Origin: Martelella sp. NC20
Lineage (GTDB): Bacteria > Pseudomonadota > Alphaproteobacteria > Rhizobiales > Rhizobiaceae
Length of the DNA stretch: 64,000 bases
Reading direction: 5' to 3'
Assembly (NCBI RefSeq): GCF_013459645.1
Contig: NZ_CP054861.1
Location: 124,001-188,000 of the forward strand
A model generated the notes under the pieces. The model made no database searches. It saw only the letters and a program-made list of their open reading frames with translations, and was not told where the DNA came from. How positions within the stretch are numbered: the stretch's first letter is position 1; each line of letters begins with the position of its first letter. Below are positions 1-64,000 of the stretch, piece by piece. A program made the translations under genes and the position numbers.

Positions 1-196
1 TTATCTTGGCGCCTTGAAACAGACGGTGGCCGGCTCCTCGGCGGGTTCCGGTGGCGCTCGGGACAAGCTGCCCGCCGCGGCGGATCAGCAAGGGATCATC
101 GAACAGCAGCCTCAAACGCGCCAGCGCATGGCTGACCGCGGGCTGGCTCATGTTCAGCCGCATGGCAGTGTGAAGTGGCTCGGTTTGAACAGGGCC
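1..196 (-). pseudogene. LysR-type regulator remnant (helix-turn-helix only)
   Basis: Read on the minus strand, this stretch encodes the recognition-helix part of a LysR-family DNA-binding domain: RLNMSQPAVSHALARLR followed by LFDDPLLIRRGGQL, the classic LysR block. The usual first 20 residues are missing, because an in-frame stop lies at 197-199 just upstream. Beyond the HTH the same frame turns into sequence unlike a LysR linker, so a frameshift or truncation is likely. The frame stays open to the left edge, so the rest cannot be judged. I read it as a decayed or broken regulator rather than a working gene. Confidence 0.45.
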
Positions 197-265
197 TCAT
201 TTACGCCGCTCGCAGCGGGTCAATCCCGCCGCTACCGTGGTCTAATTTCGCACCACCGCTCTCAC

Positions 266-1630
266 TCAGAATTTCTTCGTCAGATAGGTTGAAAGCGTGT
301 TCTTCGAAAAATCATAGACATCGACATTCGAGAAGTTCTGGGTGTAGGCGTATTCGATGCGTGGGGCGAAGCCCTGGATCGCCAGATTGCGCAGCGTGAT
401 GCCGAGCGATGCCTGGATACGCTGATCGGAGCGTTTTTCGCCGGCCAGATAGGTTATGTCCTGATATTTGCGATCGTCCGCGAAAATCGAAATATCGGAA
501 ATCGCGCCGAAACTCCATTCCCGGAAATACTGCGCGTTCAGGGAAAGGCGGACATAGCTGTTGGTGTCGTTCGCGGCATCGACATAGCCGATATTGCCGC
601 CGAAACGCACCGAGCTCGCGGATGAGATGGCATAGAGATGACTGATCCCCAGCACGGTTTCGCTGCCGTCAAGTTCATCGCGGTCATGGTAATCGAGCTT
701 GCGCCACATGCCGCGCAGCGTTGTGACCCCCTTTCGGCCCATATTGTGCCGCAGCGAGAAAGCCGGGCCGAGCGACCAGCGATAAGGCTCTTCGCCCTTC
801 ATCACATACTGGCCGACAAGGCCTCCGGTCACCGTCCAGTCTCCGATTTCCCGGCGATAGTCGACGAAACTGTCGAAGTAACTCGTGTTGAAGCTGGTAT
901 CGCGATACCAGTCGCCGTTGACCCCGCCGCCTATCGTGATCGATGAGACTTCATCGAGGTCGAACCGGTATGATCCGTTCAGCCCATAGCCATAGCCGAT
1001 GCCGCTCTTCTTTTCGGCAGGCAGTATGGGAATGCCGCCGATATAGACGAGATCGGCGTCGGGGGCTTCGGTGATGTTGGTGCTGGGCGCGATGGAGATG
1101 TAGCCGCCAAGCGACCAGGGACGGATCGTGCGGGCCTTGGCGGCAAGGCGCTCGTAGAACGCGCGCTCATCGGCGCTGTTGGCGCTGCCGGCCAGAAGTT
1201 CGAAGTGATGCAGCGACGCGTTGCCCTCGCCCTGTTGGTAGAGAACGCTGGCCAGCTCACGCCGGACATTGCGGGCCTCGGGGTTCTGCGAAAGGATGGC
1301 ACGAAGAGCGCTTGCCGCTTCCGGCAACCGGCCCTGTTGTTCCAGTATGAGCGCCTGCGTGAAGGCGGCGGCGAGCGTCTTGCCCTTTTCGTCAGTGGCG
1401 AAGCTTTCCGCCAGCGCCATCGCATTTTCATACTGGCCGTATTCAACCAGAACGCGTACCGCGTCAAAGCCGGTGACGGTGGACTTTTTTGCGAAGACCC
1501 ATTGCGGGGCGCTTATCATGAAGAACCCAAGGGTGAACACAAACAGGCAGACGCGCCGTATGCGTTTCAACCCCTGACCCAGGCCGCGCGCCGGGTTTCC
1601 GGCGCGCGGCTCAAATCGGCGATTGGCCAT
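266..1630 (-). CDS. Slam-type outer-membrane exporter of surface lipoproteins (DUF560)
   Basis: A 454-residue protein with a long basic N-terminus and a hydrophobic signal segment (about residues 26-46). A TPR-like helical region follows (about 50-165: repeated YGQYENAMALAE and QGRLPEAASALRAIL helices). The C-terminal 290 residues are rich in alternating aromatic strands and end in Phe, as expected of a beta-barrel. This is the layout of Slam (surface lipoprotein assembly modifier), which moves lipoproteins across the outer membrane to the cell surface. The motif SIAPSTNITEAP at the start of the barrel fits the family. The gene starts 5 bases after the stop of a lipoprotein gene, its probable substrate. 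The start is uncertain; a shorter form beginning nearer the hydrophobic segment is possible. Confidence 0.8.
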   Translation of the reverse strand: MANRRFEPRAGNPARGLGQGLKRIRRVCLFVFTLGFFMISAPQWVFAKKSTVTGFDAVRVLVEYGQYENAMALAESFATDEKGKTLAAAFTQALILEQQGRLPEAASALRAILSQNPEARNVRRELASVLYQQGEGNASLHHFELLAGSANSADERAFYERLAAKARTIRPWSLGGYISIAPSTNITEAPDADLVYIGGIPILPAEKKSGIGYGYGLNGSYRFDLDEVSSITIGGGVNGDWYRDTSFNTSYFDSFVDYRREIGDWTVTGGLVGQYVMKGEEPYRWSLGPAFSLRHNMGRKGVTTLRGMWRKLDYHDRDELDGSETVLGISHLYAISSASSVRFGGNIGYVDAANDTNSYVRLSLNAQYFREWSFGAISDISIFADDRKYQDITYLAGEKRSDQRIQASLGITLRNLAIQGFAPRIEYAYTQNFSNVDVYDFSKNTLSTYLTKKF

Positions 1631-1635
1631 CAGTC

Positions 1636-2517
1636 TCAGTCTGCCCGATTCGCCTGGAACACGCCGATGGTTGCCTTGGTCGGATTGTCGGCATTGTCGA
1701 AGGCGGCCACACTGCCGGCCGTCGAACTCGCGCCGCCGCCAAAGAGCGAGCCCTTGACAATGGAACCTTCGCCGGCCGCATCGCCGCCGATCGTCACGCT
1801 GTCAGCCACATAGGCGGCGCTGTTCTTGTCGAGCGTACCGGCAAAACCGACATCGTCCATCGCTCCGATTGCGTCATCGCCATCATAGATGGTCAGGCCA
1901 CTGAAATCGCCTGAAACCGCGCCGCTTTGAAAGTCGACAGCAATTTCGCTGGAGCCGGAAACCAGGCCGCCGGTCGCGCCATTCTGCGCTTCGCCGAAAT
2001 AGTCGCCCCGGTAGGTGCCGGTGCCTTCCTGCGGCAGATCGGATATGGTATCGCCGCTGTAAAGAGCGATGAAGTCGCCGTTCCCCTCGCCACTTTCACC
2101 GTCAACGGAGATGTAGAGCGCCCCCGATGTGCTCGCGTCATTGTCGGAGCCGAGGAACGCTTCCAGTGTAGCCGTCTGGCCGTCCAGATCGGCAGTGCTG
2201 CCGACCTCGCTGAAGGACAGGCTCTGGCCGTCATAGGGGCCGGATGTGAAGCTGACGGAGATGTTGCCATTGTCATCTTCGGTATAGTCACCGGTCGTAT
2301 CGGCAACCGTGGTGACGGAGCCATCCCTCAGTTGAGCAGTGGTTCCGCCGAAAGTATATTCGCCGTCACCGCCGCTGGGTCCGGAGGGTTCGCCTCCCTG
2401 CGAGCCGCCGCCGCCAGTGCCCTGGTCCCCCGAGGAATTGTTTCCGGACGTGCTGCTGCATCCAGCCACCGCGATCATTGCGGTGCCAGCCAGAGCAGCC
2501 AGAAAGATCTTGTTCAT
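1636..2517 (-). CDS. TbpB-like surface lipoprotein, probable Slam substrate
   Basis: About 293 residues. The signal peptide ends in a lipobox (VAGC, Cys at residue 20), followed by a Ser/Gly/Pro-rich linker to about residue 55. The rest is low in cysteine and rich in G, S, D and T with many short beta strands. It ends with GSLFGGGASSTAG and IGVFQANR, which resemble the closing strands of the TbpB beta-barrel lobe (Pfam TbpB_B_D). Such proteins are the usual cargo of Slam exporters, and the Slam gene follows 5 bases downstream. I chose the ATG at 2517, not one five codons upstream, because GGAG lies at proper distance and the lipoprotein signal then starts cleanly. The ligand cannot be predicted. 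Confidence 0.75.
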   Translation of the reverse strand: MNKIFLAALAGTAMIAVAGCSSTSGNNSSGDQGTGGGGSQGGEPSGPSGGDGEYTFGGTTAQLRDGSVTTVADTTGDYTEDDNGNISVSFTSGPYDGQSLSFSEVGSTADLDGQTATLEAFLGSDNDASTSGALYISVDGESGEGNGDFIALYSGDTISDLPQEGTGTYRGDYFGEAQNGATGGLVSGSSEIAVDFQSGAVSGDFSGLTIYDGDDAIGAMDDVGFAGTLDKNSAAYVADSVTIGGDAAGEGSIVKGSLFGGGASSTAGSVAAFDNADNPTKATIGVFQANRAD

Positions 2518-2627
2518 TACCCCTAACTCCAATTCGCTTTCAAATCGCGCATTAACAGCGCTTCGCGTTGACAGGGTAAAGCGATGATATCGGAAGCGCG
2601 CCCCCCATTTGGGGGGTGAAACGGTTG

Positions 2628-2653
2628 GCTTACCAAATTATCATTTGGTAAGC
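2628..2653. promoter_or_regulatory. Perfect 11-bp inverted repeat upstream of the lipoprotein/Slam operon
   Basis: GCTTACCAAAT (2628-2638) is repeated in perfect inverted form as ATTTGGTAAGC (2643-2653) with a four-base spacer. A second small hairpin, six C and six G around ATTT, lies at 2601-2616. The repeat is 110-135 bases upstream of the lipoprotein ATG and 60 bases past the stop of the LuxR-hydrolase gene. It has no T-run on the minus strand after it, so an operator is more likely than an intrinsic terminator. The binding protein is unknown. Confidence 0.5.
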
Positions 2654-2712
2654 GGCTATCCGTTGTTGTGATGTTGTTCCGAAGTTATTGCGATACGCAT
2701 TGGCGACAGGGA

Positions 2713-4359
2713 TCAAACGCCAGAGGTGCAGGCTTGCTTTTCGCCGGTTCCCTCGTCCGAAGTTTTGACTTCCGCGCACCGTTCCGATGGGGCGTCGCGC
2801 AAATGTGCGGCCAGAAGTTCAAAATGGCTGGCGACGAGAAGGTGGCCGGCGTCCGGTACGACGGCAAGGGGCGCGGCTATCTGTGTTGCCAGCTCGGAAG
2901 CGACTTCGGGAGGACACATTTTGTCCTGCCCCCCCTGCAGAAGCGACACTGGCACCGGGAGCTTTTTTGCCTGCGCGGCCCAATCGCGCTGATTAATGGT
3001 CAGATCGGCCACGATGCTTGTCGTTGAACGCTCGGCAATCAGGGACAGCCAGTCCAGCGCCCACCCGGTTTCGAGATAGCGTTCTATCACCGCAAGGTCG
3101 GCAGGCGATTCGCGATAGCCGTGGCGATAGGCGCGCCCGGCAAGCTCGGGTTTACGCGCAATGGCCGCATAGGCCCTGACAAGAGCGGCGAGAACGTGCG
3201 GGTTTTTTCGCGAGACATTTGTGAGTGCACTCTGAAGCCCGCGATTTGTGGACCCTGAAGCCATGGAGGGCGGATAGGGCACGCCGGCAAGCATCAGGCA
3301 ATCGGTCAGTTCGGGAAAACGCGCCGCGAAATGGACCGCCCAAGAGATGCCGGAGTTTGTCGCCACGCATGTCACCGGGCCGCCAACGAAGTGGCTGATA
3401 TATTCCGCGACGGCTTCGGTCTGGGTTTCCAGAAAGCGCGAAGGGTCGGCGCCTGACGCTCCGGGAGAAAAAAAACGCGGCACAACCAGCCAGCGCAGCC
3501 CGTTGCGGTTGAGAATCCTTATCTTGTCGTCGCAGAGCACGGTCGGAGAAAGCAGGCTGTGGAAATAAAGGCAGGGCTTTCCTTTCCGGTCGCCAAATTC
3601 CCAGACCGGCAGTTCCGTGCCGTTTTCCAGCGCCACCGAGTGAACGAGAACATCGCGGCCATAATGCCGCCTGAGCAACGCCCGCTCCGGACTGGCCGGC
3701 GACCTGCGCCCGAATGCCTCGGTGAAATACCCCAGCAGACGGATGGAGAGCGTACGTGTGAGCGCCGCCTGACTGGCGACGTCGAATTTCTGGAAGATGA
3801 CCTGCAACTGCTTGCGCTTGGTATCATAAGAGGTATTGAGCGCTACGGCCGCTTCCTTCAGGTCAAGGCCAGCCAGCAGGCAGGCAAGCAGTTGGTATTC
3901 ACTGTTGGTAAGGCCTGCGCCCGAAGTGACGATCAACTCTTCGACAAAGGCGCGCTCGAGTTCGAGCGCCAGCCACAGCGCACCATCCGGCGCAGCGGGC
4001 CAATAGCGCCTCAAATTGAACAGCACAACCAGTCTGCCATTGCATGCGCGAAAGGCGACGCCGTCGTCATTGCTTTCAGGCAGCGCCAGCTTCTCTGGCA
4101 GTTTTTCGGTTTCATCGACACTCAAAACCTTGCAGCCGCCAGCGTCGAAGACAGCGCCGGGAAGGCCGAAATCAGGCAGAAACGTGTAAAGAAACTGCCG
4201 GATCTCCAGTTGCCTGCGAGCATCAAAAACGCCCGGCTCGTCGCGATCCCAGTGCAGTGGAAGCGCCGTCGCTTTGAAAAGCGTCGGAATTTCGGCGAGA
4301 CGCGCGATGTGCTGCCTGAAAATCGAGCTTGGTGAGGTCATCGGTGCAAAGTCCGGCAT
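2713..4359 (-). CDS. LuxR-type HTH / alpha-beta hydrolase fusion protein
   Basis: A 548-residue two-domain protein. Around residues 150-215 it has a LuxR/GerE-like helix-turn-helix (LTNSEYQLLACLLAGLDLKE followed by helices resembling a recognition segment). From about residue 235 to 525 it is an alpha/beta hydrolase. A complete triad is visible: Ser in the elbow TNSGIS, Asp in QGGQDKMCP and His in PDAGHLL. The N-terminal 150 residues match nothing I recognise. Regulators fused to hydrolases are known in alphaproteobacteria, but their ligands are mostly unknown; the hydrolase could act as a sensor that binds or cleaves the effector. No clear ribosome site precedes the ATG, so the start is uncertain. 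It is a single gene with no obvious operon partner. Confidence 0.7.
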   Translation of the reverse strand: MPDFAPMTSPSSIFRQHIARLAEIPTLFKATALPLHWDRDEPGVFDARRQLEIRQFLYTFLPDFGLPGAVFDAGGCKVLSVDETEKLPEKLALPESNDDGVAFRACNGRLVVLFNLRRYWPAAPDGALWLALELERAFVEELIVTSGAGLTNSEYQLLACLLAGLDLKEAAVALNTSYDTKRKQLQVIFQKFDVASQAALTRTLSIRLLGYFTEAFGRRSPASPERALLRRHYGRDVLVHSVALENGTELPVWEFGDRKGKPCLYFHSLLSPTVLCDDKIRILNRNGLRWLVVPRFFSPGASGADPSRFLETQTEAVAEYISHFVGGPVTCVATNSGISWAVHFAARFPELTDCLMLAGVPYPPSMASGSTNRGLQSALTNVSRKNPHVLAALVRAYAAIARKPELAGRAYRHGYRESPADLAVIERYLETGWALDWLSLIAERSTTSIVADLTINQRDWAAQAKKLPVPVSLLQGGQDKMCPPEVASELATQIAAPLAVVPDAGHLLVASHFELLAAHLRDAPSERCAEVKTSDEGTGEKQACTSGV

Positions 4360-4425
4360 TTGCGCCCAACGGTCAAGAAATATGACGAAAAAGCGGCTTT
4401 TCCATGTCGAAGAAACAAGGCTGTC

Positions 4426-4674
4426 TCAAACTGGAGCTGAAAGATATGCCGAAATCCTTGAAAGCAATACCTCGCGGTCGTCATGCATAATTTGGTCGGC
4501 GATTTCCATCTGGCGCACGAATTCCGGATTATAAGGCGTAAGGCGATAGCCTCCATCTGCTGTTTCGGTCAGATAGAGCGTATCTCCCTTCTTAACCTTC
4601 AGATGCGCCATTATTTCCTTGGTGAGAATGACGCCGGACGATGCGCCAACCGTCGTAATCTTCACACTCTGCAT
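4426..4674 (-). CDS. AbrB/MazE-family antitoxin, without adjacent toxin
   Basis: 82 residues. The first 45 form a swapped-hairpin AbrB/MazE DNA-binding domain (VKITTVGASSGVILTKEI, then LKVKKGDTLYLTE). The acidic, helical C-terminus (about 50-82) is of the kind that usually wraps a toxin. Relatives are often followed by a death-on-curing (Doc/Fic) toxin, but here the next minus-strand gene is the LuxR-hydrolase and no toxin reading frame is present in either flank. A perfect inverted repeat lies immediately upstream, consistent with autoregulation. It could be an orphan antitoxin left after toxin loss, or a stand-alone transcription factor. Confidence 0.75.
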   Translation of the reverse strand: MQSVKITTVGASSGVILTKEIMAHLKVKKGDTLYLTETADGGYRLTPYNPEFVRQMEIADQIMHDDREVLLSRISAYLSAPV

Positions 4675-4684
4675 AGCGGCGGCT

Positions 4685-4712
4685 TTTCTATATAATGGTT
4701 ATTATATAGAAA
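4685..4712. promoter_or_regulatory. Perfect 12-bp inverted-repeat operator of the AbrB/MazE antitoxin
   Basis: TTTCTATATAAT (4685-4696) and ATTATATAGAAA (4701-4712) form a perfect inverted repeat separated by GGTT. It ends 11 bases upstream of the antitoxin ATG, in an AT-rich patch that also provides promoter-like sequence. AbrB/MazE proteins bind such palindromes to repress their own genes; binding by this protein is inferred. Confidence 0.65.
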
Positions 4713-4908
4713 CTCGCTCCTCTTCAATCAATAGCAGGAAAGCCCCCTGCAAGGTTCGAGGGCTTTGAACGGTACTGACTCGCGCACGCCTCGCCGACAG
4801 TCGGTTACAGATGAAATCCACCGATAGCATGAAACCCGCGTCGTGGCATGTTTCGAACCGCAATAGCCCTCCAAAGTTGAGGTGCGGGCGAACGGCCAAA
4901 ATTGGATG

Positions 4909-6276
4909 TCACGGAAGAGCTTCGATCGGCGGCGGCGCCCAGCGTCCGTCGAGCGCCTCCGCCCTCGGCAGATAGAGCCTCTTGACCACATAGAAGATTT
5001 CGGCGGGGGCTGGCAGCCAGTTCGATTCCAGTTCCGGTCCTGGGCTTTCATGCTGCAGGTAGAGAACGATCTCGCCCTTGTCGTTTTTCTTGAGGTCAGC
5101 AAGCATCGCCGAGTTGATCAAGTAACGGTCGATGGGGTTGGCGACAAGGAGTTGTTTGGGCCTGTCATACATGGTCAGCGACCAGAAGGCATCGACCGGT
5201 GGAAGCCTCTCCGGGGTGAAGGTCAGGGTGTATTTTCCTGTCTTACCGTCAAGTAGCACCTTTTGTGCATCGAAGGCATAGATGACATAAAGCGCCTCCT
5301 GCACGGTATTGCCATAGATTCCGCCTTGCGCCGCCGCGGCGCGTGTCATGTATTGGCCCTTCATGAATTCAGGCGTACCGAATATTTTGGACGAATCCGT
5401 CAGCCGGGCAGCCTCGTCGCGTATCTCCTTTTCCGTTGCGACCGGCACCTCTTTCATCAGCGCCACAGTTTCGGATGAAAGATCCGCCCCAGGCCACGTT
5501 ACACCTTCCCGGATATCGAGCTTGGCGAGGTTTTCCCGCTGCGCCTCATCACCCGGATAAGATGGGGCGAATTGCAGCAGGAAGGCTGCAAGCGACCAGT
5601 AATTCGTGACCATCAACTCGTCAGAGATCGGCATCCAGTCGATCGACGGCGGAGCATCGGGGGCCGGCGTACCGGCATAGCCGGAAAGCAATTGTGCCTT
5701 GTAGCCAGCCTGGATCTCCTTCACCTTGCCGAGATCGTCGGACGAGAAGAGCTGCGTCCTGACGATGCCAATGGCGAGCGTAGTGGGCATTTCGATCACC
5801 CGCTTGATGCCCTTCGGCACCTCGCCCTTCCAGCCCGGGCCGGTAATCAGGAAGTCGCCGCCTCCATTGCCGTCAACTCGCGTTCCCGGATAGTCGACAT
5901 TGTTGGTGTAGAGGTCGATCAATTGCAGCGAATAATAGCGGTTCTTCTCGATTGGCGGCATTGTCACAACGACGGGCTCCGCCCTCAGATCGAAGACGAT
6001 GAAGGAATAGGGCGTGTCGGAATTCGGCGTGATGATTGCCGTATCTTCAGGCGTGTATACCCTGGCGATGCTGACCAGAGTGTTGAGCGGCCCCTTATAT
6101 TGGCTGCCGCCCGGCTCCAGTGCGTATTGATACATGGTGAGGTAGTTCTTCACCATCGGATAGGTGTAGATGTAAGCTTCGCGGGCGACAGCCTTGATGT
6201 CTTCCTGCGCGAAAACCGGAACTGACGGCAGCACTATCAATGCGGTGGTGCCTGCAAGAAACGTGCGACGCTTCAT
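4909..6276 (-). CDS. Periplasmic DUF1254/DUF1214 protein (455 aa)
   Basis: The ATG at 6276 overlaps the preceding gene's stop (ATGA) and starts a twin-arginine-like signal peptide (MKRRTFLAG to VFAQ, residues 1-24). Residues about 40-170 form DUF1254 (EAYIYTYPMV, NSDTPYSF, VVTMPPIEKNRYYS). Residues about 340-450 form DUF1214 (YTLTFTPERLPPVDAFWSLTMYD shortened form, with the typical PVDAFWSLTMYD core). Proteins of this type are common in proteobacteria and have no firm biochemical function. They often sit in pairs beside outer-membrane channel genes, as here. The gene is the downstream member of an overlapping pair. Confidence 0.8.
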   Translation of the reverse strand: MKRRTFLAGTTALIVLPSVPVFAQEDIKAVAREAYIYTYPMVKNYLTMYQYALEPGGSQYKGPLNTLVSIARVYTPEDTAIITPNSDTPYSFIVFDLRAEPVVVTMPPIEKNRYYSLQLIDLYTNNVDYPGTRVDGNGGGDFLITGPGWKGEVPKGIKRVIEMPTTLAIGIVRTQLFSSDDLGKVKEIQAGYKAQLLSGYAGTPAPDAPPSIDWMPISDELMVTNYWSLAAFLLQFAPSYPGDEAQRENLAKLDIREGVTWPGADLSSETVALMKEVPVATEKEIRDEAARLTDSSKIFGTPEFMKGQYMTRAAAAQGGIYGNTVQEALYVIYAFDAQKVLLDGKTGKYTLTFTPERLPPVDAFWSLTMYDRPKQLLVANPIDRYLINSAMLADLKKNDKGEIVLYLQHESPGPELESNWLPAPAEIFYVVKRLYLPRAEALDGRWAPPPIEALP

Positions 6277-7295
6277 TTCACTTCCTCGGCAACGGGGAAT
6301 CTCCAGCTTCCATCGAGAATTTGCGTCTCGGGCCGATACAGACGGACCATGTAGTTCCAGCCCTCGGGCGTCGGCAGGCAGTTGGCGATCTTGCCGTCGC
6401 AGCCTCCGAACTGGATCGTGATCGAGCCATCCGCGCTCTTCTGCGCGGTCACATTGTTCAGCGAGTAGGCATTCAACTCGTTCGGCGTGAAGAAGCCGTC
6501 CGTGTTGTAGACCGTGACCGACCAAAAATCCTTGACCGGAACATCCTTCGCGGTCAGCCGATAAACGTTCTTGCCATCGTTCTTTTCCGGCGTCACGTTG
6601 AGATAGAGCGCTTCCTTGTCAGGATTTCCTCCCCATCCAAGTGCTGCTCCAATCAGATGCCGGACCGGATCTACCTCGTCGCGCGATCCGAACATCTTCG
6701 CGGTGTCCGGGAGCAAAGCGCCGAGATCCAGGAGCGCGCGGCGGGTCTTGTCCCGGCTTTTGCCGTCCCACTCGGGAATCTCGAAACTACCCTCTGCTGC
6801 CTGCCTGACCGTAACCGCATCCTGGAGCGCATGAACCTTCTTCATGTCTTCGGCGTTGTTGGGATCGGCAAAAAAACGGAAGGCCGCCACGACATAACGG
6901 GTCCCTATGTCCTTGCGCGTCAAGGTATATGAACCAGCCCCGTAATATACACCATGGGCGTAGTGGTCCTCATCGATCACAAGGAGCGACACGAACCGGC
7001 TGCCGGTATCCGGCACGGTAATAGTCACCGGCCCCGCATCCAGATCGAAGACGGCCGAGGAATAGAGAGTATCCCGGTTCAGGCGAATGACTGTCTGCTT
7101 GTCAAGCGGTGCCATTTCGCGCGTATGGTCGAACTTGCCGAAGCCGCCATTGGCGGCGATGCCGGAAAAGTAAAGGTCGCTCTCTGCGCGGACGAAGTTG
7201 TCGCTATTGACGAGGATTGGATCGGCGGCGGCAGGCAAGGCAGCAAGCAGCGCCGCCGCCGCAATTGTCGAGAAGTTTAATCTAGCAAGAAGCAT
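6273..7295 (-). CDS. Periplasmic DUF1254/DUF1214 protein (340 aa)
   Basis: A shorter paralogue of the next gene. A Sec signal peptide occupies residues 1-24 (ending PAAADP). DUF1254 comes first (LNRDTLYSSAVFDLDAGPV, about residues 70-95), and DUF1214 closes the protein (VPVKDFWSVTVYN, about 265-280). The stop overlaps the following gene by four bases, so the two are co-translated. An outer-membrane barrel gene lies 51 bases upstream in the same direction and a MetA-type barrel pseudogene before that, so all four probably form one operon. Function unknown; processing or handling of a hydrophobic compound imported through the barrel is a guess from context. Confidence 0.8.
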   Translation of the reverse strand: MLLARLNFSTIAAAALLAALPAAADPILVNSDNFVRAESDLYFSGIAANGGFGKFDHTREMAPLDKQTVIRLNRDTLYSSAVFDLDAGPVTITVPDTGSRFVSLLVIDEDHYAHGVYYGAGSYTLTRKDIGTRYVVAAFRFFADPNNAEDMKKVHALQDAVTVRQAAEGSFEIPEWDGKSRDKTRRALLDLGALLPDTAKMFGSRDEVDPVRHLIGAALGWGGNPDKEALYLNVTPEKNDGKNVYRLTAKDVPVKDFWSVTVYNTDGFFTPNELNAYSLNNVTAQKSADGSITIQFGGCDGKIANCLPTPEGWNYMVRLYRPETQILDGSWRFPVAEEVK

Positions 7296-7346
7296 GGAAG
7301 TCCTCCAAAGTTGAATTTATAAAGACGCAGGCTGGCCGACGAATGG

Positions 7347-8135
7347 TCAGAAGCTTAGGACAAGGCCAAGGATCGGCCCCTGCTGCACCACGTCGAAGAC
7401 AAAGTCGTCGTTGCTGTAGTCGACGCCGAGTGCACGATAACCGGCCACTGCGGAGATCCTGTCGTTGAACTCGTAGCCGACACCGGCGGCGAGATCCCAG
7501 TCGAGATCGGCCTGCCCGGCGCCGATCAGTCCCCAAGCGCTGAGATAGAGGCTGTCGGTCAGGAAATACCGTCCGCGAAAACCGGCCATGGCATCCACCC
7601 ATGTGGCGCCGTCACGACCTGAAACCCCGTCCAGAAGGCCGCCGGAAAACGAGAGCTCCGTGCTCGCGTGCCAGATGCGCGCGCCGACCACGACGTCGAT
7701 GTTGCTGCGGCCATCCTGGAAGACGGCATACCCCGCGCCGACCAGTCCGGCGAATGTCTCCGACGTGGCATCGACCCGTCCAGCAGCAATGCCCAGCGGT
7801 GTGGCCGCCCCAGACGACACCTTGGTGTAGATGACGTCGCCGAAGACGCTGAACCGATCGTGGCGTGCTTCGCCAACCGCCATGAACCCGAAGTCGAGAT
7901 CCTTCAAGATGTCGCCGAAATCGGATTCCAGATGAACCGCGGGCAGACCGAACTGGCCGATATCGCCTGAGATACCGGCGCCCCAGAAATAGGGGCTCGC
8001 CGCAAAGGTCCAGCCGTCACTCTCGGCCGGTTTGGCTTCAGGGACGATGAATGGCTGCTGAAGGTCGGCAGCGTTGACAGAAGAACCCGCAGCAACACCG
8101 AATAACACCGCCGCCAATATTACATAGGCTTTCAT
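7347..8135 (-). CDS. Small outer-membrane beta-barrel protein
   Basis: 262 residues with a clear signal peptide (residues 1-23, SVNAADL). The mature part is made of alternating hydrophobic/polar strands with many aromatic and glycine residues (WTFAASPYFWGAGISGDIG, FGDVIYTKV, AMAGFRGRYFL, VGYEFNDRISAVAGYRALG) and ends in LSF, a typical barrel C-terminus. It resembles Omp25/OmpW-like eight-stranded proteins. It lies between the DUF1254 pair and the broken MetA-type barrel gene, so it is probably part of that envelope operon. No specific substrate can be assigned. Confidence 0.7.
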   Translation of the reverse strand: MKAYVILAAVLFGVAAGSSVNAADLQQPFIVPEAKPAESDGWTFAASPYFWGAGISGDIGQFGLPAVHLESDFGDILKDLDFGFMAVGEARHDRFSVFGDVIYTKVSSGAATPLGIAAGRVDATSETFAGLVGAGYAVFQDGRSNIDVVVGARIWHASTELSFSGGLLDGVSGRDGATWVDAMAGFRGRYFLTDSLYLSAWGLIGAGQADLDWDLAAGVGYEFNDRISAVAGYRALGVDYSNDDFVFDVVQQGPILGLVLSF

Positions 8136-8153
8136 CGACTAGTCCCTCTGTCA

Positions 8154-9030
8154 TCAGGTAAGAATCTGGATCCGGTTTCGCACCCATTGCGGAAACAGGA
8201 GTGTGAGCGTGGTTTGCAATCCCCATTCCGGGCCGCCCGTCGGTGCATCGGCGTAATAGCGTCCTCCAATCTGAAAGCTCATGTCTTGAGACCCCACGGT
8301 GAAGACCTGGGAGACGCCGACATTGATCGGAACGGTCCACTTTCGTTGTTCCAGTCGTAGTTGGCGTCGACACTCAGGGACACCGACGTTCCGCCACCGA
8401 AATTGTAGGATGCGAAGGGTTGCAGCAGGCTGACGCTGACATCGGGTCGGCTCTCCGGACCCGCGACCGACCAGATGTGGTTGGCCAACGCTCCAATCGT
8501 CCAAGGACCCTTTTGCACAAGGCCGACAGCCGTTGGGCCAGGGCCGGGTTTGCCATCCCCCAGGGAATCGTCCGTGGCGGTCGGCAGCAGAACGACAGGC
8601 CCGGCACCCCAGATCACTCCACCAGGTCCCGGATCCTTGGGCGAAGAGAAGAAGCTGGCATTGATGTCCCCAGGCCGTTGACATCGCTGCCGGGCAGATA
8701 GTCGCGGTAGCCGACGGGAATAATGGTACGTGTGATCAGATTCCAGGTCTCATTCAATTCGAACGAAATGACGGGCTGGATATTCAATGTGTCGGCGAAA
8801 CCATCCCCTTCGGCGCCAGCGCCGAAATCGAAGTTGTTTGGGATCGGGACGCTTATCAGGCTCGCGAACAGATTGGCCAGCTTCTGCGAAAGATCATCAG
8901 ACGTTTCTTGAGCAGAGGCATTGCCGCCACAGAAAGTGACGAGCGGTGGAAAAGCAAAAACAAGCGCCAATACACCGCCGCTGTATTTGATATTTGCAAA
9001 GGGAGAGGGCCTCCGGATTTCAGCACTCAT
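8154..9030 (-). pseudogene. MetA-pathway-type outer-membrane channel, broken by two single-base frameshifts
   Basis: Three consecutive minus-strand frames together give one protein of the Phenol_MetA_deg type (often mislabelled neuromedin U). It has a signal segment, then NNFDFGAGAEGDGFADTLNI, NIQPVISFELNETWNLITR, VLLPTATDDSLGDG, then WTVPINVGVSQVF and GWGL-like C-terminal strands. The first shift is in a run of four G (plus-strand C, 8668-8671), where one G is missing between NGLG and DINASFF. The second is at a run of three A (plus-strand T, 8341-8343), where one A is missing before WTVPINVG. Both are homopolymers, so either sequencing error or real decay is possible. The start at 9030 is preferred for its GGGGGA ribosome site; a longer frame begins at 9144. 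Confidence 0.75.
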
Positions 9031-9397
9031 TACATCCCCCAGTCCATTTCTCAGATCTGGCTCGGAGAAAATTCGCCGGAAGGCCTCACGAAGCTTGATG
9101 ACAGCACAACCATTTCCCGTCTGGAACATTGTGTTGCCATTCAAAGAGTTTTACCTCTTCTCAGCAATCGACGCTTGTGAAGCCATCCTGAAAATAATCA
9201 CCGACGAGACTACTTTTCACATTCGACGGCACAAGACAGTCCGAATCCGGACAATCTGTAAAAAATTGTATTAGCATACCATCGATCGGGCATCCCGGTA
9301 GCTGTTTTTGGACCGTGAAAGGCGTGCATGTGCTTGTCTGCTTTGTATCCGGTTGGCGAAAGACGTTTTGTCCGGATTTTGACAATGGGGAGGAACC

Positions 9398-10087
9398 ATG
9401 TTGGATTTGACGCGAGAAAAGGCAGTGCAAGTCATGAGCCAGGGTCCCTGGCTCGCGAATATGACCGCGCCTTTCCGGACAGAACTAATGCGCCGTGCGC
9501 ATTTGCAGAAGTTTGCTCCCGGTCAGATAGTCTACCGGTATGGTCATCCGGCCGGGGGGATGTACGGGCTTGTCACCGGCTCCCTTACCATCAATTCGGC
9601 GCCACCCGACGCAACCCCTCGTTTGGTCCATCTCGGAATGCCGGGCACATGGACGGGCGAAGGTCCCTTCTTGACCGGCCAGCCACGCAGGGTCGAGTTG
9701 AAGGCCCTTGGCGGTGCCTTGATGATGCATGTGCCGCTCGACGCTCTGGACCAGATGGCGGCTCGCGATGCTGGCGTATCGCGGGCGATCGGAATGAACA
9801 CCGCGTTCACCGTTGATATTCTTATTCGGATTATTCACGACTTACAAAAGCGCAATGTGGGCTGCAGAATCGCGTCCGTGCTTGAGCGGGCCGGTTGGCT
9901 CGGCGATATGCCAATCCCGTTGTCTCAAGGTGACCTTGGCGTCATGGCGAATGCTTCACGGCAGCAGGTCAACATGGCAATGCAGCGTTTCGCTGCAGCC
10001 GGCTGGGTGAACTCCACTTATCGATCAATCACCGTCATCGATCCGCAGGCACTGCGGCAATTCTCCGAAGGCGGCGACTCAGAATAA
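9398..10087 (+). CDS. Crp/Fnr-family transcriptional regulator
   Basis: 229 residues. The N-terminal cyclic-nucleotide-binding-like jelly roll spans about 15-130 (KFAPGQIVYRYGHPAGGMYG, LVTGSL, WTGEGPFLTGQPR). After a dimerisation helix, the C-terminal winged HTH spans about 150-220 (LSQGDLGVMANASRQQVNMA is the recognition helix). The cAMP-contacting RxS pattern is not evident and there is no Fnr-type cysteine cluster, so the signal is unknown. GGAGG at 9390-9394 supports the ATG. It is divergent from the DUF1254/barrel operon across a 250-base gap and is its most likely regulator. Confidence 0.8.
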   Translation: MLDLTREKAVQVMSQGPWLANMTAPFRTELMRRAHLQKFAPGQIVYRYGHPAGGMYGLVTGSLTINSAPPDATPRLVHLGMPGTWTGEGPFLTGQPRRVELKALGGALMMHVPLDALDQMAARDAGVSRAIGMNTAFTVDILIRIIHDLQKRNVGCRIASVLERAGWLGDMPIPLSQGDLGVMANASRQQVNMAMQRFAAAGWVNSTYRSITVIDPQALRQFSEGGDSE

Positions 10088-10107
10088 TAAATCTAGATGC
10101 GCTTGCT

Positions 10108-10150
10108 GGGCCGAGACCGATGAAACAGAGAGCTACGTCTGCGCTATAGT
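10108..10150. repeat. Copy A of a 43-base coding-like repeat
   Basis: One of three related stretches in the window (others at 10789-10831 and 20984-21026). They share the pattern GGGCCGA..CCGA.GAA.C.GAGA.CTACGT, and one frame reads roughly WxAExDExExYVxAI in all three. Many differences fall at third codon positions, which suggests a decayed protein-coding origin. This copy lies just upstream of the truncated MarR gene. Confidence 0.5.
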
Positions 10151-10162
10151 CCACCAAAATGA

Positions 10163-10633
10163 ATGAAAATAGTTAGGCGACATACTATATGGCGCCTTAT
10201 GATAAGAATGCTTGAGCAAAAACACATGGCGATGCTGGAGGAAGCCGAACGTCGGGCTATCGCGCCTACGGACAACACGCGCGCGTGTTTCGAACTGTTG
10301 GCTTTGACTGACGCAATCGATCGCGATTGTGCCGTCCGGCTAGCGCGGCATCGCCTTTCCGAAGGCAAATTCGTTCTGCTGTTCCTCCTGCACGACAAGT
10401 CCGATGGGCTGTCGCCGCATGAACTAGCTGAACGTGCGGGCGTGACGCGGGCGACAATCACCGGGCTTCTCGATGGCCTTGAACGGGACGGGTTCATAGC
10501 CCGGCGCGGTGGTCTCGACGACCGGCGCAAAATCGCCATCGCATTGACCGAAGCTGGCCAGAAGACGGCGTGTGATCTGTTCAACGAACATACTGAATGG
10601 GTCGCGTCAGCGAAGCCGCGCAGCGATAGCTAA
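10163..10633 (+). CDS. MarR-family regulator, apparently truncated at the C-terminus
   Basis: 156 residues. The winged helix is clear at about 85-145 (LSPHELAERAGVTRATITGL, LLDGLERDGFIARRGGLDDR, RKIAIALTEAG). The normal C-terminal dimerisation helices after LFNEHTEWVAS are missing: the frame runs instead into ten unrelated residues and stops, about 35 residues short of the family's usual end. Internal ATGs at 10199 and 10208 are alternative starts, and no strong ribosome site distinguishes them. The gene is flanked by direct copies of the WxAExDExENYV repeat, so recombination may have removed its end. DNA binding is likely impaired because MarR proteins dimerise through the lost helices. Confidence 0.65.
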   Translation: MKIVRRHTIWRLMIRMLEQKHMAMLEEAERRAIAPTDNTRACFELLALTDAIDRDCAVRLARHRLSEGKFVLLFLLHDKSDGLSPHELAERAGVTRATITGLLDGLERDGFIARRGGLDDRRKIAIALTEAGQKTACDLFNEHTEWVASAKPRSDS

Positions 10634-10939
10634 GACAGGAAATCATATCTTCGAGCGGATCGCGTTAGCCATTCCGCTTGTCGCGAGGGCGTGATATCGG
10701 CGGTATTGTTCGGCCGCCTCCCTCGCCGTCAGCATTGTGGTAATCGGCGGCGCATAGACTATTGTAGGCGGCAATCGGCGGGGCTGGCGGGCCGAGAACG
10801 ACGAACCGGAGAACTACGTTTACGCCATAGCCCTCCGTGGCCCTGCTTAATATGTGGGAAGCAATATTCTCCGTTTCGCAGCGCCGTCAATGAGAGACGG
10901 TCTCCGGAAAATCTACGGCGCTGTGGCGTTGCTGCAGAG
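10634..10939. other. Gene-free stretch with repeat copy B (10789-10831)
   Basis: 306 bases between the truncated MarR gene and the LysR gene. The only structure I see is a second copy of the short coding-like repeat, in the same orientation as copy A and about 680 bases from it, so the two bracket the MarR gene. Its frame reads WRAENDEPENYVYAIALRG before a stop. I see no promoter or RNA gene. Confidence 0.45.
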
Positions 10940-11842
10940 CTATTGAGCGACAAGTTCGCCGTCGCGGCCGAAAGTCGCAACAGCAAAGGAAATAAAGCTA
11001 CGCAGTCGAGGCGTCATACGTCGATCGCGATAATAAAGCAGCCACATGGGGCGCTCGCCAAGACCCCAATCTGGGAAAAGCCGGGCGAGGAAGCCTGCTT
11101 CTATATCGCGTTTCAACAAGATTTCCGGCTGCATGATGATACCGAGCCCGGCACACGCCGCAACACGAACCGCCTGGCCGCTGTTCACCGTGATCATTCG
11201 GGTCGGCGTGACCCGTACATCTTCCTCGCCTCGCGTGAACCGCCAGGGCGAACGCGCCGAGGGCGTGAAGGCGATGGCCTCGTGACCGTCCAGTTCGCTT
11301 GGATGCGAGGGCGTGCCCTTATCCGCGAGGTAGCCCGGTGCGGCGCAGATCACCATGCGATAGGGCGTTAGCGGTCTCGCGATCATGCTGTTGTCCGACA
11401 TCGTGCCGATGCGGAACGCAACATCAAAGCCTTCCTCGACGAGATCGACGTTCCGATCGGTCAAGATGATGTCGAGTTCGACGTCCGGCGCAGCAGTTCG
11501 ATAGCCGGAGAGCGCTGGCATCAAGGCTTCCGCGCCAAACGTCGTGGGCGCGGTGATGCGCAACCGGCCTTGAATCCGTGTCCGCTGCAACTCGGCCGCT
11601 TCTTCGGCAAGCGCGATCCTGTCAAGGATGTCGCGGCATTGCTCAAAGTAGCTGGAACCAAAATCCGTCAGGCTCTGGCGGCGTGTTGTTCGGTTTAGGA
11701 GCCGGGTGCCAAGGCGCTCTTCCAGAGCTGCAATGTGCTGCCCAACCATCGCGGGCGATTGTCCAAGAGCCACCGATGCAGCGCTCATGGAGCCAGCCTG
11801 CACCGTTGTAACGAACGCCTGCATGCAGCGCACAAGATCCAT
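10940..11842 (-). CDS. LysR-family transcriptional regulator
   Basis: 300 residues, full family length. The winged HTH is at residues 1-60 (AASVALGQSPAMVGQHIAAL, LEERLGTRLLNRTTRR). The periplasmic-binding-protein-like effector domain is at about 90-290 (GRLRITAPTTFG, DLVEEGFDVAFRIG, AACAGLGIIMQPE). It is of the small DsdC/YafC-like class that commonly regulates a neighbouring oxidoreductase. It is transcribed divergently from a short-chain dehydrogenase gene across a 100-base AT-rich gap, the usual LysR layout, so that gene is the probable target. The effector is unknown. Confidence 0.85.
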   Translation of the reverse strand: MDLVRCMQAFVTTVQAGSMSAASVALGQSPAMVGQHIAALEERLGTRLLNRTTRRQSLTDFGSSYFEQCRDILDRIALAEEAAELQRTRIQGRLRITAPTTFGAEALMPALSGYRTAAPDVELDIILTDRNVDLVEEGFDVAFRIGTMSDNSMIARPLTPYRMVICAAPGYLADKGTPSHPSELDGHEAIAFTPSARSPWRFTRGEEDVRVTPTRMITVNSGQAVRVAACAGLGIIMQPEILLKRDIEAGFLARLFPDWGLGERPMWLLYYRDRRMTPRLRSFISFAVATFGRDGELVAQ

Positions 11843-11942
11843 TCAATAGTTATCCTTTAAAATATTCTCTTTTTTTGGCGTATTATCACTAAAATTATTT
11901 GCAATTACAACACCTGCGATGAAATCTTCAAAGGAGTTGGAC

Positions 11943-12704
11943 ATGACGCTCGCGCGGTTTGCCGGAAAAACAATCGTTATCACAGGTGCGGGAACAGGTA
12001 TGGGGCGCGCAACGGCGATCCGCCTGTCAAAGGAGGGCGCGCGAAGCGTTCTCGTTGGGCGACGATCAGAACCTCTTGAGCAGTTGGCTGGTGAGATCAT
12101 TGCCGATGGCGGATCGGCCTTGGCCATCGCTTGCGACATAGGCAGCGAGACGGCTGTCCGCGCCATGGTTCAGCAGGCGATTGACACGAACGGCCGCATC
12201 GACGGCTTGTTCGCCAATGCAGGTGTTCTGGGCGCGTTCAAACCGCTCGTCGAAACAGAGGTAGCGAATTTCAAGGAACTGGTCGCCACGAACATGCTGG
12301 GGACGTTCCTCAGCCTCAAGCATTGCCTGCCCTATCTCGAAGGCGGCGCAATCGTCATCAACGCCTCATGGACCGTGAACAGCGTTATGCCCGGCGCTGG
12401 TGCCTATGCGGCCAGCAAGGGCGCGCTCATCGCCATGATGCACACGCTCGCGATGGAGCAAGGATCGAGAAACATTCGGGTCAATAGCGTAAGCCCCGGA
12501 ATCATCCTGACGCCGATGGCCGATGAGGTGCTCGATCCAGCGTTTTCGGCCCGACTTGCCGCCCACACTCCCCTTCGCCGAAACGGAACACCGGAAGATG
12601 TGACGGGAACAGTCGCATGGCTTCTGTCTGAGGATGCACGGTTTGTCTCGGGGCAAGACATCGTGGTGGATGGCGGCTTCACGCTTGGAGGCCCGCGCCT
12701 ATGA
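11943..12704 (+). CDS. Short-chain dehydrogenase/reductase (SDR)
   Basis: 253 residues. The Rossmann nucleotide motif TGAGTGMGRA is near residue 15, NAGV near 85, and the catalytic pair YAASK (Tyr-x3-Lys) near 155, with the active serine in INASW. The end VSGQDIVVDGGFTLG is typical of classical SDRs of the FabG type. The start at 11943 is chosen over an ATG 24 bases upstream because AAAGGAG (11930-11936) lies at ideal spacing. The substrate cannot be told from sequence; NAD(P)-dependent oxidation of a small alcohol or sugar is likely. It is divergent from its presumed LysR regulator. Confidence 0.85.
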   Translation: MTLARFAGKTIVITGAGTGMGRATAIRLSKEGARSVLVGRRSEPLEQLAGEIIADGGSALAIACDIGSETAVRAMVQQAIDTNGRIDGLFANAGVLGAFKPLVETEVANFKELVATNMLGTFLSLKHCLPYLEGGAIVINASWTVNSVMPGAGAYAASKGALIAMMHTLAMEQGSRNIRVNSVSPGIILTPMADEVLDPAFSARLAAHTPLRRNGTPEDVTGTVAWLLSEDARFVSGQDIVVDGGFTLGGPRL

Positions 12705-13185
12705 GCGGACGGACTACGGATCGGGGAGGCTCCTGTCGGAACGCCCCAATCTGGAGGTGAAGGTGTCAACCATCTCTCCAGAGTGAAATGTAAGCCAGTG
12801 ATCGGAATGGACATGAAAGGCAAATGGCGGAGCATTATAAACCTGCAAAAGTCGGCCACTTTGGCACACGCATGAGCCTCCCGGGAGGGCCGTAGCCCGA
12901 GCGGGGGGCTCATGCGTGTGAGGCGTGTCAATAAGCATGGTGTCGGAACCCCGTTCACTTCAACGATTACAAATACTTATAGTTCCAATCGGCGTCGAAC
13001 CCCTACGCCGAGTGACACCCTCATTTCGGTCCTTCAGGCGACACTGTCGGCGACCAGGAACCGGGCAGTGGAGGCATATGGGGACCAAGATCGCATTGCT
13101 GGCGAATTTGGTTGCATCGTCGTCGAGAAGCGGACAATATTTTCACGTCGAGATCGCGCAAAAAAGAACGATTGTAGGAAAAGCC
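12705..13185. other. 481-base intergenic region between SDR and RpiR genes
   Basis: No gene is supported here. It contains a large hairpin (12865-12920) described separately. A weak Shine-Dalgarno-like AGGAAA (13177-13182) is just before the RpiR start. The upstream RpiR-frame codons (12925-13185) do not look coding. Confidence 0.5.
12865..12920. repeat. Long hairpin with 14-bp perfect stem
   Basis: CACACGCATGAGCC (12865-12878) and GGCTCATGCGTGTG (12907-12920) are perfect inverted repeats. Five more pairs inside (one G-T) extend the stem to 19. The loop contains a second small stem, GGGC-CGTA-GCCC. There is no following T-run. It could end SDR transcription, or be a mobile palindromic repeat. 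Confidence 0.55.
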
Positions 13186-14031
13186 ATGTCGCCGGAAAAC
13201 AACCCTGCCTTCCTCACCAGGGTGCGCAACCAGCTTGCGGACATGCATCCTGCCGAGCGGCGACTTGCCGAGTTCGTACTGACATTTCCGGGCGAGATTG
13301 CCAGCTATTCGGCCTCGGAGTTGGCGCGGCTGGCCAATGTCTCCAATGCGACCATCTCCCGCTTCATCCAGCGCCTGGGATACGTCAACTACGACGATGC
13401 GCGCCGCCGCGTGCGGGCAGAGAAGGAGGGTGGCGCCGCCATCTTTCTCGGAGCCACGAATGCGGACACGCCCGATCAGAGGCTCGCTTCGCATCTGGAA
13501 CAGGCGCAGGCCAACCTCAATCGCACCTTCGCGACCATCTCCATGCCGGAGATCGATGCCGTCGCTACCGCGATGATTGAGGCGAGGCGGGTCTGGATCA
13601 CCGGCTTTCGGACCGGACAGCCCTTTGCCAGCTATTTGCGCTGGCAGACGCTGCAGGCGATCGACCAAGTCTACCTTTTTCCCGGTCCCGGCGAGACACT
13701 GGCGGAATATCTGACGAGTATCGAAGCCGGCGACGTCCTGATCCTGTTCGGCCTCAAGCGTCGCACGGCCTCCTTCGGGGCCCTGTTGAAACAGGTCGTG
13801 CGCTCAAAGGCGAAAATCCTTTTGATCAGCGACGAGTCGCTGGAGCGCCGCAGTGACGTCGATTGGCATGTCCAGTGCCAGACGCCTGCGCCCGGCCCGC
13901 TGTTCAACCACGCAGCGGTGTTGGCCTATTGCCATGTGCTGGCTACCCGTGTGGTCGAACTCTCGGGCAAGCCTGGCCGCAAAAGGCTCTCCGCCATCGA
14001 AGTGGCGCATGATCTGCTGGATGAACTTTAG
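13186..14031 (+). CDS. MurR/RpiR-family transcriptional regulator
   Basis: 281 residues. The N-terminal HTH_6 domain spans about 1-80 (MHPAERRLAEFVLTFPGEIA, ELARLANVSNATISRFIQRL). The C-terminal SIS domain (about 110-255: VWITGFRTGQPFASYLRW, ILFGLKRR, ILLISDESLERRS) binds phosphosugars or other small effectors. The ATG at 13186 has AGGAAA upstream. A dipeptide-type ABC operon begins 320 bases downstream in the same direction and a perfect 18-bp palindrome lies in its promoter region, so this protein probably controls that transporter and its own gene. The effector is unknown; a sugar-like or amino-acid-derived ligand is possible. Confidence 0.85.
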   Translation: MSPENNPAFLTRVRNQLADMHPAERRLAEFVLTFPGEIASYSASELARLANVSNATISRFIQRLGYVNYDDARRRVRAEKEGGAAIFLGATNADTPDQRLASHLEQAQANLNRTFATISMPEIDAVATAMIEARRVWITGFRTGQPFASYLRWQTLQAIDQVYLFPGPGETLAEYLTSIEAGDVLILFGLKRRTASFGALLKQVVRSKAKILLISDESLERRSDVDWHVQCQTPAPGPLFNHAAVLAYCHVLATRVVELSGKPGRKRLSAIEVAHDLLDEL

Positions 14032-14147
14032 TCTGCGCTGCGCGTGAACGCATTTCCCCGCCAGAAAAATGGCCCGTGCCGCTAAATAGGATGCCGAACA
14101 GACGCGGCGCTTCTCCGCCCCGCCTTTGATCCGACAGTGGCGATGAC

Positions 14148-14168
14148 GACGTGGGCACAGCCCACGTC
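14148..14168. terminator. Hairpin downstream of the RpiR gene
   Basis: GACGTGGGC-ACA-GCCCACGTC forms a perfect 9-bp stem with a 3-base loop, 117 bases past the RpiR stop. No T-run follows, so it may be a Rho-dependent end point or only an mRNA structure. Confidence 0.4.
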
Positions 14169-14257
14169 ATAGGCAATACGCCTATAATTTATGCATTTCA
14201 GGAAATTGCACTTAATGTTGGCTTACCAGCCAAGCCTTGGCAAAGCCTTGAATCTCA

Positions 14258-14275
14258 ATGAAAATATATTTTCAT
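14258..14275. promoter_or_regulatory. Perfect 18-bp palindrome, probable RpiR operator
   Basis: ATGAAAATATATTTTCAT is a perfect palindrome. Its GAAA...TTTC halves match the type of site bound by MurR/RpiR proteins. It lies 75 bases upstream of the binding-protein start at 14350 in an AT-rich promoter-like patch, and downstream of the RpiR gene itself. Confidence 0.6.
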
Positions 14276-14349
14276 ATATATGTGGCATGAAAAATGCTTC
14301 TTATACCGTAACTGGGAATGGACCCAGCAATGTTCAAAAGGAACGAAGC

Positions 14350-15985
14350 ATGAGACTTACCTCTCTCACATCATCCGCAGGAAGAAGCATCTCCCGATTG
14401 GCATTGCTGCCGGTGGTTACCGCCAGCCTTCTTCTCGCCCCCAGCCTGCCCGGCCGGGCCCAGGGGACTCTGCGCATCGCCATGACGGCCTCGGATATTC
14501 CCCTGCCGAATGGCCAGACCGACCAAGGTGCCGAAGGCATGCGGTTCATGGGCTACACGGTTTTCGACTCGCTGGTCGGCTATGACCTGTCCTCGGCCGA
14601 CAAGCCGGTGACGTTGGTGCCCTCGCTCGCCACCGAGTGGTCGGTCGATCCTGACGACTTGACAAAATGGACATTCAAGCTGCGGCCTGGCGTCACGTTC
14701 CATGACGGTTCCGATTTCAATGCCGATGCCGTGGTCTGGAATCTCGGTAAGATTCTCGATGCGGAGGCTCCCCAGTTCGACGAGCGCCAGGCGGCGCAGG
14801 GTCGCGGACGTATTCCCTCAATCGTTGGTTATGAAGCCATCGATAATCTCACCCTGCAGATCACCACAAGCGCGCCCGAGGCGCTGATCCCCTATCAGAT
14901 CGCCTGGATCGCCATGTCAAGCCCGGCTCAATGGGAAGTGAGCGGCAGTTGGGACGCCTTCCTGCATAGCCCCTCGGGCACCGGCCCCTTCAAGGTCGAG
15001 ACCTATGTGCCGCGCGAACGTGTCGAACTTGTTCCCAATACCGAATACTGGGACGAGGCGCGCATCTCCACCCTCGACAAGCTGGTACTGCTACCTGTTC
15101 CCGACCCCTCCGCCCGCGTTGCCGCCTTGCGCTCGGGCCAGGTCGACTGGATCGAGGCGCCGCCGTCTGACGCCATAGACAGCCTGCGTGGCGCCGGGTT
15201 CGAGATCACCTTCAATGTCTATCCCCATGTCTGGCCATGGCACTTTTCACTGCTCGAAGACTCCCCCTGGGCCGACATCCGCGTCCGCAAGGCCGCCAAT
15301 CTGGCGATCGACCGGGCAGGCATGAAGGAATTGCTTGGCGGCATGATGGTGGAAGCCGAGGGCATGGTCCCCCCCCACCAGCGACTGGTTCGGCACGCCC
15401 CAATTCAGGGTCACCTATGACCCCGATGCCGCTCTGACCCTGATGGCCGAGGCCGGTTATTCCCCCGCCAATCCCCTGACGGTCAAAGCGATCATCTCTC
15501 CATCGGGCTCAGGCCAGATGCAGCCCATGCTGATGAACGAGTTGATCCAACAGAACCTGGCGGCAATCGGCATCAATGTCGAATTCGATGTCCGGGACTG
15601 GAACGCTCTTCTGGCCAATTGGCGCGCAGGCGCGAAAGATCCCTCCACCGACGGGGCGACCTCCACAAACAGCTCCTATTTCAGCCAGGATCCATTCACC
15701 GCACTGATGCGGCATATCGATAGCCGCCTCATCGCCCCCAATGGCACCAATTGGGGCTATTACGAGGATGCGGAAATGGACGGCCTCATCGACGCCGTTC
15801 GCAACGAGTTCGATCCCGAGACCCAGCTCGCCACCATCCAGGCGATGCACGAGAAGATGGTCGACGAGGCGCTGTTCCTGTTCGTTGCCCATGATGTGGC
15901 GCCGCGCGCCATGTCGACCAGGGTCCAGGGCTTCGTGCAGCCGCAGAACTGGTTCATCGACCTCACCAAGGTCACCGTCGAGTAG
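14350..15985 (+). pseudogene. Dipeptide/oligopeptide-type ABC solute-binding protein, frameshifted
   Basis: The signal peptide (MRLTSLTSSAG to LPGRAQG) starts at 14350 after AAGGAA. The family-5 binding-protein domain follows (WTFKLRPGVTFHDGSDF, GTGPFKVETYVPRERVELV, FSLLEDSPWADIRVRKAANL). Near residue 340 the frame breaks at a run of eight C (15369-15376). With seven C the protein would continue as SDWFGTPQFRVTYDPDAALT and on to the normal C-terminus ending TKVTVE. As given, translation ends at 15420. A one-base homopolymer insertion could be an assembly error, since the rest of the operon is intact. Without the C-terminal lobe it could not bind ligand. Confidence 0.8.
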
Positions 15986-15994
15986 CACTCCCGG

Positions 15995-16014
15995 CCCGCC
16001 GGCGTGCCGGTGGG
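15995..16014 (+). other. Intercistronic hairpin between binding-protein and permease genes
   Basis: CCCGCCGGC-GT-GCCGGTGGG (one G-T pair) lies just after the binding-protein stop. Such structures commonly stabilise the upstream message so that the binding protein is made in excess over the membrane parts. Confidence 0.45.
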
Positions 16015-16044
16015 ACTGCTCCCCCATTGAGAAGGAGCCTGAGC

Positions 16045-16980
16045 ATGTTCGTCTACATCCTGGAACGCGTCGCCTATGCAGTACCGGTCACACTGGCGGT
16101 CAGCGTCATCTGTTTTCTTCTGGTTCATATGGCACCGGGGGACCCCCTTTCCCTCGTGCTGCCATCTGATGCCAATCAGGCGCTAATCAATGCCACAATG
16201 ACCAAATATGGCCTCGATCAACCCCTCCCGACCCAATATCTTTTCTGGCTCGGTAATGTACTGAGGGGTGATTTCGGGACATCGATCGCAACGGGCCGGC
16301 CCGTCGTCACCGAAATCGCCAACGCCCTTGTCTATTCGCTGGTTCTGGCGCTGGTCGCGGCCACTATCGGCTTTGTCGTCGGTACGGTGCTCGGGACCGT
16401 GGCCGGCTACTGGAATGGGACCGTCATCGACAAACTGGCTTCGGCTGTCGCCATCTCCGGGGTTTCAGTGCCACATTACTGGCTGGGCATCGTTCTGGTC
16501 GTCGTCTTTTCTGTAAACCTCAACCTGTTGCCCGCCATGGGCGCGGGCGAAGCCTGGGGCGTCGACCGGTTGCGCTTCATGGTACTCCCGGCATTGACGC
16601 TCGCCGCCATGCCCGCCGGCATTATCACGCGCTCGGTGAGGGCGCTGGTGGCCGACACGCTGAACAAGGACTTCGTGACCGCACTCGAAGCCAAGGGTCT
16701 GAACCAGGGTACGATCTTCCTGCATGTGGTCAAGAACGCCGCCCCAACCGCCATTGCGGTGATCGGGGTCCAGCTTGGCTATCTCATGGCCGGGTCCATC
16801 CTCGTCGAAACAGTCTTCTCCTGGCCCGGAACCGGGCTGCTGCTCAATACCGCTATCCTCCAGCGCGACATCCCGCTTCTGCAGGGAACGATTCTGGTGC
16901 TCGCGCTGATCTTCGTCGCCCTCAACCTGCTGGTCGATATTGTCCAGCCCTTGTTCGATCCAAGGATGAAACGCGCATGA
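16045..16980 (+). CDS. Dipeptide-type ABC transporter permease (DppB-like)
   Basis: 311 residues with six predicted membrane segments and the family opening FVYILERVAYAVPVTLAVSV. The lines MAPGDPLSLV and YGLDQPLPTQYLFWLGNVLR are hallmarks of DppB/OppB permeases, and LRGDFGTSIATGRPV precedes the transport domain. The EAA loop (ALEAKGLNQGTIFLH) contacts the ATPase. The start at 16045 is chosen for GAAGGAG at 16031-16037. The stop overlaps the next start as ATGA. It forms the inner-membrane channel with the next gene's product. Confidence 0.88.
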   Translation: MFVYILERVAYAVPVTLAVSVICFLLVHMAPGDPLSLVLPSDANQALINATMTKYGLDQPLPTQYLFWLGNVLRGDFGTSIATGRPVVTEIANALVYSLVLALVAATIGFVVGTVLGTVAGYWNGTVIDKLASAVAISGVSVPHYWLGIVLVVVFSVNLNLLPAMGAGEAWGVDRLRFMVLPALTLAAMPAGIITRSVRALVADTLNKDFVTALEAKGLNQGTIFLHVVKNAAPTAIAVIGVQLGYLMAGSILVETVFSWPGTGLLLNTAILQRDIPLLQGTILVLALIFVALNLLVDIVQPLFDPRMKRA

Positions 16981-17861
16981 CCACCACAGCTATTGCAGTC
17001 GATGACCGAAAGGTCATCATCGCCTCTCGCGGCTATTGGGCCGGCGTGTGGCAGAGACTTTCCCGCGACGCCGTCTCGATGATTTGCCTTGCCGTTCTTG
17101 TGGCAATGATCCTCGCAGCCGTATTCGCCCCGCTTATCGCGCAGAGCGATCCATCAATCGGCAGCGTGACCAGCCGGTTGAAGCCAGTTGGCACGCCCGG
17201 CCATATCCTGGGCACGGACGAACTGGGACGCGACATGCTCACGCGCCTGCTCTATGGCGGCCGCATGTCGCTCACAATGGGCATACTGCCGGTCGTGATG
17301 GCTTTGCTGATCGGGGGGAGCCTCGGCACCATTGCCGGTTTTGCCGGCGGGTTGACCAATGCGATCATCATGCGCGCTGCCGATATCCTGTTCGCCTTTC
17401 CCTCGGTTCTTCTCGCTGTTGCCGTCACCGGGGCGCTTGGCGCAGGCTTTTTCAACACGCTCCTTGCGCTCACCGTCGTGCTGATTCCTCCTTTGATCCG
17501 GATTTCGGAGAGCGCCACGACACAGGTGCGTTCGCTTGATTTTGTCGAGGCGGCACGCGCCAGTGGGGCGGCTGCCTTGACCATCATCCGCGTCCATATC
17601 CTGGGCAACATCATGGGGCCGGTGCTGGTCTATGCCTCGAGCCTCCTCTCGGTCTCGATCATTCTGGCGGCGGGCCTCTCCTTTATCGGACTGGGCGCGC
17701 AGCCCCCAACCGCGGAATGGGGCCTGATGCTCAATACGCTGCGAAACGCCATCTACAGTCAGCCCCTGATCGCCGCGCTGCCGGGCGTCATGATCTTCAT
17801 CGTCTCCCTGAGCTTCAACCTGCTGTCCGACGGACTGCGCAGCGCCATGGATGTCAAATGA
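16977..17861 (+). CDS. Dipeptide-type ABC transporter permease (DppC-like)
   Basis: 294 residues. The N-terminal cytoplasmic stretch and first membrane helix (MICLAVLVAMILAAVFAPLI) are followed by the DppC signature HILGTDELGRDMLTRLLYGG. The five-helix transport domain carries an EAA loop (VEAARASGAAALTIIRVHIL) and ends LSDGLRSAMDVK. It is translationally coupled at both ends (ATGA with the upstream permease; the stop overlaps the next ATG). It pairs with the DppB-like protein; the substrate may be a peptide, an opine-like compound or another amino-acid derivative. Confidence 0.88.
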   Translation: MTTTAIAVDDRKVIIASRGYWAGVWQRLSRDAVSMICLAVLVAMILAAVFAPLIAQSDPSIGSVTSRLKPVGTPGHILGTDELGRDMLTRLLYGGRMSLTMGILPVVMALLIGGSLGTIAGFAGGLTNAIIMRAADILFAFPSVLLAVAVTGALGAGFFNTLLALTVVLIPPLIRISESATTQVRSLDFVEAARASGAAALTIIRVHILGNIMGPVLVYASSLLSVSIILAAGLSFIGLGAQPPTAEWGLMLNTLRNAIYSQPLIAALPGVMIFIVSLSFNLLSDGLRSAMDVK

Positions 17862-18880
17862 TGGAACAGACCCCAAGCTCCCCTCGCTACATTCTCGAAA
17901 TCGCACGAACGACCAAGCATTTTCCGGTGTCCGGCGGCGGCTTTGGCCGTCCACCCAAGACGGTGCAGGCCGTGTCCGATGTCAGCTTCCGCATACCGGA
18001 AGGCACGACGCTCGGCATCGTCGGAGAATCCGGCTGCGGCAAGTCGACGACAGCCCGTCTCATCATGGGCTTGATCGATATGGATCAAGGCGACATCCTG
18101 TACAATGATCGGCCAGTCGGCCGATCGGCGGCTGAAACCAAGGCCTTCCGCCGTCAGGTGCAGATGGTGTTCCAGGATTCCTCCGCTTCGCTCAATCCGC
18201 GCCTCACCATCGAGGCCTCGATCATGTTCGGGCCGCTCGTGCATGGCGAGGCTGCCGACAAGGCGCGGCGCCATGCCTATGAATTGCTCGAGCGCGTGGG
18301 GCTTGATCCCGCCCGCTTCGCCGGTCGCTATCCGCATGAACTCTCGGGCGGTCAGCGCCAGCGCGTCAACATCGCCCGGGCTCTCGCGTTGGGACCAAAG
18401 GTGGTGATCTTCGACGAGTCAGTCTCGGCGCTCGACAAATCCATCGAAGCGCAGGTGCTGAACCTGCTGATCGATCTGAAGCGAGAGCTGAACCTTACCT
18501 ATATCTTCATCTCCCATGACCTGAACGTGGTGCGCTATATCAGCGACAATGTCATGGTGATGTATCTCGGCAAGGTCGTCGAATATGGGCCGTCCGAGAC
18601 GCTGTTCGCCGGGTCGTCCCATCCCTATACACGGGCACTTCTTGCTTCCATGCCGAGCCTCGACCCCGAGAACCGGACGCAGGCCGCTCCGGTGTCAGGC
18701 GATCCGCCCAGCCCCATTGACCCGCCGGCCGCCTGTCGTTTCCACCCGCGCTGCGCTCTGGCCCGGCCAACCTGTTCAAGCACTGCTCCCGAGCTATACG
18801 AGGCCGGGGAGGAGCATGTCGCAGCGTGCCATCGCAATGATGCGCAATCGCCTTACTGGGTCGAAGGAGAACCCGCATGA
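17858..18880 (+). CDS. Dipeptide-type ABC transporter ATP-binding protein (DppF-like)
   Basis: 340 residues. Walker A is GESGCGKST (about residue 60), the Q-loop is VFQDSSASLNPR, the signature LSGGQRQRV and the Walker B VVIFDES, followed by ALD and the H-switch ISHDLN. The C-terminal oligopeptide-transporter tail (CRFHPRCALARPTC) has the usual cysteines. The Walker B ends DES rather than DEP, a frequent variant of DppF-type proteins. Tandem ATGATG codons overlap the upstream stop; the first (17858) is used here. Confidence 0.88.
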   Translation: MMEQTPSSPRYILEIARTTKHFPVSGGGFGRPPKTVQAVSDVSFRIPEGTTLGIVGESGCGKSTTARLIMGLIDMDQGDILYNDRPVGRSAAETKAFRRQVQMVFQDSSASLNPRLTIEASIMFGPLVHGEAADKARRHAYELLERVGLDPARFAGRYPHELSGGQRQRVNIARALALGPKVVIFDESVSALDKSIEAQVLNLLIDLKRELNLTYIFISHDLNVVRYISDNVMVMYLGKVVEYGPSETLFAGSSHPYTRALLASMPSLDPENRTQAAPVSGDPPSPIDPPAACRFHPRCALARPTCSSTAPELYEAGEEHVAACHRNDAQSPYWVEGEPA

Positions 18881-19869
18881 CCGCGCCCGCGCCACACGCG
18901 CCGCTCCTTTCGGTGCGAGACCTGACTGTTCAGTTCCCGACCGAACGGGGGATGATCACCACCCTCGACAAAATATCCTTCAATCTCGGGCGTGGGGAAG
19001 TTCTCGGCCTGATCGGGGAATCGGGCAGCGGCAAGAGCGTTACCATGCGTGCCCTGCTGCGCATCCTGCCGCCTAGGCGGACGACCATGACCGGGTCCAT
19101 CACAATGGAAGGCAAAGACGTGCTTTCCCTCAAAGGCAATGACCTGGCCAATTATCGCGGCGGCAGCGTAGCAATGATTTTCCAGGAACCGATGCTGGCC
19201 TTCGATCCGGTCTTCACCATTGGCCGGCAGATCGCCGAAACGGTCGTGCGCCACAAAGGCGTGTCCTGGGATGCCGCTTATGCGCGCGCCCTCGATATGC
19301 TGGAACTGGTCCGCATCCCATCGGCAAAATCGCGGCTGGACAATTATCCGCATGAAATGTCCGGCGGTATGCGCCAGCGCGCCATGATCGCGCTGGCGCT
19401 CGCCTGTTCACCCAAACTGTTGCTGGCCGACGAGCCGACCACAGCCCTCGACGCCACTGTCCAGATTCAGGTCATTCTTCTCCTCCGGGAGTTGCAGAAG
19501 GAACTGGGCATGGCCACGATCTTCGTCACCCACGACGTTGGCGTGGCTGCCGAAATCTCGGACCAGATCGCCGTCATGTATGCTGGCCGCATTATCGAAG
19601 CCGGGACGGCCTCCGAAGTGCTGAAGTCTCCCGCCCACCCCTATACCAGGGGACTGCTGTCCTCGACCATCCACGGCGCCATGGCGGGGCAGCGCATCGA
19701 GGCCATACCGGGCATGCCGCCGGATTTGGCCAATATGCCGCCCGGTTGCGCGTTCTCGCCGCGTTGCCCTCTCGCATCGGCGGCGTGTCGGGCCGGCATT
19801 CCGCCCCTGGGGCACATTGCAGGAAACAGGACAGTGGCCTGCATCCGGGTGGAGGGTGTGCCTGCGTGA
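18877..19869 (+). CDS. Dipeptide-type ABC transporter ATP-binding protein (DppD-like)
   Basis: 330 residues. Walker A is GESGSGKS, the Q-loop [11 protein letters not shown], the signature MSGGMRQRA, Walker [13 protein letters not shown] and the switch THDVGVA. The C-terminal oligopeptide tail ([14 protein letters not shown]) has four cysteines, as in iron-sulfur-containing DppD proteins. ATGA overlaps tie it to the upstream ATPase gene and GTGA ties it to the racemase-like gene downstream. Together with the preceding four genes it completes a full importer, apart from the frameshift in the binding protein. Confidence 0.88.
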
Positions 19870-20522
19870 TCCGTATTGCGCTTCTTAACCCCAATGCAAA
19901 CAAAGAAACCACCGCGCGCATGACGGAGATAGCATCGGAGACCGCCGGTCCCGATATTGTCTTCACAGGTTTCACCGCCCCGGCTGGTCCCATGATCGTC
20001 GCCGATGAAGCAGCGCTCGAGGCCGCCGCACAAATGGTCATCGCGCGCGGTGAAGAGCTTGGTGGGGGCGAGTTTGACGGCGTGCTGATCTCGGGCTTCG
20101 GCGACCCGGGGCTCGACCGGCTTCGCGCCAGAATTGCCATCCCTGTAACCGGCATTGCGGAGGCCGGAATGAGGGATGCGACCCAAGGAGGGCGCCGCTT
20201 TAGCATTGTGACCACAACGCCCAGACTGAAGGCGGCAATCATTTCGCGGGCCATTCGGCTCGGCCATGGCGAGAGCCTCATCTGCGTGCGCCTCGCTGGC
20301 CCCGAGGAGGTGATGCACGACCCACCGCGCCTTCGCGAGGCTCTGCTGCTGGCCTGCCGGCAATCCATTTCGGAAGATGGTGCCGAGGTGATCCTGATCG
20401 GCGGGGGGCCGTTGGCCGACGCTGCCCGAGCGATCGCACCCCTGATTGCCGTGCCTATCGTTGAGCCGATTGCGGCAGGAGTTGGACTTGCCCGTGCGCG
20501 GGCTGAATTGAAGGTAGTTTGA
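19866..20522 (+). CDS. Asp/Glu-racemase-family protein lacking both catalytic cysteines
   Basis: 218 residues starting at GTG 19866, which overlaps the upstream stop (GTGA). The fold family is clear: [76 protein letters not shown]. In hydantoin racemases (HyuE) the first block reads CFGDP and the second GCAGM, supplying the two acid/base cysteines. Here the positions are Gly (SGFGDP) and Gly (GGGP), so a two-base racemisation is not expected. It may be a different isomerase, a hydrolase or a binding protein for the imported compound. It is the last gene of the ABC operon. Confidence 0.75.
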   Translation: MIRIALLNPNANKETTARMTEIASETAGPDIVFTGFTAPAGPMIVADEAALEAAAQMVIARGEELGGGEFDGVLISGFGDPGLDRLRARIAIPVTGIAEAGMRDATQGGRRFSIVTTTPRLKAAIISRAIRLGHGESLICVRLAGPEEVMHDPPRLREALLLACRQSISEDGAEVILIGGGPLADAARAIAPLIAVPIVEPIAAGVGLARARAELKVV

Positions 20523-20928
20523 GCAGACGGAGCGGAACGGCCAGCATCAGTGCGATCATTGCCATCAGCGCAATGATGAAGGGGGGGGGCACGCCGATGA
20601 AGACATCGGTCAAGTCGCCCCTGCCCCGCACGCCATGCACAACATAGCACAGCATGCCGATGGGCGGCGTCAGCACCGAGGTCTCGGCGACCAGCACCAT
20701 CATCACCCCGAACCAGATCGGGGCATAGCCGAGACCGATGACGATCGGCCTGACGATCGGGATGGTCAGTACGATCATCGCCAGCGTGTCCATGAACATG
20801 CCGAGAACCAGATAGATCCCGAGGATCATCAGCATCGTGGCCAGAGGGCTCCAGTTCAGCCCGCGGACAAGATCGTTCACCGTGCCTGCCATACCGGTGG
20901 CGCCGATGACGAAGTCGAGCAGGAATAG
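20455..20928 (-). pseudogene. TRAP transporter large permease (DctM) C-terminal fragment
   Basis: About 145-158 residues match only the last third of a DctM-type permease: LATMLMILGIYLVLGMFMDT, IVLTIPIVRPIVIGLGY, ETSVLTPPIGMLCYVVHGVRG. A full DctM has about 425 residues. An in-frame stop lies near 20930, where the upstream sequence changes character (an inverted GGCCCTCC/GGAGGGCC pair at 20952-20988). The end of the frame overlaps the convergent racemase-like gene by 68 bases, unusual for intact neighbours. No small permease or binding protein of a TRAP system is nearby. It is a relic. Confidence 0.75.
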
Positions 20929-20976
20929 TCATTGTCTTGACTTGTTCTGACATGGCCCTCCAAAGCTAAAATAACC

Positions 20977-21261
20977 GTGTGGAGGGCCGAAGCCGACGAA
21001 ACCGAGAACTACGTCTACGTATTTTCAACATCACGGAACGCAAACACCGGCTTCACAACCCGTCCCCCCGACAAGTATGACACGCTCGGACAGGTGCTTT
21101 GCCTGGAGCAAGGGGCCAGCGTGCTCGATCACGGCAGCGGCTCGGCTGAGATGCTTTGCACCTGGGCCCGCGATTTCGGGATTACCGGCACCGGCGTCGA
21201 CATGAGCCAGATCTTCTCCGACCAGGCGAAACGCCACGCCGAAAGTAGCCGTCACTTTTGA
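20977..21261 (+). pseudogene. Class I SAM-dependent methyltransferase, N-terminal fragment
   Basis: The frame opens with repeat copy C (WRAEADETENYVY), then turns into a methyltransferase N-terminus: KYDTLGQVLCLEQGASVLDH, GSGSAEMLCTWARDFGITG and GVDMSQIFSDQAKRHAE, which cover motif I and part of motif II. It then ends after about 94 residues, where a whole enzyme would have about 250. The SAM pocket is incomplete. I regard it as a decayed fragment, possibly fused to the repeat by recombination. Confidence 0.65.
20984..21026. repeat. Copy C of the 43-base coding-like repeat
   Basis: Third copy, in the same orientation as A and B, reading WRAEADETENYVYVF. It begins beside an inverted repeat and leads into the methyltransferase fragment. 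All three copies border truncated genes. Confidence 0.5.
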
Positions 21262-21327
21262 AACGCCCAGGCCTTCGTTTTCGGAGTTGAAGCATGTTCG
21301 TAAATCGCAAGATGGGAAGGATCCCGA

Positions 21328-21414
21328 ATGTTCGGATTAACCGCTCTTGAACTGGCGCGTATCCAGTTCGGCTTCCCCGCGACAAGCCGAGGCGGGCATG
21401 GCCACAAATTGTGA
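21328..21414 (+). pseudogene. CydA-like (cytochrome bd subunit I) N-terminal fragment
   Basis: After a ribosome-site-like GGGAAGGA, an ATG opens MFGLTALELARIQFGF, the highly conserved N-terminus of cytochrome bd oxidase subunit I (the usual start is MFGLTALELARIQFAFT). The similarity stops after 16 residues and the frame closes after 28. The rest of cydAB is absent. This is a third unrelated gene piece within 1 kb, marking a recombination junction. Confidence 0.6.
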
Positions 21415-21421
21415 ATGCAAA

Positions 21422-21446
21422 AAAGCTCTGGCCGTGCCAGAGCTTT
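21422..21446 (-). terminator. Intrinsic terminator of the sugar ABC operon
   Basis: AAAGCTCTGGC-CGT-GCCAGAGCTTT is a perfect 11-bp stem with a 3-base loop. On the minus strand it is followed by a run of T (TTTTTTGC). It lies 44 bases past the stop of the leftward binding-protein gene. Confidence 0.8.
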
Positions 21447-21489
21447 AATGTTGGATCGGCTGTTTTTCTATTCGTAAAACAATGCCAGC

Positions 21490-22764
21490 TTACTTGTTGG
21501 CCATAACCGAAGTGACGTGATCGCGCACCATCGTCATCGCCTCCTGCGGCGAGATCTTGCCGCGCTGCAGTTGATCGAGAACCGGTGCAACGCCCTTCCA
21601 GACATCGTCGGCCGTGTTGTCCGGATAGGCAAACCAGGGCCTGGCCGCATCCATTTCGCTGAAGGCCGTCAGGAAGTTCGGGTTCTCGGCATAGAAGTCT
21701 TTGAGAACCTCCGCCGTCTGCTTGTTTGTCGGCATGTATCCGCTCGCCCTGGAAACATTTGCCTGGGTTTCGCCGCTGGTCATGTATTTCATGAACTCCC
21801 AGGCGGCGGCCTGTTTCTTTTCATCCTGAGCAAGCATCATCAGGGCCGCGCCGCCAGCCGGCAGGCCGCCGTTTTCGGCATCAATCAAGGGGAATTTGAC
21901 AGTGCGCATCGTAAAGCGATCGCCGATCGCCTTGCCGTAGCCGACGATTTCAGATGGAGATTCGACGACCATGCCGACTTTGCCTGCCAGAAACTGCTGG
22001 GTCGCGGGCGTTGGCGTGGCATAGACCGTCATATCGGTCTTGACCGCCATGTCCTGGGTGATGCGCAGAGCTTCCATTCCGGCTGCATTGTCGAAGCCGA
22101 TCCCGGTTGCTTCGGCATTGAGCATGCTGTTTCCGGACGCCATGACGAGCATCTGCCAGAACCAGTCATCGCTCAGTCCGCCAACGGAAAAACTGAGGCC
22201 GATACTGCCGTCACCCAGTTGGTTGACCTTCTGAGCCAGTTCGATCACGCCGTCCCAGGTGGTCGGGAAGTCATCGACGCTGCCGCCGGCCGCCTCGATC
22301 ATTTCCTTGTTTACATAGACAATGGGAAGGGACGCGGTGAACGGCATCGCATACTGCTCGTCCCCGACCCTGGCGAGGGAAAGAATGGCATCGGCATAAT
22401 TCTGCTCGACCCAGGCCTCGCCCTCCTCCTCCATGAACCCGGAGAGGGAAACGTCAAGCCCGCGATCCTCGAGAATGGACGCAAGGCTCGGGACGCCGGA
22501 ATAGGAGGCGAGGTAGACGTCGGGGGCGGAATTGGTCATCAGGCCGCGAATGACATTCTGGTCACCCGCGCTGTAGTTCTCCGCCGGGGCCTGATCCTCG
22601 ATCACCACGCCCGTGTGCGTAGCATTGAAGCTTTCGATCACGCTGCCGATCCACGGCAGTTGCGGATGGTAGAAGGTGAGAGTGACAGGCTCATCGGCCC
22701 AGGCTGGCAAAGCAAGCGACAGCAGGGTGGCCGTCGCGGCCAGAGTAGCTTTCAGTCTACGCAT
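21490..22764 (-). CDS. Sugar ABC transporter solute-binding protein (family 1)
   Basis: 424 residues. The signal peptide is residues 1-23 (ALPAWADE). The rest is a family-1 (UgpB/MalE-like) periplasmic binding protein: VTLTFYHPQLPWIGSVIESF, NVIRGLMTNSAPDVYLASYS, YVNKEMIEAAGG, GKVGMVVESPSEIVGYGK, LPAGGAALMML, EFMKYMTSGETQANVSRASG. It is the last gene of a four-gene leftward operon (ATPase, two permeases, binding protein), which is a less usual order. The ligand is probably a sugar or glycerol-phosphate-type compound, since the transporter faces a phosphodiesterase/beta-glucosidase gene set. Confidence 0.85.
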   Translation of the reverse strand: MRRLKATLAATATLLSLALPAWADEPVTLTFYHPQLPWIGSVIESFNATHTGVVIEDQAPAENYSAGDQNVIRGLMTNSAPDVYLASYSGVPSLASILEDRGLDVSLSGFMEEEGEAWVEQNYADAILSLARVGDEQYAMPFTASLPIVYVNKEMIEAAGGSVDDFPTTWDGVIELAQKVNQLGDGSIGLSFSVGGLSDDWFWQMLVMASGNSMLNAEATGIGFDNAAGMEALRITQDMAVKTDMTVYATPTPATQQFLAGKVGMVVESPSEIVGYGKAIGDRFTMRTVKFPLIDAENGGLPAGGAALMMLAQDEKKQAAAWEFMKYMTSGETQANVSRASGYMPTNKQTAEVLKDFYAENPNFLTAFSEMDAARPWFAYPDNTADDVWKGVAPVLDQLQRGKISPQEAMTMVRDHVTSVMANK

Positions 22765-22813
22765 TGCAGTTCCTTTGGATGGTTGTGTGCGGGTTGCGAG
22801 GAAAACACGGGCC

Positions 22814-22833
22814 CTGCCGGAGCGATCCGGCAG
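22814..22833 (-). other. Intercistronic hairpin before the binding-protein gene
   Basis: CTGCCGGA-GCGA-TCCGGCAG: an 8-bp perfect stem with a GNRA-type tetraloop in the 76-base gap between the permease stop and the binding-protein ATG. It probably stabilises or separates the binding-protein message. Confidence 0.45.
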
Positions 22834-22840
22834 ATCCAGT

Positions 22841-23680
22841 TCACTTGACCCCGGTCATCGTGATGCCCTGGACGAACTTTCGCTGAGCGATAAGGGAAAC
22901 CAAAATGAGCGGAGCGGTGACGAGGGTGGCGCATGCCATCAGGGGACCGAAGCTGTCGCCGCCCCCTCCCTGGCTGCGGAAGAAAAGCAGCCCCAGGGTC
23001 GGAGGGGCCATATCTGCGGACCGGATGGCGATCATCGGCCAGTAAAGGTCATTCCAGTGAAAGGTTACCGAGAAAATCGCGAAGGCTGCGATCGCCGGCA
23101 GCATGGCGGGCATGACGATGCGAAACACGATTTCGATCTCGCTCATGCCGTCTAGACGGGCAGCGAGGAGGATCTCGTCCGGAAAGGACTTGATGAACTG
23201 GTGGAACAGAAAGATCGCGAAACCCGAGGTCAGGTAAGGCACCATCATCGAGAAATAGGTGTCCAGCAGCCCGACCTTTGCCAGGACGATGAAAATCGGC
23301 AACGCCGTCGCCTGTGCCGGCACAGCCAGGCTGAGCAGGACAAGGGCAAAGAGAATCCTGCGGCCCTTGAAGTCATATTTGGCCAGGGCAAAGGCGCAGA
23401 TCACTGTTGTCAGGATCTGGGCAATCAGAATCCCGCCCGTCATGATCAGGCCATTCAGCATGAAACGGAGAAGGGGCGTCTCGAACAGGGCGCGCCCGTA
23501 GTTCTCGGCAATCGAATCCCAGACGGCCGGCGGATTGGAGACGGCGCCGAAAATCGCGCCGGCACTTTTGGAAGACGCCCGCCACATCCAGAAGAAGGGA
23601 TAGACCATCAGCACGGCGGTCAGCATCAGGAAGGCATGAACGGCGACGATCCTGGTATGGCGAAACAAGCGGACAGCCAT
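22841..23680 (-). CDS. Carbohydrate ABC transporter permease (MalG/UgpE-like)
   Basis: 279 residues with six membrane helices. It opens with a short cytoplasmic tail and VHAFLMLTAVLMVYPFFWMW, has the periplasmic segment WDSIAENYGRALFETPLLRF usual for UgpE, and carries the EAA loop EILLAARLDGMSEIEIVFRI. It ends with the family tail AQRKFVQGITMTGVK. Its ATG overlaps the preceding stop by one base (TGATG). It forms a heterodimeric channel with the neighbouring permease. Confidence 0.85.
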   Translation of the reverse strand: MAVRLFRHTRIVAVHAFLMLTAVLMVYPFFWMWRASSKSAGAIFGAVSNPPAVWDSIAENYGRALFETPLLRFMLNGLIMTGGILIAQILTTVICAFALAKYDFKGRRILFALVLLSLAVPAQATALPIFIVLAKVGLLDTYFSMMVPYLTSGFAIFLFHQFIKSFPDEILLAARLDGMSEIEIVFRIVMPAMLPAIAAFAIFSVTFHWNDLYWPMIAIRSADMAPPTLGLLFFRSQGGGGDSFGPLMACATLVTAPLILVSLIAQRKFVQGITMTGVK

Positions 23681-24615
23681 CAGAAATGCGCCTTCCTGTT
23701 GTTCGCCATAACCTGGAAGATGCTGAAAAGGCCGATCAGGGCCAGGTAGATGACCGTAAGGGCGCTGCCATATCCCGCCTTGAGGCCGACAAAGCTGTCC
23801 TGATTGATCTTGTAGAGCAACATCTCGGTTGCGCCGTACGGACCGCCATTGGTCAACACGGCGACGGTATCAAACGCCTGAAAGGCCTGAATGCAGCTGA
23901 TGGTGATCACGACAATGGTTGTCGGCGCAATCAGCGGCCAGATGACGTAGCGGATGCGATCCCAGAAATTATCGATCCCGTCCAGTTGGGCCGCATCCGT
24001 CAATTCCTTTGAAATTGTGGTGAACCCGGCCAGAAACAGGATGAGGTTGAACCCGAGCGAATGCCAGATGCCGATAATGGCAAGCCCGATGAGGGCGAGA
24101 TCGCTATCGGCAAAGAAATCGAACGGCCTCATGCCCAGGGACGTCATCAGCGTCGCCAGCGGGCCGATATTGCCGTTCAGCAGGTAGCTCCAGACAATCG
24201 ACATGGCAGTCAACGTGCTGGTGACCGGCAGGAAGTAGATGATTTCATAAAACCGGCGAGAGCGCGTTCTGTTGTTGAGGAGAGCCGCCAGTATCAGCGC
24301 CAGACCGACCGAGATGGGCACCACAAGCGAGGTATAGATCGCGCTGTTCTTCAGGGCGTTCCAGAAATAGGGGTCGCGGATGAGCCTTTCGTAATTCCCC
24401 AGCCCGACAAGGGACAGTGAAGCGCGCCCCAGCTTGTAGTCGGTCAGGCTGACGATGAAGACGACAATGACCGGCGCGATCACGGTTGCAAAAAGCAACA
24501 GGAAGGCTGGCGCGGAAAAGTAATAGGCATAGGCCTTGTAGCCTCCGCCATCGCTTTTGCCGATCGGTGCGACGGCAGGCGGGGCTTCGCTCGAAACGGA
24601 GAGGGCGTGGGTCAT
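23680..24615 (-). CDS. Carbohydrate ABC transporter permease (MalF/UgpA-like)
   Basis: 311 residues, six membrane helices after a 30-residue cytoplasmic lead. FIVSLTDYKLGRASLSLVGL and NYERLIRDPYFWNALKNSAI are the conserved UgpA/LacF-type periplasmic region. The EAA loop is LTDAAQLDGIDNFWDRIRYV. It is coupled at both ends by TGATG one-base overlaps with the ATPase gene upstream and the second permease downstream. Confidence 0.85.
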   Translation of the reverse strand: MTHALSVSSEAPPAVAPIGKSDGGGYKAYAYYFSAPAFLLLFATVIAPVIVVFIVSLTDYKLGRASLSLVGLGNYERLIRDPYFWNALKNSAIYTSLVVPISVGLALILAALLNNRTRSRRFYEIIYFLPVTSTLTAMSIVWSYLLNGNIGPLATLMTSLGMRPFDFFADSDLALIGLAIIGIWHSLGFNLILFLAGFTTISKELTDAAQLDGIDNFWDRIRYVIWPLIAPTTIVVITISCIQAFQAFDTVAVLTNGGPYGATEMLLYKINQDSFVGLKAGYGSALTVIYLALIGLFSIFQVMANNRKAHF

Positions 24616-25784
24616 CAGTCTGTGCCCATTATCCTGAGAGGCGCCGGCATCAATTGGCCCGCGCTTGAAAACAGGAGGGCATTCTGCGGGAGAATGCGCA
24701 GCGCGACCCTGTCATTGATGCCGCCATCATTGCGCAAGCGTTCGAAGCGTTCGGCGCGCATCTGCATCCGGATCCGCTCGACGCCAAGCGCCGATCCATC
24801 GCAACGCAGCGTGACTTCCGAGCCGGAAAACTCCACATGCGTGAGCGGCAACGTGAAATCCGCTTCGCCGCCCAGGGGGACGGCATCCAGAGATTCCGGG
24901 CGCAGACCGAGGATGTAGTCGCCGTCCGGCGCATCGGATGTGCTCAGATTGAGGCATGTCCGCGCCAACTGGATATCGCCGTCGGCAACCGTCACCGGCA
25001 ATTCGTTGATGGCGACGGAGCCAACAAAGCGAGCGACGGCAAGCTCGGCGGGGCGATTGTAGATGTCCTGCGGTCTTGCACATTGCACGATGCGTCCGGC
25101 CTGCATCACCGCGACCCGACTGGACATCGCCATGGCTTCCGTCTGGTCATGGGTGACATAGAGGAATGTGATGCCGGTGCGCCGATGCAGATCGGAAATT
25201 TCTTCTCGCAATTGAATTCTCAACTTGGCATCGAGGTTCGAAAGCGGCTCATCCATGAGAAAGACCGATGGCTGCCGGACAATGGCGCGCCCAACGGCCA
25301 CGCGTTGTCTCTGCCCCCCGGACAGCTGCGCCGGTTTGCGATCCAGCAGATGCTGAAGGTCGAGCTGCCCCGCCACCCTGGCGACGCTCTGCGCGATCTC
25401 CCGATGCGTCTGGCGGACCTTCCGCGAGAGCAGCCGGCTACCAGGTAGTCTCTGCCGAAAGGACAGGCGGCTCATTTCCAGAGGCATGCCGATATTCTTC
25501 GCGACGCTCATATGCGGATAGAGCGCGTAGGACTGGAACACCATGGCGACGTCGCGCTTCTTTGGGGGCAGCTGCGTGATCTCCTGCGCGCCGATATGGA
25601 TCGAGCCGGAACTCAATTGTTCGAACCCCGCGATCATGCGCAGCAAGGTCGATTTTCCGCATCCCGACGGGCCAAGCAGCGTCAGGAATTCTCCCGGCTG
25701 GATGTCGAGATCAATTCCCTGGAGGATTTCCGTTCCTCCAAAGTGCTTCCTGACATTGGCTATCTTGATCCCGCGACCATTCAT
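24615..25784 (-). CDS. Carbohydrate ABC transporter ATP-binding protein (MalK/UgpC-like)
   Basis: 389 residues. Walker A is GPSGCGKST, the Q-loop FQSYALYPHMSV, the signature LSGGQRQRV, Walker B VFLMDEPLSNLD, then THDQTEAM, the MalK-type H-loop region. A C-terminal TOBE regulatory domain follows (LGLRPESLDAV). Between Q-loop and signature it carries an insertion of about 18 residues (RLSFRQRLPGSRLLSRKVRQ) not usual in UgpC. The start at 25784 has GGAG eight bases upstream; a longer frame from 25859 lacks support. It is the first gene of the operon, divergent from tetR. Confidence 0.85.
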   Translation of the reverse strand: MNGRGIKIANVRKHFGGTEILQGIDLDIQPGEFLTLLGPSGCGKSTLLRMIAGFEQLSSGSIHIGAQEITQLPPKKRDVAMVFQSYALYPHMSVAKNIGMPLEMSRLSFRQRLPGSRLLSRKVRQTHREIAQSVARVAGQLDLQHLLDRKPAQLSGGQRQRVAVGRAIVRQPSVFLMDEPLSNLDAKLRIQLREEISDLHRRTGITFLYVTHDQTEAMAMSSRVAVMQAGRIVQCARPQDIYNRPAELAVARFVGSVAINELPVTVADGDIQLARTCLNLSTSDAPDGDYILGLRPESLDAVPLGGEADFTLPLTHVEFSGSEVTLRCDGSALGVERIRMQMRAERFERLRNDGGINDRVALRILPQNALLFSSAGQLMPAPLRIMGTD

Positions 25785-26218
25785 TGCGTCGCTCCAACTT
25801 GATTTTGCAGATCTCACCGGACTGTGCCGGATCGCTTTTCGTGAGGTCTCTATAGGCACCCAAGTTGACAGATCGATGACAGGGGTATCTCTTTTGAGAA
25901 AAATTTATTAAATGAATTCAAATGGTTTACATTGACAAATAACTATACAGTCACATATACCGAGCCTTGAGAAGCTGAAAAGAACGGGTGAAACGAGTGT
26001 CCCAATGGCTCTTGATCGGGGAATTTGGCGACGCGGCGATCACCCTGTCAGGCAGCGAATGGCCTGCAAGGCGGCGAAGAGGACTGCCGGGTCTGAAGGA
26101 CGACTTTTGAGGCATTTTGCCATGTTGATGGCAGCAAGAATCGCGCGATCAGGCGGAACAGGAAATGACCAAGCCGTTGCGTGGAGCTTGTGTGCGTGGC
26201 CGATGGAAATGAGACAAG
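25785..26218. other. Divergent regulatory region between sugar ABC operon and tetR
   Basis: 434 bases with no credible gene. The section 25895-25965 is strongly AT-rich. On the plus strand TTGACA (25932-25937) is followed at 16-17 bases by ATATAC-like sequence, a plausible promoter toward tetR. TATACAGTCACATATA (25948-25963 approximately) is a near-symmetrical site of a kind TetR proteins often bind. The exact operator is not established. Confidence 0.45.
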
Positions 26219-26902
26219 ATGAAGAATGCCCCCGATATCGCTGATGTGCCTGAAACGGAGACACCGTCTGCTCCGCGCCATCCCCGGCGCCCGGACCGCT
26301 CCCGCAACCGCATTCTGGAGGCGGCAATTCTGGAGTTCTCCGAGAAGGGCTTCGCAGGCGGCAGGGTGGATGAAATCGCCGAGCGCGCCGAAATCGGAAA
26401 GCGCATGCTTTATCACTACTTCGGAAACAAGGAGAAACTGTTCCTGGCGGTCATAGAGAAGGTCTATCTCGATCTCTGGGCGGCAGAGGCCGCGCTTGAG
26501 CTCGATCGGCTGCCGCCACGCGAAGCGCTTGCCGAGCTCGTGACCTTTGTCTGGAACTACTATCTGGACCATCCGGAGTTCATAACGCTGCTGAATGAGG
26601 AAAACCTGCTCAAGGCGCAGAATTTCCGCCATTCCCGGATACTTCGGGAAGGCGCGGAACATTCGCAGGATCTTGTGGAGGAGGTTCTCGCCCGAGGCGT
26701 GGCGGAAGGCGTGTTCCGGCCCGGTATCGATCCGGTGCAGCTAAGCCTGACCATTACTTCTGTTTGCTATTATTATCTGACCAATCACGCCACCAGCTCC
26801 ATCGTCTACGGTCGCCGGCTGATGACCAAGAAGGCGCAAGCCGAGCGGCTGGCCTTCAATGTCGAGTCTATTCTGACCATCGTTCAGGCGGCCCCGCTGT
26901 GA
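26219..26902 (+). CDS. TetR/AcrR-family transcriptional regulator
   Basis: 227 residues. After a 25-residue disordered lead, the HTH spans about 27-75 (NRILEAAILEFSEKGFAGGR, VDEIAERAEIGKRMLYHYFG). The rest is an all-helical ligand/dimerisation domain with a TetR_C-type pattern (NEENLLKAQNFRHS, RGVAEGVFRPGIDPVQLSLT). It is divergent from the sugar ABC operon and upstream of the phosphoesterase/glucosidase genes, so it is the likely repressor of both arms. A hairpin follows its stop. Confidence 0.82.
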   Translation: MKNAPDIADVPETETPSAPRHPRRPDRSRNRILEAAILEFSEKGFAGGRVDEIAERAEIGKRMLYHYFGNKEKLFLAVIEKVYLDLWAAEAALELDRLPPREALAELVTFVWNYYLDHPEFITLLNEENLLKAQNFRHSRILREGAEHSQDLVEEVLARGVAEGVFRPGIDPVQLSLTITSVCYYYLTNHATSSIVYGRRLMTKKAQAERLAFNVESILTIVQAAPL

Positions 26903-26922
26903 GCCGCCTTGCATTTCTTCTG

Positions 26923-26960
26923 GAGCATTTCCAGTGATCCCGATTTCACCGGAAATGCTC
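26923..26960 (+). terminator. Hairpin after tetR, resembling rhizobial palindromic repeats
   Basis: GAGCATTTCC (26923-26932) and GGAAATGCTC (26951-26960) form a 10-bp stem with an 18-base loop holding further partial pairing (CCAGTGA...TTCACCGG). The GAGCATTTCC half-site is also the end motif of palindromic repeats common in Rhizobiales. It could attenuate read-through into the phosphoesterase gene 36 bases further on. Confidence 0.5.
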
Positions 26961-26995
26961 GAGGGTAGACCTTCCTGCTTGAGGCAAGAATTTTC

Positions 26996-27832
26996 ATGAA
27001 AATTGCTGTTTTGGCCGACGCGCATATCGGCACTGAAAAACCTGTCTTCGTTCCCAATTGGGAGAAGGTTGTAAGCCACGTGAATGAGCGATCCGACATC
27101 GATCTCATTGTGGTGCTTGGCGATCTCACCCTTGATGGCGCCAAGCTGGACGCTGACCGGGCCTTCGGGCGCGATGCCATCGCGGCGCTGCGGGCGCCGG
27201 TTCTTGTTCTGCCGGGCAATCATGACGTTGGCGACATCGCCCGCGACACGCTGCAACCGGCGGATAATGACCGGCTTGCCCAATGGGAAAAGCATTTCGG
27301 CCCCTGGCACTGGCATTCTGACGCGGTTGACGGGTGGCGATTGCTGGGCGTCAACAGCCAGATCCTCGCCACAGGCCTCCCGGAGGAAAGCGCGCAGTGG
27401 TCATCACTGGAACAGGCCGCCGAGGGCCGCGGCGAGAGAAAACTCGCGCTCTTTTCCCACATGCCGCTTTTTCTGGAACACTGGGACGAGCCGGATCGCC
27501 CCGCATGGGCCATTCCCGCGCCGGCGCGGCAACGCCTGCGGCTTCTCATTGAGGAACACGCCATCAAGGCCGTCATTGTCGGTCACATCCACAGAGTTCT
27601 GGATCGGCGCTGCGAGGGCGGACCGGCCTTTATCTGGGCGGCGGCATCAAGTTTCCTTACCCACGACGAGTCCATGCCGCCACAACATGGAAAAGAACTG
27701 CTCGGCTACACGGTTCTCGACTTCCGGCAGGATGAGGTGGTGTCCGAGTTCGTGGCCGTCGAGGCGCTGATGAAAAGCTACATCGAAGACTATAAGGGCT
27801 CGATCTATCGCTCGCCGGCGAAAGACGCCTGA
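26996..27832 (+). CDS. Calcineurin-like metallophosphoesterase (CpdA-type)
   Basis: 278 residues with every metal-binding block of the calcineurin family: LADAHIG (Asp8, His10), VVLGDLTLDG, LPGNHDVGD, FSHMPLF and VGHIHRV. The spacing resembles cyclic-nucleotide or phosphodiester phosphodiesterases of the CpdA/YfcE group. It acts in the cytoplasm, as there is no signal peptide. Lying between a TetR regulator and a PHP phosphoesterase in a glucoside-catabolism cluster, it may hydrolyse a phosphodiester within the imported substrate rather than cAMP. Confidence 0.85.
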   Translation: MKIAVLADAHIGTEKPVFVPNWEKVVSHVNERSDIDLIVVLGDLTLDGAKLDADRAFGRDAIAALRAPVLVLPGNHDVGDIARDTLQPADNDRLAQWEKHFGPWHWHSDAVDGWRLLGVNSQILATGLPEESAQWSSLEQAAEGRGERKLALFSHMPLFLEHWDEPDRPAWAIPAPARQRLRLLIEEHAIKAVIVGHIHRVLDRRCEGGPAFIWAAASSFLTHDESMPPQHGKELLGYTVLDFRQDEVVSEFVAVEALMKSYIEDYKGSIYRSPAKDA

Positions 27833-27879
27833 TCGTATTTGTGTTTGAGTAATTTGACGCGCCGCAGGGGAAATGGGCA

Positions 27880-28758
27880 ATGGTCTGGTTCAGCTATCAC
27901 GGAGGGCATTCGGGCGAGTTCTGTGATCACGCTTCCTCCTCTCTGCAGCAGGTTGTTCAGGCCGCCATTGACGAAGGCTTCACCCATTACGGCCTCAGCG
28001 AACATTGCCCGCGCTACAGAGAACAGGATCTCTATCCCGGCGAGGAAAGGCTCGGCATTGAAGGACTGATCAGGGCGTTTGAGGGATATGTGATCCGCGC
28101 GTTCGCATTGCGCGAAGAATATGCCCGGCATATCGAGTTGCTGGTCGGCTTCGAGACCGAGAAATTGCCGCCGGAGAACTGGCTCGAAGCGATGCTGTCG
28201 CTGAAAAGCGCCCATCCCTTCGATTATGTCGTGGGAAGCGTCCATGACATCAACGGTCGATGGGTAGACTATTCCCCGCAGGAGACAAGTCGGCTGGCCG
28301 AAGATCTGGGCGGCACGGAAGCGCTGCAACTGGCCTATTTTCGATCCGTGACCGACATGGTCGAACAGTTGCGCCCCGACATCGTCGCCCATCTCGATCT
28401 GGTGCGCAAATTCGAACCGCCGGGCTTTTCCTTCTCCGACCGGGTCGCCAAGGAGATCGAACGGCTTCTGGATGCGATCCAGGCATATGGTGGCGTCATA
28501 GACGTGAACTGCGCGGCATTCCGCAATGGCTATGGTCCAGTCTATCCTCTGCCGCAAATTCTGTCGCGCGCCAGACAAATGGGGATTCCGGCCACCTTCG
28601 GAGATGACAGTCACGGCGTGGACACTGTTGGCGTCGGGCTCGAACAGTCCCGGCAAGCCATTTGCGCCGCCGGCTACAGCCAGATCTCCTATCTCACCCG
28701 TGATCATGGCTGGCAAAGCGCCGATATCGCCGAAGTCAGGCCCAGGCGCTCCGTTTGA
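27880..28758 (+). CDS. PHP-domain phosphoesterase, histidinol-phosphatase-like
   Basis: 292 residues. The metal-binding motifs of the PHP superfamily occur in order: YHGGHSGEFC (the first His pair), GLSEHCP, VGFETE, YVVGSVHDI, IVAHLDL and FGDDSHG. This is the pattern of HisK-type histidinol phosphatases. No other his gene is near, and the gene sits between a metallophosphoesterase and a beta-glucosidase. A role in removing phosphate from a sugar or polyol phosphate is therefore more likely than histidine synthesis. Cytoplasmic; 47 bases after the previous gene. Confidence 0.82.
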   Translation: MVWFSYHGGHSGEFCDHASSSLQQVVQAAIDEGFTHYGLSEHCPRYREQDLYPGEERLGIEGLIRAFEGYVIRAFALREEYARHIELLVGFETEKLPPENWLEAMLSLKSAHPFDYVVGSVHDINGRWVDYSPQETSRLAEDLGGTEALQLAYFRSVTDMVEQLRPDIVAHLDLVRKFEPPGFSFSDRVAKEIERLLDAIQAYGGVIDVNCAAFRNGYGPVYPLPQILSRARQMGIPATFGDDSHGVDTVGVGLEQSRQAICAAGYSQISYLTRDHGWQSADIAEVRPRRSV

Positions 28759-28792
28759 GACAGGCCATTCAAAGCAACACAAGAAACAGAAA

Positions 28793-29317
28793 ATGACAGA
28801 CCAACAAAATCTGGCCATCCGTCGGGCAACCGCCGACGATATCGGCTTTATCATGACAGTCGAACGGCAGCCCGGTTATGCCGAACGCGTCGGCGCCTAT
28901 GATGCGGAGGCTCATGCCAAGAAGCTGGGCACGACTGGATGCCGTTATTACATTGCGGTGTTCGGCGACAAGCCGGTTGGCTTTGCCGTTCTGCGGCAGA
29001 ATGACGACGGCATGGGCGTGGTCAATCTGAACCGGATCGCCGTCCATCCCGAGGATCGCGGGATTGGAACCGAGTTTGTCCGATGCATCGCCGGAGAGGT
29101 TTTTGCAGATCTCGACAATGACAGACTATGGCTCGATGTCCTGCCTTCCAACCTGAGTGCCAGGCATCTCTATTCCAAGGTGGGATTCGTCGAAGAGGGC
29201 CTGATGCGCAGCGCACTGCGCTATCCGGATGGCCGGAGGATGGATCTCATCCTGATGTCCCTGCTTCGAACCGACTGGGAAGCCGCGCCCATCGAAAGGC
29301 AACACGATGCCGCCTGA
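28793..29317 (+). CDS. GNAT-family N-acetyltransferase
   Basis: 174 residues. The acetyl-CoA-binding motif A is VNLNRIAVHPEDRGIGTEFV, with the pyrophosphate loop EDRGIGT. Motif B follows as LDVLPSNLSARHLYSKVGFV, ending VEEGLMRSA. It begins 34 bases after the PHP gene and precedes the beta-glucosidase gene. It could acetylate an amino-sugar or detoxify an intermediate, but GNAT proteins are too varied to assign a substrate. Confidence 0.8.
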   Translation: MTDQQNLAIRRATADDIGFIMTVERQPGYAERVGAYDAEAHAKKLGTTGCRYYIAVFGDKPVGFAVLRQNDDGMGVVNLNRIAVHPEDRGIGTEFVRCIAGEVFADLDNDRLWLDVLPSNLSARHLYSKVGFVEEGLMRSALRYPDGRRMDLILMSLLRTDWEAAPIERQHDAA

Positions 29318-29409
29318 AGACGGCCTTTCCGGCAGCGCTCGTTGATCTCTGCAAACAACGATCCTGAACCGCTCGCCCAGCGCCCAACCCGCAAGACCAG
29401 GAACCGAAC

Positions 29410-31767
29410 ATGCCTTCTTCGCCCTCTATTGACCTCATGGAAGATAAAAGAGCCCCGGAGCTGCTTGCCAGCATGACCGCAGCCGAAAAGGCCGCGTTCC
29501 TGTCTGGCAACGGCATGTGGAAGTCCGCAAGGCTCCAGCGGCTGGGCATCGATCCGGTGGTCATGACGGACGGCACTTATGGGTTGAGGTATGATATTGC
29601 GCAGATTGACGGTGAACTTGCGCCGGGAGAAGAGCTGGATGCCTTTCTGAACACCGTCAATCAGCGCGCCAGCGAGATCGAGGACGCGGCGGGCGAAATC
29701 AAACCGGCAACCTGTTTCCCGAATGGATCTGCCTTGGGAAACAGTTGGGACACGGCGTTGATGGAGGAACTCGGGATCCTGCTTGGAAGGGAATGCCGGT
29801 CTTTGGGCGTCGATCTTCTGCTGGGACCGGGGATCAACATCCGTCGTACGCCGCTTGCCGGCCGCGCCTATGAATATTACTCGGAAGATCCGTTTCTGGC
29901 CGGCAAGCTTTCGGCGTCCGTCATCCGTGGAATACAGTCCCAGGGCGTTGGCGCTTCGCTGAAGCATTTTGCCTGTTACAATTGCGAAAACGAACGCATG
30001 ACCATGGACAGCATCGTCGATGAGAGGGCGTTGCGGGAAATCTATCTCAAGGGGTTCGAAATCGCTGTTCGCGAGAGCCGTCCCTGGACAGTGATGTCGT
30101 CATACAATCTCCTCAACGGAGTCGAAGCCTCCCAGAACCATTGGCTGCTGACGGAGGTTCTCCGGGATGAATGGGGCTTTGACGGGCTTGTCGTCTCCGA
30201 CTGGAACGCGATCAAGGATCGACCGGCATCCCTGATGGCCGGTTGCGACCTCGACATGCCTCAAAGTCCGCGCCGCATTGCCCGGCTGGAACAGGCGCTC
30301 GAGGATGGCGAAATTCCCGAGGAAGCCGCAGACAAGGCCTGTGCCCGTATGTTCGACCTATTGGGCCGGATCGAACGCGGCCGCGCGCATTCCGTCGAGC
30401 GATGTGATCACGCGGCGCATCATCAACGCGCACGCGCCATGGCCGCCGCCTCGATCGTTCTCGCCAGAAATGAGGGAAACCTCCTTCCCCTGCGTGACGT
30501 GCAATCCGTTCTGGTGGTGGGGCGCGATGCGTTGACCCCGGTGATTCAGGGATCTGGTTGCGCCACGACCTTGCCCACGATGATCGATGCCCCGCTGGAG
30601 GAATTGAGAAAATCGCTGGGTGAGAAGGTAAAGATCAGCCATCGGCCCGATTTGGACGCAGACACGCTGGAATGTGCTGCAGCGGCGGATGCGGTCATTG
30701 CCTTCGTGTCTACGGAAGGTCTTGGCGATGGAGAGGGGCGGGACCGCGTCACGCTCGGTCTCGGTCCCGGCCAGGATAACATGATCGAGGCGCTGGCCGC
30801 CGTCAGCGACAGGCTTGTCGTTGTCCTGAGCTGTCCAGACGCTGTCGAAATGCCCTGGATCGACAAGATCGCAGCTCTTCTGATCTGCTTTTACCCCGGC
30901 CAGGCCTTGGGAGGCGCCGTGGCCGACCTGCTTTCGGGAGCAGTCACGCCCTCCGGCAAGCTCTCCGTCACCTTCCCGCAAAGGCTTGAGGACGTGCCGG
31001 GACATCTGTCCTATCCGGGCGAACTCGATAAGTACTATTACTCGGAAGGCATTCATGTCGGCTACAGGGGGTATCTAAAAGGGAAAGTAAGACCCCTGTT
31101 TCCATTCGGCCACGGCTTAAGCTACACGCAATTCCGATACGATCAGCCTGCGCTTTCCAGTGATGGCATTTCCATCGACGGAACTATTTCCGTATCGTTC
31201 ACCCTGACCAATATTGGCAATGTTGCGGGCGCGGAAATATCCCAGATCTATCTGGACGCAAAAGGAAAACAGGTCGGTCGAGCCGTGCGTGAACTCAAGG
31301 GATTTGCAAAAACATTTCTGCACCCGAACGAGTCCCGACAGGTCACTGTTTGCATCGAAGGAAGAGACTTGGCCGTCTGGCATCCCGAACGAGGCAAATG
31401 GGTGCTGGAGGATGAGAATGCCCGTCTGTTGATCGGCACATCCAGCGAAAACATCAAGGCGAGCATCGACTTGCGTCTCATGCCGTCGGATCTGCCCTGG
31501 AGACAGGTCGGGCCGCATACCAGGCCCGAGTTTATCCTGCCAAACCCTTACGCGATGAAGATCCTGCAAACCTTCCTTTCGCAGAGGCTGGGCATTACCG
31601 AAGTCGAGGCGGGGGCAGCTCTTAGGCGATGCAACGACTCGATATCCGGACTATTTGCCTCTCTGGAACGATATCTTCATATCTCGATAAGCGATGAAGA
31701 GGTGAGCGACCTCTTTTCGCAAATCAACGCCGCAATGAAATGCGCCGAAACCGGATTGGCATCCTAG
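29410..31767 (+). CDS. Glycoside hydrolase family 3 beta-glucosidase
   Basis: 785 residues without signal peptide, so cytoplasmic. The N-terminal GH3 barrel is at about 15-310: TDGTYGLRYD, FPNGSALGNSWD, GPGINIRRTPLAGRAYEYYS, LKHFACYNCE, and the nucleophile Asp in GLVVSDWNA. The C-terminal GH3 domain is at about 350-600: VVVGRDAL, VIAFVSTEGLGDGEGRDR, FYPGQALGGAVADLL, FPFGHGLSYTQF. A fibronectin-III-like domain is at about 620-715. A tail of some 60 residues has no match I recognise. The start has no strong ribosome site. The TAG stop is part of the CTAG at the IS end. It likely releases glucose from an imported beta-glucoside or oligosaccharide. Confidence 0.9.
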   Translation: MPSSPSIDLMEDKRAPELLASMTAAEKAAFLSGNGMWKSARLQRLGIDPVVMTDGTYGLRYDIAQIDGELAPGEELDAFLNTVNQRASEIEDAAGEIKPATCFPNGSALGNSWDTALMEELGILLGRECRSLGVDLLLGPGINIRRTPLAGRAYEYYSEDPFLAGKLSASVIRGIQSQGVGASLKHFACYNCENERMTMDSIVDERALREIYLKGFEIAVRESRPWTVMSSYNLLNGVEASQNHWLLTEVLRDEWGFDGLVVSDWNAIKDRPASLMAGCDLDMPQSPRRIARLEQALEDGEIPEEAADKACARMFDLLGRIERGRAHSVERCDHAAHHQRARAMAAASIVLARNEGNLLPLRDVQSVLVVGRDALTPVIQGSGCATTLPTMIDAPLEELRKSLGEKVKISHRPDLDADTLECAAAADAVIAFVSTEGLGDGEGRDRVTLGLGPGQDNMIEALAAVSDRLVVVLSCPDAVEMPWIDKIAALLICFYPGQALGGAVADLLSGAVTPSGKLSVTFPQRLEDVPGHLSYPGELDKYYYSEGIHVGYRGYLKGKVRPLFPFGHGLSYTQFRYDQPALSSDGISIDGTISVSFTLTNIGNVAGAEISQIYLDAKGKQVGRAVRELKGFAKTFLHPNESRQVTVCIEGRDLAVWHPERGKWVLEDENARLLIGTSSENIKASIDLRLMPSDLPWRQVGPHTRPEFILPNPYAMKILQTFLSQRLGITEVEAGAALRRCNDSISGLFASLERYLHISISDEEVSDLFSQINAAMKCAETGLAS

Positions 31768-32192
31768 GCCGTAGACTCGTAACGCTTTAACCATAGTCGC
31801 ACAGAGAAGAGCTTGATTGCCGCGAGATAGTTGTCGGCGCGTTTGTCGTAACGCGTTGCAATTCCACGCGCTTCTTTGATGCGGTTGAAGAACCGCTCGA
31901 CGAGGTTTCGATAGCGATAGAGGAACGAACTGAAAGCGAAGGTCTTTTTTCGGTTTCGCTTCGCCGGGATGTTGGCGAATGCCTTCGCCTGAGTTGCCGT
32001 GGCGCGGATGGCGTTGGTGTCATAGCCACGATCTGCCAAAAGCGTCGTTCCGGCATGAAGTCTGGTGAGCAGATCTTCGGCGTAGCGACAATCAGCATGC
32101 TGACCTTCTGAGAGGCGAAGATCAATCGGCAGCCCATCGGCATCGACGAGAGCGTGGATCTTCGTTGTCAGGCCGCCTCTGGAACGTCCCAT
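31764..32192 (-). CDS. IS5-family transposase, second frame (orfB)
   Basis: 142 residues carrying the second Asp (LLADRGYDTNAIR) and the Glu region (YRNLVERFFNRIKEARGIAT, RYDKRADNYLAAIKLF) of the DDE catalytic triad. It is normally made as a fusion with orfA through ribosomal slippage. Its TAG stop lies in the CTAG shared with the GH3 gene's stop on the other strand. Confidence 0.85.
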   Translation of the reverse strand: MGRSRGGLTTKIHALVDADGLPIDLRLSEGQHADCRYAEDLLTRLHAGTTLLADRGYDTNAIRATATQAKAFANIPAKRNRKKTFAFSSFLYRYRNLVERFFNRIKEARGIATRYDKRADNYLAAIKLFSVRLWLKRYESTA

Positions 32193-32533
32193 GCTTCGAT
32201 TGGCGCCCCCTTTTTACCGGTGGCGCCATGCTGATGCACGCGAACACAAGACGAGTCGATCATCTGAATATCGCCGTCGAAGGCGGAAGAAATCGCCGTG
32301 AGAAGGTGATCCCAGACACCAGCCCGCCGCCAGCGGACAAAGCGATTATAACAGGTGGTGTGAGGGCCATAGCGTTCCGGAACATCGGCCCATGGGCTGC
32401 CGGTACGAAAGCGCCAGAGTATGCCGTTGATCACACGGCGGTCATCGACCCGCGGTACGCCGCGGCTGTTATTGGGCAGAAGCGGCTCGATCACCGCCCA
32501 CTCGAAATCCGTCAGGTCAAAACGTCGGCGCAT
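32168..32533 (-). CDS. IS5-family transposase, first frame (orfA)
   Basis: 121 residues from the ATG at 32533, which has AAAGGAG upstream. It contains the N-terminal DUF4096-type region (RRRFDLTDFEWAVIEPLLPN, GILWRFRTGSPWADVPERYG) and the first catalytic Asp (MIDSSCVRVHQHG). A five-A, five-G slippery run (plus strand 32206-32215) lies just before the overlap with orfB. A minus-one slip there joins GATGK to the GGANRSMGRSRGG frame, giving the full DDE transposase. Confidence 0.85.
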   Translation of the reverse strand: MRRRFDLTDFEWAVIEPLLPNNSRGVPRVDDRRVINGILWRFRTGSPWADVPERYGPHTTCYNRFVRWRRAGVWDHLLTAISSAFDGDIQMIDSSCVRVHQHGATGKKGAPIEAWDVPEAA

Positions 32534-32562
32534 CAATGGTCTCCTTTCCAGAAACCATTGAA

Positions 32563-32772
32563 TCAAGTCATCGCACCCATGTGAACCCCATTTATGGGTT
32601 TACGGCCTAGGGTGCCGAGTGCCAAGGTCAGCAGGGTCACCGTGCAAATGACGACCTTGACGCCTTCCGGCGTCGAAACCGGCATGATACCGGCCGGCGC
32701 CAGCGAGAACAGCAGGAAGAACGCCAGCACGATACCGCCGATCAGATCGCGGTTTCGGCGCAACTCAGCCAT
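32563..32772 (-). pseudogene. DUF2946-like small membrane protein, 3' end replaced by the IS
   Basis: The first 55 residues have a membrane helix (IGGIVLAFFLLFSLAPAGIM) followed by PVSTPEGVKVVICTV. This matches the N-terminal pattern of DUF2946 proteins (PAGxMP...VxxC), which accompany copper-handling genes. From about 32606 the frame is IS sequence (GRKPINGVHMGAMT) and the cysteine/histidine-rich second half of the family is absent. It overlaps the SCO gene's stop by eight bases, so it was the last gene of the copper operon before the insertion. Confidence 0.55.
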
Positions 32773-33373
32773 CGTCGGTGTCGATCAGCCTCTTCAACTT
32801 CTCGATGGCCGTATCGTGATCCTCCTGATAGGCGATGGTGCTCTGCAGCACGCCGCCATCGTTCAGCAGAAACACCGAAGCCGTATGGTTCATCGTGTAG
32901 TCGCCGTCGGGGTCGTTCGGATCGAGCGGCACCTTTTCGTAAAAGATGCCGAAACCGTCCGCCATGGCGCGGACCTTGTCCGGATCGCCGGCAATGCCGG
33001 TGACGCGGTCGGTGACGTTGGCGAGGTAGAGCCGCATCATCTCCGGCGTGTCCTGTTCGGGATCGACCGTCACCCAGTAGGCGTCGATCATGTCGCCATT
33101 GGGATCGACCTCGTGCAGCCAGTTGTTGAGCTCGTAGAGCGTCGTCGGGCAGACCTCCGGGCAATGGGTGAAGCCGAAGAACAGCGCGGTTGGCTTCTCG
33201 CGGAAGGCGGCCTCGGTAATCTGCGAGCCGTCACCGGCGGTCAGCGTGAAGTCCGGTCCCATCGGGACATGCATCATCGCCGTGTTGGTCTCGTCGATCT
33301 GATAGACCAGCCAGCCGATCACGGCGCAGATGACGACGATGGCGGCCCACAGGGCGCGTCGAAAATTTTTCAT
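32765..33373 (-). CDS. SCO1/SenC-family copper chaperone
   Basis: 202 residues anchored by one N-terminal membrane helix (ALWAAIVVICAVIGWLVYQI). The thioredoxin-like domain carries the copper-binding CPEVC (CxxxC) in FFGFTHCPEVCPTTL and the distant His in MNHTASVFLL. SCO proteins deliver copper to, or reduce, the CuA site of cytochrome oxidase from the periplasmic side. The ATG at 33373 is preferred to one 33 bases upstream because AGGATA precedes it and the membrane anchor then starts properly. Neighbours are copper-binding proteins. Confidence 0.88.
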   Translation of the reverse strand: MKNFRRALWAAIVVICAVIGWLVYQIDETNTAMMHVPMGPDFTLTAGDGSQITEAAFREKPTALFFGFTHCPEVCPTTLYELNNWLHEVDPNGDMIDAYWVTVDPEQDTPEMMRLYLANVTDRVTGIAGDPDKVRAMADGFGIFYEKVPLDPNDPDGDYTMNHTASVFLLNDGGVLQSTIAYQEDHDTAIEKLKRLIDTDDG

Positions 33374-33451
33374 CCTGGTATCCTGCCTCTTGCCACAGCG
33401 ATACATGCAGCAGGCATGTCGCCCGCCGCATGACGCGGCGTTGAAAACGAT

Positions 33452-33478
33452 GAACGGCCGGAGCGTGTCCGGCCGTTC
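33452..33478 (-). terminator. Intrinsic terminator after the YcnI-PCuAC gene
   Basis: GAACGGCCGGA and TCCGGCCGTTC form a perfect 11-bp stem with a 5-base loop. On the minus strand ATCGTTTTC follows. It starts 12 bases past the stop, before the SCO gene. Confidence 0.7.
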
Positions 33479-33490
33479 GCGCGGGAGGGG

Positions 33491-34519
33491 TTACCGGGAT
33501 CCGGCATCCATCTTCATGTCACCGTGGTCCATCGCGCCATGGTCCATGCCATGCATGGAATGGCCGGCATCCTTCGCTGCGATGCTTTTCACGGCGAAGG
33601 GCACGGTCACCGTGCCGGCCTTTTCGAAGGTCAGCTCGACGTCGACGATGCTGCCTTCGGCGAGCGGCCCGTTGAGCTTCATGAACATCACATGCATGCC
33701 GCCGGGCGAAAGCGTCACGGTTTCATGGGCGGGAACCGGGATGCCATCGGTCATCCGGTACATCTTCATCACTTCCCCATCCATGCGCATGTTGTGAAGC
33801 TGCAGCTCGCCGGCGGCGTCGGAAGAGGCGGCCATGAGGCGGTCGTCGGTATCGCCATTGTTGGTGATCGTGAGGAAACCGCCGCCGACCGGAGCGCCGG
33901 GCAATGTGGCGCGGGCAAAGGCATCGGTGATGTCGAGATCGCCGAGCGTGACATGCTCCGGCGCCATGGCTTCTTGGTCGCCGTGATGGTGATGGCCTTG
34001 TCCGACTTCAACAGCGGTGACGGTCAGCTTGGGCGCGGGTTCGGCGTCGCCGGTCTCGCCCATGCCCGTCCAGTGATTGGCGCTGCCATCGGCGCAAAGC
34101 TGTTCGGCGGGGAAATAGAGCACCGTGCCGGGTGCAATGTCGGCCGAGAGCGAGCCGCGCATCACGAATTCGTCGTAAAAGGCATCCGGCAGTTCGCCGC
34201 CGTTCCAGATCACCTCGGTGACGCCCTCGCTGACCGGCGTGCCGTGGTTCATGTAGGTGTTGGCATAGGCGCCGATGACGGTTTCGAGCTGCCAGCCGGC
34301 ATGCGGCATCGGCTTCACGCTGTAAAAGCCTTCCGGCACCTTGACCCGGATTTCGGTCGTGGCCGCGCCGTCGCAGCCATGGGGCACGCGGATGACGGCC
34401 TTGTAGCTGCCGCCGGCAGCGGCTTCGCCGGTTCCGAGCGTCATGTGGGCGTTGGCTGCGGAAAGGCCGGCAAGGCTGAGCGCGCCTGCCCATGCGAGCC
34501 GGTTCATGAAAGCGTTCAT
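33491..34519 (-). CDS. YcnI-like (DUF1775) domain fused to PCu(A)C copper chaperone
   Basis: 342 residues. Cleavage of the signal peptide after SAANA leaves His as the first mature residue, the copper ligand of YcnI proteins. DUF1775 covers about 25-165 (YKAVIRVPHGCDGAATTEIR, FYSVKPMPHAGWQLE). A HHHH linker follows, then the PCuAC domain about 190-315 (HNMRMDG...MKMYRM and SPGGMHVMFMKLNGP give the H/M copper site). The tail is rich in Met and His (HSMHGMDHGAMDHGDMKM). GGAG supports the ATG at 34519. It is periplasmic and presumably passes copper to SCO or cytochrome oxidase. The fusion suggests both domains act in one relay. Confidence 0.88.
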   Translation of the reverse strand: MNAFMNRLAWAGALSLAGLSAANAHMTLGTGEAAAGGSYKAVIRVPHGCDGAATTEIRVKVPEGFYSVKPMPHAGWQLETVIGAYANTYMNHGTPVSEGVTEVIWNGGELPDAFYDEFVMRGSLSADIAPGTVLYFPAEQLCADGSANHWTGMGETGDAEPAPKLTVTAVEVGQGHHHHGDQEAMAPEHVTLGDLDITDAFARATLPGAPVGGGFLTITNNGDTDDRLMAASSDAAGELQLHNMRMDGEVMKMYRMTDGIPVPAHETVTLSPGGMHVMFMKLNGPLAEGSIVDVELTFEKAGTVTVPFAVKSIAAKDAGHSMHGMDHGAMDHGDMKMDAGSR

Positions 34520-34579
34520 GGAAAATACTCCGTTTGCAATTGTCTGGATTTTCGGGCCAGTGATGGCCGGGTTGCAAAA

Positions 34580-34942
34580 TCAGACTGCAAACGGTGGTGC
34601 GCGCGGATTGTAGTGGTCTGTGTGGACGACACGGAACGGCGTTTCGTCTTGAACGGCGAAGTGATGCGCGACAAGGCGGGTATAGGCCGGGACGGCCTCG
34701 TCCGGCGGCGGCGGCAGGATGGCGGCTTTCAGGCGGCAGGCATGGCAGGGGCCGTGGCTTGAGCCGCCGTCATCGGCGGGCCCGCTGCCGCAGAGAACGG
34801 TCTGGGAAGACGCCAGAAGCGAACTGTCGTCATGGTTCGTCAGGGCCGACATGTAGGGCTGATAAACGAAGGACAGCGCGAAGACGGCGATCACGGCCAG
34901 TGCCGCCGCCAGCTCCCGCAATGCTGCCTTCAATCCCCGCAA
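34580..34942 (-). CDS. DUF2946-like copper-cluster protein
   Basis: 120 residues with one N-terminal membrane segment (LAVIAVFALSFVYQPYMSAL), then a short soluble part with GPCHACRLKAAILPPPPDE and VAHHFAVQDETPF. The CxxC with flanking His is typical of DUF2946-type proteins found in front of copper genes. It is the first gene of the leftward group DUF2946, YcnI-PCuAC, SCO, truncated DUF2946. Function is unknown; metal binding or sensing at the membrane is inferred from context. Confidence 0.65.
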   Translation of the reverse strand: MRGLKAALRELAAALAVIAVFALSFVYQPYMSALTNHDDSSLLASSQTVLCGSGPADDGGSSHGPCHACRLKAAILPPPPDEAVPAYTRLVAHHFAVQDETPFRVVHTDHYNPRAPPFAV

Positions 34943-35086
34943 GCCTCAAGCCTCCCCGCCGTTCTGACGAGGCGCAGTGCGCCTCACAATCTCCGCAGAA
35001 CAAGAATGCAAGCCGCTATTTATTGCAACTTGTCAATTTGACGCAAGCGAAATGCAAGCCAGACTCAGGATGCGCAAGGCGCAGCC

Positions 35087-35368
35087 TCAGCGCTCCTCGT
35101 GCGTCGCGGCCCTTCGAACATCATCGCGCGTGACGTCTATCATGGCTTTGTGGATGGAAAACTGAACGGTGTTTTGCCTGTGTTGCATGACCAGAACCAC
35201 CGTTTCCCTTGGCGGGCAGCCGGGAAGATGGCAGGCCAGTTCGCTTGTCGAGACGACGGCAGCGTCCTCCAGTTCAAGGAGTTCGCGCGTCCAGCTTTTG
35301 ATTTTCCGAGCCGCCTCAACGACACTTGGCTTTTTCGGCGCGAGCGGGTTCACAAATGCATTGCTCAA
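35087..35368 (-). CDS. Small conserved protein overlapping a COG0523 GTPase gene
   Basis: 93 residues beginning at TTG 35368, which overlaps the GTPase stop as TTGA; AGGAGGA lies just upstream inside the GTPase gene. It has no signal or membrane segment. The core SELACHLPGCPPRETVVLVM holds two cysteines and looks like a compact metal or nucleotide-binding fold, followed by a beta-strand region ending KAMIDVTRDDV. I recognise similar small proteins beside CobW-type GTPases but know no assigned function. Strict translational coupling suggests it works with the GTPase, perhaps as a metal-receiving client. Confidence 0.65.
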   Translation of the reverse strand: MSNAFVNPLAPKKPSVVEAARKIKSWTRELLELEDAAVVSTSELACHLPGCPPRETVVLVMQHRQNTVQFSIHKAMIDVTRDDVRRAATHEER

Positions 35369-36435
35369 GCGGGCTTCCTCCTGCTTTTTTGAGACCGGGC
35401 TGTGAGGGCGGCGAACAGTTCGCGGATCTGCTTTTCCGGCAGATCCATGCCGATGAGAACGAGCCGTGTGCCGCGCTCTTCGCCCGGCCACCGCGGCAGG
35501 CGCACGGTCGGGTCCATCTTGTGCTGGACGGCATGGACCACCATCGGCCTTTCGGGGTCATCGCTGACGGCGATCAGCCCTTTCATGCGCAGGAGACCGC
35601 TGTTTTGCGGACTGACGAGCACGGCCAGCAAGATGCCGATCGCATCGGGATCAAGCGGGACGTCGCTCGACAGTGAGAAGACCTCGATCTCGTCGCCGTG
35701 GCGATTGGGGTCGTGTTCGTGCTCGGGGTGGGGGGAAAGACGCTCCATAGCCAGCCACCCTACGACATCCTCCGCCTTGTGCGCGACGGAGTAAGGCGTG
35801 GCGCCGAAAAGCGAAACGAGGTCGAAGCCGGGCGCGTGCCGGTCATGAAAGCGCGCTGCGGGATTGAGGACGCCAAGCTCCGCCGCCCAGTCCCGCTCTT
35901 CCCTGGCGGCATCGGTTTTTGTGAGGATCACCTCGTCGGCGAAGGCCAGTTGCTTCCAGCCTTCGATGAAACTTGCGAGCGTGGAGCGTCCGTCAATCGT
36001 GTCGAAGGTCGTTATGACGCTCTGGAGATAAAAGTGGCGGGCAACGGCATGGTCGCGCAGCCCCAGGGCGGGGGCGCCACCGGGGATCACGCTATTGATG
36101 ATCGGAGCGGGATCGGCAAGCCCCGTGGTTTCAATCACGACCCGGCCGACAGAACTGATCTCGCCTTTCATGCGGGCTTCGTGCAATTCGTAAAGCGAGG
36201 TGCGGATGTCGCTGGCGGCCGAGCAGCAGAGACAGCCTGTCGTGGTGCGCATGTAGCGCTCCGAACCGGTGCGAACCAGATCGTGATCAATGGCGATGGC
36301 GCCGAACTCGTTGATGATGACGGCTGTGTCGGCCATGCGGGGATCGCCGACAAGGTCATTGATCAGCGTAGTCTTTCCCGAGCCGAGAAAACCGGTCAGC
36401 AGCGTTACGGCAACCGGTTCGTAAAGCTGTTTCAA
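35365..36435 (-). CDS. COG0523 (CobW/Zn-chaperone) GTPase
   Basis: 356 residues. Walker A is GFLGSGKTT, INEFGAIAIDH follows, the metal-binding CxCC is in TTGCLCCSA, the switch is [11 protein letters not shown] and the base motif is LTKTD. A His-rich loop (HPEHEHDPNRHGD) precedes the CobW C-terminal domain (VLVSPQNSGLLRMKGLIAV). I place the start at TTG 36435, which has GGAGGA six bases upstream; in-frame ATGs at 36459 and 36504 have no ribosome site. It faces a second COG0523 gene across Zur-like palindromes, so zinc transfer under zinc starvation is the likely role. Confidence 0.82.
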   Translation of the reverse strand: MKQLYEPVAVTLLTGFLGSGKTTLINDLVGDPRMADTAVIINEFGAIAIDHDLVRTGSERYMRTTTGCLCCSAASDIRTSLYELHEARMKGEISSVGRVVIETTGLADPAPIINSVIPGGAPALGLRDHAVARHFYLQSVITTFDTIDGRSTLASFIEGWKQLAFADEVILTKTDAAREERDWAAELGVLNPAARFHDRHAPGFDLVSLFGATPYSVAHKAEDVVGWLAMERLSPHPEHEHDPNRHGDEIEVFSLSSDVPLDPDAIGILLAVLVSPQNSGLLRMKGLIAVSDDPERPMVVHAVQHKMDPTVRLPRWPGEERGTRLVLIGMDLPEKQIRELFAALTARSQKSRRKPA

Positions 36436-36502
36436 ACCATTCCTCCTTGCGTTGGACATGTTGGCATTGCGCCGCCGCACTTGGCATTGACAGATAGTGG
36501 GC

Positions 36503-36544
36503 ATGTAATGGTATTACATCAGTCAATAATTATAATGTTATAAC
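36503..36544. promoter_or_regulatory. Two Zur-like palindromes between divergent COG0523 genes
   Basis: ATGTAATGGTATTACAT (36503-36519) has 7-bp inverted halves around GGT. GTTATAAC (36537-36544) is a perfect palindrome within AATGTTATAACGTA. The GTTATAAC core resembles alphaproteobacterial zinc-uptake-regulator sites. One palindrome per divergent gene would let Zur repress both when zinc is plentiful. Binding is inferred. Confidence 0.55.
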
Positions 36545-36573
36545 GTATCGCCAAGTTTGAACGAGGCTCAATT

Positions 36574-37614
36574 ATGGCTGGCATCGCCAATACCAAAACA
36601 CCCGTTACGGTGCTTACCGGCTATCTTGGCTCGGGAAAGACAACGCTTTTGAACCGCATACTGACGGAGCCGCATGGCAAGAAATTCGCTGTCATCGTCA
36701 ATGAATTCGGCGAGGTCGGCATCGACAACGATCTTGTCGTCGATACAGACGAAGAAGTTTTCGAGATGAACAATGGCTGCATCTGCTGCACGGTTCGCGG
36801 CGATTTGATCCGTATCCTAGAAAGCCTTATGCGTCGGCGTGGCCGCTTCGATGGCATTCTGATCGAGACGACCGGATTGGCCGATCCGGCACCCGTCGCT
36901 CAGACCTTCTTTGTCGATGAAGACGTCCGATCAAAAACGCGACTCGACTCGATCATCACCCTCGTTGACGCTAAGCACTTTCTCGACGAACTCGATAAGG
37001 CGCATGAAGTGCAGGAACAGATCGCGTTTGCGGATACGATCGTCCTCAACAAGGTCGACCTCGTCGACGAGCGCGTATTGACCGCCGCCGAAGACAGGAT
37101 CCGTCGGCTCAATCCAACCGCCAGCATCCTGCGCTCGGAACGTTGCGACCTTGATATCGCCAGTCTTCTCGATCGCAAGGCTTTCGACCTCGACCGGGTT
37201 CTCGAGGTCGAACCCGAATTCCTCGACGAGGCGCATGATCACGAGCATGACGACCACATCAACAGCTTTTCCCTCGTCGAAGGTCGCCCGATGGACCCGG
37301 AAAAATTCTTTCCCTGGATTCAGTCCACCGTTCAGAATTTCGGTATCGATCTGCTGCGTATGAAGGGGATTGTCTCGTTTGACGGCGATGATGATCGCTA
37401 TGTCATCCAGGGTGTTCACATGCTGCTCGAAGGCGATCATCAGCGCGCCTGGAAGTCTGAAGAGCCGCGCACGACGCGGCTGGTCTTTATCGGCCGCAAT
37501 CTGCCGAAAGACGTCATCTCGGATGGCTTTGCAAAGTGCTGCGTCGTCACACAAGGCTGCGCCGGAGGCAACACTGATCGGGACCATATGGGAACGGTAA
37601 CCATTTCGTTCTGA
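36574..37614 (+). CDS. COG0523 (CobW/ZigA-type) GTPase
   Basis: 346 residues. Walker A is GYLGSGKTT, then [12 protein letters not shown], the CxCC motif in [20 protein letters not shown] and the base motif LNKVD. An acidic His stretch (HDHEHDDH) is near residue 225, followed by the CobW C-terminal domain ([19 protein letters not shown]). Only about a third of residues match the divergent COG0523 protein, so the two are different subfamilies. The last 25 residues after SDGFAKC are unlike the family's usual short end and may reflect a late frameshift. GAGG precedes the ATG. Confidence 0.82.
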
Positions 37615-37828
37615 AATGGCCGTTTTCCGTGAGGGCGGCGGCTTCCTTATTCTGAACCCCCCAACCCGGTGCCTGAGCGTGCAGGAAGCGCCCAGGATTC
37701 AGCGGTGCAATACCGCTCAATCGACCAAGTGTGAATTCCTGTCCGGCTCTCGATCCCCGGATGAGCAGTTTGCCGACTGAGGTAAATCGCCGAAACCTCG
37801 CGGCTTTTCTGGCCTTCCCGATGCCATC

Positions 37829-39136
37829 TCAAAGCGGGCTGATGGTCACGCGGAAGCCCTTGCGGTCAGGGAGATTATCGAAGGTGAGTGCCGCGCCCAG
37901 GCGGCTTGCGGCCATCGCTGCTATCGTAAGCCCGAGGCCGGTTCCCGGCATTCTGTTGTCGCGACCGCGATAGAAGCGCCGCGTCAGCAATGCCAGATCG
38001 TCTTCGCGCACGCCTGGCCCGCTGTCCTCGACGCAAATTCCCGCGCCATTGGCCGTGACGCGCCATCGCACGCGACCGTCCTTCCCGGCGTGCTGAAGCG
38101 CGTTTTCGTGCAGGTTGCGCAGGACGAGATGCAGCATCTCGGCGTTGGTGACCAAAGCCGTGCGGGCGAGTTCATCATCGAACATCGTCTCGCCACTCTT
38201 CGGAATGCCTTCGACGACATCGTCCAGTATGTCGCCGATGATGAGCCGCTCACGCCTGACCTTCTCCGGTTCGGCCTCCAGTCGCGCCAGCGTCAGCAAC
38301 TGACGAACCAGCCTGTCGGTCCTGTCGACCGAGACGAGGATCTGGCCAAGCGCCTGGTCGCGGATCGTGTCGTCCTTGGCCGCGCGGGCGATCTGGGCCT
38401 GCATGCGCAGTCCGGCAAGCGGGGTTTTCAGCTCATGGGCGGCGAAGGCTGTCAGTTCGCGCTCGTGTCTGCGGGCAGCATCGACCTTGCCGAACAGGCC
38501 ATTCAGCGCATCCACGAGCGGCCGCACTTCCAGCGGCGCGTCCTCGGCATCGATGGCGCGCATGTCTTCGCCATCGCGGGCCGTGATATCATGGGCGATA
38601 CGGTTGAGCGGACGAAGGCCGCGCCCGAGGCTGAGCCAGATCAGGAAGCCGAACACCGGCAATATCAGCGCTGCGGGGATCACCAGGCCGGCCAGAAGGT
38701 CGCGCACCAGCCGGTCTCTGAGGCCGATGCGGTCGCCCACCGCCACGCGTACGCCCTTGTCGACATCAATGATGGTGTAAACCCGCCATGCCTCGCCATT
38801 GACCTCGGCGTCACCGAAACCCGCTTCGTTCAGCGCGATGCTTTCAGCCGGCGCACCGCTGGAACGGGCAACAAGATGTCCGTCGAGCGACCAGATCTGG
38901 CAGGAAAGCTGCTTTTCATAGTCAACCGGCGCAAACGCGCCATTTTCGCGCGCGGCATTGATATCGCTGGTGGAAACCAGCGAATGCACCATGCGTGCGG
39001 CCTCCTGGAGGCGGGTGTCGAGCACGTGCTGAACCTCCAGCCGGCTCCATGTGGAAATCCAGATCACGCCCGCGGCCCAGATGGCGGCGGAAGCGACAAC
39101 CAGAAGAATGAACAGGCGGCGGCGCAGAGAGTTCAT
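37829..39136 (-). CDS. Two-component sensor histidine kinase (QseC/PmrB-like)
   Basis: 435 residues. One membrane helix at about 7-29, a periplasmic sensor of about 130 residues, a second helix at about 160-185 (LLAGLVIPAALILPVFGFLI), then HAMP and the phosphorylated His in FAAHELKTPLAGLRMQAQIA. The ATPase boxes are LRNLHENALQHA (N), VEDSGPGV (G1) and PGTGLGL (G2). The ATG overlaps the response regulator stop by one base. The sensor has no recognisable ligand domain. The genes it faces, dsbD-dsbA, and the metal genes nearby suggest a metal or envelope-redox signal. Confidence 0.85.
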   Translation of the reverse strand: MNSLRRRLFILLVVASAAIWAAGVIWISTWSRLEVQHVLDTRLQEAARMVHSLVSTSDINAARENGAFAPVDYEKQLSCQIWSLDGHLVARSSGAPAESIALNEAGFGDAEVNGEAWRVYTIIDVDKGVRVAVGDRIGLRDRLVRDLLAGLVIPAALILPVFGFLIWLSLGRGLRPLNRIAHDITARDGEDMRAIDAEDAPLEVRPLVDALNGLFGKVDAARRHERELTAFAAHELKTPLAGLRMQAQIARAAKDDTIRDQALGQILVSVDRTDRLVRQLLTLARLEAEPEKVRRERLIIGDILDDVVEGIPKSGETMFDDELARTALVTNAEMLHLVLRNLHENALQHAGKDGRVRWRVTANGAGICVEDSGPGVREDDLALLTRRFYRGRDNRMPGTGLGLTIAAMAASRLGAALTFDNLPDRKGFRVTISPL

Positions 39137-39795
39137 CAGACCGGCCTCATGCGGTAGCCAAGCCCGCGAACCGTGTCGATGCTGGTCCGGCCGATCTTGG
39201 CCCGCAGGTTATGGATGTGGACCTCGATGGCGTTGCTCTCGATTTCTTCCTGCCAGCCGTAGAGCCGGTCTTCGAGCTCCTGCCGGGATCGGATAACGCC
39301 TGGCCGCTCCATCAGCGCCATCAGGATCGCGAATTCGCGGCGTGAAAGGATGACGTCCCGTCCGTCAACGCTCACCAGCATCCTGGAAGGGTCAAGCGCG
39401 ATGCCATTGGCGGTCAGGGTCGGTCCGGCGCGCCCATGCCCCCTGCGCGTGACGGCGCGCAGACGCGCGGCGAGTTCCTCCAGATCGAAGGGCTTGCCGA
39501 TGTAATCGTCGGCGCCGACATCAAGCCCGCGGATCCGGTCCGACGTTTCGTCAAGCGCGGTCAGCATCAACACGGGCGTCCGGTTGCCGGCCCGTCTTAT
39601 CTCTGCCAACAGGTCGAGCCCGGAGCCGTCCGGCAGCATGAGGTCGAGGATGATCGCATCGAACCGGCCGGCACTGATTGCCGCGCGCGCATCCACACAG
39701 GTGGCGACGGCATCGACAGTCTCGCCATTCAGCCCCAGGCCAACGGCAAGGCCATCGGCCAGGACGGGATCATCCTCGATCACAAGTATGCGCAT
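39136..39795 (-). CDS. OmpR-family response regulator (QseB/PmrA-like)
   Basis: 219 residues. The receiver has the acidic pair IEDDPVLADG, the phosphoacceptor Asp in FDAIILDLMLPDGSG, Thr in LMLTALDE and Lys in YIGKPFDLEEL. The winged-helix output domain spans about 125-215 (VDGRDVILSRREFAILMALM, NAIEVHIHNLRAKIG). It belongs to the group that binds CTTAAG-N5-CTTAAG repeats, and exactly that sequence lies in the gap upstream between this gene and dsbD. It probably activates dsbD-dsbA and its own operon. Confidence 0.87.
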   Translation of the reverse strand: MRILVIEDDPVLADGLAVGLGLNGETVDAVATCVDARAAISAGRFDAIILDLMLPDGSGLDLLAEIRRAGNRTPVLMLTALDETSDRIRGLDVGADDYIGKPFDLEELAARLRAVTRRGHGRAGPTLTANGIALDPSRMLVSVDGRDVILSRREFAILMALMERPGVIRSRQELEDRLYGWQEEIESNAIEVHIHNLRAKIGRTSIDTVRGLGYRMRPV

Positions 39796-39843
39796 GGCGT
39801 TTTCCGTCTTCCCGTATGAACGGGACCCTTCTTTTCCCGAAAG

Positions 39844-39860
39844 CTTAAGACTGGCTTAAG
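39844..39860. promoter_or_regulatory. Perfect PmrA/QseB-type box (CTTAAG-N5-CTTAAG)
   Basis: CTTAAG (39844-39849), five bases ACTGG, then CTTAAG (39855-39860). This 11-base periodic direct repeat matches the site bound by PmrA-like response regulators. It sits 49 bases upstream of the regulator's ATG on one side and 45 bases upstream of dsbD on the other, so it can serve both promoters. Confidence 0.75.
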
Positions 39861-39904
39861 CTGACGCAACGATCTGGGGCCACTTGCTCAATCGAGAATG
39901 GCCC

Positions 39905-41713
39905 ATGACCGCAATGATCAGGTTCCTGCTTGCCTTCCCTGTCGCCGTTTTGCTGCTTGCCGGCATGGCGGGCGTTTCCTGCGCTGAGATGCCACGACCA
40001 GCCGATGAGGTCTTTCGCCTGCAGGCCGACCGCGACAGCAAAGGCGCCGTAACGCTGGACTGGACGATCGCGCCAGGCACCTATCTTTATCGCGACAGCC
40101 TGAAGGCAGGCGAGGACGGAGCACCGGTTCCACTCGCCTTGCCTAAAGGCGAAGAAAAACAGGATCCGAACTTCGGCCGTGTGGAAGTCTACCACAATCG
40201 TGTCAGGGCCGCGCTCCCGCAACAGCCTGTAACCGGTACGCTGACGGTGACCTATCAGGGCTGTGCCGAACAGGGGATTTGCTACCCGCCGGTCGAAAAG
40301 ACCCTTGATCTGGCAAACCTTTCGATATCGGGGAGCGAGAGCCGGCTGAGCGCTGCCGCGGCCGAGCGCGGTCCCTGGCAAACCCCGACGATCATTCGAC
40401 AAACCGATCCGGACACCACCGGCAAGGCGGACGGAACGCGTGAAGCCGATCGGACGGCATCCTATCTCACCGGCAATCTATTCCTGATGGTTGCGGGATT
40501 TCTGGGCTTCGGCCTGCTGCTGTCGCTGACGCCCTGCGTCTTCCCGATGATTCCGATCCTGTCGGCCACGCTGGCCGGAGCGGGCAAAAGGCTTTCGACC
40601 GGTCGGGGGTTTATCCTGTCGCTTTCCTATGTGCTGGCGATGGCCGCGGCATACGGGCTGGTCGGCCTGTTCGCCGGCCTGTCCGGCGCCAATCTGCAGG
40701 CGGCGCTCCAGACGCCCTGGGCGCTTGGCCTGTCGGCGACCGTGTTCGTGGTGCTTGCCCTCGGCATGTTCGGTGTTTTCGAGCTTCAACTGCCCCCGGG
40801 GCTTGCCTCACGTCTTGCCGGTCACGGTCGCGGTGGTTCGGTGGCGGGCGCCGCTGTTATGGGCTTTGGCTCCGCGCTCATCATCGGCCCCTGCGTCACC
40901 CCGCCTCTGGCGGCGGCCATGCTTTATGCCATCAAGACCGGCGAGGCGGCCAAGGGCGCCATCGCGCTTTTTGCACTGGGGCTCGGAATGGGGATGCCGC
41001 TGATTGCCTTCGGCACCTTCGGGGCCCGTATCCTGCCGAAATCCGGTCCCTGGCTTGTCGTGATCCGTCAGGCCTTCGGTATCGTCTTTCTTGGCGTCGC
41101 CGTGATGCTCGTTGCGCGGCTTCTGCCGCCGGCCGTCTCGCTTGCCCTTTGGGGCGCGGTGGCCATCGGTCTCGCCGTCTTTGCCGGCGCCTTTGATCGC
41201 CTTTCTGCCACAAGCGGCTGGGGACAGCGCGCAGCCAAGGCCGGCGGTCTCGTGACGTTCATTGCCGGCGCGGTCATGCTTGTCGGCGCGGCGGCCGGCG
41301 AAGGCGACCCGCTGCGTCCGCTGGCATTTCTGGCCGGCGCTTCTGAACCCCGGCATCAGGTCGCTGAAAAGCAGGTCACTTCTCTGTCTGCGTTTGACGA
41401 AGCGCTTGCCGGCTCCGGGCGAACGCCGGTGCTGGTCTCGTTCACCGCTGACTGGTGCACGATCTGCAAGTCCAACGAGAAGATCATGGCCGAACCGGCG
41501 ATTGCCGCGCGCCTTCGGGACGTTGCCGTGATCATTGTCGACGTCACCCGTCAGAACCGCGACGCGCGGGCATTGATGGACCGGTTTTCCGTCGTCGGCC
41601 CGCCGACGCTCTTCCTCGTCGATCGCGACGGCCAGGAGGTCGGCAATTCGCGGATCACCGGCGCCATCACCACCGAAACCATCGCTCAAAACCTGTCCCG
41701 GGCCGGCGCCTGA
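39905..41713 (+). CDS. dsbD: Thiol:disulfide interchange protein DsbD
   Basis: 602 residues, slightly longer than E. coli DsbD. The signal peptide is residues 1-26. The periplasmic alpha domain spans about 30-140 and has its cysteine pair in CAEQGICYPP. The eight-helix membrane domain has TPCVFPMIP and GPCVTPP, the two membrane cysteines. The C-terminal thioredoxin-like gamma domain carries WCTICK (about 515). All six redox cysteines are present, so electrons from cytoplasmic thioredoxin can be moved to periplasmic targets such as SCO or cytochrome c assembly factors. The ATG at 39905 is preferred to a TTG seven codons earlier. A PmrA-type box lies upstream. Confidence 0.92.
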   Translation: MTAMIRFLLAFPVAVLLLAGMAGVSCAEMPRPADEVFRLQADRDSKGAVTLDWTIAPGTYLYRDSLKAGEDGAPVPLALPKGEEKQDPNFGRVEVYHNRVRAALPQQPVTGTLTVTYQGCAEQGICYPPVEKTLDLANLSISGSESRLSAAAAERGPWQTPTIIRQTDPDTTGKADGTREADRTASYLTGNLFLMVAGFLGFGLLLSLTPCVFPMIPILSATLAGAGKRLSTGRGFILSLSYVLAMAAAYGLVGLFAGLSGANLQAALQTPWALGLSATVFVVLALGMFGVFELQLPPGLASRLAGHGRGGSVAGAAVMGFGSALIIGPCVTPPLAAAMLYAIKTGEAAKGAIALFALGLGMGMPLIAFGTFGARILPKSGPWLVVIRQAFGIVFLGVAVMLVARLLPPAVSLALWGAVAIGLAVFAGAFDRLSATSGWGQRAAKAGGLVTFIAGAVMLVGAAAGEGDPLRPLAFLAGASEPRHQVAEKQVTSLSAFDEALAGSGRTPVLVSFTADWCTICKSNEKIMAEPAIAARLRDVAVIIVDVTRQNRDARALMDRFSVVGPPTLFLVDRDGQEVGNSRITGAITTETIAQNLSRAGA

Positions 41714-41734
41714 GGACCAATGAAGGAGACCGAT

Positions 41735-42364
41735 ATGAAGCGCAGGACCTTCCTGGCCGCCGCCATGCTGGCGGCTTTCACAGTTGTCGGGGGCATGCCC
41801 GCAATGACCCAGAATATTGACATCAACGCCATTCTGCACGACCCCGACGCGCCCGAGGCGGGCAATCCCGAGGGTGACGTCACCATCGTCGCCTTCCTCG
41901 ATTATAACTGCCCGTTCTGCAAGAAGTCGGCGCCCGACCTCGACCGCATCGTCAAAGAGGATGGCAATATCCGGCTCGTCTACAAGGACTGGCCGGTGCT
42001 TTCGGAGGCTTCTGTCTATGGCGCGCAACTGGCGCTCGCGGCCAAGTATCAGGGCAAATATGACGAAGTGCATCACGCATTGATGGCCGTGCCGGGTCAT
42101 CAGGTCAGCGAGGACCAGATGCTCGAAGCGGTGCGCGCGACGAGCGTCGACATGCAGCAGTTGCAGGATGACGTCACCGGCCATCACGACCAGATCGCCG
42201 CGCTTCTGGGGCGCACGATGGAACAGGGCGACGCGCTCGGCCTTGTGTCGACGCCGACCTATCTGATTGGCCCGATGATGACGTCGACGCTCGATTACGA
42301 TGGCTTCAGGGAAACGGTGGCGGAGGCCCGGCGCCGTCATGCCGCGGGAGAACGCGTCGAATGA
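41735..42364 (+). CDS. DsbA-family thioredoxin-fold protein (DsbG/ScsC-like)
   Basis: 209 residues. Twin-Arg-like signal peptide MKRRTFLAAAMLAAF to about residue 30. The redox motif is CPFC in FLDYNCPFCKKSAPDLD, and the cis-proline loop is VSTPTYLIG. A helical insert lies between (about 95-165). GAAGGAG lies at 41722-41728. It starts 21 bases after dsbD, so DsbD probably keeps its CPFC reduced; that favours an isomerase or metal-linked reductase such as ScsC rather than an oxidant. The stop overlaps the L,D-transpeptidase start (ATGA). Confidence 0.85.
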   Translation: MKRRTFLAAAMLAAFTVVGGMPAMTQNIDINAILHDPDAPEAGNPEGDVTIVAFLDYNCPFCKKSAPDLDRIVKEDGNIRLVYKDWPVLSEASVYGAQLALAAKYQGKYDEVHHALMAVPGHQVSEDQMLEAVRATSVDMQQLQDDVTGHHDQIAALLGRTMEQGDALGLVSTPTYLIGPMMTSTLDYDGFRETVAEARRRHAAGERVE

Positions 42365-43050
42365 GGTATCTTCCCGTCAGGTTGCTTCCGGTGCTCGTGG
42401 TCGCAGGTCTTTCTGCCTGCGCATCAACTGGTGCGCCCCCTCAGCCGGAAATGCCGAAGCCGGTTCTTGAGGACGCGCGATACGCGGCCGTCACCGATGA
42501 GCCGTTCAATGTACCGGCCGTCAATCTGAGGCAGTTCGACCCCGAATTCCGGCGCCAGATCGTTGATGATCCGACCGGCGAGCAGCCGGGCACGCTGGTC
42601 GTCGATCCGGAAAACCGGTTCCTCTATCTGGTGATGGATGACGGCAAGGCCATGCGCTACGGCGTGGGTGTCGGTCGTGCAGGCATGGAATGGTCCGGTA
42701 CGGCCAATGTCGCCTACAAGCGCGAATGGCCGACATGGACGCCGACGCAGGACATGATCAGGCGAGATCCGGACACCTATCAGAAATGGGCAGGCGGAAT
42801 GGATGGCGGGCCGACGAACCCGCTCGGTGCCCGGGCGCTCTATCTGTTCGAGGATGGCAAGGATACGCTTTACCGGATCCACGGCACCAACGAACCATGG
42901 TCGATCGGCCAGTCCATGTCGTCAGGCTGCATCCGGATGATGAACCAGGACGTCATGGATCTCTATCGCCGTGTGCCGGACGGTGCAAAGGTGGTCGTGC
43001 TGCCTGCCGGCAGGCAGGCGCCGGGACCTGTCACCTCCGAGAACTCCTAA
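42361..43050 (+). CDS. L,D-transpeptidase (YkuD), lipoprotein
   Basis: 229 residues with a lipobox LSAC (Cys near residue 20), so anchored in a membrane on the periplasmic face. The YkuD domain spans about 75-215. LVVDPENRFLYLVMDDGKAM opens it, and the catalytic block has HGTNEP with SSGCIRM (active Cys near 190). It makes 3-3 cross-links in peptidoglycan or links lipoproteins to it. Its catalytic cysteine must stay reduced, and it is translationally coupled to a DsbA-like gene after dsbD, which fits. Confidence 0.88.
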   Translation: MRYLPVRLLPVLVVAGLSACASTGAPPQPEMPKPVLEDARYAAVTDEPFNVPAVNLRQFDPEFRRQIVDDPTGEQPGTLVVDPENRFLYLVMDDGKAMRYGVGVGRAGMEWSGTANVAYKREWPTWTPTQDMIRRDPDTYQKWAGGMDGGPTNPLGARALYLFEDGKDTLYRIHGTNEPWSIGQSMSSGCIRMMNQDVMDLYRRVPDGAKVVVLPAGRQAPGPVTSENS

Positions 43051-43258
43051 TTCATTTTAAAACTCTGCGCCGGCGTTGTGGCCGAAATGCCGGTGCAGAA
43101 TGCATATCCTTCTGGTTTTCCGTCATAGCGTCCAAAGCGAAGCGAGATCAGCAACGACTTCAGCTGAACTTCAAAATCGAGGCATGGTTTCGGAGAGCCT
43201 CCCACGCTTGCGGGTACCGCGGGGCGCTTTTCACGCGCGCCGTTGATATGAATCAAGA

Positions 43259-43280
43259 CGCATATGCGCTGATACGCATA
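43259..43280 (+). promoter_or_regulatory. Probable ArsR operator before arsR
   Basis: CGCATATGCG (43259-43268) is a perfect palindrome and ATGCG...CGCAT (43264-43279) forms an overlapping imperfect inverted repeat. ArsR/SmtB repressors bind such short AT-centred repeats. It ends 10 bases before the arsR ATG at 43291, suiting autorepression. Confidence 0.5.
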
Positions 43281-43290
43281 AGAAACAGTC

Positions 43291-43578
43291 ATGCAGGATT
43301 TGTTGGACGCGATCTCCGACCCGACCCGCCGCGCGGCGCTGGCCCTGATCTGGAATGATCGGGAGCATTGCGTGTGTGAATTGATGACGCGGCTGGGGGC
43401 CACCCAGAGCCGCATGTCGCGCCATCTGAAAGTGCTGCGGGATGCCGGGCTGATCCTCGACCGGCGCGATGCACAATGGGTGCGCTATCGCAAGAATCCG
43501 GACATCAGGCCCGAATTCGCGGCGGTGATCGATGCGGTTCTGGCCGCTGAAGCTTATGCGGAAAGGCAAAGCGCATGA
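43291..43578 (+). CDS. arsR: ArsR-family As(III)-responsive repressor
   Basis: 95 residues forming one winged HTH. The metal-sensing motif is EHCVCELM, close to the ELCVCDL box of classical arsenite-binding ArsR. The recognition helix is GATQSRMSRHLKVLRDAGLI. It overlaps the next gene as ATGA and is first of a three-gene operon with a permease and a thioredoxin. It likely releases DNA when trivalent arsenic binds the two cysteines. Antimonite sensing is possible too. Confidence 0.87.
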   Translation: MQDLLDAISDPTRRAALALIWNDREHCVCELMTRLGATQSRMSRHLKVLRDAGLILDRRDAQWVRYRKNPDIRPEFAAVIDAVLAAEAYAERQSA

Positions 43579-44633
43579 CTATCGCGACGCAGAGGTTGAA
43601 AAGCGGGCGGGATGGTTCCGCCCTCAGATGGTATCTCGGCATCGCGGGCGCTTCGGTGATCTGGTGGCTGGCCTATGGTCAACTGATCGCCTTCTCCGAA
43701 TGGGCCACCACGCTTTTTCCCGTCGACCGCCAAAGCCACACCGGCGAGGCGATTGCCTTTTTCTTCTATGATGTTCCCAAGGTCTTGTTGCTTCTGACCG
43801 GCATCGTGTTTGTCACCGGCGTGTTGCGCAGCTGGTTCAGTCCGGAGAAAACCCGCGCACTGCTTGCCGGAAGACGCCAGATTTTCGGCTACCCCATGGC
43901 CGCGGCTCTCGGCGTTCTCACACCCTTTTGTTCATGTTCCTCCGTACCGCTTTTCATCGGCTTCGTTTCAGCCGGGATTCCGCTTGGCGTCACGTTTTCC
44001 TTTCTGATCGCAGGTCCGATGGTCGGACCTGTCGGACTAGGCCTGCTTTATGGCCTTGTCGGCTGGAAAATTGCGACGATCTATCTCGTCTTCGGCTTCA
44101 CCATCGCCACGATTGCCGGTTGGGCTCTCGGGAAGATGCGGCTGGAGCGCTACCTTCAGGCGTGGGTGCGGGATATCAATGCGGGACCGGCGGGCGACCT
44201 CCCCGAGGAGCGGACGAGTTTTGCCGACCGGTTGAAGATCGGCCTTGAACAGGTCCGGGAGATTGTCGGCAAGGTCTGGATCTGGGTCGTGGTCGGGATA
44301 TCCATCGGGGCGCTGATCCACGGTTATGTTCCTGAAGCGCTCATGCTCCGGGTCATGGGCGGCGAGGCGTGGTGGTCTGTTCCGGCTGCCGTCATCGTCG
44401 GCGTGCCGATGTACACCAATGCCGCGGGCGTTATCCCGATCGTCGAAGCGCTCCTGGGCAAGGGCGCTGCCCTTGGCACGACGCTGGCCTTCATGATGTC
44501 GGTCATCGCGCTTTCCCTGCCCGAGATGATCATCCTCAAACAGGTGCTGACCTACCGGCTGATCGCGATTTTCATCGCCGTTGTGTCTGCCGGTATTCTG
44601 GCCACGGGCTTCTTGTTCAACCTCATCCTCTGA
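43575..44633 (+). CDS. ArsP-like permease (UPF0718/DUF318)
   Basis: 352 residues with about eight membrane helices. The signature region is TPFCSCSSVPLFIGFVSAGI, with conserved neighbouring cysteines, then FSFLIAGPMVGPVGLGLLYG. A second half has VPMYTNAAGVIPIVEALLGK and FMMSVIALSLPEMIILKQVL. Proteins of this kind next to arsR include ArsP, which exports trivalent organoarsenicals such as methylarsenite. It overlaps arsR by four bases. Whether the substrate is organic or inorganic arsenic cannot be decided here. Confidence 0.82.
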   Translation: MTIATQRLKSGRDGSALRWYLGIAGASVIWWLAYGQLIAFSEWATTLFPVDRQSHTGEAIAFFFYDVPKVLLLLTGIVFVTGVLRSWFSPEKTRALLAGRRQIFGYPMAAALGVLTPFCSCSSVPLFIGFVSAGIPLGVTFSFLIAGPMVGPVGLGLLYGLVGWKIATIYLVFGFTIATIAGWALGKMRLERYLQAWVRDINAGPAGDLPEERTSFADRLKIGLEQVREIVGKVWIWVVVGISIGALIHGYVPEALMLRVMGGEAWWSVPAAVIVGVPMYTNAAGVIPIVEALLGKGAALGTTLAFMMSVIALSLPEMIILKQVLTYRLIAIFIAVVSAGILATGFLFNLIL

Positions 44634-44644
44634 AAGGAACGATC

Positions 44645-44881
44645 ATGAAATCGATCAGGATTTATGGCCCCGGCTGCAAACGCTGCGAAGCAACGGAAGC
44701 CATGGTGAAAGCCGCCGCCGAAAAGCTCGGCATTGCCGCCGACATTGAAAAGGTGACCGATCCGAAATCAATAGCGATGGCAGGCGTGATGTCGACACCG
44801 GGCATAGCGGTTGACGGCAGGCTCGTTCACGCGGGGGGACTGCCGGACAAGGCCAAACTCGAGGCCTGGCTGTCGGCGTAG
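44645..44881 (+). CDS. Small thioredoxin-like protein (glutaredoxin-type fold)
   Basis: 78 residues. The redox motif is CKRC in IYGPGCKRCEATEAMVKAAA, and the cis-proline loop is MSTPGIAVDG. It is of the short archaeal/bacterial thioredoxin class (TM0996-like) common downstream of ArsP-like permeases. It may hold or transfer trivalent arsenic thiols to the permease or reduce arsenate. It follows the permease gene by 11 bases with AAAGGAAC as ribosome site. Confidence 0.82.
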   Translation: MKSIRIYGPGCKRCEATEAMVKAAAEKLGIAADIEKVTDPKSIAMAGVMSTPGIAVDGRLVHAGGLPDKAKLEAWLSA

Positions 44882-44888
44882 AATGAAG

Positions 44889-44919
44889 GAGCGGGGCAGC
44901 ACTATCCGCTGTCCCGCTC
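44889..44919 (+). terminator. Hairpin terminator between the convergent ars and phn operons
   Basis: GAGCGGGGCAG and CTGTCCCGCTC form an 11-bp stem with one G-T pair and a 9-base loop, eight bases after the thioredoxin stop. A second perfect stem, GAGCATCG-GG-CGATGCTC (44954-44971), lies between it and the phnE stop, and its half-site matches the repeat at 54801. Confidence 0.6.
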
Positions 44920-45020
44920 AACTCTGCTGACGCAGGAAACCAGGTGCGCACCAGAGCATCGGGCGATGCTCCGGCCATTCCTTCGCCGCTCCGAGCGGAC
45001 AACCTCCTGACAGTCCACAT

Positions 45021-45830
45021 CTAGATAATCGCCTGTCGCACCCTTGCCGATACCCATTCCGACACAATGACGGTTGCGAGAATGACGACGAGAATCATCG
45101 TGACCTGCGGCCAGGCCAGCACATTGAGCGATGACTGCAGTTTCAGACCGAGACCGCCGGCGCCGACAAGGCCGAGGATCGCGCTTTCGCGGATATTGAT
45201 GTCCCAGCGGAACACGGTGATGCCCCAGAAGGCGGGCTGCACCTGCGGAACGATGGCATAGTCCAGGATCTGGGCGTGGCTGGCGCCGGTCGCGGCAATG
45301 GCTTCGACCTGCGTCGCGTCAACCTCTTCAATCGCCTCATAGAGCAGCTTGCCGATGAAGCCGACCGAGCGCAGGCCGATGGCTATGACGCCGGGCAGGA
45401 GGCCCGGCCCCATGATGGCGACCAGCAGAAGCGCCCAGATCAGCGAATTGATCGAACGGCTGGCCACGATGACGAACAGGGCCGCAGGCCGCAGGATCAT
45501 GGCCGATGGCGTGGTGTTGCGCGCCGCCAGAAAGGCGACCGGAACGGCAAGAACGACACCCAGCATGGTGCCGAGCGTGGCCATGTTCAAAGTGTCCCAG
45601 AGCGGCGCCCAGAGCTCGTTCATGTAAGACAGGCGCGGCGGCCACATCCGGCTGCCGATATCGGCGGCCTGCTTCGGCGCATCGCTCACGAAAGCCCAGA
45701 TCGTGTCGCGCGTCATAACCTGCCAGCACCAGACGGTCAGCGCAACGAGGCCAAACCAGCCGGCCCAGATCATCAGCGATTGCCGGGATGTGCGGCGGCG
45801 CCAGACCGCGGGATAAGGGGCGTCGCTCAT
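45021..45830 (-). CDS. phnE: Phosphonate-type ABC permease (PhnE), second copy
   Basis: 269 residues with a cytoplasmic lead, a long first helix (LMIWAGWFGLVALTVWCW) and a PhnE transport domain: LWDTLNMATLGTMLGVVLAV, PVAFLAARNTTPS, SRSINSLIWALLLVAIMGPG. The EAA loop EAIAATGASHAQILDYAIVP is followed by RWDINIRESAILGLVGAGGL, the PhnE hallmark. It overlaps the upstream phnE by ATGA, and the two form a heterodimeric channel. It is the last gene of the leftward operon. Confidence 0.87.
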   Translation of the reverse strand: MSDAPYPAVWRRRTSRQSLMIWAGWFGLVALTVWCWQVMTRDTIWAFVSDAPKQAADIGSRMWPPRLSYMNELWAPLWDTLNMATLGTMLGVVLAVPVAFLAARNTTPSAMILRPAALFVIVASRSINSLIWALLLVAIMGPGLLPGVIAIGLRSVGFIGKLLYEAIEEVDATQVEAIAATGASHAQILDYAIVPQVQPAFWGITVFRWDINIRESAILGLVGAGGLGLKLQSSLNVLAWPQVTMILVVILATVIVSEWVSARVRQAII

Positions 45831-46639
45831 TGCAGGAACTTCCGGATATAGCTGGAACCGTACTCCGCCGCCATGACGAGGAGAATGATGACCAGGATGA
45901 TCGCGCCGGCGCTGTCATATTCATAGCGGTCGATGGCGGTGTTCAGGGTCGCGCCGATGCCGCCCGCGCCGACAATGCCGATCACTGCGCTTTCGCGGAA
46001 ATTGATGTCGAGGCGATAGAGCGACAAGCCGATGAGGCGCGGCATGACCTGCGGCTGGATGGCGTAGTTGATCATCTGCATCCATGAAGCGCCGGTTGCC
46101 CTGATCGCCTCCGCCTGCGCCTCGTCGATATCCTCGATGTCTTCCGCCAGAAGCTTCGACAAAAAGCCGATCGTGGCAAAGCTCAGCGTCAGGAACCCGG
46201 CAAACGGGCCAAAGCCGAACATCGCCACAAAGAAGATCGCGATGATGATTTCCTGCAGCGAGCGGCTGACGGCGATGATCGAACGGCAGACAAGATAGAC
46301 AATCTTGGGCGAGACATTGCGCGCCGCGCCGATGCCGACCGGCACGGAGATGATGACGCCGGCCACCGTCGAGGTCAGCGTCATTGTCAGGCTCTCGATC
46401 AGCCCCTTTGAGATATCGCTCCAGCGGCTGGTAAAATCGGGTTGCAGAAAGCCGACCAGAAAGCGCGCGCCCCGCGACCAGCCTTCGACGATCCGCGCCC
46501 AGTTCGGGTCGAGCGTGGCAAGCGCGAGAACGAACCAGGCCGCAAACCCGATCTGAAGCCCTATCCGCCAGCCGCGATGGGTGAATACCTGCGGCGGACG
46601 CTTCCATGTCGTCGGATAAGTCGTCGGATAATTGCTCAT
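45827..46639 (-). CDS. phnE: Phosphonate-type ABC permease (PhnE), first copy
   Basis: 270 residues. It has the same architecture as the next gene: [53 protein letters not shown], an EAA loop [20 protein letters not shown] and [24 protein letters not shown] overlaps join it to phnC upstream and the second phnE downstream. Tandem unequal phnE genes are common in phosphonate/phosphite-type systems. Confidence 0.87.
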
Positions 46640-47457
46640 GCGCCGAGCCTCGCAAGCACGGCCGCCTCTTCGGCTTCGGCGCTCTCGTCTTCCTGCGCGC
46701 CCTTGCGCATCGCGTTCCAGTCTTCCGCGCCGTAAATCTCGGTCAGCGCTGTCTCGCTCAGCGCGTCGGGGGGGCCGTCAAACACCACCTCGCCGGCACG
46801 CAGTCCGATAATGCGCTGCATGAACTGCTGCGCCAGCGGCACGTCGTGAATGTTCACAATGGCGGGAAGATTGCGTTCGGCGCAGATTTCGATCAGAAGC
46901 CGCATGATCTGGCGGCTTGTCTTGGGATCGAGGCTGGCCGTCGGCTCATCGACCAGCAGCAGTTCGGGTTCCTGGGCAAGCGCGCGGGCGATGCCGACAC
47001 GTTGCCGCTGGCCGCCGGAGAGCGCGTCGGCGCGCTTGTCGGCCTGGTGCATCAGGCCGACGCGATCCAGCAGCCGATAGGCAAGACCGATATCGTCCGC
47101 GCTGTAGCGGCGGGTGAAGCTGGTCCAGAACCCGACATAGCCCAGCCGGCCGGACAGAACATTTTCCATGACGGTCAGCCGTTCGACCAGGGCATATTCC
47201 TGAAAAATCATGCCGATGCGGCGACGCATGGCCCGCAATTCGCGCTGCCCCTGGCCTGTGATCAACTTGCCGGATATTGCAACCGAACCGGAGGTCGGCT
47301 CGACGAGGCGGTTGACGCAGCGGATCAGCGTGGATTTTCCGGCGCCGGAGGGACCGATCAGTCCGACAACCTGACCTTCCGGCACGGTGAGGCTGACGTC
47401 GTTCAGGGCCTTGTCGCCGGTCTTGTAGGTTTTGGTCAGCGATTTGAGTTCGAGCAT
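46636..47457 (-). CDS. phnC: Phosphonate-type ABC ATP-binding protein (PhnC)
   Basis: 273 residues. Walker A is GPSGAGKST, the Q-loop [12 protein letters not shown], the signature LSGGQRQRV and Walker [13 protein letters not shown], with PKTSRQIM and NIHDVPLA (PhnC carries Asp-Val after the switch His). The stretch [20 protein letters not shown] between Q-loop and signature is diagnostic of PhnC. It follows phnD by 64 bases containing a hairpin. Confidence 0.88.
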
Positions 47458-47475
47458 GACGGCTCCACAACAAGG

Positions 47476-47502
47476 GAACGGGCGGATGATCTCCGCCCGT
47501 TC
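47476..47502 (-). other. Intercistronic hairpin between phnD and phnC
   Basis: GAACGGGCGGA and TCCGCCCGTTC form a perfect 11-bp stem with a 5-base loop, 20 bases after the phnD stop. No T-run follows on the minus strand. It probably raises binding-protein expression over the rest of the operon. Confidence 0.5.
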
Positions 47503-47521
47503 GAAAGGATGATACCAGTTC

Positions 47522-48469
47522 TTACTGGCAATTGTAGGAAACGCCGTTTGCCTCGTCGATCTGGCGGATCACGGCCCAGTTGTCCTTGAAGGTGATCGGG
47601 ATGAACTGTGCTTCGCCGGACTTGGAGAACTCCTCTTCCAGCGTCGACCCTTCCCATTCGAAGGAGGCGAAGGCTTCCTTGATCTTGTCCTGAAGCTCGG
47701 GCGTCAGATTGTGCGCCAAGCCATAGCCGGTGGTGGGGAAGGTCTGCGAGGTGTAGATGATCTCGACCTGATCGTCCGTGATCACCTCGCGGGCAACCAT
47801 GCGCTTGCGCACCGAATTGGCGATGGCGCCGGCCGGATAGTCCTTGTTGGCCACGCCGAGGATGGTGTTGTCGTGTTTGCCGGAGAAAGTGGCCTCGAAA
47901 TCCGTGCCGGCTTCCATGCCGTATTCGGATTTCAGAATGGCCGACGGGGCCTTGAAACCTGAATTGGAGGTCTCGGACGAAAACGCCAGGGCCTTGCCCT
48001 TGATGTCTTCAACTTCGGCAATGCCGGAGCCTGGATAGGTGATGATTTCCATCTCGTAGCCGAATGAACCGTCCTCGGCGGCCATCATGGTGAACGGACG
48101 GAAACCGGCGCAGGCCACGGCCAGTGGGTTCGAGCCGGTGTTGAAGCCTGCGATATGGAGGCGGCCGGCACGCATGGCTTCGATCTGGGCGGCGTTGGAA
48201 TCGACCGGGAAGAACTGGACCCGCTTGCCGGTAACCTCTTCTATATGCGTCAGAAAGTCCTTCCATGCCTCGGCGTAGACAGCCGGGTCTTCAACCGGCG
48301 TATAGGCGAAGATCAGCACGGAAGGATCGACAAGCTCAGCCGGATCGGACGGGATATCGGCAATCAGGTCGCCGTCTGCATCCGTGTAGCGGCTGTCCAG
48401 GGTGAAATCTGCAAAAGCAGGTACTGTCATAGCAACCAGAGCGGCTGCTGCAAGAAGAGCACGACGCAT
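47522..48469 (-). CDS. phnD: Phosphonate/phosphite-type solute-binding protein (PhnD-like)
   Basis: 315 residues. The signal peptide is residues 1-20 (MTVPAFADF). The PhnD fold is shown by [79 protein letters not shown] and [20 protein letters not shown]. The start at 48469 has GGAG ten bases upstream. The protein could bind phosphonate, phosphite or phosphate. Linkage to arsC and divergent pst genes suggests it serves oxyanion selectivity under arsenate stress. Only a weak half Pho box (CTGTAAT) lies upstream. Confidence 0.83.
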
Positions 48470-48662
48470 TTTATTATCTCCGATCATTGTTTGGATATCA
48501 TTTCGGCCGGGCTTAGCAGCGTTTTATTACAGCTATACAACGCTGCGGCCCCGGTGGCCGTTTTCAGGTCAATGATAATGAAATTCCCGACTAGCAAAGC
48601 TGCGGTGACCCCGCGCCGATACCGCTGCAAAGGCCTTGAACCGGAAATGTCTCATTCGGCAT

Positions 48663-49193
48663 TCACTCGCTCTTTGCCGCGAGGTCCGTTGCGCCTTCCA
48701 TACGGCCGATCTGGTTCAGCCTGCTTTCCAGCGCCATTTTTTCGATTGTCTCCACCGGAAGGCTCAGAAACGCCTTGATCCGGCTTTTGAGGAATTGTGC
48801 CGTTTGCACAAAGGCCAGTTCCTTTTGCGCATCCGTCCCCTCGACAGCGGCGGGGTCTTCAATCCCCCAATGCGCCCGCTTTGCGGCCCCGCGCGCTATC
48901 GGGCAGGCCTCTCCCGCCGCGCTGTCACAGAGCGTGAATATGAAGTCGAACCGGGGCGCATCGGGGCCCGAAAAGGCATCCCAGCTCTTCGAGTGGAGCC
49001 CCTCAATCGGGTAGTCCTGCGCCGTCAGCACCTTGAGCGCGAGCGGATGAACAGCGCCTTTCGGTCGGCTACCTGCCGAAAAGGCCTGAAAGCGACCTCT
49101 GCCCTCCGTGTTGAGAATGGCTTCAGCCATGATCGACCGCGCCGAGTTTCCGGTGCAGAGAAAGAGAATGTTGAAGTTCTGATTGCTTGTCAT
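48663..49193 (-). CDS. arsC: Arsenate reductase ArsC, LMW-phosphatase type
   Basis: 176 residues. The P-loop CTGNSARS opens the protein (LFLCTGNSARSIMAEAILNT), with the catalytic Cys near residue 13. Two further cysteines, in TLCDSAAGEACPIARG, match the pair used by thioredoxin-coupled ArsC for the disulfide relay. DPAAVEGTD is the Asp-Pro loop. The C-terminus is about 30 residues longer than S. aureus ArsC. It starts at 49193, diverges from pstS, and lies 193 bases upstream of phnD in the same direction. It makes arsenite, which an exporter must remove. Confidence 0.88.
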   Translation of the reverse strand: MTSNQNFNILFLCTGNSARSIMAEAILNTEGRGRFQAFSAGSRPKGAVHPLALKVLTAQDYPIEGLHSKSWDAFSGPDAPRFDFIFTLCDSAAGEACPIARGAAKRAHWGIEDPAAVEGTDAQKELAFVQTAQFLKSRIKAFLSLPVETIEKMALESRLNQIGRMEGATDLAAKSE

Positions 49194-49559
49194 GGCCGAA
49201 CTCTCATTTTCATGTCGGTGTGGAAAATGCGCGGAAGCGCCGTTTGCCAGTAGCGTCGTGACTGTGACCGGACGCCGACCCGCGCAAAGCCATGCCGGCA
49301 AGGCGGGTCGGCAAGGCGGATCGGCAAATCGATTACGCCGTCGCTTTGGCTCCGGACTGGCTGAAACCTCCTGTTTCACCCGAATGCCGATTGCACTGGA
49401 TCTTCGCGACACCCGAACGAGCCGCTGCAAGTCGCAATAAACCATCTATGTTGCAATTTCATGAAACTGTAACAAGACTGTGTTTTACCGTCCTCCGGGG
49501 ACCACCCGTTGAAACCCGAATGGATTCGACACCAGATCCAGCCAGGAGAGATTATTCCA
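49194..49559. other. Divergent region between arsC and pstS
   Basis: 366 bases without a gene. It contains the Pho box described next. No clear ArsR-type palindrome is seen on the arsC side, and the remainder shows no structure I can identify. Confidence 0.5.
49467..49484 (+). promoter_or_regulatory. Pho box upstream of pstS
   Basis: CTGTAAC-AAGA-CTGTGTT has the 7+4+7 layout of the PhoB site (CTGTCAT-N4-CTGTCAT) and matches 9 of 14 conserved positions. A further CATGAAA-like half lies just upstream. It is 76 bases before the pstS ATG. Confidence 0.7.
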
Positions 49560-50546
<987 letters not shown>

Positions 50547-50562
50547 GGGCTGGTCACCTTTG

Positions 50563-50584
50563 CGGCGGGTCTTCGGACCCGCCG
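50563..50584 (+). terminator. UUCG-loop hairpin attenuator between pstS and pstC
   Basis: CGGCGGGTC-TTCG-GACCCGCCG is a perfect 9-bp stem with a UUCG tetraloop, followed by ATCCATTTTTC. It begins 17 bases after the pstS stop and probably ends most transcripts there, keeping pstS in excess. Confidence 0.75.
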
Positions 50585-50613
50585 TATCCATTTTTCGGAC
50601 AAGCGAGGTTGCC

Positions 50614-51546
50614 GTGCCCGTAAATTCCATTCCCAGTTCAGCGGAACTCATCAACAGCGGTTTTGTCAAAAGACGGCGGCTGATCGACCGGGGCATGAGG
50701 GTTTTTCTGTTCCTGTGCGCCGCGCTGTCAGTGTTCGTCACATTCGCCATTGTCTATATTCTGATACGCGACTCGGCCGGGTTCTTTGCCCATGTGCCGC
50801 TGTTCGATTTCCTGTTCGGCACGATGTGGACGCCGGTCTTCGCAGACCCGCAATTCGGGGTGTTGCCTCTCCTGGCCGCGACATTGCAAACGGCGGGGCT
50901 TGCTATGATCATCGCGGTGCCTTTCGGCCTGATCATGGCGATCTATCTCAGCGAATATGCCAAACCGGCGGTGCGTGAGACACTGAAGCCTGCGCTCGAA
51001 ATGCTCGAGGCGGTGCCCACGGTGGTCTATGGCTATTTCGCGCTTCTGGTGATGACGCCATTTCTGCAACAGTTCATTCCCGGGCTGAAGGGGATCAACC
51101 TGCTGGTGCCCGGCATCATCCTCGGCATCATGATCCTGCCTTACGTGGTCTCTGTCTCTGAAGATGCGATGCGCGCCGTGCCCAACAGCCTGCGCGAAGG
51201 CGGTTACGCGCTCGGCATGGCGAAATGGCAGGTGGCGACGCGCATCGTCATCCCCGGCGCGTTTTCGGGCATTACCGCCGCTTTCATCCTCGGCATGTCG
51301 CGCGCGGTGGGCGAGACGATGGTGCTGGCGATCGCAGCAGGCCAGAACCCGAACCTGACATGGGACCCGCGCGAGGGTGCCGCGACAATCACAGCCTATA
51401 TCGTGCAGATGAGCCTCGGTGACGTGGCGCATGGGTCGGTCGCATACGAGTCGATCTTTGCGGTGGGTCTTCTGCTCTTTGTCATCACGCTCACCTTCAA
51501 TGTCATCGGCTTCTACCTGCGCCGCAAATTCCGCGAGGCATACTGA
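50614..51546 (+). CDS. pstC: Phosphate ABC transporter permease PstC
   Basis: 310 residues, six membrane helices. FAIVYILIRDSAGFFAHVPL leads into the permease core, LLAATLQTAGLAMIIAVPFG, and MAIYLSEYAKPAVRETLKPA is the PstC signature. EAVPTVVYGYFALLVMTPFL and SRAVGETMVLAIAAGQNP are the other conserved runs. The start is GTG 50614 with GAGG upstream; an in-frame upstream region would place a start inside the attenuator hairpin, so it is rejected. Confidence 0.88.
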   Translation: MPVNSIPSSAELINSGFVKRRRLIDRGMRVFLFLCAALSVFVTFAIVYILIRDSAGFFAHVPLFDFLFGTMWTPVFADPQFGVLPLLAATLQTAGLAMIIAVPFGLIMAIYLSEYAKPAVRETLKPALEMLEAVPTVVYGYFALLVMTPFLQQFIPGLKGINLLVPGIILGIMILPYVVSVSEDAMRAVPNSLREGGYALGMAKWQVATRIVIPGAFSGITAAFILGMSRAVGETMVLAIAAGQNPNLTWDPREGAATITAYIVQMSLGDVAHGSVAYESIFAVGLLLFVITLTFNVIGFYLRRKFREAY

Positions 51547-51547
51547 G

Positions 51548-52501
51548 ATGGTTACCACAACCGAAGGAACGTTTGGCAACGGTGTCTCGACCAACCAGGA
51601 GGCGTTCGACGCCGTCGCGCGCGCTAAGAAAAGAGACATCATCTTCGCCTCCGGCGGGGTGATCGTCATGGCCATCGCAATGGCGCTGCTTCTGACGCTG
51701 ATCGGCGATCTGGTCATTCGCGGGGCCACCCGCATCAGTTACGATTTCTTGACCAGCTATCCGTCGCGCGTGCCGGAGCGGGCGGGTATTCTGTCGGCAT
51801 GGGTCGGCTCGCTTCTGGTCATGCTGGTAACCGCTTTCCTCGCCATTCCCATCGGGATCGGCGCGGGGCTTTATCTGGAGGAATATGCCAGGAAGGGGTG
51901 GCTCTCGAACTTCATCGAGATCAACGTGTCCAACCTCGCCGGCGTACCTTCGATCATCTACGGTCTTCTGGCGCTCGGTCTCTTCGTCTACGGGTTCAAC
52001 CTCGGCAAGACGATCCTCGTGGCCGGCATGACGCTCGCATTGCTGATCCTGCCGATCGTGATCGTCTCGACCCGCGAGGCGGTGCGCTCGATCCCCGCGA
52101 TCATCAAGGAGGGTGCTTATGGCCTTGGAGCCGATCAATGGCAGGTGATGTGGCACTACATCATACCGGCAGCGCGGCCTGGCATCCTGACCGGCGCCAT
52201 CGTGGGCCTCAGCCGTGCCATCGGCGAGACCGCCCCGATCATCACGATCGGCGCGCTGACCTTCATCGCCTTCCTGCCGCCGGCACCCGTGACCGGAGCG
52301 TTTCCGTTCATCTCCTTCGCCTGGCTCAACGACGGATTCACCGTGCTGCCGATACAGATGTTCAACTGGATTTCCCGGCCTCAGGCTGGTTTTCACACCG
52401 CCGCTGCCGCAACCGGTGTGGTGCTGATCGCGCTCACCTTCTCGCTCAACGGCATCGCCATCTGGATCCGGTACCGGCTCCGCAAAGGACACAGGAACTG
52501 A
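51548..52501 (+). CDS. pstA: Phosphate ABC transporter permease PstA
   Basis: 317 residues, six membrane helices. TSYPSRVPERAGILSAWVGS and IPIGIGAGLYLEEYARKGWL are PstA signatures, and VPSIIYGLLALGLFVYGFNL and SRAIGETAPIITIGALTFIA form the core. It starts at 51548, directly after the pstC stop, so translation is coupled. It forms the heterodimeric channel with PstC. Confidence 0.9.
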   Translation: MVTTTEGTFGNGVSTNQEAFDAVARAKKRDIIFASGGVIVMAIAMALLLTLIGDLVIRGATRISYDFLTSYPSRVPERAGILSAWVGSLLVMLVTAFLAIPIGIGAGLYLEEYARKGWLSNFIEINVSNLAGVPSIIYGLLALGLFVYGFNLGKTILVAGMTLALLILPIVIVSTREAVRSIPAIIKEGAYGLGADQWQVMWHYIIPAARPGILTGAIVGLSRAIGETAPIITIGALTFIAFLPPAPVTGAFPFISFAWLNDGFTVLPIQMFNWISRPQAGFHTAAAATGVVLIALTFSLNGIAIWIRYRLRKGHRN

Positions 52502-52504
52502 ACC

Positions 52505-53383
52505 ATGACTGATGATAACATGACCGTCGAAAAAGCAGACGCCGAGATCGAGAAAGCCAGACTTCAAGATGAACGCGAGGCGGCCATGCCGCCTCCGATC
52601 AAGGCTGCGGCAGAGAGCGACGCGCTACGCGCCCGGATTGAGGATTTCAGCTTTTACTACGCCAACGGCTTTCAGGCGATCAAGAGTGTCAGCATGCCGA
52701 TCCTCGACCGCAAGGTGACGGCGATCATCGGGCCCTCGGGATGTGGCAAGTCCACGCTTCTGCGCAGTCTCAACCGGATGCATGATCTCTACCCCGGCAA
52801 CCGCTACGAGGGACGGGTAATTCTGGAGCCGGAGGGCGAGAACCTTGTCGGCCGCGATGCCGATCCAGTGCTGGTGCGGCTGCGCATCGGCATGGTGTTC
52901 CAGAAACCGAATCCCTTCCCCAAGTCGATTTACGAGAACGTGGCTGCCGGCTTGCGCGTGCGCGGGATCAGCAAACGCCAGGTGATCGACGAAGCGGTGG
53001 AAAGCGCGTTGAAGCGCGCCGCGATCTGGGACGAGGTCAAGGACAAGCTCAATGGCTCGGCCTACGACCTTTCGGGCGGGCAGCAGCAGCGTCTGTGCAT
53101 CGCACGCGGTCTGGCTCCGAACCCGGAAATCCTGCTTCTGGACGAGCCGACATCGGCGCTCGATCCGATAGCGACGGCCAAGGTAGAGGATCTGGTCCAG
53201 GAGCTTGCGCAATCGGTGACCATCGTGATCGTCACCCACAACATGCAACAGGCGGCGCGTATCTCGCACCGCACGGCATTCATGTATCTGGGTGAACTGA
53301 CAGAATTCGGTGAAACAAGCCAGATATTCAACAATCCCAAACATCCCCGCACGGAGAACTACATCACCGGGCGCTACGGTTGA
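52505..53383 (+). CDS. pstB: Phosphate ABC transporter ATP-binding protein PstB
   Basis: 292 residues. The first 50 or so are an acidic, helical extension not found in most PstB proteins. Walker A is GPSGCGKST, the Q-loop [20 protein letters not shown] is diagnostic of PstB, the signature is LSGGQQQRL, Walker [13 protein letters not shown] and the switch [14 protein letters not shown]. It powers the PstCA channel. It lies four bases after pstA. Confidence 0.92.
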
Positions 53384-53404
53384 GGAGATGCCGAAAGGAA
53401 GCAA

Positions 53405-54082
53405 ATGGAAAAGCGACATACACTGCAAGCCTTTGAACAGGCACTGAGCGACCTGTCCGCCGCCATCCTGATCATGGCGGAGCATGTTCAGTCGATGGTA
53501 GCAAGCGCTGCCCATGTGCTTCTCGACAACGATCTGGTGCGCGCCGGTGAAGTGGTTGAAAACGATCTGGTCGTGGACCGCGAATTGGAAACGATCCGCG
53601 CCCGCTGCCTGGATATACTGGTGCGCTACCAGCCGGTGGCCGGTGACCTGCGACAGGTCATCGCCATCGAGCACAGCGCGGGAAACCTTGAGCGCGCGGC
53701 GGATCATGCCAAGAATATCGCCAAGCGCGCCATTGCGGACCGCAACTCCCGGATATCGGGGGATGCAGCTGAACTGTTCAGACAGTTGCATGCCGCGGTG
53801 CTGGGAGCATTGGAAGATGCCGATGATGCCCTTGTGCGCCGGGATGTTGACCTGGCGCACAAGGTGGTGCGCGGCGACAGGCGTATCGATGTGATCCATG
53901 ACGACCTGTTTCACCTTGTTCTGGCGGGCAGCCGGCGAGACACCTCGAAACTGAAATCCGACATCCATCTGCTGTTTGCCGCCAAAAGCCTGGAGCGTAT
54001 CGGTGACCACGCCACGAATATTGCTGAGGAAGTGATTTTCATGAGCAGACGCGAATCGCCAGACAGGTCAATCAACAAATAA
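53405..54082 (+). CDS. phoU: Phosphate-signalling regulator PhoU
   Basis: 225 residues of two three-helix bundles. The metal/contact motifs are present: EVVENDLVVDRELETIRARC, RQVIAIEHSAGNLERAADHA, NIAKRA, then DIHLLFAAKSLERIGDHATN and IAEEVIFMSRRE. PhoU links Pst transport state to PhoR/PhoB and dampens phosphate uptake. No phoR is adjacent. It lies 22 bases downstream of pstB with GGAAGCAA before the ATG. Confidence 0.9.
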   Translation: MEKRHTLQAFEQALSDLSAAILIMAEHVQSMVASAAHVLLDNDLVRAGEVVENDLVVDRELETIRARCLDILVRYQPVAGDLRQVIAIEHSAGNLERAADHAKNIAKRAIADRNSRISGDAAELFRQLHAAVLGALEDADDALVRRDVDLAHKVVRGDRRIDVIHDDLFHLVLAGSRRDTSKLKSDIHLLFAAKSLERIGDHATNIAEEVIFMSRRESPDRSINK

Positions 54083-54095
54083 GACGGGAACCGCC

Positions 54096-54803
54096 ATGCT
54101 GAAGCAGAAAGCACTCGATCTGCTGAAACCCAGAATTCTCGTTGTCGAAAACGGGATGGTCGAAAGGGACTCCCTGTTCCGGCATCTGCTGGACAGTGGA
54201 TATGCCGCATGCGTGGCGATGGATGGCAAGACGCCGCTGCAGGCGGGAAGAGACGAGCGACCGGACATCGTTCTTTTCCATTGGGTCGCGCCGAATGATT
54301 ATGGCTTCAACCTGTGCCGCAGCTTCAAACAGGACAGCGCCACGAGGCAGATCCCGCTGATCATTCTGTCCGGCAATTCCGACGAGGAAGACAAGGTCAA
54401 GGGGCTGGAACTGGGCGCCGACGACTACTTGGCCAAGCCCTATTCTCCATCGGAGCTGACGGCGCGGCTCCATGTTCAGCTTCGCCGTTTCGAGTCCGGA
54501 AAGGTAAAACCCTGTCTTACCTTCGAGCGCATCGCTCTGGATGAAGACGCGCTGCGCGTCTATGTCGAAGGGCGTCCCGTGCATCTCGGCCCCACAGAAT
54601 ATCGCCTGCTTGCGGCCTTCATGGCCCGTCCCGGCCGCCCGTTCACGCGGGAACAATTGTTGGAACGCGTCGGACGGCGCGAAGGCGATGTCGATATTCG
54701 CAGCGTGGATGTTCACATCGGCCGTTTGCGCAAGGCGCTCAACCAGAAGAAAGTGAACTACCCGCTTCGAACCATCAGGGGGATCGGCTACGCCCTCGGC
54801 TAG
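54096..54803 (+). CDS. PhoB-like OmpR-family regulator with a degenerate receiver
   Basis: 235 residues: receiver (about 12-125) and winged-helix output domain (about 135-235) with PhoB-type sequence (LGPTEYRLLAAFMARPGRPF, REQLLERVGRREGDVDIRSV, DVHIGRLRKALNQ). The position of the phosphoacceptor Asp, expected in the VLLDW context, is His62 (PDIVLFHWVAP). One of the acidic metal-binding pair is Asn19 (VVENG instead of VEDE). Ser92 and Lys114 (LAKPYSP) remain. It therefore cannot be activated by normal aspartyl phosphorylation. It may work constitutively, bind a small ligand or pair with a full PhoB. It is the last gene of the pst operon, and no phoR is in the window. Confidence 0.87.
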   Translation: MLKQKALDLLKPRILVVENGMVERDSLFRHLLDSGYAACVAMDGKTPLQAGRDERPDIVLFHWVAPNDYGFNLCRSFKQDSATRQIPLIILSGNSDEEDKVKGLELGADDYLAKPYSPSELTARLHVQLRRFESGKVKPCLTFERIALDEDALRVYVEGRPVHLGPTEYRLLAAFMARPGRPFTREQLLERVGRREGDVDIRSVDVHIGRLRKALNQKKVNYPLRTIRGIGYALG

Positions 54804-54905
54804 AGCATCGGGCGATGAGTTGGCATCGCCCGATGTTCTAGCTTCTTTATCTTGACGCGTCGGGTTAACGAAAAACCGGTAGCCACTTTTTCGCCCGACG
54901 CTCTA
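54801..54905. repeat. RIME-like palindromic intergenic repeat overlapping the phoB-like stop
   Basis: The ends TAGAGCATCGGGCGA (54801-54815) and TCGCCCGACGCTCTA (54891-54905) are inverted repeats with one mismatch. The left half itself forms an 18-bp hairpin (54800-54817 with 54824-54841, one G-T), followed by CTTCTTTATCTT, which probably ends the pst operon. The inner AAAAACCGGT and CACTTTTTCG motifs are common in palindromic repeats of Rhizobiales. The TAG stop of the PhoB-like gene is the first three bases of the element. A hairpin sharing the GAGCATCGGGCGATG core lies at 44954. Confidence 0.7.
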
Positions 54906-54982
54906 AAACTTGCGGCTGACACAAAAACGTTGTCTCTTCCGGCCATAAGCTTAAACCGGACTTATGACTGCATTGAAGAGGC

Positions 54983-55813
54983 ATGCACGTAATGATAGAT
55001 GACATGGTCGGGATGCTCGATGCACTCGGGCACGCCGAACGGCTCCACGTATTCCGCGTTCTGGTTCGAAGATATCCGCAATCCATAGCAGCCGGTGAAC
55101 TGGCCGAAACACTTGGCTATAAACGCTCGACGCTTTCGATCTATCTGTCCGTTCTGCGGCGTGCAGGCCTGGTCCATCAGGACCGTGAGGGAAACTCCCT
55201 GTTGTACAGCGCCGATCTCGCCGGCGCGAAAGCGCTGACAGGCTTCCTCTCGCAGGATTGCTGTCGTGGCCGGACAAACAATGATAATCGCGCGATCGCG
55301 TTTGAAACGAACGATCGCCGCACATTCAATGTCCTGTTCGTCTGTACGCGCAACTCAGCGCGATCGATCTTCGCCGAAGTTATCCTTCGCGACAGCGCGC
55401 CCGACCGGTTTGTAACCTATTCCGCAGGCACGTCGTCAGATGGCACGGTTCATCCCATGACCCTGCAGGTTCTGAAAGAAAACGGTCATGCGACTTCAGG
55501 TCTGCAGGCAATTTCGATCGCCGAGTTTCAGAAGCCGGCGGCCCCGAGAATGGATTTCGTTTTCACGGTATGCGATCAGGCGGCCAATGAGGAATGTCCG
55601 GTCTGGCCCGGACAGCCGGTGACGGCGCATTGGGGACATCCGGACCCAGCGGCGGGCGACCTCAGCGACGATAGACGCCTCGAACTGTTTCGCCAGACCT
55701 ATCAGGCCATGAGCCGGCGCATTCAGCCCTTCGCCGGGCTCCAGGGCGCAGCCCTCGATCGGGCAGCCCTGCAGAACAAGGTTGACGATATCGGAAGGCT
55801 TCAACTGGTTTGA
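54983..55813 (+). CDS. ArsR-ArsC fusion: repressor domain joined to arsenate reductase
   Basis: 276 residues. Residues 10-90 form an ArsR-type winged HTH (AAGELAETLGYKRSTLSIYL, SVLRRAGLVHQDREGNSLLY). A Cys-Cys pair (93-94, QDCCRG) follows; ArsR proteins of the A. ferrooxidans type use C-terminal vicinal cysteines to sense arsenite. Residues 115-270 form an LMW-phosphatase-type ArsC with P-loop CTRNSARS (Cys121) and the cysteines of TVCDQAANEECPV. GHPDPAAGD is the Asp loop. The ATG at 54992 has better GAGG spacing than 54983 and may be the true start. One polypeptide could thus reduce arsenate and regulate the response to its product. Confidence 0.85.
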   Translation: MHVMIDDMVGMLDALGHAERLHVFRVLVRRYPQSIAAGELAETLGYKRSTLSIYLSVLRRAGLVHQDREGNSLLYSADLAGAKALTGFLSQDCCRGRTNNDNRAIAFETNDRRTFNVLFVCTRNSARSIFAEVILRDSAPDRFVTYSAGTSSDGTVHPMTLQVLKENGHATSGLQAISIAEFQKPAAPRMDFVFTVCDQAANEECPVWPGQPVTAHWGHPDPAAGDLSDDRRLELFRQTYQAMSRRIQPFAGLQGAALDRAALQNKVDDIGRLQLV

Positions 55814-55896
55814 GTTGAGAATTGCCGAAAACCGGCATGGCAAAACAACCTGGCACGGCTCCAGGGGGGCTGCGTGCCGCGCATATCAACTGCCGC

Positions 55897-58800
55897 TTAT
55901 CCAAGAAGCAGGACATGGTCCGCTCCGTCGATGGGCGCGCGCACGGGCCCCGCTGATGCCGCGACGACATTGCCGTCGAGAACGGCATTCCAGGCGCCCG
56001 AGCCCGGTTGCCGGGCATTGTCGACGCGGATGCTGAACCGGGTTTTATCGACCGTCACGACGGCCTCGAAGTCCGGCCATTCGGCGGGAATGGATGGATC
56101 GACAATCAGGAATTTGCCCTCGCGCCGGATCCCGAGAATACCTTCGATCCCCGCGCGATACATCCAGCCGCCGGAGCCCGTGTACCATGTCCAGCCGCCC
56201 CTGCCGACATGCGGCGCGACGGAATAGACATCGGCGGCGACGACATAGGGTTCGACCTTGTAGCGCTCGGTATCCGCGGCGGTCAGGGCATGGTTGATGG
56301 GGTTCAGGAGTTCGAACAGCGCGTGCGCCTTGCCGCCGGCGCCGGATCTGGCAAAGGCCATGATCGCCCACATGGCCGCATGGCTGTACTGCCCGCCATT
56401 CTCGCGCAGGCCCGGAGGATAGCCCTTGATATAGCCGGGATCGCGTGGCCCGTCATCGAAGGGCGGGGTGAACAGCAGCGCCAGCCCGTCGTCGCGGCGG
56501 ATGAGATGCCGCTCGAGCGAAGCCATGGCGGTGGCGGCGCGTGTCGGATCCCCGGCGCCGGACAGGACGGACCAGGATTGCGCGATGGAATCAATCCGGC
56601 ATTCCTGATTGTCGCTGGCGCCGAGCCATGTGCCGTCGTCGAAGGTTGCACGGGCATACCATTCGCCATCCCAGGCATGGGTTTCGATGGCCGCGCGCAG
56701 CGTGGCGGCATGGGCCCGCCAGCGCTGGCCACGTTGCCGGTCGCGGTGTTCGGCGAGCGGAGCACAAAGATCGATGGCGGCCAGCAGCAGCCAGCCGAGC
56801 CAGACGCTCTCACCCTTGCCGCCCTCGCCGACGCGGTTCATGCCGTCGTTCCAGTCGCCGGTGCCCATCAGCGGCAGGCCGTGCTCTCCGGTCAACGCGA
56901 TGCACTGGTCGAGGCCGCGGGCCATGTGTTCTAAAAGCGAGGCCGTCTCGGCAGCGATCGTCGGATGGAAGAAGGCATCGTGCTGGCCGGGCTCCAGTGG
57001 CGGGCCCTCAAGGAAGGGCACGGCAACATCGAGCACCGCCTCGTCACCGGTTGTCCTGACATAGGTCGCGGCCGCGAATGCGAGCCAGACCCGGTCATCG
57101 GAGATGCGGGTTCTGACGCCCTGGCCGGACTGTGGCAGCCACCAATGCTGGACGTCGCCCTCGACGAACTGCCGGGAGGCGGCGCGCAGGAGGTGATGCC
57201 GGGTCTCTTCGGGCCGGGCAAGGGTCAATGCCATGCCATCCTGAAGCTGGTCGCGGAAGCCATAGGCTCCGCTCGCCTGATAGAAGGCGGAGCGCGCCCG
57301 GATACGGCAGGCGACCGTCTGGTAGAGAAGCCAGCCGTTCAGCATGATATCCATCGCCCGGTCCGGCGTCCTGACCTGTACGGTCTGCAAAAGGTCGCTC
57401 CAGTGGTCGGTGACGTCCTGCAGGACCGTGTCAAGATCGATCTCGCGATAGCGCGACAGCAGGCTGCGGGCCTCATCCGCAGAGCCGCTCTCTCCAAGGA
57501 ACGCAACGATTTCTATCGTTTCGCCGGGGCTTAAGGCAATCGTCCGCTGCAGGGCGGCGCAGGGATCGAGGCCCGCACCGACGGCGCCTGACAGGGGTAC
57601 GCCAAGAATGAGCGCCCGCGGCGCGGCGGCATTGCCGCGGTGTCCGAGAAAATCGCTGCGATTCGCCGTCCATGACGTCTGTTCACCACCAAGGTCGGCA
57701 AAAGCGATGCGACCGGGAAAGCCCGCGCTCCATGGGTTGCGCGCGAACAGCGCGCCGGTCTCCGGATCGATGCCGGTGATCAGGAAAGGCGCGGTTGCGC
57801 TGCGCGAGCCGCCGAGCACAAGCGCCGTGTAGCTCGTCACTGTCAGCCGGCGTGGCCGGGCGGAGGTGTTTTTGAGCGTCAGGCGCGAGATCTTGATCGG
57901 ATCGGCCAGCGGTACATATTGAAGGAGCGCGGCAGAGATCCCGTTTTCCTCGTGTTCGAACCGGCTGTAGCCGAAGCCGTGGCGGGCGATATAGGCGCCT
58001 TTGCGCCGGATCGGCTGCGCGGTCGCGCTGAAAAGTTCGCCGGTGTCCTCGTCGCGGATATAGAGCGTTTCGCCGGCGGGATCGGTGACAGGATCGTTCG
58101 ACCACGGCGTCAGTTGATTTTCACGGCTGTTTTCCGCCCATGTATAGCCGTTTCCTTCCGCTGACACCTGAAAGCCGAAACCGGAATTGGCGATCACATT
58201 GATCCAGGGCGCGGGGGTGACGGCGCCCGCTTCGAGAATGGTCACATATTCCTGGCCATTCTTGTCGAAACCGCCGAGGCCGTTGAAGAATTCGAGGGCG
58301 GGACGTTGATGAGGCGCCGCATCCGGTGCCGGTGCCCGCTTCGGTGCTGACGGCAACGGATGCGCCGGAGGTAATGCCGGCAGGTCCGGATATTGCTCCG
58401 CGATCGGGCCGCGCCGGGCATTCAGTTTCACGCGGGCGACCGAATGAAGCTGCGCGTGCGCCTCGGCGCTCATCAGGTCCGCCCGAAGCACGAAGACCGA
58501 GCCCTGTGCCAGTTCGATCCCGGGGCGCGGCCGCGACTGGCTGCTGCGATGCGCCGCCTCGATCGCGGTCTGCAGGTCCTGGGTGTAGGAGGAGGCACGC
58601 TCGTTGATGATGACCAGATCGACAGCAAGGCTCTTCATCCGCCAGTATTCGTGAGCCCGCAGCAATTGATGGACCTGTGCCATGTCGTGCGGGTCGTCAA
58701 TGCTGAGCAGCACGATGGGAAAATCACCGGAAATGCCCAGATGCCAGAGGCCCGATTGCGGCCCGGCGCCCCGCGCGATTTCGGCTCCGGATGCGCGGTA

Positions 58801-61800
58801 ACGCGGGTCCGCATAGATGATCGGCGCGGCCAGCCGCTGAAAATCAGCGGCCTCGCCGGATCTGACATCGATGTGGCGAAGCTGAACCTGCGCCTGGGTC
58901 CATGCCAGTGTCTTCGCGCGTTCGAAGGCGCTGCGGTCGAGATGCCTGTCGATCAGGTCGACGAGTTCGGTCCGGGACGATGCGACGACCGTCCAGTAGG
59001 CGATGCGGGCAACCTTGCCGGGAGCGATCGTGACGCGTTGGCGGATCGCGAAAACCGGATCAAGCACCGTGCCGACCGTGTTTGAAAGCGGCGTGTCGGT
59101 GTCCATGGCCGCGGCGGTGGCGGCCGTGCGGCCGCGCCCGATAAACCGGGCCCTGTCGGTTTCAAATTGCGGATCGGCAGCGATCTTTCCTTCGACCACG
59201 GCGAAATGAGCGGCCCAGATGCCGGCTTCCTCCGGCGTGCGCGGGCGACGGGTGGCGATCAGCGCGCCGTATTCGGCGGAATATTCGGTCTGGACGAACA
59301 TCTTGGAAAATGCCGGATGGGCGGTGTCCGCGGAAACCGGGGCGAGAACCAGTTCGGCATAGGAGGTGATCTCGATCTCGCGCGGGCGCCTGCTGCCGTT
59401 GGAGATGGAAATGCGACGGACCTCACAATCGTCCTCGCCGGAAACCATGACATCCATTGTCGTGGTCAGCCCGCCCTGAACAGACAGGAAATGTGCACGA
59501 TCCTCATCGAAGACGACATCGCCATGTTCGCTGCCCTCGGTCAGAGGCCGGGCGCCGGCGGACCAGACGGCGCCATTCTGGACATCGCGTATGAAGATGG
59601 GCGATCCGTCGCCATCACGCGTGACGTCTTCGTGCCAGCGGGTGATCGCAAGGCCGCGCCAGCGGCTGTAGCCCGCCCCGGTGGCCGTCAGCATCACCGC
59701 ATAGCGGCCGTTCGAAAGCAGATGCGTCACCGGGGGACCGGCGGCAGACGTGGCAATCCGGCGCGACGTATCGGGACCAAGCGAGGATCTGGCGGGTGAG
59801 AGCGGTGCTTCATCGACCCTTTTATGATCATTCGTCACAGTGCGCGGAATGCGCTCCTGCAGCAGCAGTTCGCAGGCCCGGATCATCGGTTCGCGGTGGA
59901 AACGCGTGCGCATGATGCCGTCCTGGAGCGTGTTGACGATCGCGACAATCGTCATGCCCTGGTGATGGGCCATGCTCGTGCGCACGATCGCGACCTTGTC
60001 CTTTTCGGGAAGCCGGGTGCTTGTGAAGTCCAGCGCCTCGTAGAAACCATAGGAGCCAAGCGCGCCGAGTGCGGCAAGCCGGGTGTAGTTGGCGCAGGCG
60101 CCGGCCGGATCGATCATCGTGGCGAGACCGGTCGCATAGGGCGCGATGACGGCATTTTCGGAAAGGCCGCGTTTCAGGCCGAGGCCGGGAACGCCGAAGT
60201 TCGAATACTGGTAGGTCAGTTCCGTGTCACGGGCATTGTAGGCGGATTCGGAAATGCCCCATGGCGTGCCGAGCGTTTCCGCATAGGCTTGCTGGCGTCT
60301 GACCACCAGCCGGTTGGTCTGCGCGAGCAGGCTGCCCTGGGGTGCGCGCATGATCAGGGAGGGCATCAGATATTCGAACATGGAGCCCGACCACGAGACC
60401 AGCGCCGAAGCGCCCGAAAGCGGCGTCGCCGGGCGTCCGAGCAGGAACCAGTGCCGGGTTTCGATATCGCCCTTGGCGATGGCAAACAGGCTTGCGAGCC
60501 GCGCTTCGGAGGCGAGAAGATCGTAACAGTTCGCATCGAGATTGTTGTCGGCGAGCGCGTAGCCGATCGACAGGAGCTTTCGCTCGGGATCGAGAAGGAA
60601 AGCGAAATCCATCGCCATCGCCATCGCCCGCGCTTCGGAGGCAATCGCCGTCAGGCGAAGGTCCAGGCCGTTATCCCCCAGACGGTCGCGCGTATCCTCG
60701 GCAATCTGTTTCTTCAGGGCCGCGAGCCAGAAGATGAGGTCGGAACATGCAGCCTCCCGGCTTATCGGAACCATCTCCCGCGCAATGGCGGCGGCCTTGT
60801 CGGCAAGCCGCATCAGCATGGGTTCAGCCGTATCAAGGGACAGCGAGCCGTTCAGCCGGGCCTCGATGTCGTCGAGCACGGGCGTGAGGTGCCCGTCACC
60901 CTGTTGACCGCTTCCGGCAATTGCGTCAAATGCCTGCCGGGCGAGGGTCAGGCTGTCGTTCATGCCTGCCCGGACATCCGGCACGTCGTCTGCCTCCGCC
61001 CACGCCTCGCAGGCATTGGCGAGGGCGATCAGGTGCCCGGCGAGATTGCCGCTGTCGACAGACGAGACATAGGCGGGATCGAGGACGCGCATGTCATCTG
61101 TCGCATACCAGTTGAAAAAATGGCCTCTGTGCTTTGAGAGTGCCGTCATCGTCTTCAGCGTGGCCTCAAGCCTTTCGACGGTCTCGGCCCTGCCGGCCCA
61201 GCCGAAATCGCGAGCCGCCACGGCGGAGAGGAGATAGAGCCCGATATTGGTCGGAGATGTCCTCTCGGCGATGACGGGCTTGGGGGTCTCCTGAAAGTTG
61301 TCGGGCGGCAGCATGTTGCTTTCGGGCGTCACGAAGGTCTCGAAGAAACGCCAGGTGCGGCGGGCGATCAGCCGCAGCTCGTCTGCCTCCTGATCAGAGA
61401 TGGCGGGGCCGGCCCCTTCGGCCGGCGGCCGGCTGACCCAGAGGGCAATCGCGGGCGCCAGGAGCCATAGAAGCGCGAACGGTAGAACGAGCAGCAAGGA
61501 CGAAGGTGTCAACAGACTTGCCGCTACGGCGATGGCGAGGCCAATCAAAGTGCCTGGCGCCATGCGACGATAGAAGCCGGCGGCATCCAGACGCGGGCTC
61601 CCCTGCGACTGGGCGGAGGTGGTCCATTCGAGAAGGTGGCGGCGGGTCCGGTAGAGCCGTATCAGCGTTCTCGCGATGGCATCCGTCATCCGCCATGCCC
61701 GATCCGGCAGGAAGGCGAGATCAAGACATGTTCTGAGCGCCGCAAGGCGCAGATCCGCGCCGAGCGCGGCAACATGGCCGCGCACATGAATGCCGCTGTT

Positions 61801-64000
61801 TTGCGGTATGAGGGTGAAGAGGATGGGGAGAAAGGCGGGGATCGCCATGGCGGCGATGAGCAGCGCGGTCGCCGTCAGTGCCGCAGGCAGCGGCATCAGC
61901 CAAGCGAGAGCGAAGGCCAGCACCGTCAGCGGCGCTGCCAGCGAGCGCTTGAGATTGTCGATCATCATGCCGCGGCCGACAACGGGAACCGCGCCGTTTT
62001 TCTTCTCTTGTCCGGTCAGCCATGGCAGAAGCTGCCAGTCGCCGCGCGTCCAGCGGTGCTGACGCCTGGCGTCGACATCATAGCGGGCGGGGAATTCCTC
62101 GATGACCTCGACATCGGACGCCAGGCCGGCGCGCGCGAAGGCGCCCTCGAAAAGGTCGTGGCTGAGCATCGCATTGTCGGGCACGCGGCCGGAAAGCGCG
62201 CTTTCGAACGCGTCGATATCATAGATGCCCTTGCCGGTATAAGCGCCCACGCCGAAAAGATCCTGATAGACATTCGAGGCCGCCGCCGCGTAAGGGTCGA
62301 TGCCGCCCGGCGCGGAAAAGACGCGCTGATACAGGGAGCCTTCCTGGCCGATCGGCAGCGAGGGCGTTACACGCGGCTGGAGAATCCCGTATCCATCGAC
62401 GATCCGCTGTTCCGCTTCGCTGAAACGCGGGCGGTTGAGCGGATGCGCCATCTTGCCGATCAGGCGGTGCGCGGCATCGCGCGGAAGGCGCGTGTCGGCA
62501 TCGAGCGTGATGACATAGCGAACATCGGTGGGCAATTGAAGCGGTGTTCCAGCGACCGGCATGAAGCTCGTGTCATCGGCTCCGCGCAGCAGGCGGTTGA
62601 GTTCATGAAGCTTGCCGCGTTTGCGTTCCCAGCCCATCCATTTGCCTTCTTCGGCATTGAACAGGCGGCGGCGGTGAAGGAGCAGGAAACGGTTGCCGCC
62701 ATTGACCGGTTCATGGTGTTCGTTCAATCGGGCGATTGCATCGGCGGCCACGGCCAGCAGCCGTTCATCCGACTCCATGATTTCATCATCGGCGTCGGTT
62801 CCGTCGGTCACAAGCGCGAAGATGAGATCGCCGCCGGCGCCGGAGAGATGATGGACCTCAAGGCGTTCGACCTGCTCAAGAATATCCGCTTCGCTCGTCA
62901 GGAGCGTGGGAATGGCGATGAGCGTGCGCAGTGACGGCGGCACGCCCTGCCTGAGGGAAAGACCGGGCAGTATGGTCGCCCCGGAACCCCAACTCATCGC
63001 CCGGTTGACGATAGCGGTCGCCATCTCGCTGGCAGGCAGAAATGCGACGGCCGCGAACATCGCCAGCCAACCTGCCTCAAGCCCTGTCCGCGACAACAGA
63101 AACAGCGACAGGGATATCAGCAGCGCCGTGACGATCAGGCTGGTTCCGACATAGCCGGCAATTCCGAGCCGCATATTGAGGCGACCGAGCCAGAGCCGCA
63201 CGGGCGGGCGAAAGCCGATCGCGCGTTCAAGCGCGGGCCGGCCTTCGGAAATCAGGTGATAGCCCGGATCGGCGGAGCGTGCCGCCTCGATCGCGTCGTT
63301 TTGATCTGAAGGCGATCGCCGAGCCGTATCAAGGGCTCTCTCGGTGACCTCCAGTTCGGTGAGCGACGATCCGCGCGCAAGCTGCTCGATCGCCTTTCTG
63401 TAGAGATCCCGGGTCGGAAAATCCATGTCCTCGAAAGAGCTGGCCTGGCGCATCCGCGCATCGACCAGACTGACGCTTTCGAACATTTCCGTCCAGTCGA
63501 TGTCGGAGATCAGCCTTATGCTCGTAATGATGTTGCGCACTGTGACATTTGATGCGCCCTGTCTTTGCTGGGAGTGCTGGACGGCTTCCTCGATCGACGA
63601 TCCTTGCTGCGCCAGCTTTTCCTCCAGCCACGCCAGTGCCGGTGTGGTCGAGGGGTCACGATTTCGCAGTTGCTTGGCCAGATGCGCGGCGAAACGTTCG
63701 GGTAGGGGAGCCTTTGAGTGCACGGCAGTGCTGACAGCGAAGGCAGACTCTTTTGCCTCCGGATCAAGAAGCCTCGCGCTCAGCGCTGACGCTTCGGCGC
63801 GCGCCGCGTCGCCTGCGGTGATCTGGTCAGCCAGCCGCCGCAGATTCTCGACGAGGACAAACCGCAACGTTATCGCCACCGCCCATAATTCGCCGATGGT
63901 CAGCGGCTGAACCTGCTGATAGGCTGTCAGAAATCGTTTCAGCTTGTCGCGGTCGAACAGGCTGTCGGTATGCGCGACAAAGGCCCAGGCCAGTTCCAGA
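55897..64000 (-). CDS. ndvB: Cyclic beta-1,2-glucan synthase NdvB/Cgs (5' end beyond window)
   Basis: About 2700 residues are visible, reading off the right edge in an open frame. The usual length is about 2830, so some 130 N-terminal residues are missing. Order: N-terminal region with ERFLTAYQ-like and QPLTIGELW motifs; membrane helices near 63100; GT84 glucosyltransferase core with ITLDADTRLPRD (62461-62520) and the QxxRW motif QHRWTRGDW (62040-62066); more helices (61700-61980); a glycoamylase-like region; two carbohydrate-binding/GH36-like beta-sandwich regions; and a C-terminal GH94 phosphorylase domain with the catalytic Asp in GTGDWNDGMNRVG (56821-56872). It makes periplasmic cyclic beta-1,2-glucans for osmoadaptation and host interaction. 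Confidence 0.95.
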   Translation of the reverse strand, partial: LELAWAFVAHTDSLFDRDKLKRFLTAYQQVQPLTIGELWAVAITLRFVLVENLRRLADQITAGDAARAEASALSARLLDPEAKESAFAVSTAVHSKAPLPERFAAHLAKQLRNRDPSTTPALAWLEEKLAQQGSSIEEAVQHSQQRQGASNVTVRNIITSIRLISDIDWTEMFESVSLVDARMRQASSFEDMDFPTRDLYRKAIEQLARGSSLTELEVTERALDTARRSPSDQNDAIEAARSADPGYHLISEGRPALERAIGFRPPVRLWLGRLNMRLGIAGYVGTSLIVTALLISLSLFLLSRTGLEAGWLAMFAAVAFLPASEMATAIVNRAMSWGSGATILPGLSLRQGVPPSLRTLIAIPTLLTSEADILEQVERLEVHHLSGAGGDLIFALVTDGTDADDEIMESDERLLAVAADAIARLNEHHEPVNGGNRFLLLHRRRLFNAEEGKWMGWERKRGKLHELNRLLRGADDTSFMPVAGTPLQLPTDVRYVITLDADTRLPRDAAHRLIGKMAHPLNRPRFSEAEQRIVDGYGILQPRVTPSLPIGQEGSLYQRVFSAPGGIDPYAAAASNVYQDLFGVGAYTGKGIYDIDAFESALSGRVPDNAMLSHDLFEGAFARAGLASDVEVIEEFPARYDVDARRQHRWTRGDWQLLPWLTGQEKKNGAVPVVGRGMMIDNLKRSLAAPLTVLAFALAWLMPLPAALTATALLIAAMAIPAFLPILFTLIPQNSGIHVRGHVAALGADLRLAALRTCLDLAFLPDRAWRMTDAIARTLIRLYRTRRHLLEWTTSAQSQGSPRLDAAGFYRRMAPGTLIGLAIAVAASLLTPSSLLLVLPFALLWLLAPAIALWVSRPPAEGAGPAISDQEADELRLIARRTWRFFETFVTPESNMLPPDNFQETPKPVIAERTSPTNIGLYLLSAVAARDFGWAGRAETVERLEATLKTMTALSKHRGHFFNWYATDDMRVLDPAYVSSVDSGNLAGHLIALANACEAWAEADDVPDVRAGMNDSLTLARQAFDAIAGSGQQGDGHLTPVLDDIEARLNGSLSLDTAEPMLMRLADKAAAIAREMVPISREAACSDLIFWLAALKKQIAEDTRDRLGDNGLDLRLTAIASEARAMAMAMDFAFLLDPERKLLSIGYALADNNLDANCYDLLASEARLASLFAIAKGDIETRHWFLLGRPATPLSGASALVSWSGSMFEYLMPSLIMRAPQGSLLAQTNRLVVRRQQAYAETLGTPWGISESAYNARDTELTYQYSNFGVPGLGLKRGLSENAVIAPYATGLATMIDPAGACANYTRLAALGALGSYGFYEALDFTSTRLPEKDKVAIVRTSMAHHQGMTIVAIVNTLQDGIMRTRFHREPMIRACELLLQERIPRTVTNDHKRVDEAPLSPARSSLGPDTSRRIATSAAGPPVTHLLSNGRYAVMLTATGAGYSRWRGLAITRWHEDVTRDGDGSPIFIRDVQNGAVWSAGARPLTEGSEHGDVVFDEDRAHFLSVQGGLTTTMDVMVSGEDDCEVRRISISNGSRRPREIEITSYAELVLAPVSADTAHPAFSKMFVQTEYSAEYGALIATRRPRTPEEAGIWAAHFAVVEGKIAADPQFETDRARFIGRGRTAATAAAMDTDTPLSNTVGTVLDPVFAIRQRVTIAPGKVARIAYWTVVASSRTELVDLIDRHLDRSAFERAKTLAWTQAQVQLRHIDVRSGEAADFQRLAAPIIYADPRYRASGAEIARGAGPQSGLWHLGISGDFPIVLLSIDDPHDMAQVHQLLRAHEYWRMKSLAVDLVIINERASSYTQDLQTAIEAAHRSSQSRPRPGIELAQGSVFVLRADLMSAEAHAQLHSVARVKLNARRGPIAEQYPDLPALPPAHPLPSAPKRAPAPDAAPHQRPALEFFNGLGGFDKNGQEYVTILEAGAVTPAPWINVIANSGFGFQVSAEGNGYTWAENSRENQLTPWSNDPVTDPAGETLYIRDEDTGELFSATAQPIRRKGAYIARHGFGYSRFEHEENGISAALLQYVPLADPIKISRLTLKNTSARPRRLTVTSYTALVLGGSRSATAPFLITGIDPETGALFARNPWSAGFPGRIAFADLGGEQTSWTANRSDFLGHRGNAAAPRALILGVPLSGAVGAGLDPCAALQRTIALSPGETIEIVAFLGESGSADEARSLLSRYREIDLDTVLQDVTDHWSDLLQTVQVRTPDRAMDIMLNGWLLYQTVACRIRARSAFYQASGAYGFRDQLQDGMALTLARPEETRHHLLRAASRQFVEGDVQHWWLPQSGQGVRTRISDDRVWLAFAAATYVRTTGDEAVLDVAVPFLEGPPLEPGQHDAFFHPTIAAETASLLEHMARGLDQCIALTGEHGLPLMGTGDWNDGMNRVGEGGKGESVWLGWLLLAAIDLCAPLAEHRDRQRGQRWRAHAATLRAAIETHAWDGEWYARATFDDGTWLGASDNQECRIDSIAQSWSVLSGAGDPTRAATAMASLERHLIRRDDGLALLFTPPFDDGPRDPGYIKGYPPGLRENGGQYSHAAMWAIMAFARSGAGGKAHALFELLNPINHALTAADTERYKVEPYVVAADVYSVAPHVGRGGWTWYTGSGGWMYRAGIEGILGIRREGKFLIVDPSIPAEWPDFEAVVTVDKTRFSIRVDNARQPGSGAWNAVLDGNVVAASAGPVRAPIDGADHVLLLG

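Follow-up and report, generated by a model that had tools for sequence, protein, structure and literature searches.

Which molecule is taken up and degraded by the gene cluster at positions 21,490 to 31,767 of the window, the 64,000-nucleotide stretch of Martelella sp. NC20 DNA analysed here? The initial annotation placed nine genes at this position, and all nine are intact open frames there. The four genes of an ABC importer occupy the minus strand: a UgpB-like binding protein (SBP; SBP_bac_1/8 family match, residues aligned; 21490..22764), a UgpE-like permease (22841..23680), a UgpA-like permease (23680..24615) and a UgpC-like ATPase (24615..25859 with a GTG start, or to 25784 with an ATG start), the last three assigned by family match. 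A terminator-like hairpin of 11 pairs and a T run, recognized by pattern match only, lies 3′ of the SBP gene on the same strand (21422..21446) and is the probable end of the importer operon. The plus strand carries a TetR regulator (TetR_N and TetR_C_29 family match, conserved with the system; 26219..26902), a calcineurin-type (class III) phosphoesterase (MPE; 26996..27832), a PHP phosphatase of the HisJ family and fold (27880..28758), a GNAT acetyltransferase assigned by family match (28793..29317) and an accessory GH3 glycosidase with all three domains (29410..31767). An IS4/IS5-type transposase in two frames on the minus strand (31764..32566) abuts the GH3 end and forms the cluster edge, outside the system. 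We consider it fairly likely that the locus encodes a system, under TetR control, for the breakdown of a phosphodiester; its eight-gene set, shared by several soil and plant-associated bacteria, probably imports a phosphate-linked molecule and cleaves it inside the cell.

Eight of the nine genes, namely TetR, the four UgpBAEC-like importer genes, MPE, PHP and GNAT, form a conserved system. Synteny was read in 16 species-genome loci whose MPE has at least 48% identity (L039–L054, of which L040 and L053 come from one MAG). PHP and TetR are each present in 14 of these loci, the whole importer in 12, GNAT in 10 and GH3 in one; all four importer genes occur together with MPE, PHP and TetR in 12 of the 16, and with GNAT in addition in 10. 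Synteny, which the initial annotation had proposed for nine genes, is thus conserved beyond this strain for eight, in an order above chance, and not for GH3. All eight genes are also grouped on three plasmids, from Allorhizobium ampelinum S4, Rhizobium johnstonii TP60 and Agrobacterium leguminum AT13, the last with GNAT annotated as two short pieces. The cytoplasmic enzymes of diesterase and phosphatase type, earlier proposed to act as a set, do travel together across the loci. Distances correlate among MPE, PHP and GNAT (r 0.90–0.95) and among SBP, TetR and the ATPase (0.95–0.96), as raw values uncorrected for shared ancestry. Clustering of the ORFs of the loci, with an ORF picking that admits wrong-frame ORFs, gave no further nameable recurrent neighbour. 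Distant MPEs adjoin such importers too (33 of 63 loci), and PHP is found in none of the 63 loci of this distant clade. The distant system has a close match in S. meliloti LMB1; no named, studied locus for this match appeared among the best 30 of 123 plasmid records. A description of the present gene set was not found by the literature search in the portions of text available to it.

The divergent promoter region carries an inverted repeat of the form GTRACY-N5-GTTATTT (GTRACYNNNNNGTTATTT, minus strand, 25937..25954), between the importer and TetR genes, which is the sole exact copy in the 6.1-Mb window genome. The exact site occurs once per locus in all 17 PHP-bearing loci, seven of which played no part in defining the motif, and in none of the 68 other MPE loci (3 without PHP and 65 of the distant MPE clade), some of these being incomplete and 51 reaching more than 5.5 kb either side of MPE. 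With up to one mismatch, four sites are present in the genome, equal to the count for a reversed control pattern, so the operator-like site is singled out by exact match only; a short PHP locus outside the 17 (L120) carries it with one mismatch. At the sequence level, these patterns support a conserved system under one regulator and one putative operator. TetR would hold this operator between the divergent transcripts and would be released by the ligand or by a product.

The nature of the ligand is best approached through SBP. The importer is of the CUT1 type and related to UgpBAEC; its earlier designation as Ugp-like stands as a resemblance, but every subunit scores under its NCBIfam Ugp cut-off: SBP reaches 63.7 bits with the UgpB model (cut-off 411), the permeases 106.6 bits with UgpA (cut-off 335) and 124.9 bits with UgpE (cut-off 297), and the ATPase 366.6 bits with UgpC, its best model (cut-off 432). 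A nearer UgpB is encoded elsewhere in the genome (361.9 bits, cut-off 411). The phosphate ligands of Phaeobacter UgpB, Tyr64, Ser143, Ser266 and Tyr342, correspond to Y64, S145, S269 and Y343 of SBP, and the alignment shows this Y, S, S, Y set in all 16 near SBPs and all four UgpB. Because the phosphate-holding residues are kept, the ligand is predicted to be phosphorylated, in agreement with the initial annotation. In far-clade SBPs Thr replaces Ser269 (34 of 34), the L070 SBP is without the last Tyr at a point where its frame differs, and the site is kept only partly in three more distant importer SBPs without MPE (L132, L133, L134). The alignment omits L078 and L098, whose SBP matches fell to an identity or length filter, and its sugar-binding control is a single sequence (L131). 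In a Foldseek search with the SBP model, sugar binders ranked level with UgpB, so that sugar and phosphate ligands are not separated by this comparison; a dinucleotide binder is found among the UgpB kin.

The glycerol-reading residues of UgpB, Glu88, Trp188, Trp191, Gly303 and Arg393, are not found as a set in SBP, where only the Gly is clearly kept: Tyr stands at the Glu88 position and Val at that of Trp188, Trp191 may equal W201, and no Arg occupies the 393 position of SBP in the MAFFT alignment. Judging from the aligned residues, SBP would hold phosphate as UgpB does and recognise a different remainder, and the importer would take up an intact phosphorylated molecule. These residues bear directly on scavenging of glycerophosphodiesters (GPE, GPC, GPI), in which a Ugp variant would be combined with a GpdQ-like enzyme replacing UgpQ. 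UgpQ is of the GDPD type, and the calcineurin-type enzyme stands in its place here. Such a route would agree with the resemblance of the importer to Ugp and of MPE to GpdQ, with the pairing of MPE and the same importer type in distant relatives, and with two still more distant importer loci, which carry either a type I phosphodiesterase gene or one of the GDPD family (match over residues 5–71 of 225). Nevertheless, we find it unlikely, as the glycerol holders Glu88 and Arg393 are without counterpart, Val replaces one Trp of the clamp pair, the genome has the nearer UgpB, and neither PHP nor GNAT is evidently needed if the product is G3P. A plain Ugp system (UgpBAEC with UgpQ) was also considered and is disfavoured: it has in common with the present one the importer subunits and the four phosphate-holding residues of UgpB, whereas here the subunits are under all Ugp cut-offs, Glu88 and Arg393 are not kept, a nearer UgpB exists elsewhere, and PHP, GNAT and TetR are extra.

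In the favoured phosphodiester system, the diester would be cleaved in the cytoplasm by MPE, a predicted metal-dependent enzyme. MPE has a full metal site (D8, H10, D43, N75, H76, H155, H197 and H199), all eight residues of which are kept in 85 of 85 aligned MPE sequences, and it agrees with D-x-H, GD, GNH[D/E], H and GHxH, the metal motifs of class III. Among PDB chains the MPE profile matches only the 2dxl/2zo9 set (E 1.2e-5, profile positions 3–204 of 277); these entries and 3d03 are GpdQ. MPE and GpdQ of Enterobacter aerogenes are alike in their calcineurin-type family and in all metal-site residues, and unlike in the extent and E value of this match. The CpdA and SpdA models match MPE under cut-off. 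No characterised enzyme is close to MPE, not even GpdQ, so that MPE could also act on cyclic nucleotides or on monoesters.

PHP, in turn, would strip the phosphate off the monoester product, a role suggested by its fold. The predicted structure (pLDDT 93.5) matches HisJ 2yxo at TM 0.78/0.86, and the protein is above the cut-off of the TIGR01856 family (184.6 versus 90.2 bits). It shares both features with HisJ/HisK-type histidinol-phosphatases, from which it differs by its 24% identity, its import cluster setting, a score under the HisJ equivalog model NF005996 (107.3 bits, cut-off 133) and a first motif HxxH (H7-G/S-G-H10) in place of the canonical HxH. H7, G9 and H10 are invariant in 45 of 45 aligned members of what forms a subfamily of its own. 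The scheme of import, diester cleavage and phosphate removal is well supported as logic. PHP enzymes are reported to act as diesterases in some cases (PMC5460133), and the order of the enzyme steps is therefore a guess.

The same two enzymes might instead serve cyclic-nucleotide or nucleotide salvage, or PHP might be the histidinol-phosphatase of histidine biosynthesis. MPE being class III phosphodiesterase-like, PHP scoring above the HisJ family cut-off and the dinucleotide binder among UgpB kin are consistent with these roles, which we nonetheless hold to be very improbable given the equivalog score of PHP, its tie to the importer and TetR, and its sporadic occurrence. Besides the window genome, PHP is matched in one of 150 same-family genomes, weakly (E 1.2e-5), and in 4 of 396 other genomes of the order; in a 398-genome draw of the phylum, the window genome is the only one with a match at E 1e-40 or better. 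Two HisN-type histidinol-phosphatase genes, above cut-off, lie elsewhere in the genome and disfavour a role in histidine biosynthesis.

An amino-alcohol phosphate is a substrate of HisJ-type enzymes, and GNAT requires an amine. Both facts would suit an organophosphonate or aminoalkyl-phosphate route, in which MPE and PHP would cleave an amine-bearing phosphonate or phosphate ester and GNAT would acetylate it. In L051 and L052, MPE, PHP, TetR and the operator accompany an importer of another type (resembling PhnS in L051), a point against the favoured scheme, and another importer also lies beside MPE alone in L036, L049 and L050. The SBPs of L051, L050 and L036, the three scanned, best match 2-aminoethylphosphonate PhnS models, the best model for the L051 ATPase is PhnT2, and one L050 permease matches PhnV only. 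However, all these PhnS, PhnT2 and PhnV matches are far under the curated cut-offs, three permeases score best against sulfate or molybdate importer models and one has no match, and neither a C-P lyase nor a phosphonatase gene is present in the annotation of L033–L036. We therefore regard this route as doubtful, on a par with glycerophosphodiester scavenging. In the phosphodiester system that we favour, GNAT might acetylate an amine-bearing product, for use or detoxification, which is the weakest step of the scheme.

The remaining gene, GH3, had led the initial annotation to propose phosphorylated or phosphodiester-linked β-glucosides as the substrate of the whole nine-gene set, for example phosphoglycerol-glucan pieces, with GH3 releasing glucose last. 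GH3 contains the N and C domains, an Fn3-like domain and the nucleophile Asp motif, with the catalytic-motif residues SDW (263–265) and GEGRDR (441–446) kept; no signal peptide was seen by eye. Its best NCBIfam model is alpha-L-arabinopyranosidase, under cut-off, leaving a glucoside, xyloside or arabinopyranoside as candidate substrates. Its gene starts 92 bases 3′ of GNAT in the same orientation, without a plus-strand terminator-like site between them or a separate operator-like site within the window, it has the same position in L040 and, tentatively, in one further contig, and the window also holds a cyclic-glucan-synthase-like gene. Against these points, GH3 is missing from 15 of the 16 loci, and in Oryzibacter, which is related at a distance similar to that of L040, both GNAT and GH3 are missing next to PHP. 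The next GH3 relatives (58–63%) belong to a different gene set, lying in the two loci read beside LysR, ArgE, another ABC importer and a nucleoside hydrolase. Since GH3 accompanies the cluster in one of 16 loci and in three lineages, one of them tentative, among the best 120 of 7913 matches, the β-glucoside reading is rejected for the core, and for the full set we judge it quite improbable. Phosphoglycerol-glucans are likewise disfavoured: SBP does not retain the glycerol-reading Glu and Arg of UgpB, and in most relatives the set comes without a glucosidase. GH3 looks like a recent local addition, and the β-glucoside label suits at most one sub-lineage. There, it has been appended to the enzyme operon as the last gene and could further hydrolyse a glycosyl product.

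The analogy with agrocinopine catabolism, drawn earlier as a similar logic with unrelated enzymes, is borne out, the families differing by annotation. The acc operon of pTiC58 comprises a regulator, an ABC importer that takes up a sugar phosphodiester intact, the phosphodiesterase AccF and the putative phosphatase AccG (PMC4526662). Membership of the acc kind would call for a pyranose-2-phosphate diester as ligand. Both systems combine a regulator, an importer, a phosphodiesterase and then a phosphatase, and are analogous, not homologous: by annotation, with acc names assigned by order, the pTiC58 families are a DeoR/GlpR regulator, an oligopeptide-type ABC importer, a GDPD and an inositol-monophosphatase, whereas TetR, CUT1/Ugp-like, calcineurin-type and PHP proteins are found here, and no acc family is shared. 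In the use of xanthosan by Xanthomonas (XanT, XanP), a sugar phosphodiester is also imported and cleaved by a dedicated phosphodiesterase, with a TonB-dependent transporter and a 2H phosphoesterase, which are different protein families (PMC12807533). If the ligand is a plant or microbial phosphodiester, the present system would be a counterpart of both, built from other protein families.

A bolder and rather unlikely extension would see in it another counterpart of agrocinopine catabolism that was assembled independently, mobile and often plasmid-borne among agrobacteria, rhizobia and relatives. It would serve an undescribed amine-bearing plant or microbial phosphodiester and combine interchangeable Ugp-like or PhnS-like importers with one MPE-PHP pair, one operator and lineage-specific finishing enzymes such as GH3. 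Many importers of rhizobia and agrobacteria have no known ligands; here, the SBP phosphate site, the enzyme pair and the conserved operator-like site together indicate the molecule class to seek, and the operator-like site offers a ready reporter for ligand screening. A relative of PHP was not confirmed in a scan of viral contigs, and phage records hold only distant PHPs (24–33%); relatives at 55–59% exist in metagenomes.

Nine genes, proposed in the initial annotation to import and break down phosphorylated or phosphodiester-linked beta-glucosides, are present at 21490–31767, and their family assignments were upheld. They encode, on the minus strand, the substrate-binding protein (SBP), two permeases and ATPase of an ABC importer and, on the plus strand, a TetR regulator, a calcineurin-type phosphoesterase (MPE), a PHP enzyme of the HisJ fold, a GNAT protein and a GH3 enzyme. 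The proposed reading finds partial support: eight of the genes, all but GH3 (the core eight), likely constitute a phosphodiester system, while a beta-glucoside role is local at most. The start of the ATPase is probably 25859 (GTG) or 25784 (ATG) and that of GNAT 28793, which corrects the annotation. The importer resembles Ugp as described, but all its subunits fall under every Ugp cut-off; a protein closer to true UgpB is encoded elsewhere in the genome (361.9 bits versus a cut-off of 411). A terminator-like hairpin is found downstream of the importer genes (21446–21422), and an IS4/IS5-type transposase in two overlapping frames (31764–32566, minus strand) lies directly against the stop codon of GH3.

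One genome per species (84,980 species) was searched with a profile built from 44 MPEs. This gave 360 relatives, of which the best 80, representing 79 loci (L039–L117), were retained. Sixteen loci carry an MPE of at least 48% identity (L039–L054, the near loci; L040 and L053 belong to one MAG): the four importer genes are complete in 12 of them, TetR and PHP are each found in 14 and GNAT in 10. The supposed synteny thus holds for the core eight, which recur across near loci and plasmids, and not for GH3, present in one of the 16. All eight core genes occur in Agrobacterium vitis, A. arsenijevicii, Rhizobium lusitanum, R. tropici, R. rhizogenes and Pseudorhizobium tarimense, among others, and are plasmid-borne in Allorhizobium ampelinum S4 (pAtS4e), A. 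leguminum AT13, where the annotation splits GNAT into two short pieces, and R. johnstonii TP60. Oryzibacter has the importer, TetR, MPE and PHP, with GNAT and GH3 not beside them; R. tumorigenes has MPE alone, the other cluster genes missing. The set is sporadic: PHP was matched in one of 150 same-family genomes, the window genome excluded, and weakly (E 1.2e-5), and in four of 396 other genomes of the order. Among the best 120 of 782 matches, the closest relatives of the window PHP are a metagenome protein (87%), that of Oryzibacter (85%) and that of a soil MAG (84%), nearer than the Rhizobium and Agrobacterium enzymes (about 70% identity), which suggests that the set may have reached this lineage horizontally.

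The rarity of GH3 among the near loci argues against beta-glucosides as substrate of the whole system. The GH3 gene (29410–31767) is complete, its nearest solved relative is 7ms2, and inspection by eye revealed no signal peptide. Among the matches listed outside the window genome, the two closest have 86% and 78% identity, after which values fall to 63% or less; these two lie on contigs (24,565 and 50,426 bases) of the same length as contigs that gave PHP and MPE matches. The soil MAG locus L040 has the same gene order as the window, GH3 included, and two relatives of 58–59% on Rhizobium plasmids (L149, L150) accompany LysR, an ArgE-type deacetylase, RidA, DUF1028, another ABC importer and a nucleoside hydrolase. 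We take the GH3 gene to have joined the enzyme operon recently in this lineage. A 555-residue piece identical to it (P0212) probably comes from a near-identical assembly with the GH3 frame cut short.

The SBP points to a phosphorylated ligand. According to a study of Phaeobacter UgpB (PMC12718374), Tyr64, Tyr342, Ser143 and Ser266 hold the ligand phosphate, and these two tyrosines and two serines are also conserved in glycerophosphocholine and dinucleotide binders, not in glucose binders. With 9lff chain numbers taken as the published numbers plus 20 (our own count), phmmer and MAFFT equate these residues with Y64, S145, S269 and Y343 of the window SBP; alignment column 342 is Gly and the invariant Y343 occupies the next one. 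All four are kept in the 16 near SBPs, window included, and in four of four UgpB proteins (three annotated, that of E. coli named by similarity), and none in the one sugar-binding control aligned. The 34 far-clade SBPs all retain Tyr64 and Ser145 and have Thr at position 269, and 33 keep the last Tyr, the exception being L070. As for the residues reading glycerol in UgpB, Gly303 is kept, all 16 near SBPs have Tyr in place of Glu88, the five near SBPs compared at the next position have Val in place of Trp188, Trp191 may correspond to W201, and Arg393 has no Arg counterpart in these five. These aligned residues make it very likely that the ligand bears a phosphate group and that its remainder differs from G3P. 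The SBP model (pLDDT 89.9) speaks neither for nor against a phosphate ligand, sugar binders and UgpB ranking alike in Foldseek.

The MPE profile matched, among PDB chains, solely 2dxl and 2zo9 (with 2dxn, 2zoa and 3d03; E 1.2e-5), named 'Phosphohydrolase' and which we take to be GpdQ of Enterobacter aerogenes. GpdQ cleaves many different phosphodiesters and also acts as a monoesterase (PMC5460133). Each of the 85 MPE sequences aligned retains all eight metal-site residues. PHP exceeds the HisJ-family subfamily cut-off and lies under the HisJ equivalog cut-off; its model (pLDDT 93.5) best matches HisJ 2yxo (TM 0.78/0.86). The first motif of its subfamily is HxxH rather than HxH, and H7, G9, H10 and H17 do not vary among the 45 members in the alignment, taken from the best 120 of 782 matches; the rest of its length aligns to HisJ/HisK chains in a profile search. 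Many further members of this HxxH subfamily exist, mostly metagenomic. Since one other PHP enzyme is a diesterase (PMC5460133), MPE and PHP might share out the steps otherwise than as diesterase then phosphatase. GNAT gave no model match over its cut-off.

The importer–TetR intergenic regions of 11 loci align poorly (mean 42%) apart from one block, GTRACYNNNNNGTTATTT, an imperfect inverted repeat (AAGTAAC..GTTATTT) at 25937–25954 on the minus strand, the sole exact site in the window and in the 6.1-Mb genome; with one mismatch permitted the genome holds four sites, equal to the count for the reversed control pattern. The exact site occurs in 20 of 134 loci, never more than once: the window, 17 PHP-bearing loci (L033–L035, L039–L048, L051–L054), always on the importer's strand, and two short loci (L121, L122). 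The pattern was defined without seven of the 17 (L033, L034, L035, L044, L051, L052, L053). The short PHP locus L120 has the site at the same place with one mismatch, and the sequences of L118 and L119 stop short of its position. No exact site was found in three PHP-less MPE loci (L036, L049, L050) or in any of 65 distant-clade loci (L037, L038, L055–L117), 51 of these 68 reaching more than 5.5 kb either side of MPE. We infer that TetR binds this site.

Distances between loci correlate within an MPE-PHP-GNAT block (r 0.90–0.95, n 14–18) and an SBP-TetR-ATPase block (r 0.95–0.96, n 16), and at r 0.49–0.83 between the two; none of 2000 permutations reached any observed value. Computed without species-tree control, these correlations show shared history, not function. 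L051 and L052 have MPE, PHP, TetR and the operator-like site as in the window, but a different importer adjoins them. In a model scan of three loci, L051 and two that have MPE alone (L036, L050), the best models were 2-aminoethylphosphonate PhnS for the SBPs and PhnT2 for the L051 ATPase, all with scores far under cut-off; one permease matched PhnV only, three matched sulfate or molybdate models best and one had no match. In the distant MPE clade, 33 of 63 loci have four Ugp-like importer genes less than 6 kb from MPE, and PHP is absent from all 63. A related importer on a Rhizobium leguminosarum plasmid has an adjoining calcineurin-type gene; among three more distant importer loci, a type I phosphodiesterase gene adjoins the importer of S. 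meliloti pMl1 (L134), a gene close to that of the SBP in Mesorhizobium AR10 matches GDPD over part of its length, and neither family lies beside the importer in M. huakuii. These different phosphodiesterase families near related importers, in a few cases, support a phosphodiester ligand. The Mesorhizobium plasmid loci L132 and L133 and L134 itself have Ugp-like importer genes, near aminotransferases in L132 and L133 and, in L132, also near methyltransferases and CDP-alcohol phosphatidyltransferase and phosphocholine cytidylyltransferase genes; these sets are possibly make-and-use systems for a phosphodiester.

The agrocinopine-like logic with unrelated enzymes, as first proposed, is supported. 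Agrocinopine use, with its importer, AccF and AccG (PMC4526662), follows the same logic, as does xanthosan use (PMC12807533). The acc region of pTiC58 is annotated with a DeoR/GlpR regulator, oligopeptide-type ABC genes, a GDPD and an inositol monophosphatase (acc genes assigned by order) and, by this annotation, has no protein family in common with the window system, which is therefore acc-like in working and not an acc member. No description of this gene set was found in the literature searched.

Domains of the GH94 supersandwich, GH94 catalytic and glucoamylase-like types occur in a 2660-residue frame 24 kb from the cluster (55897–63879, minus strand); this frame is a cyclic-beta-glucan-synthase-like gene, presumably of the NdvB type.
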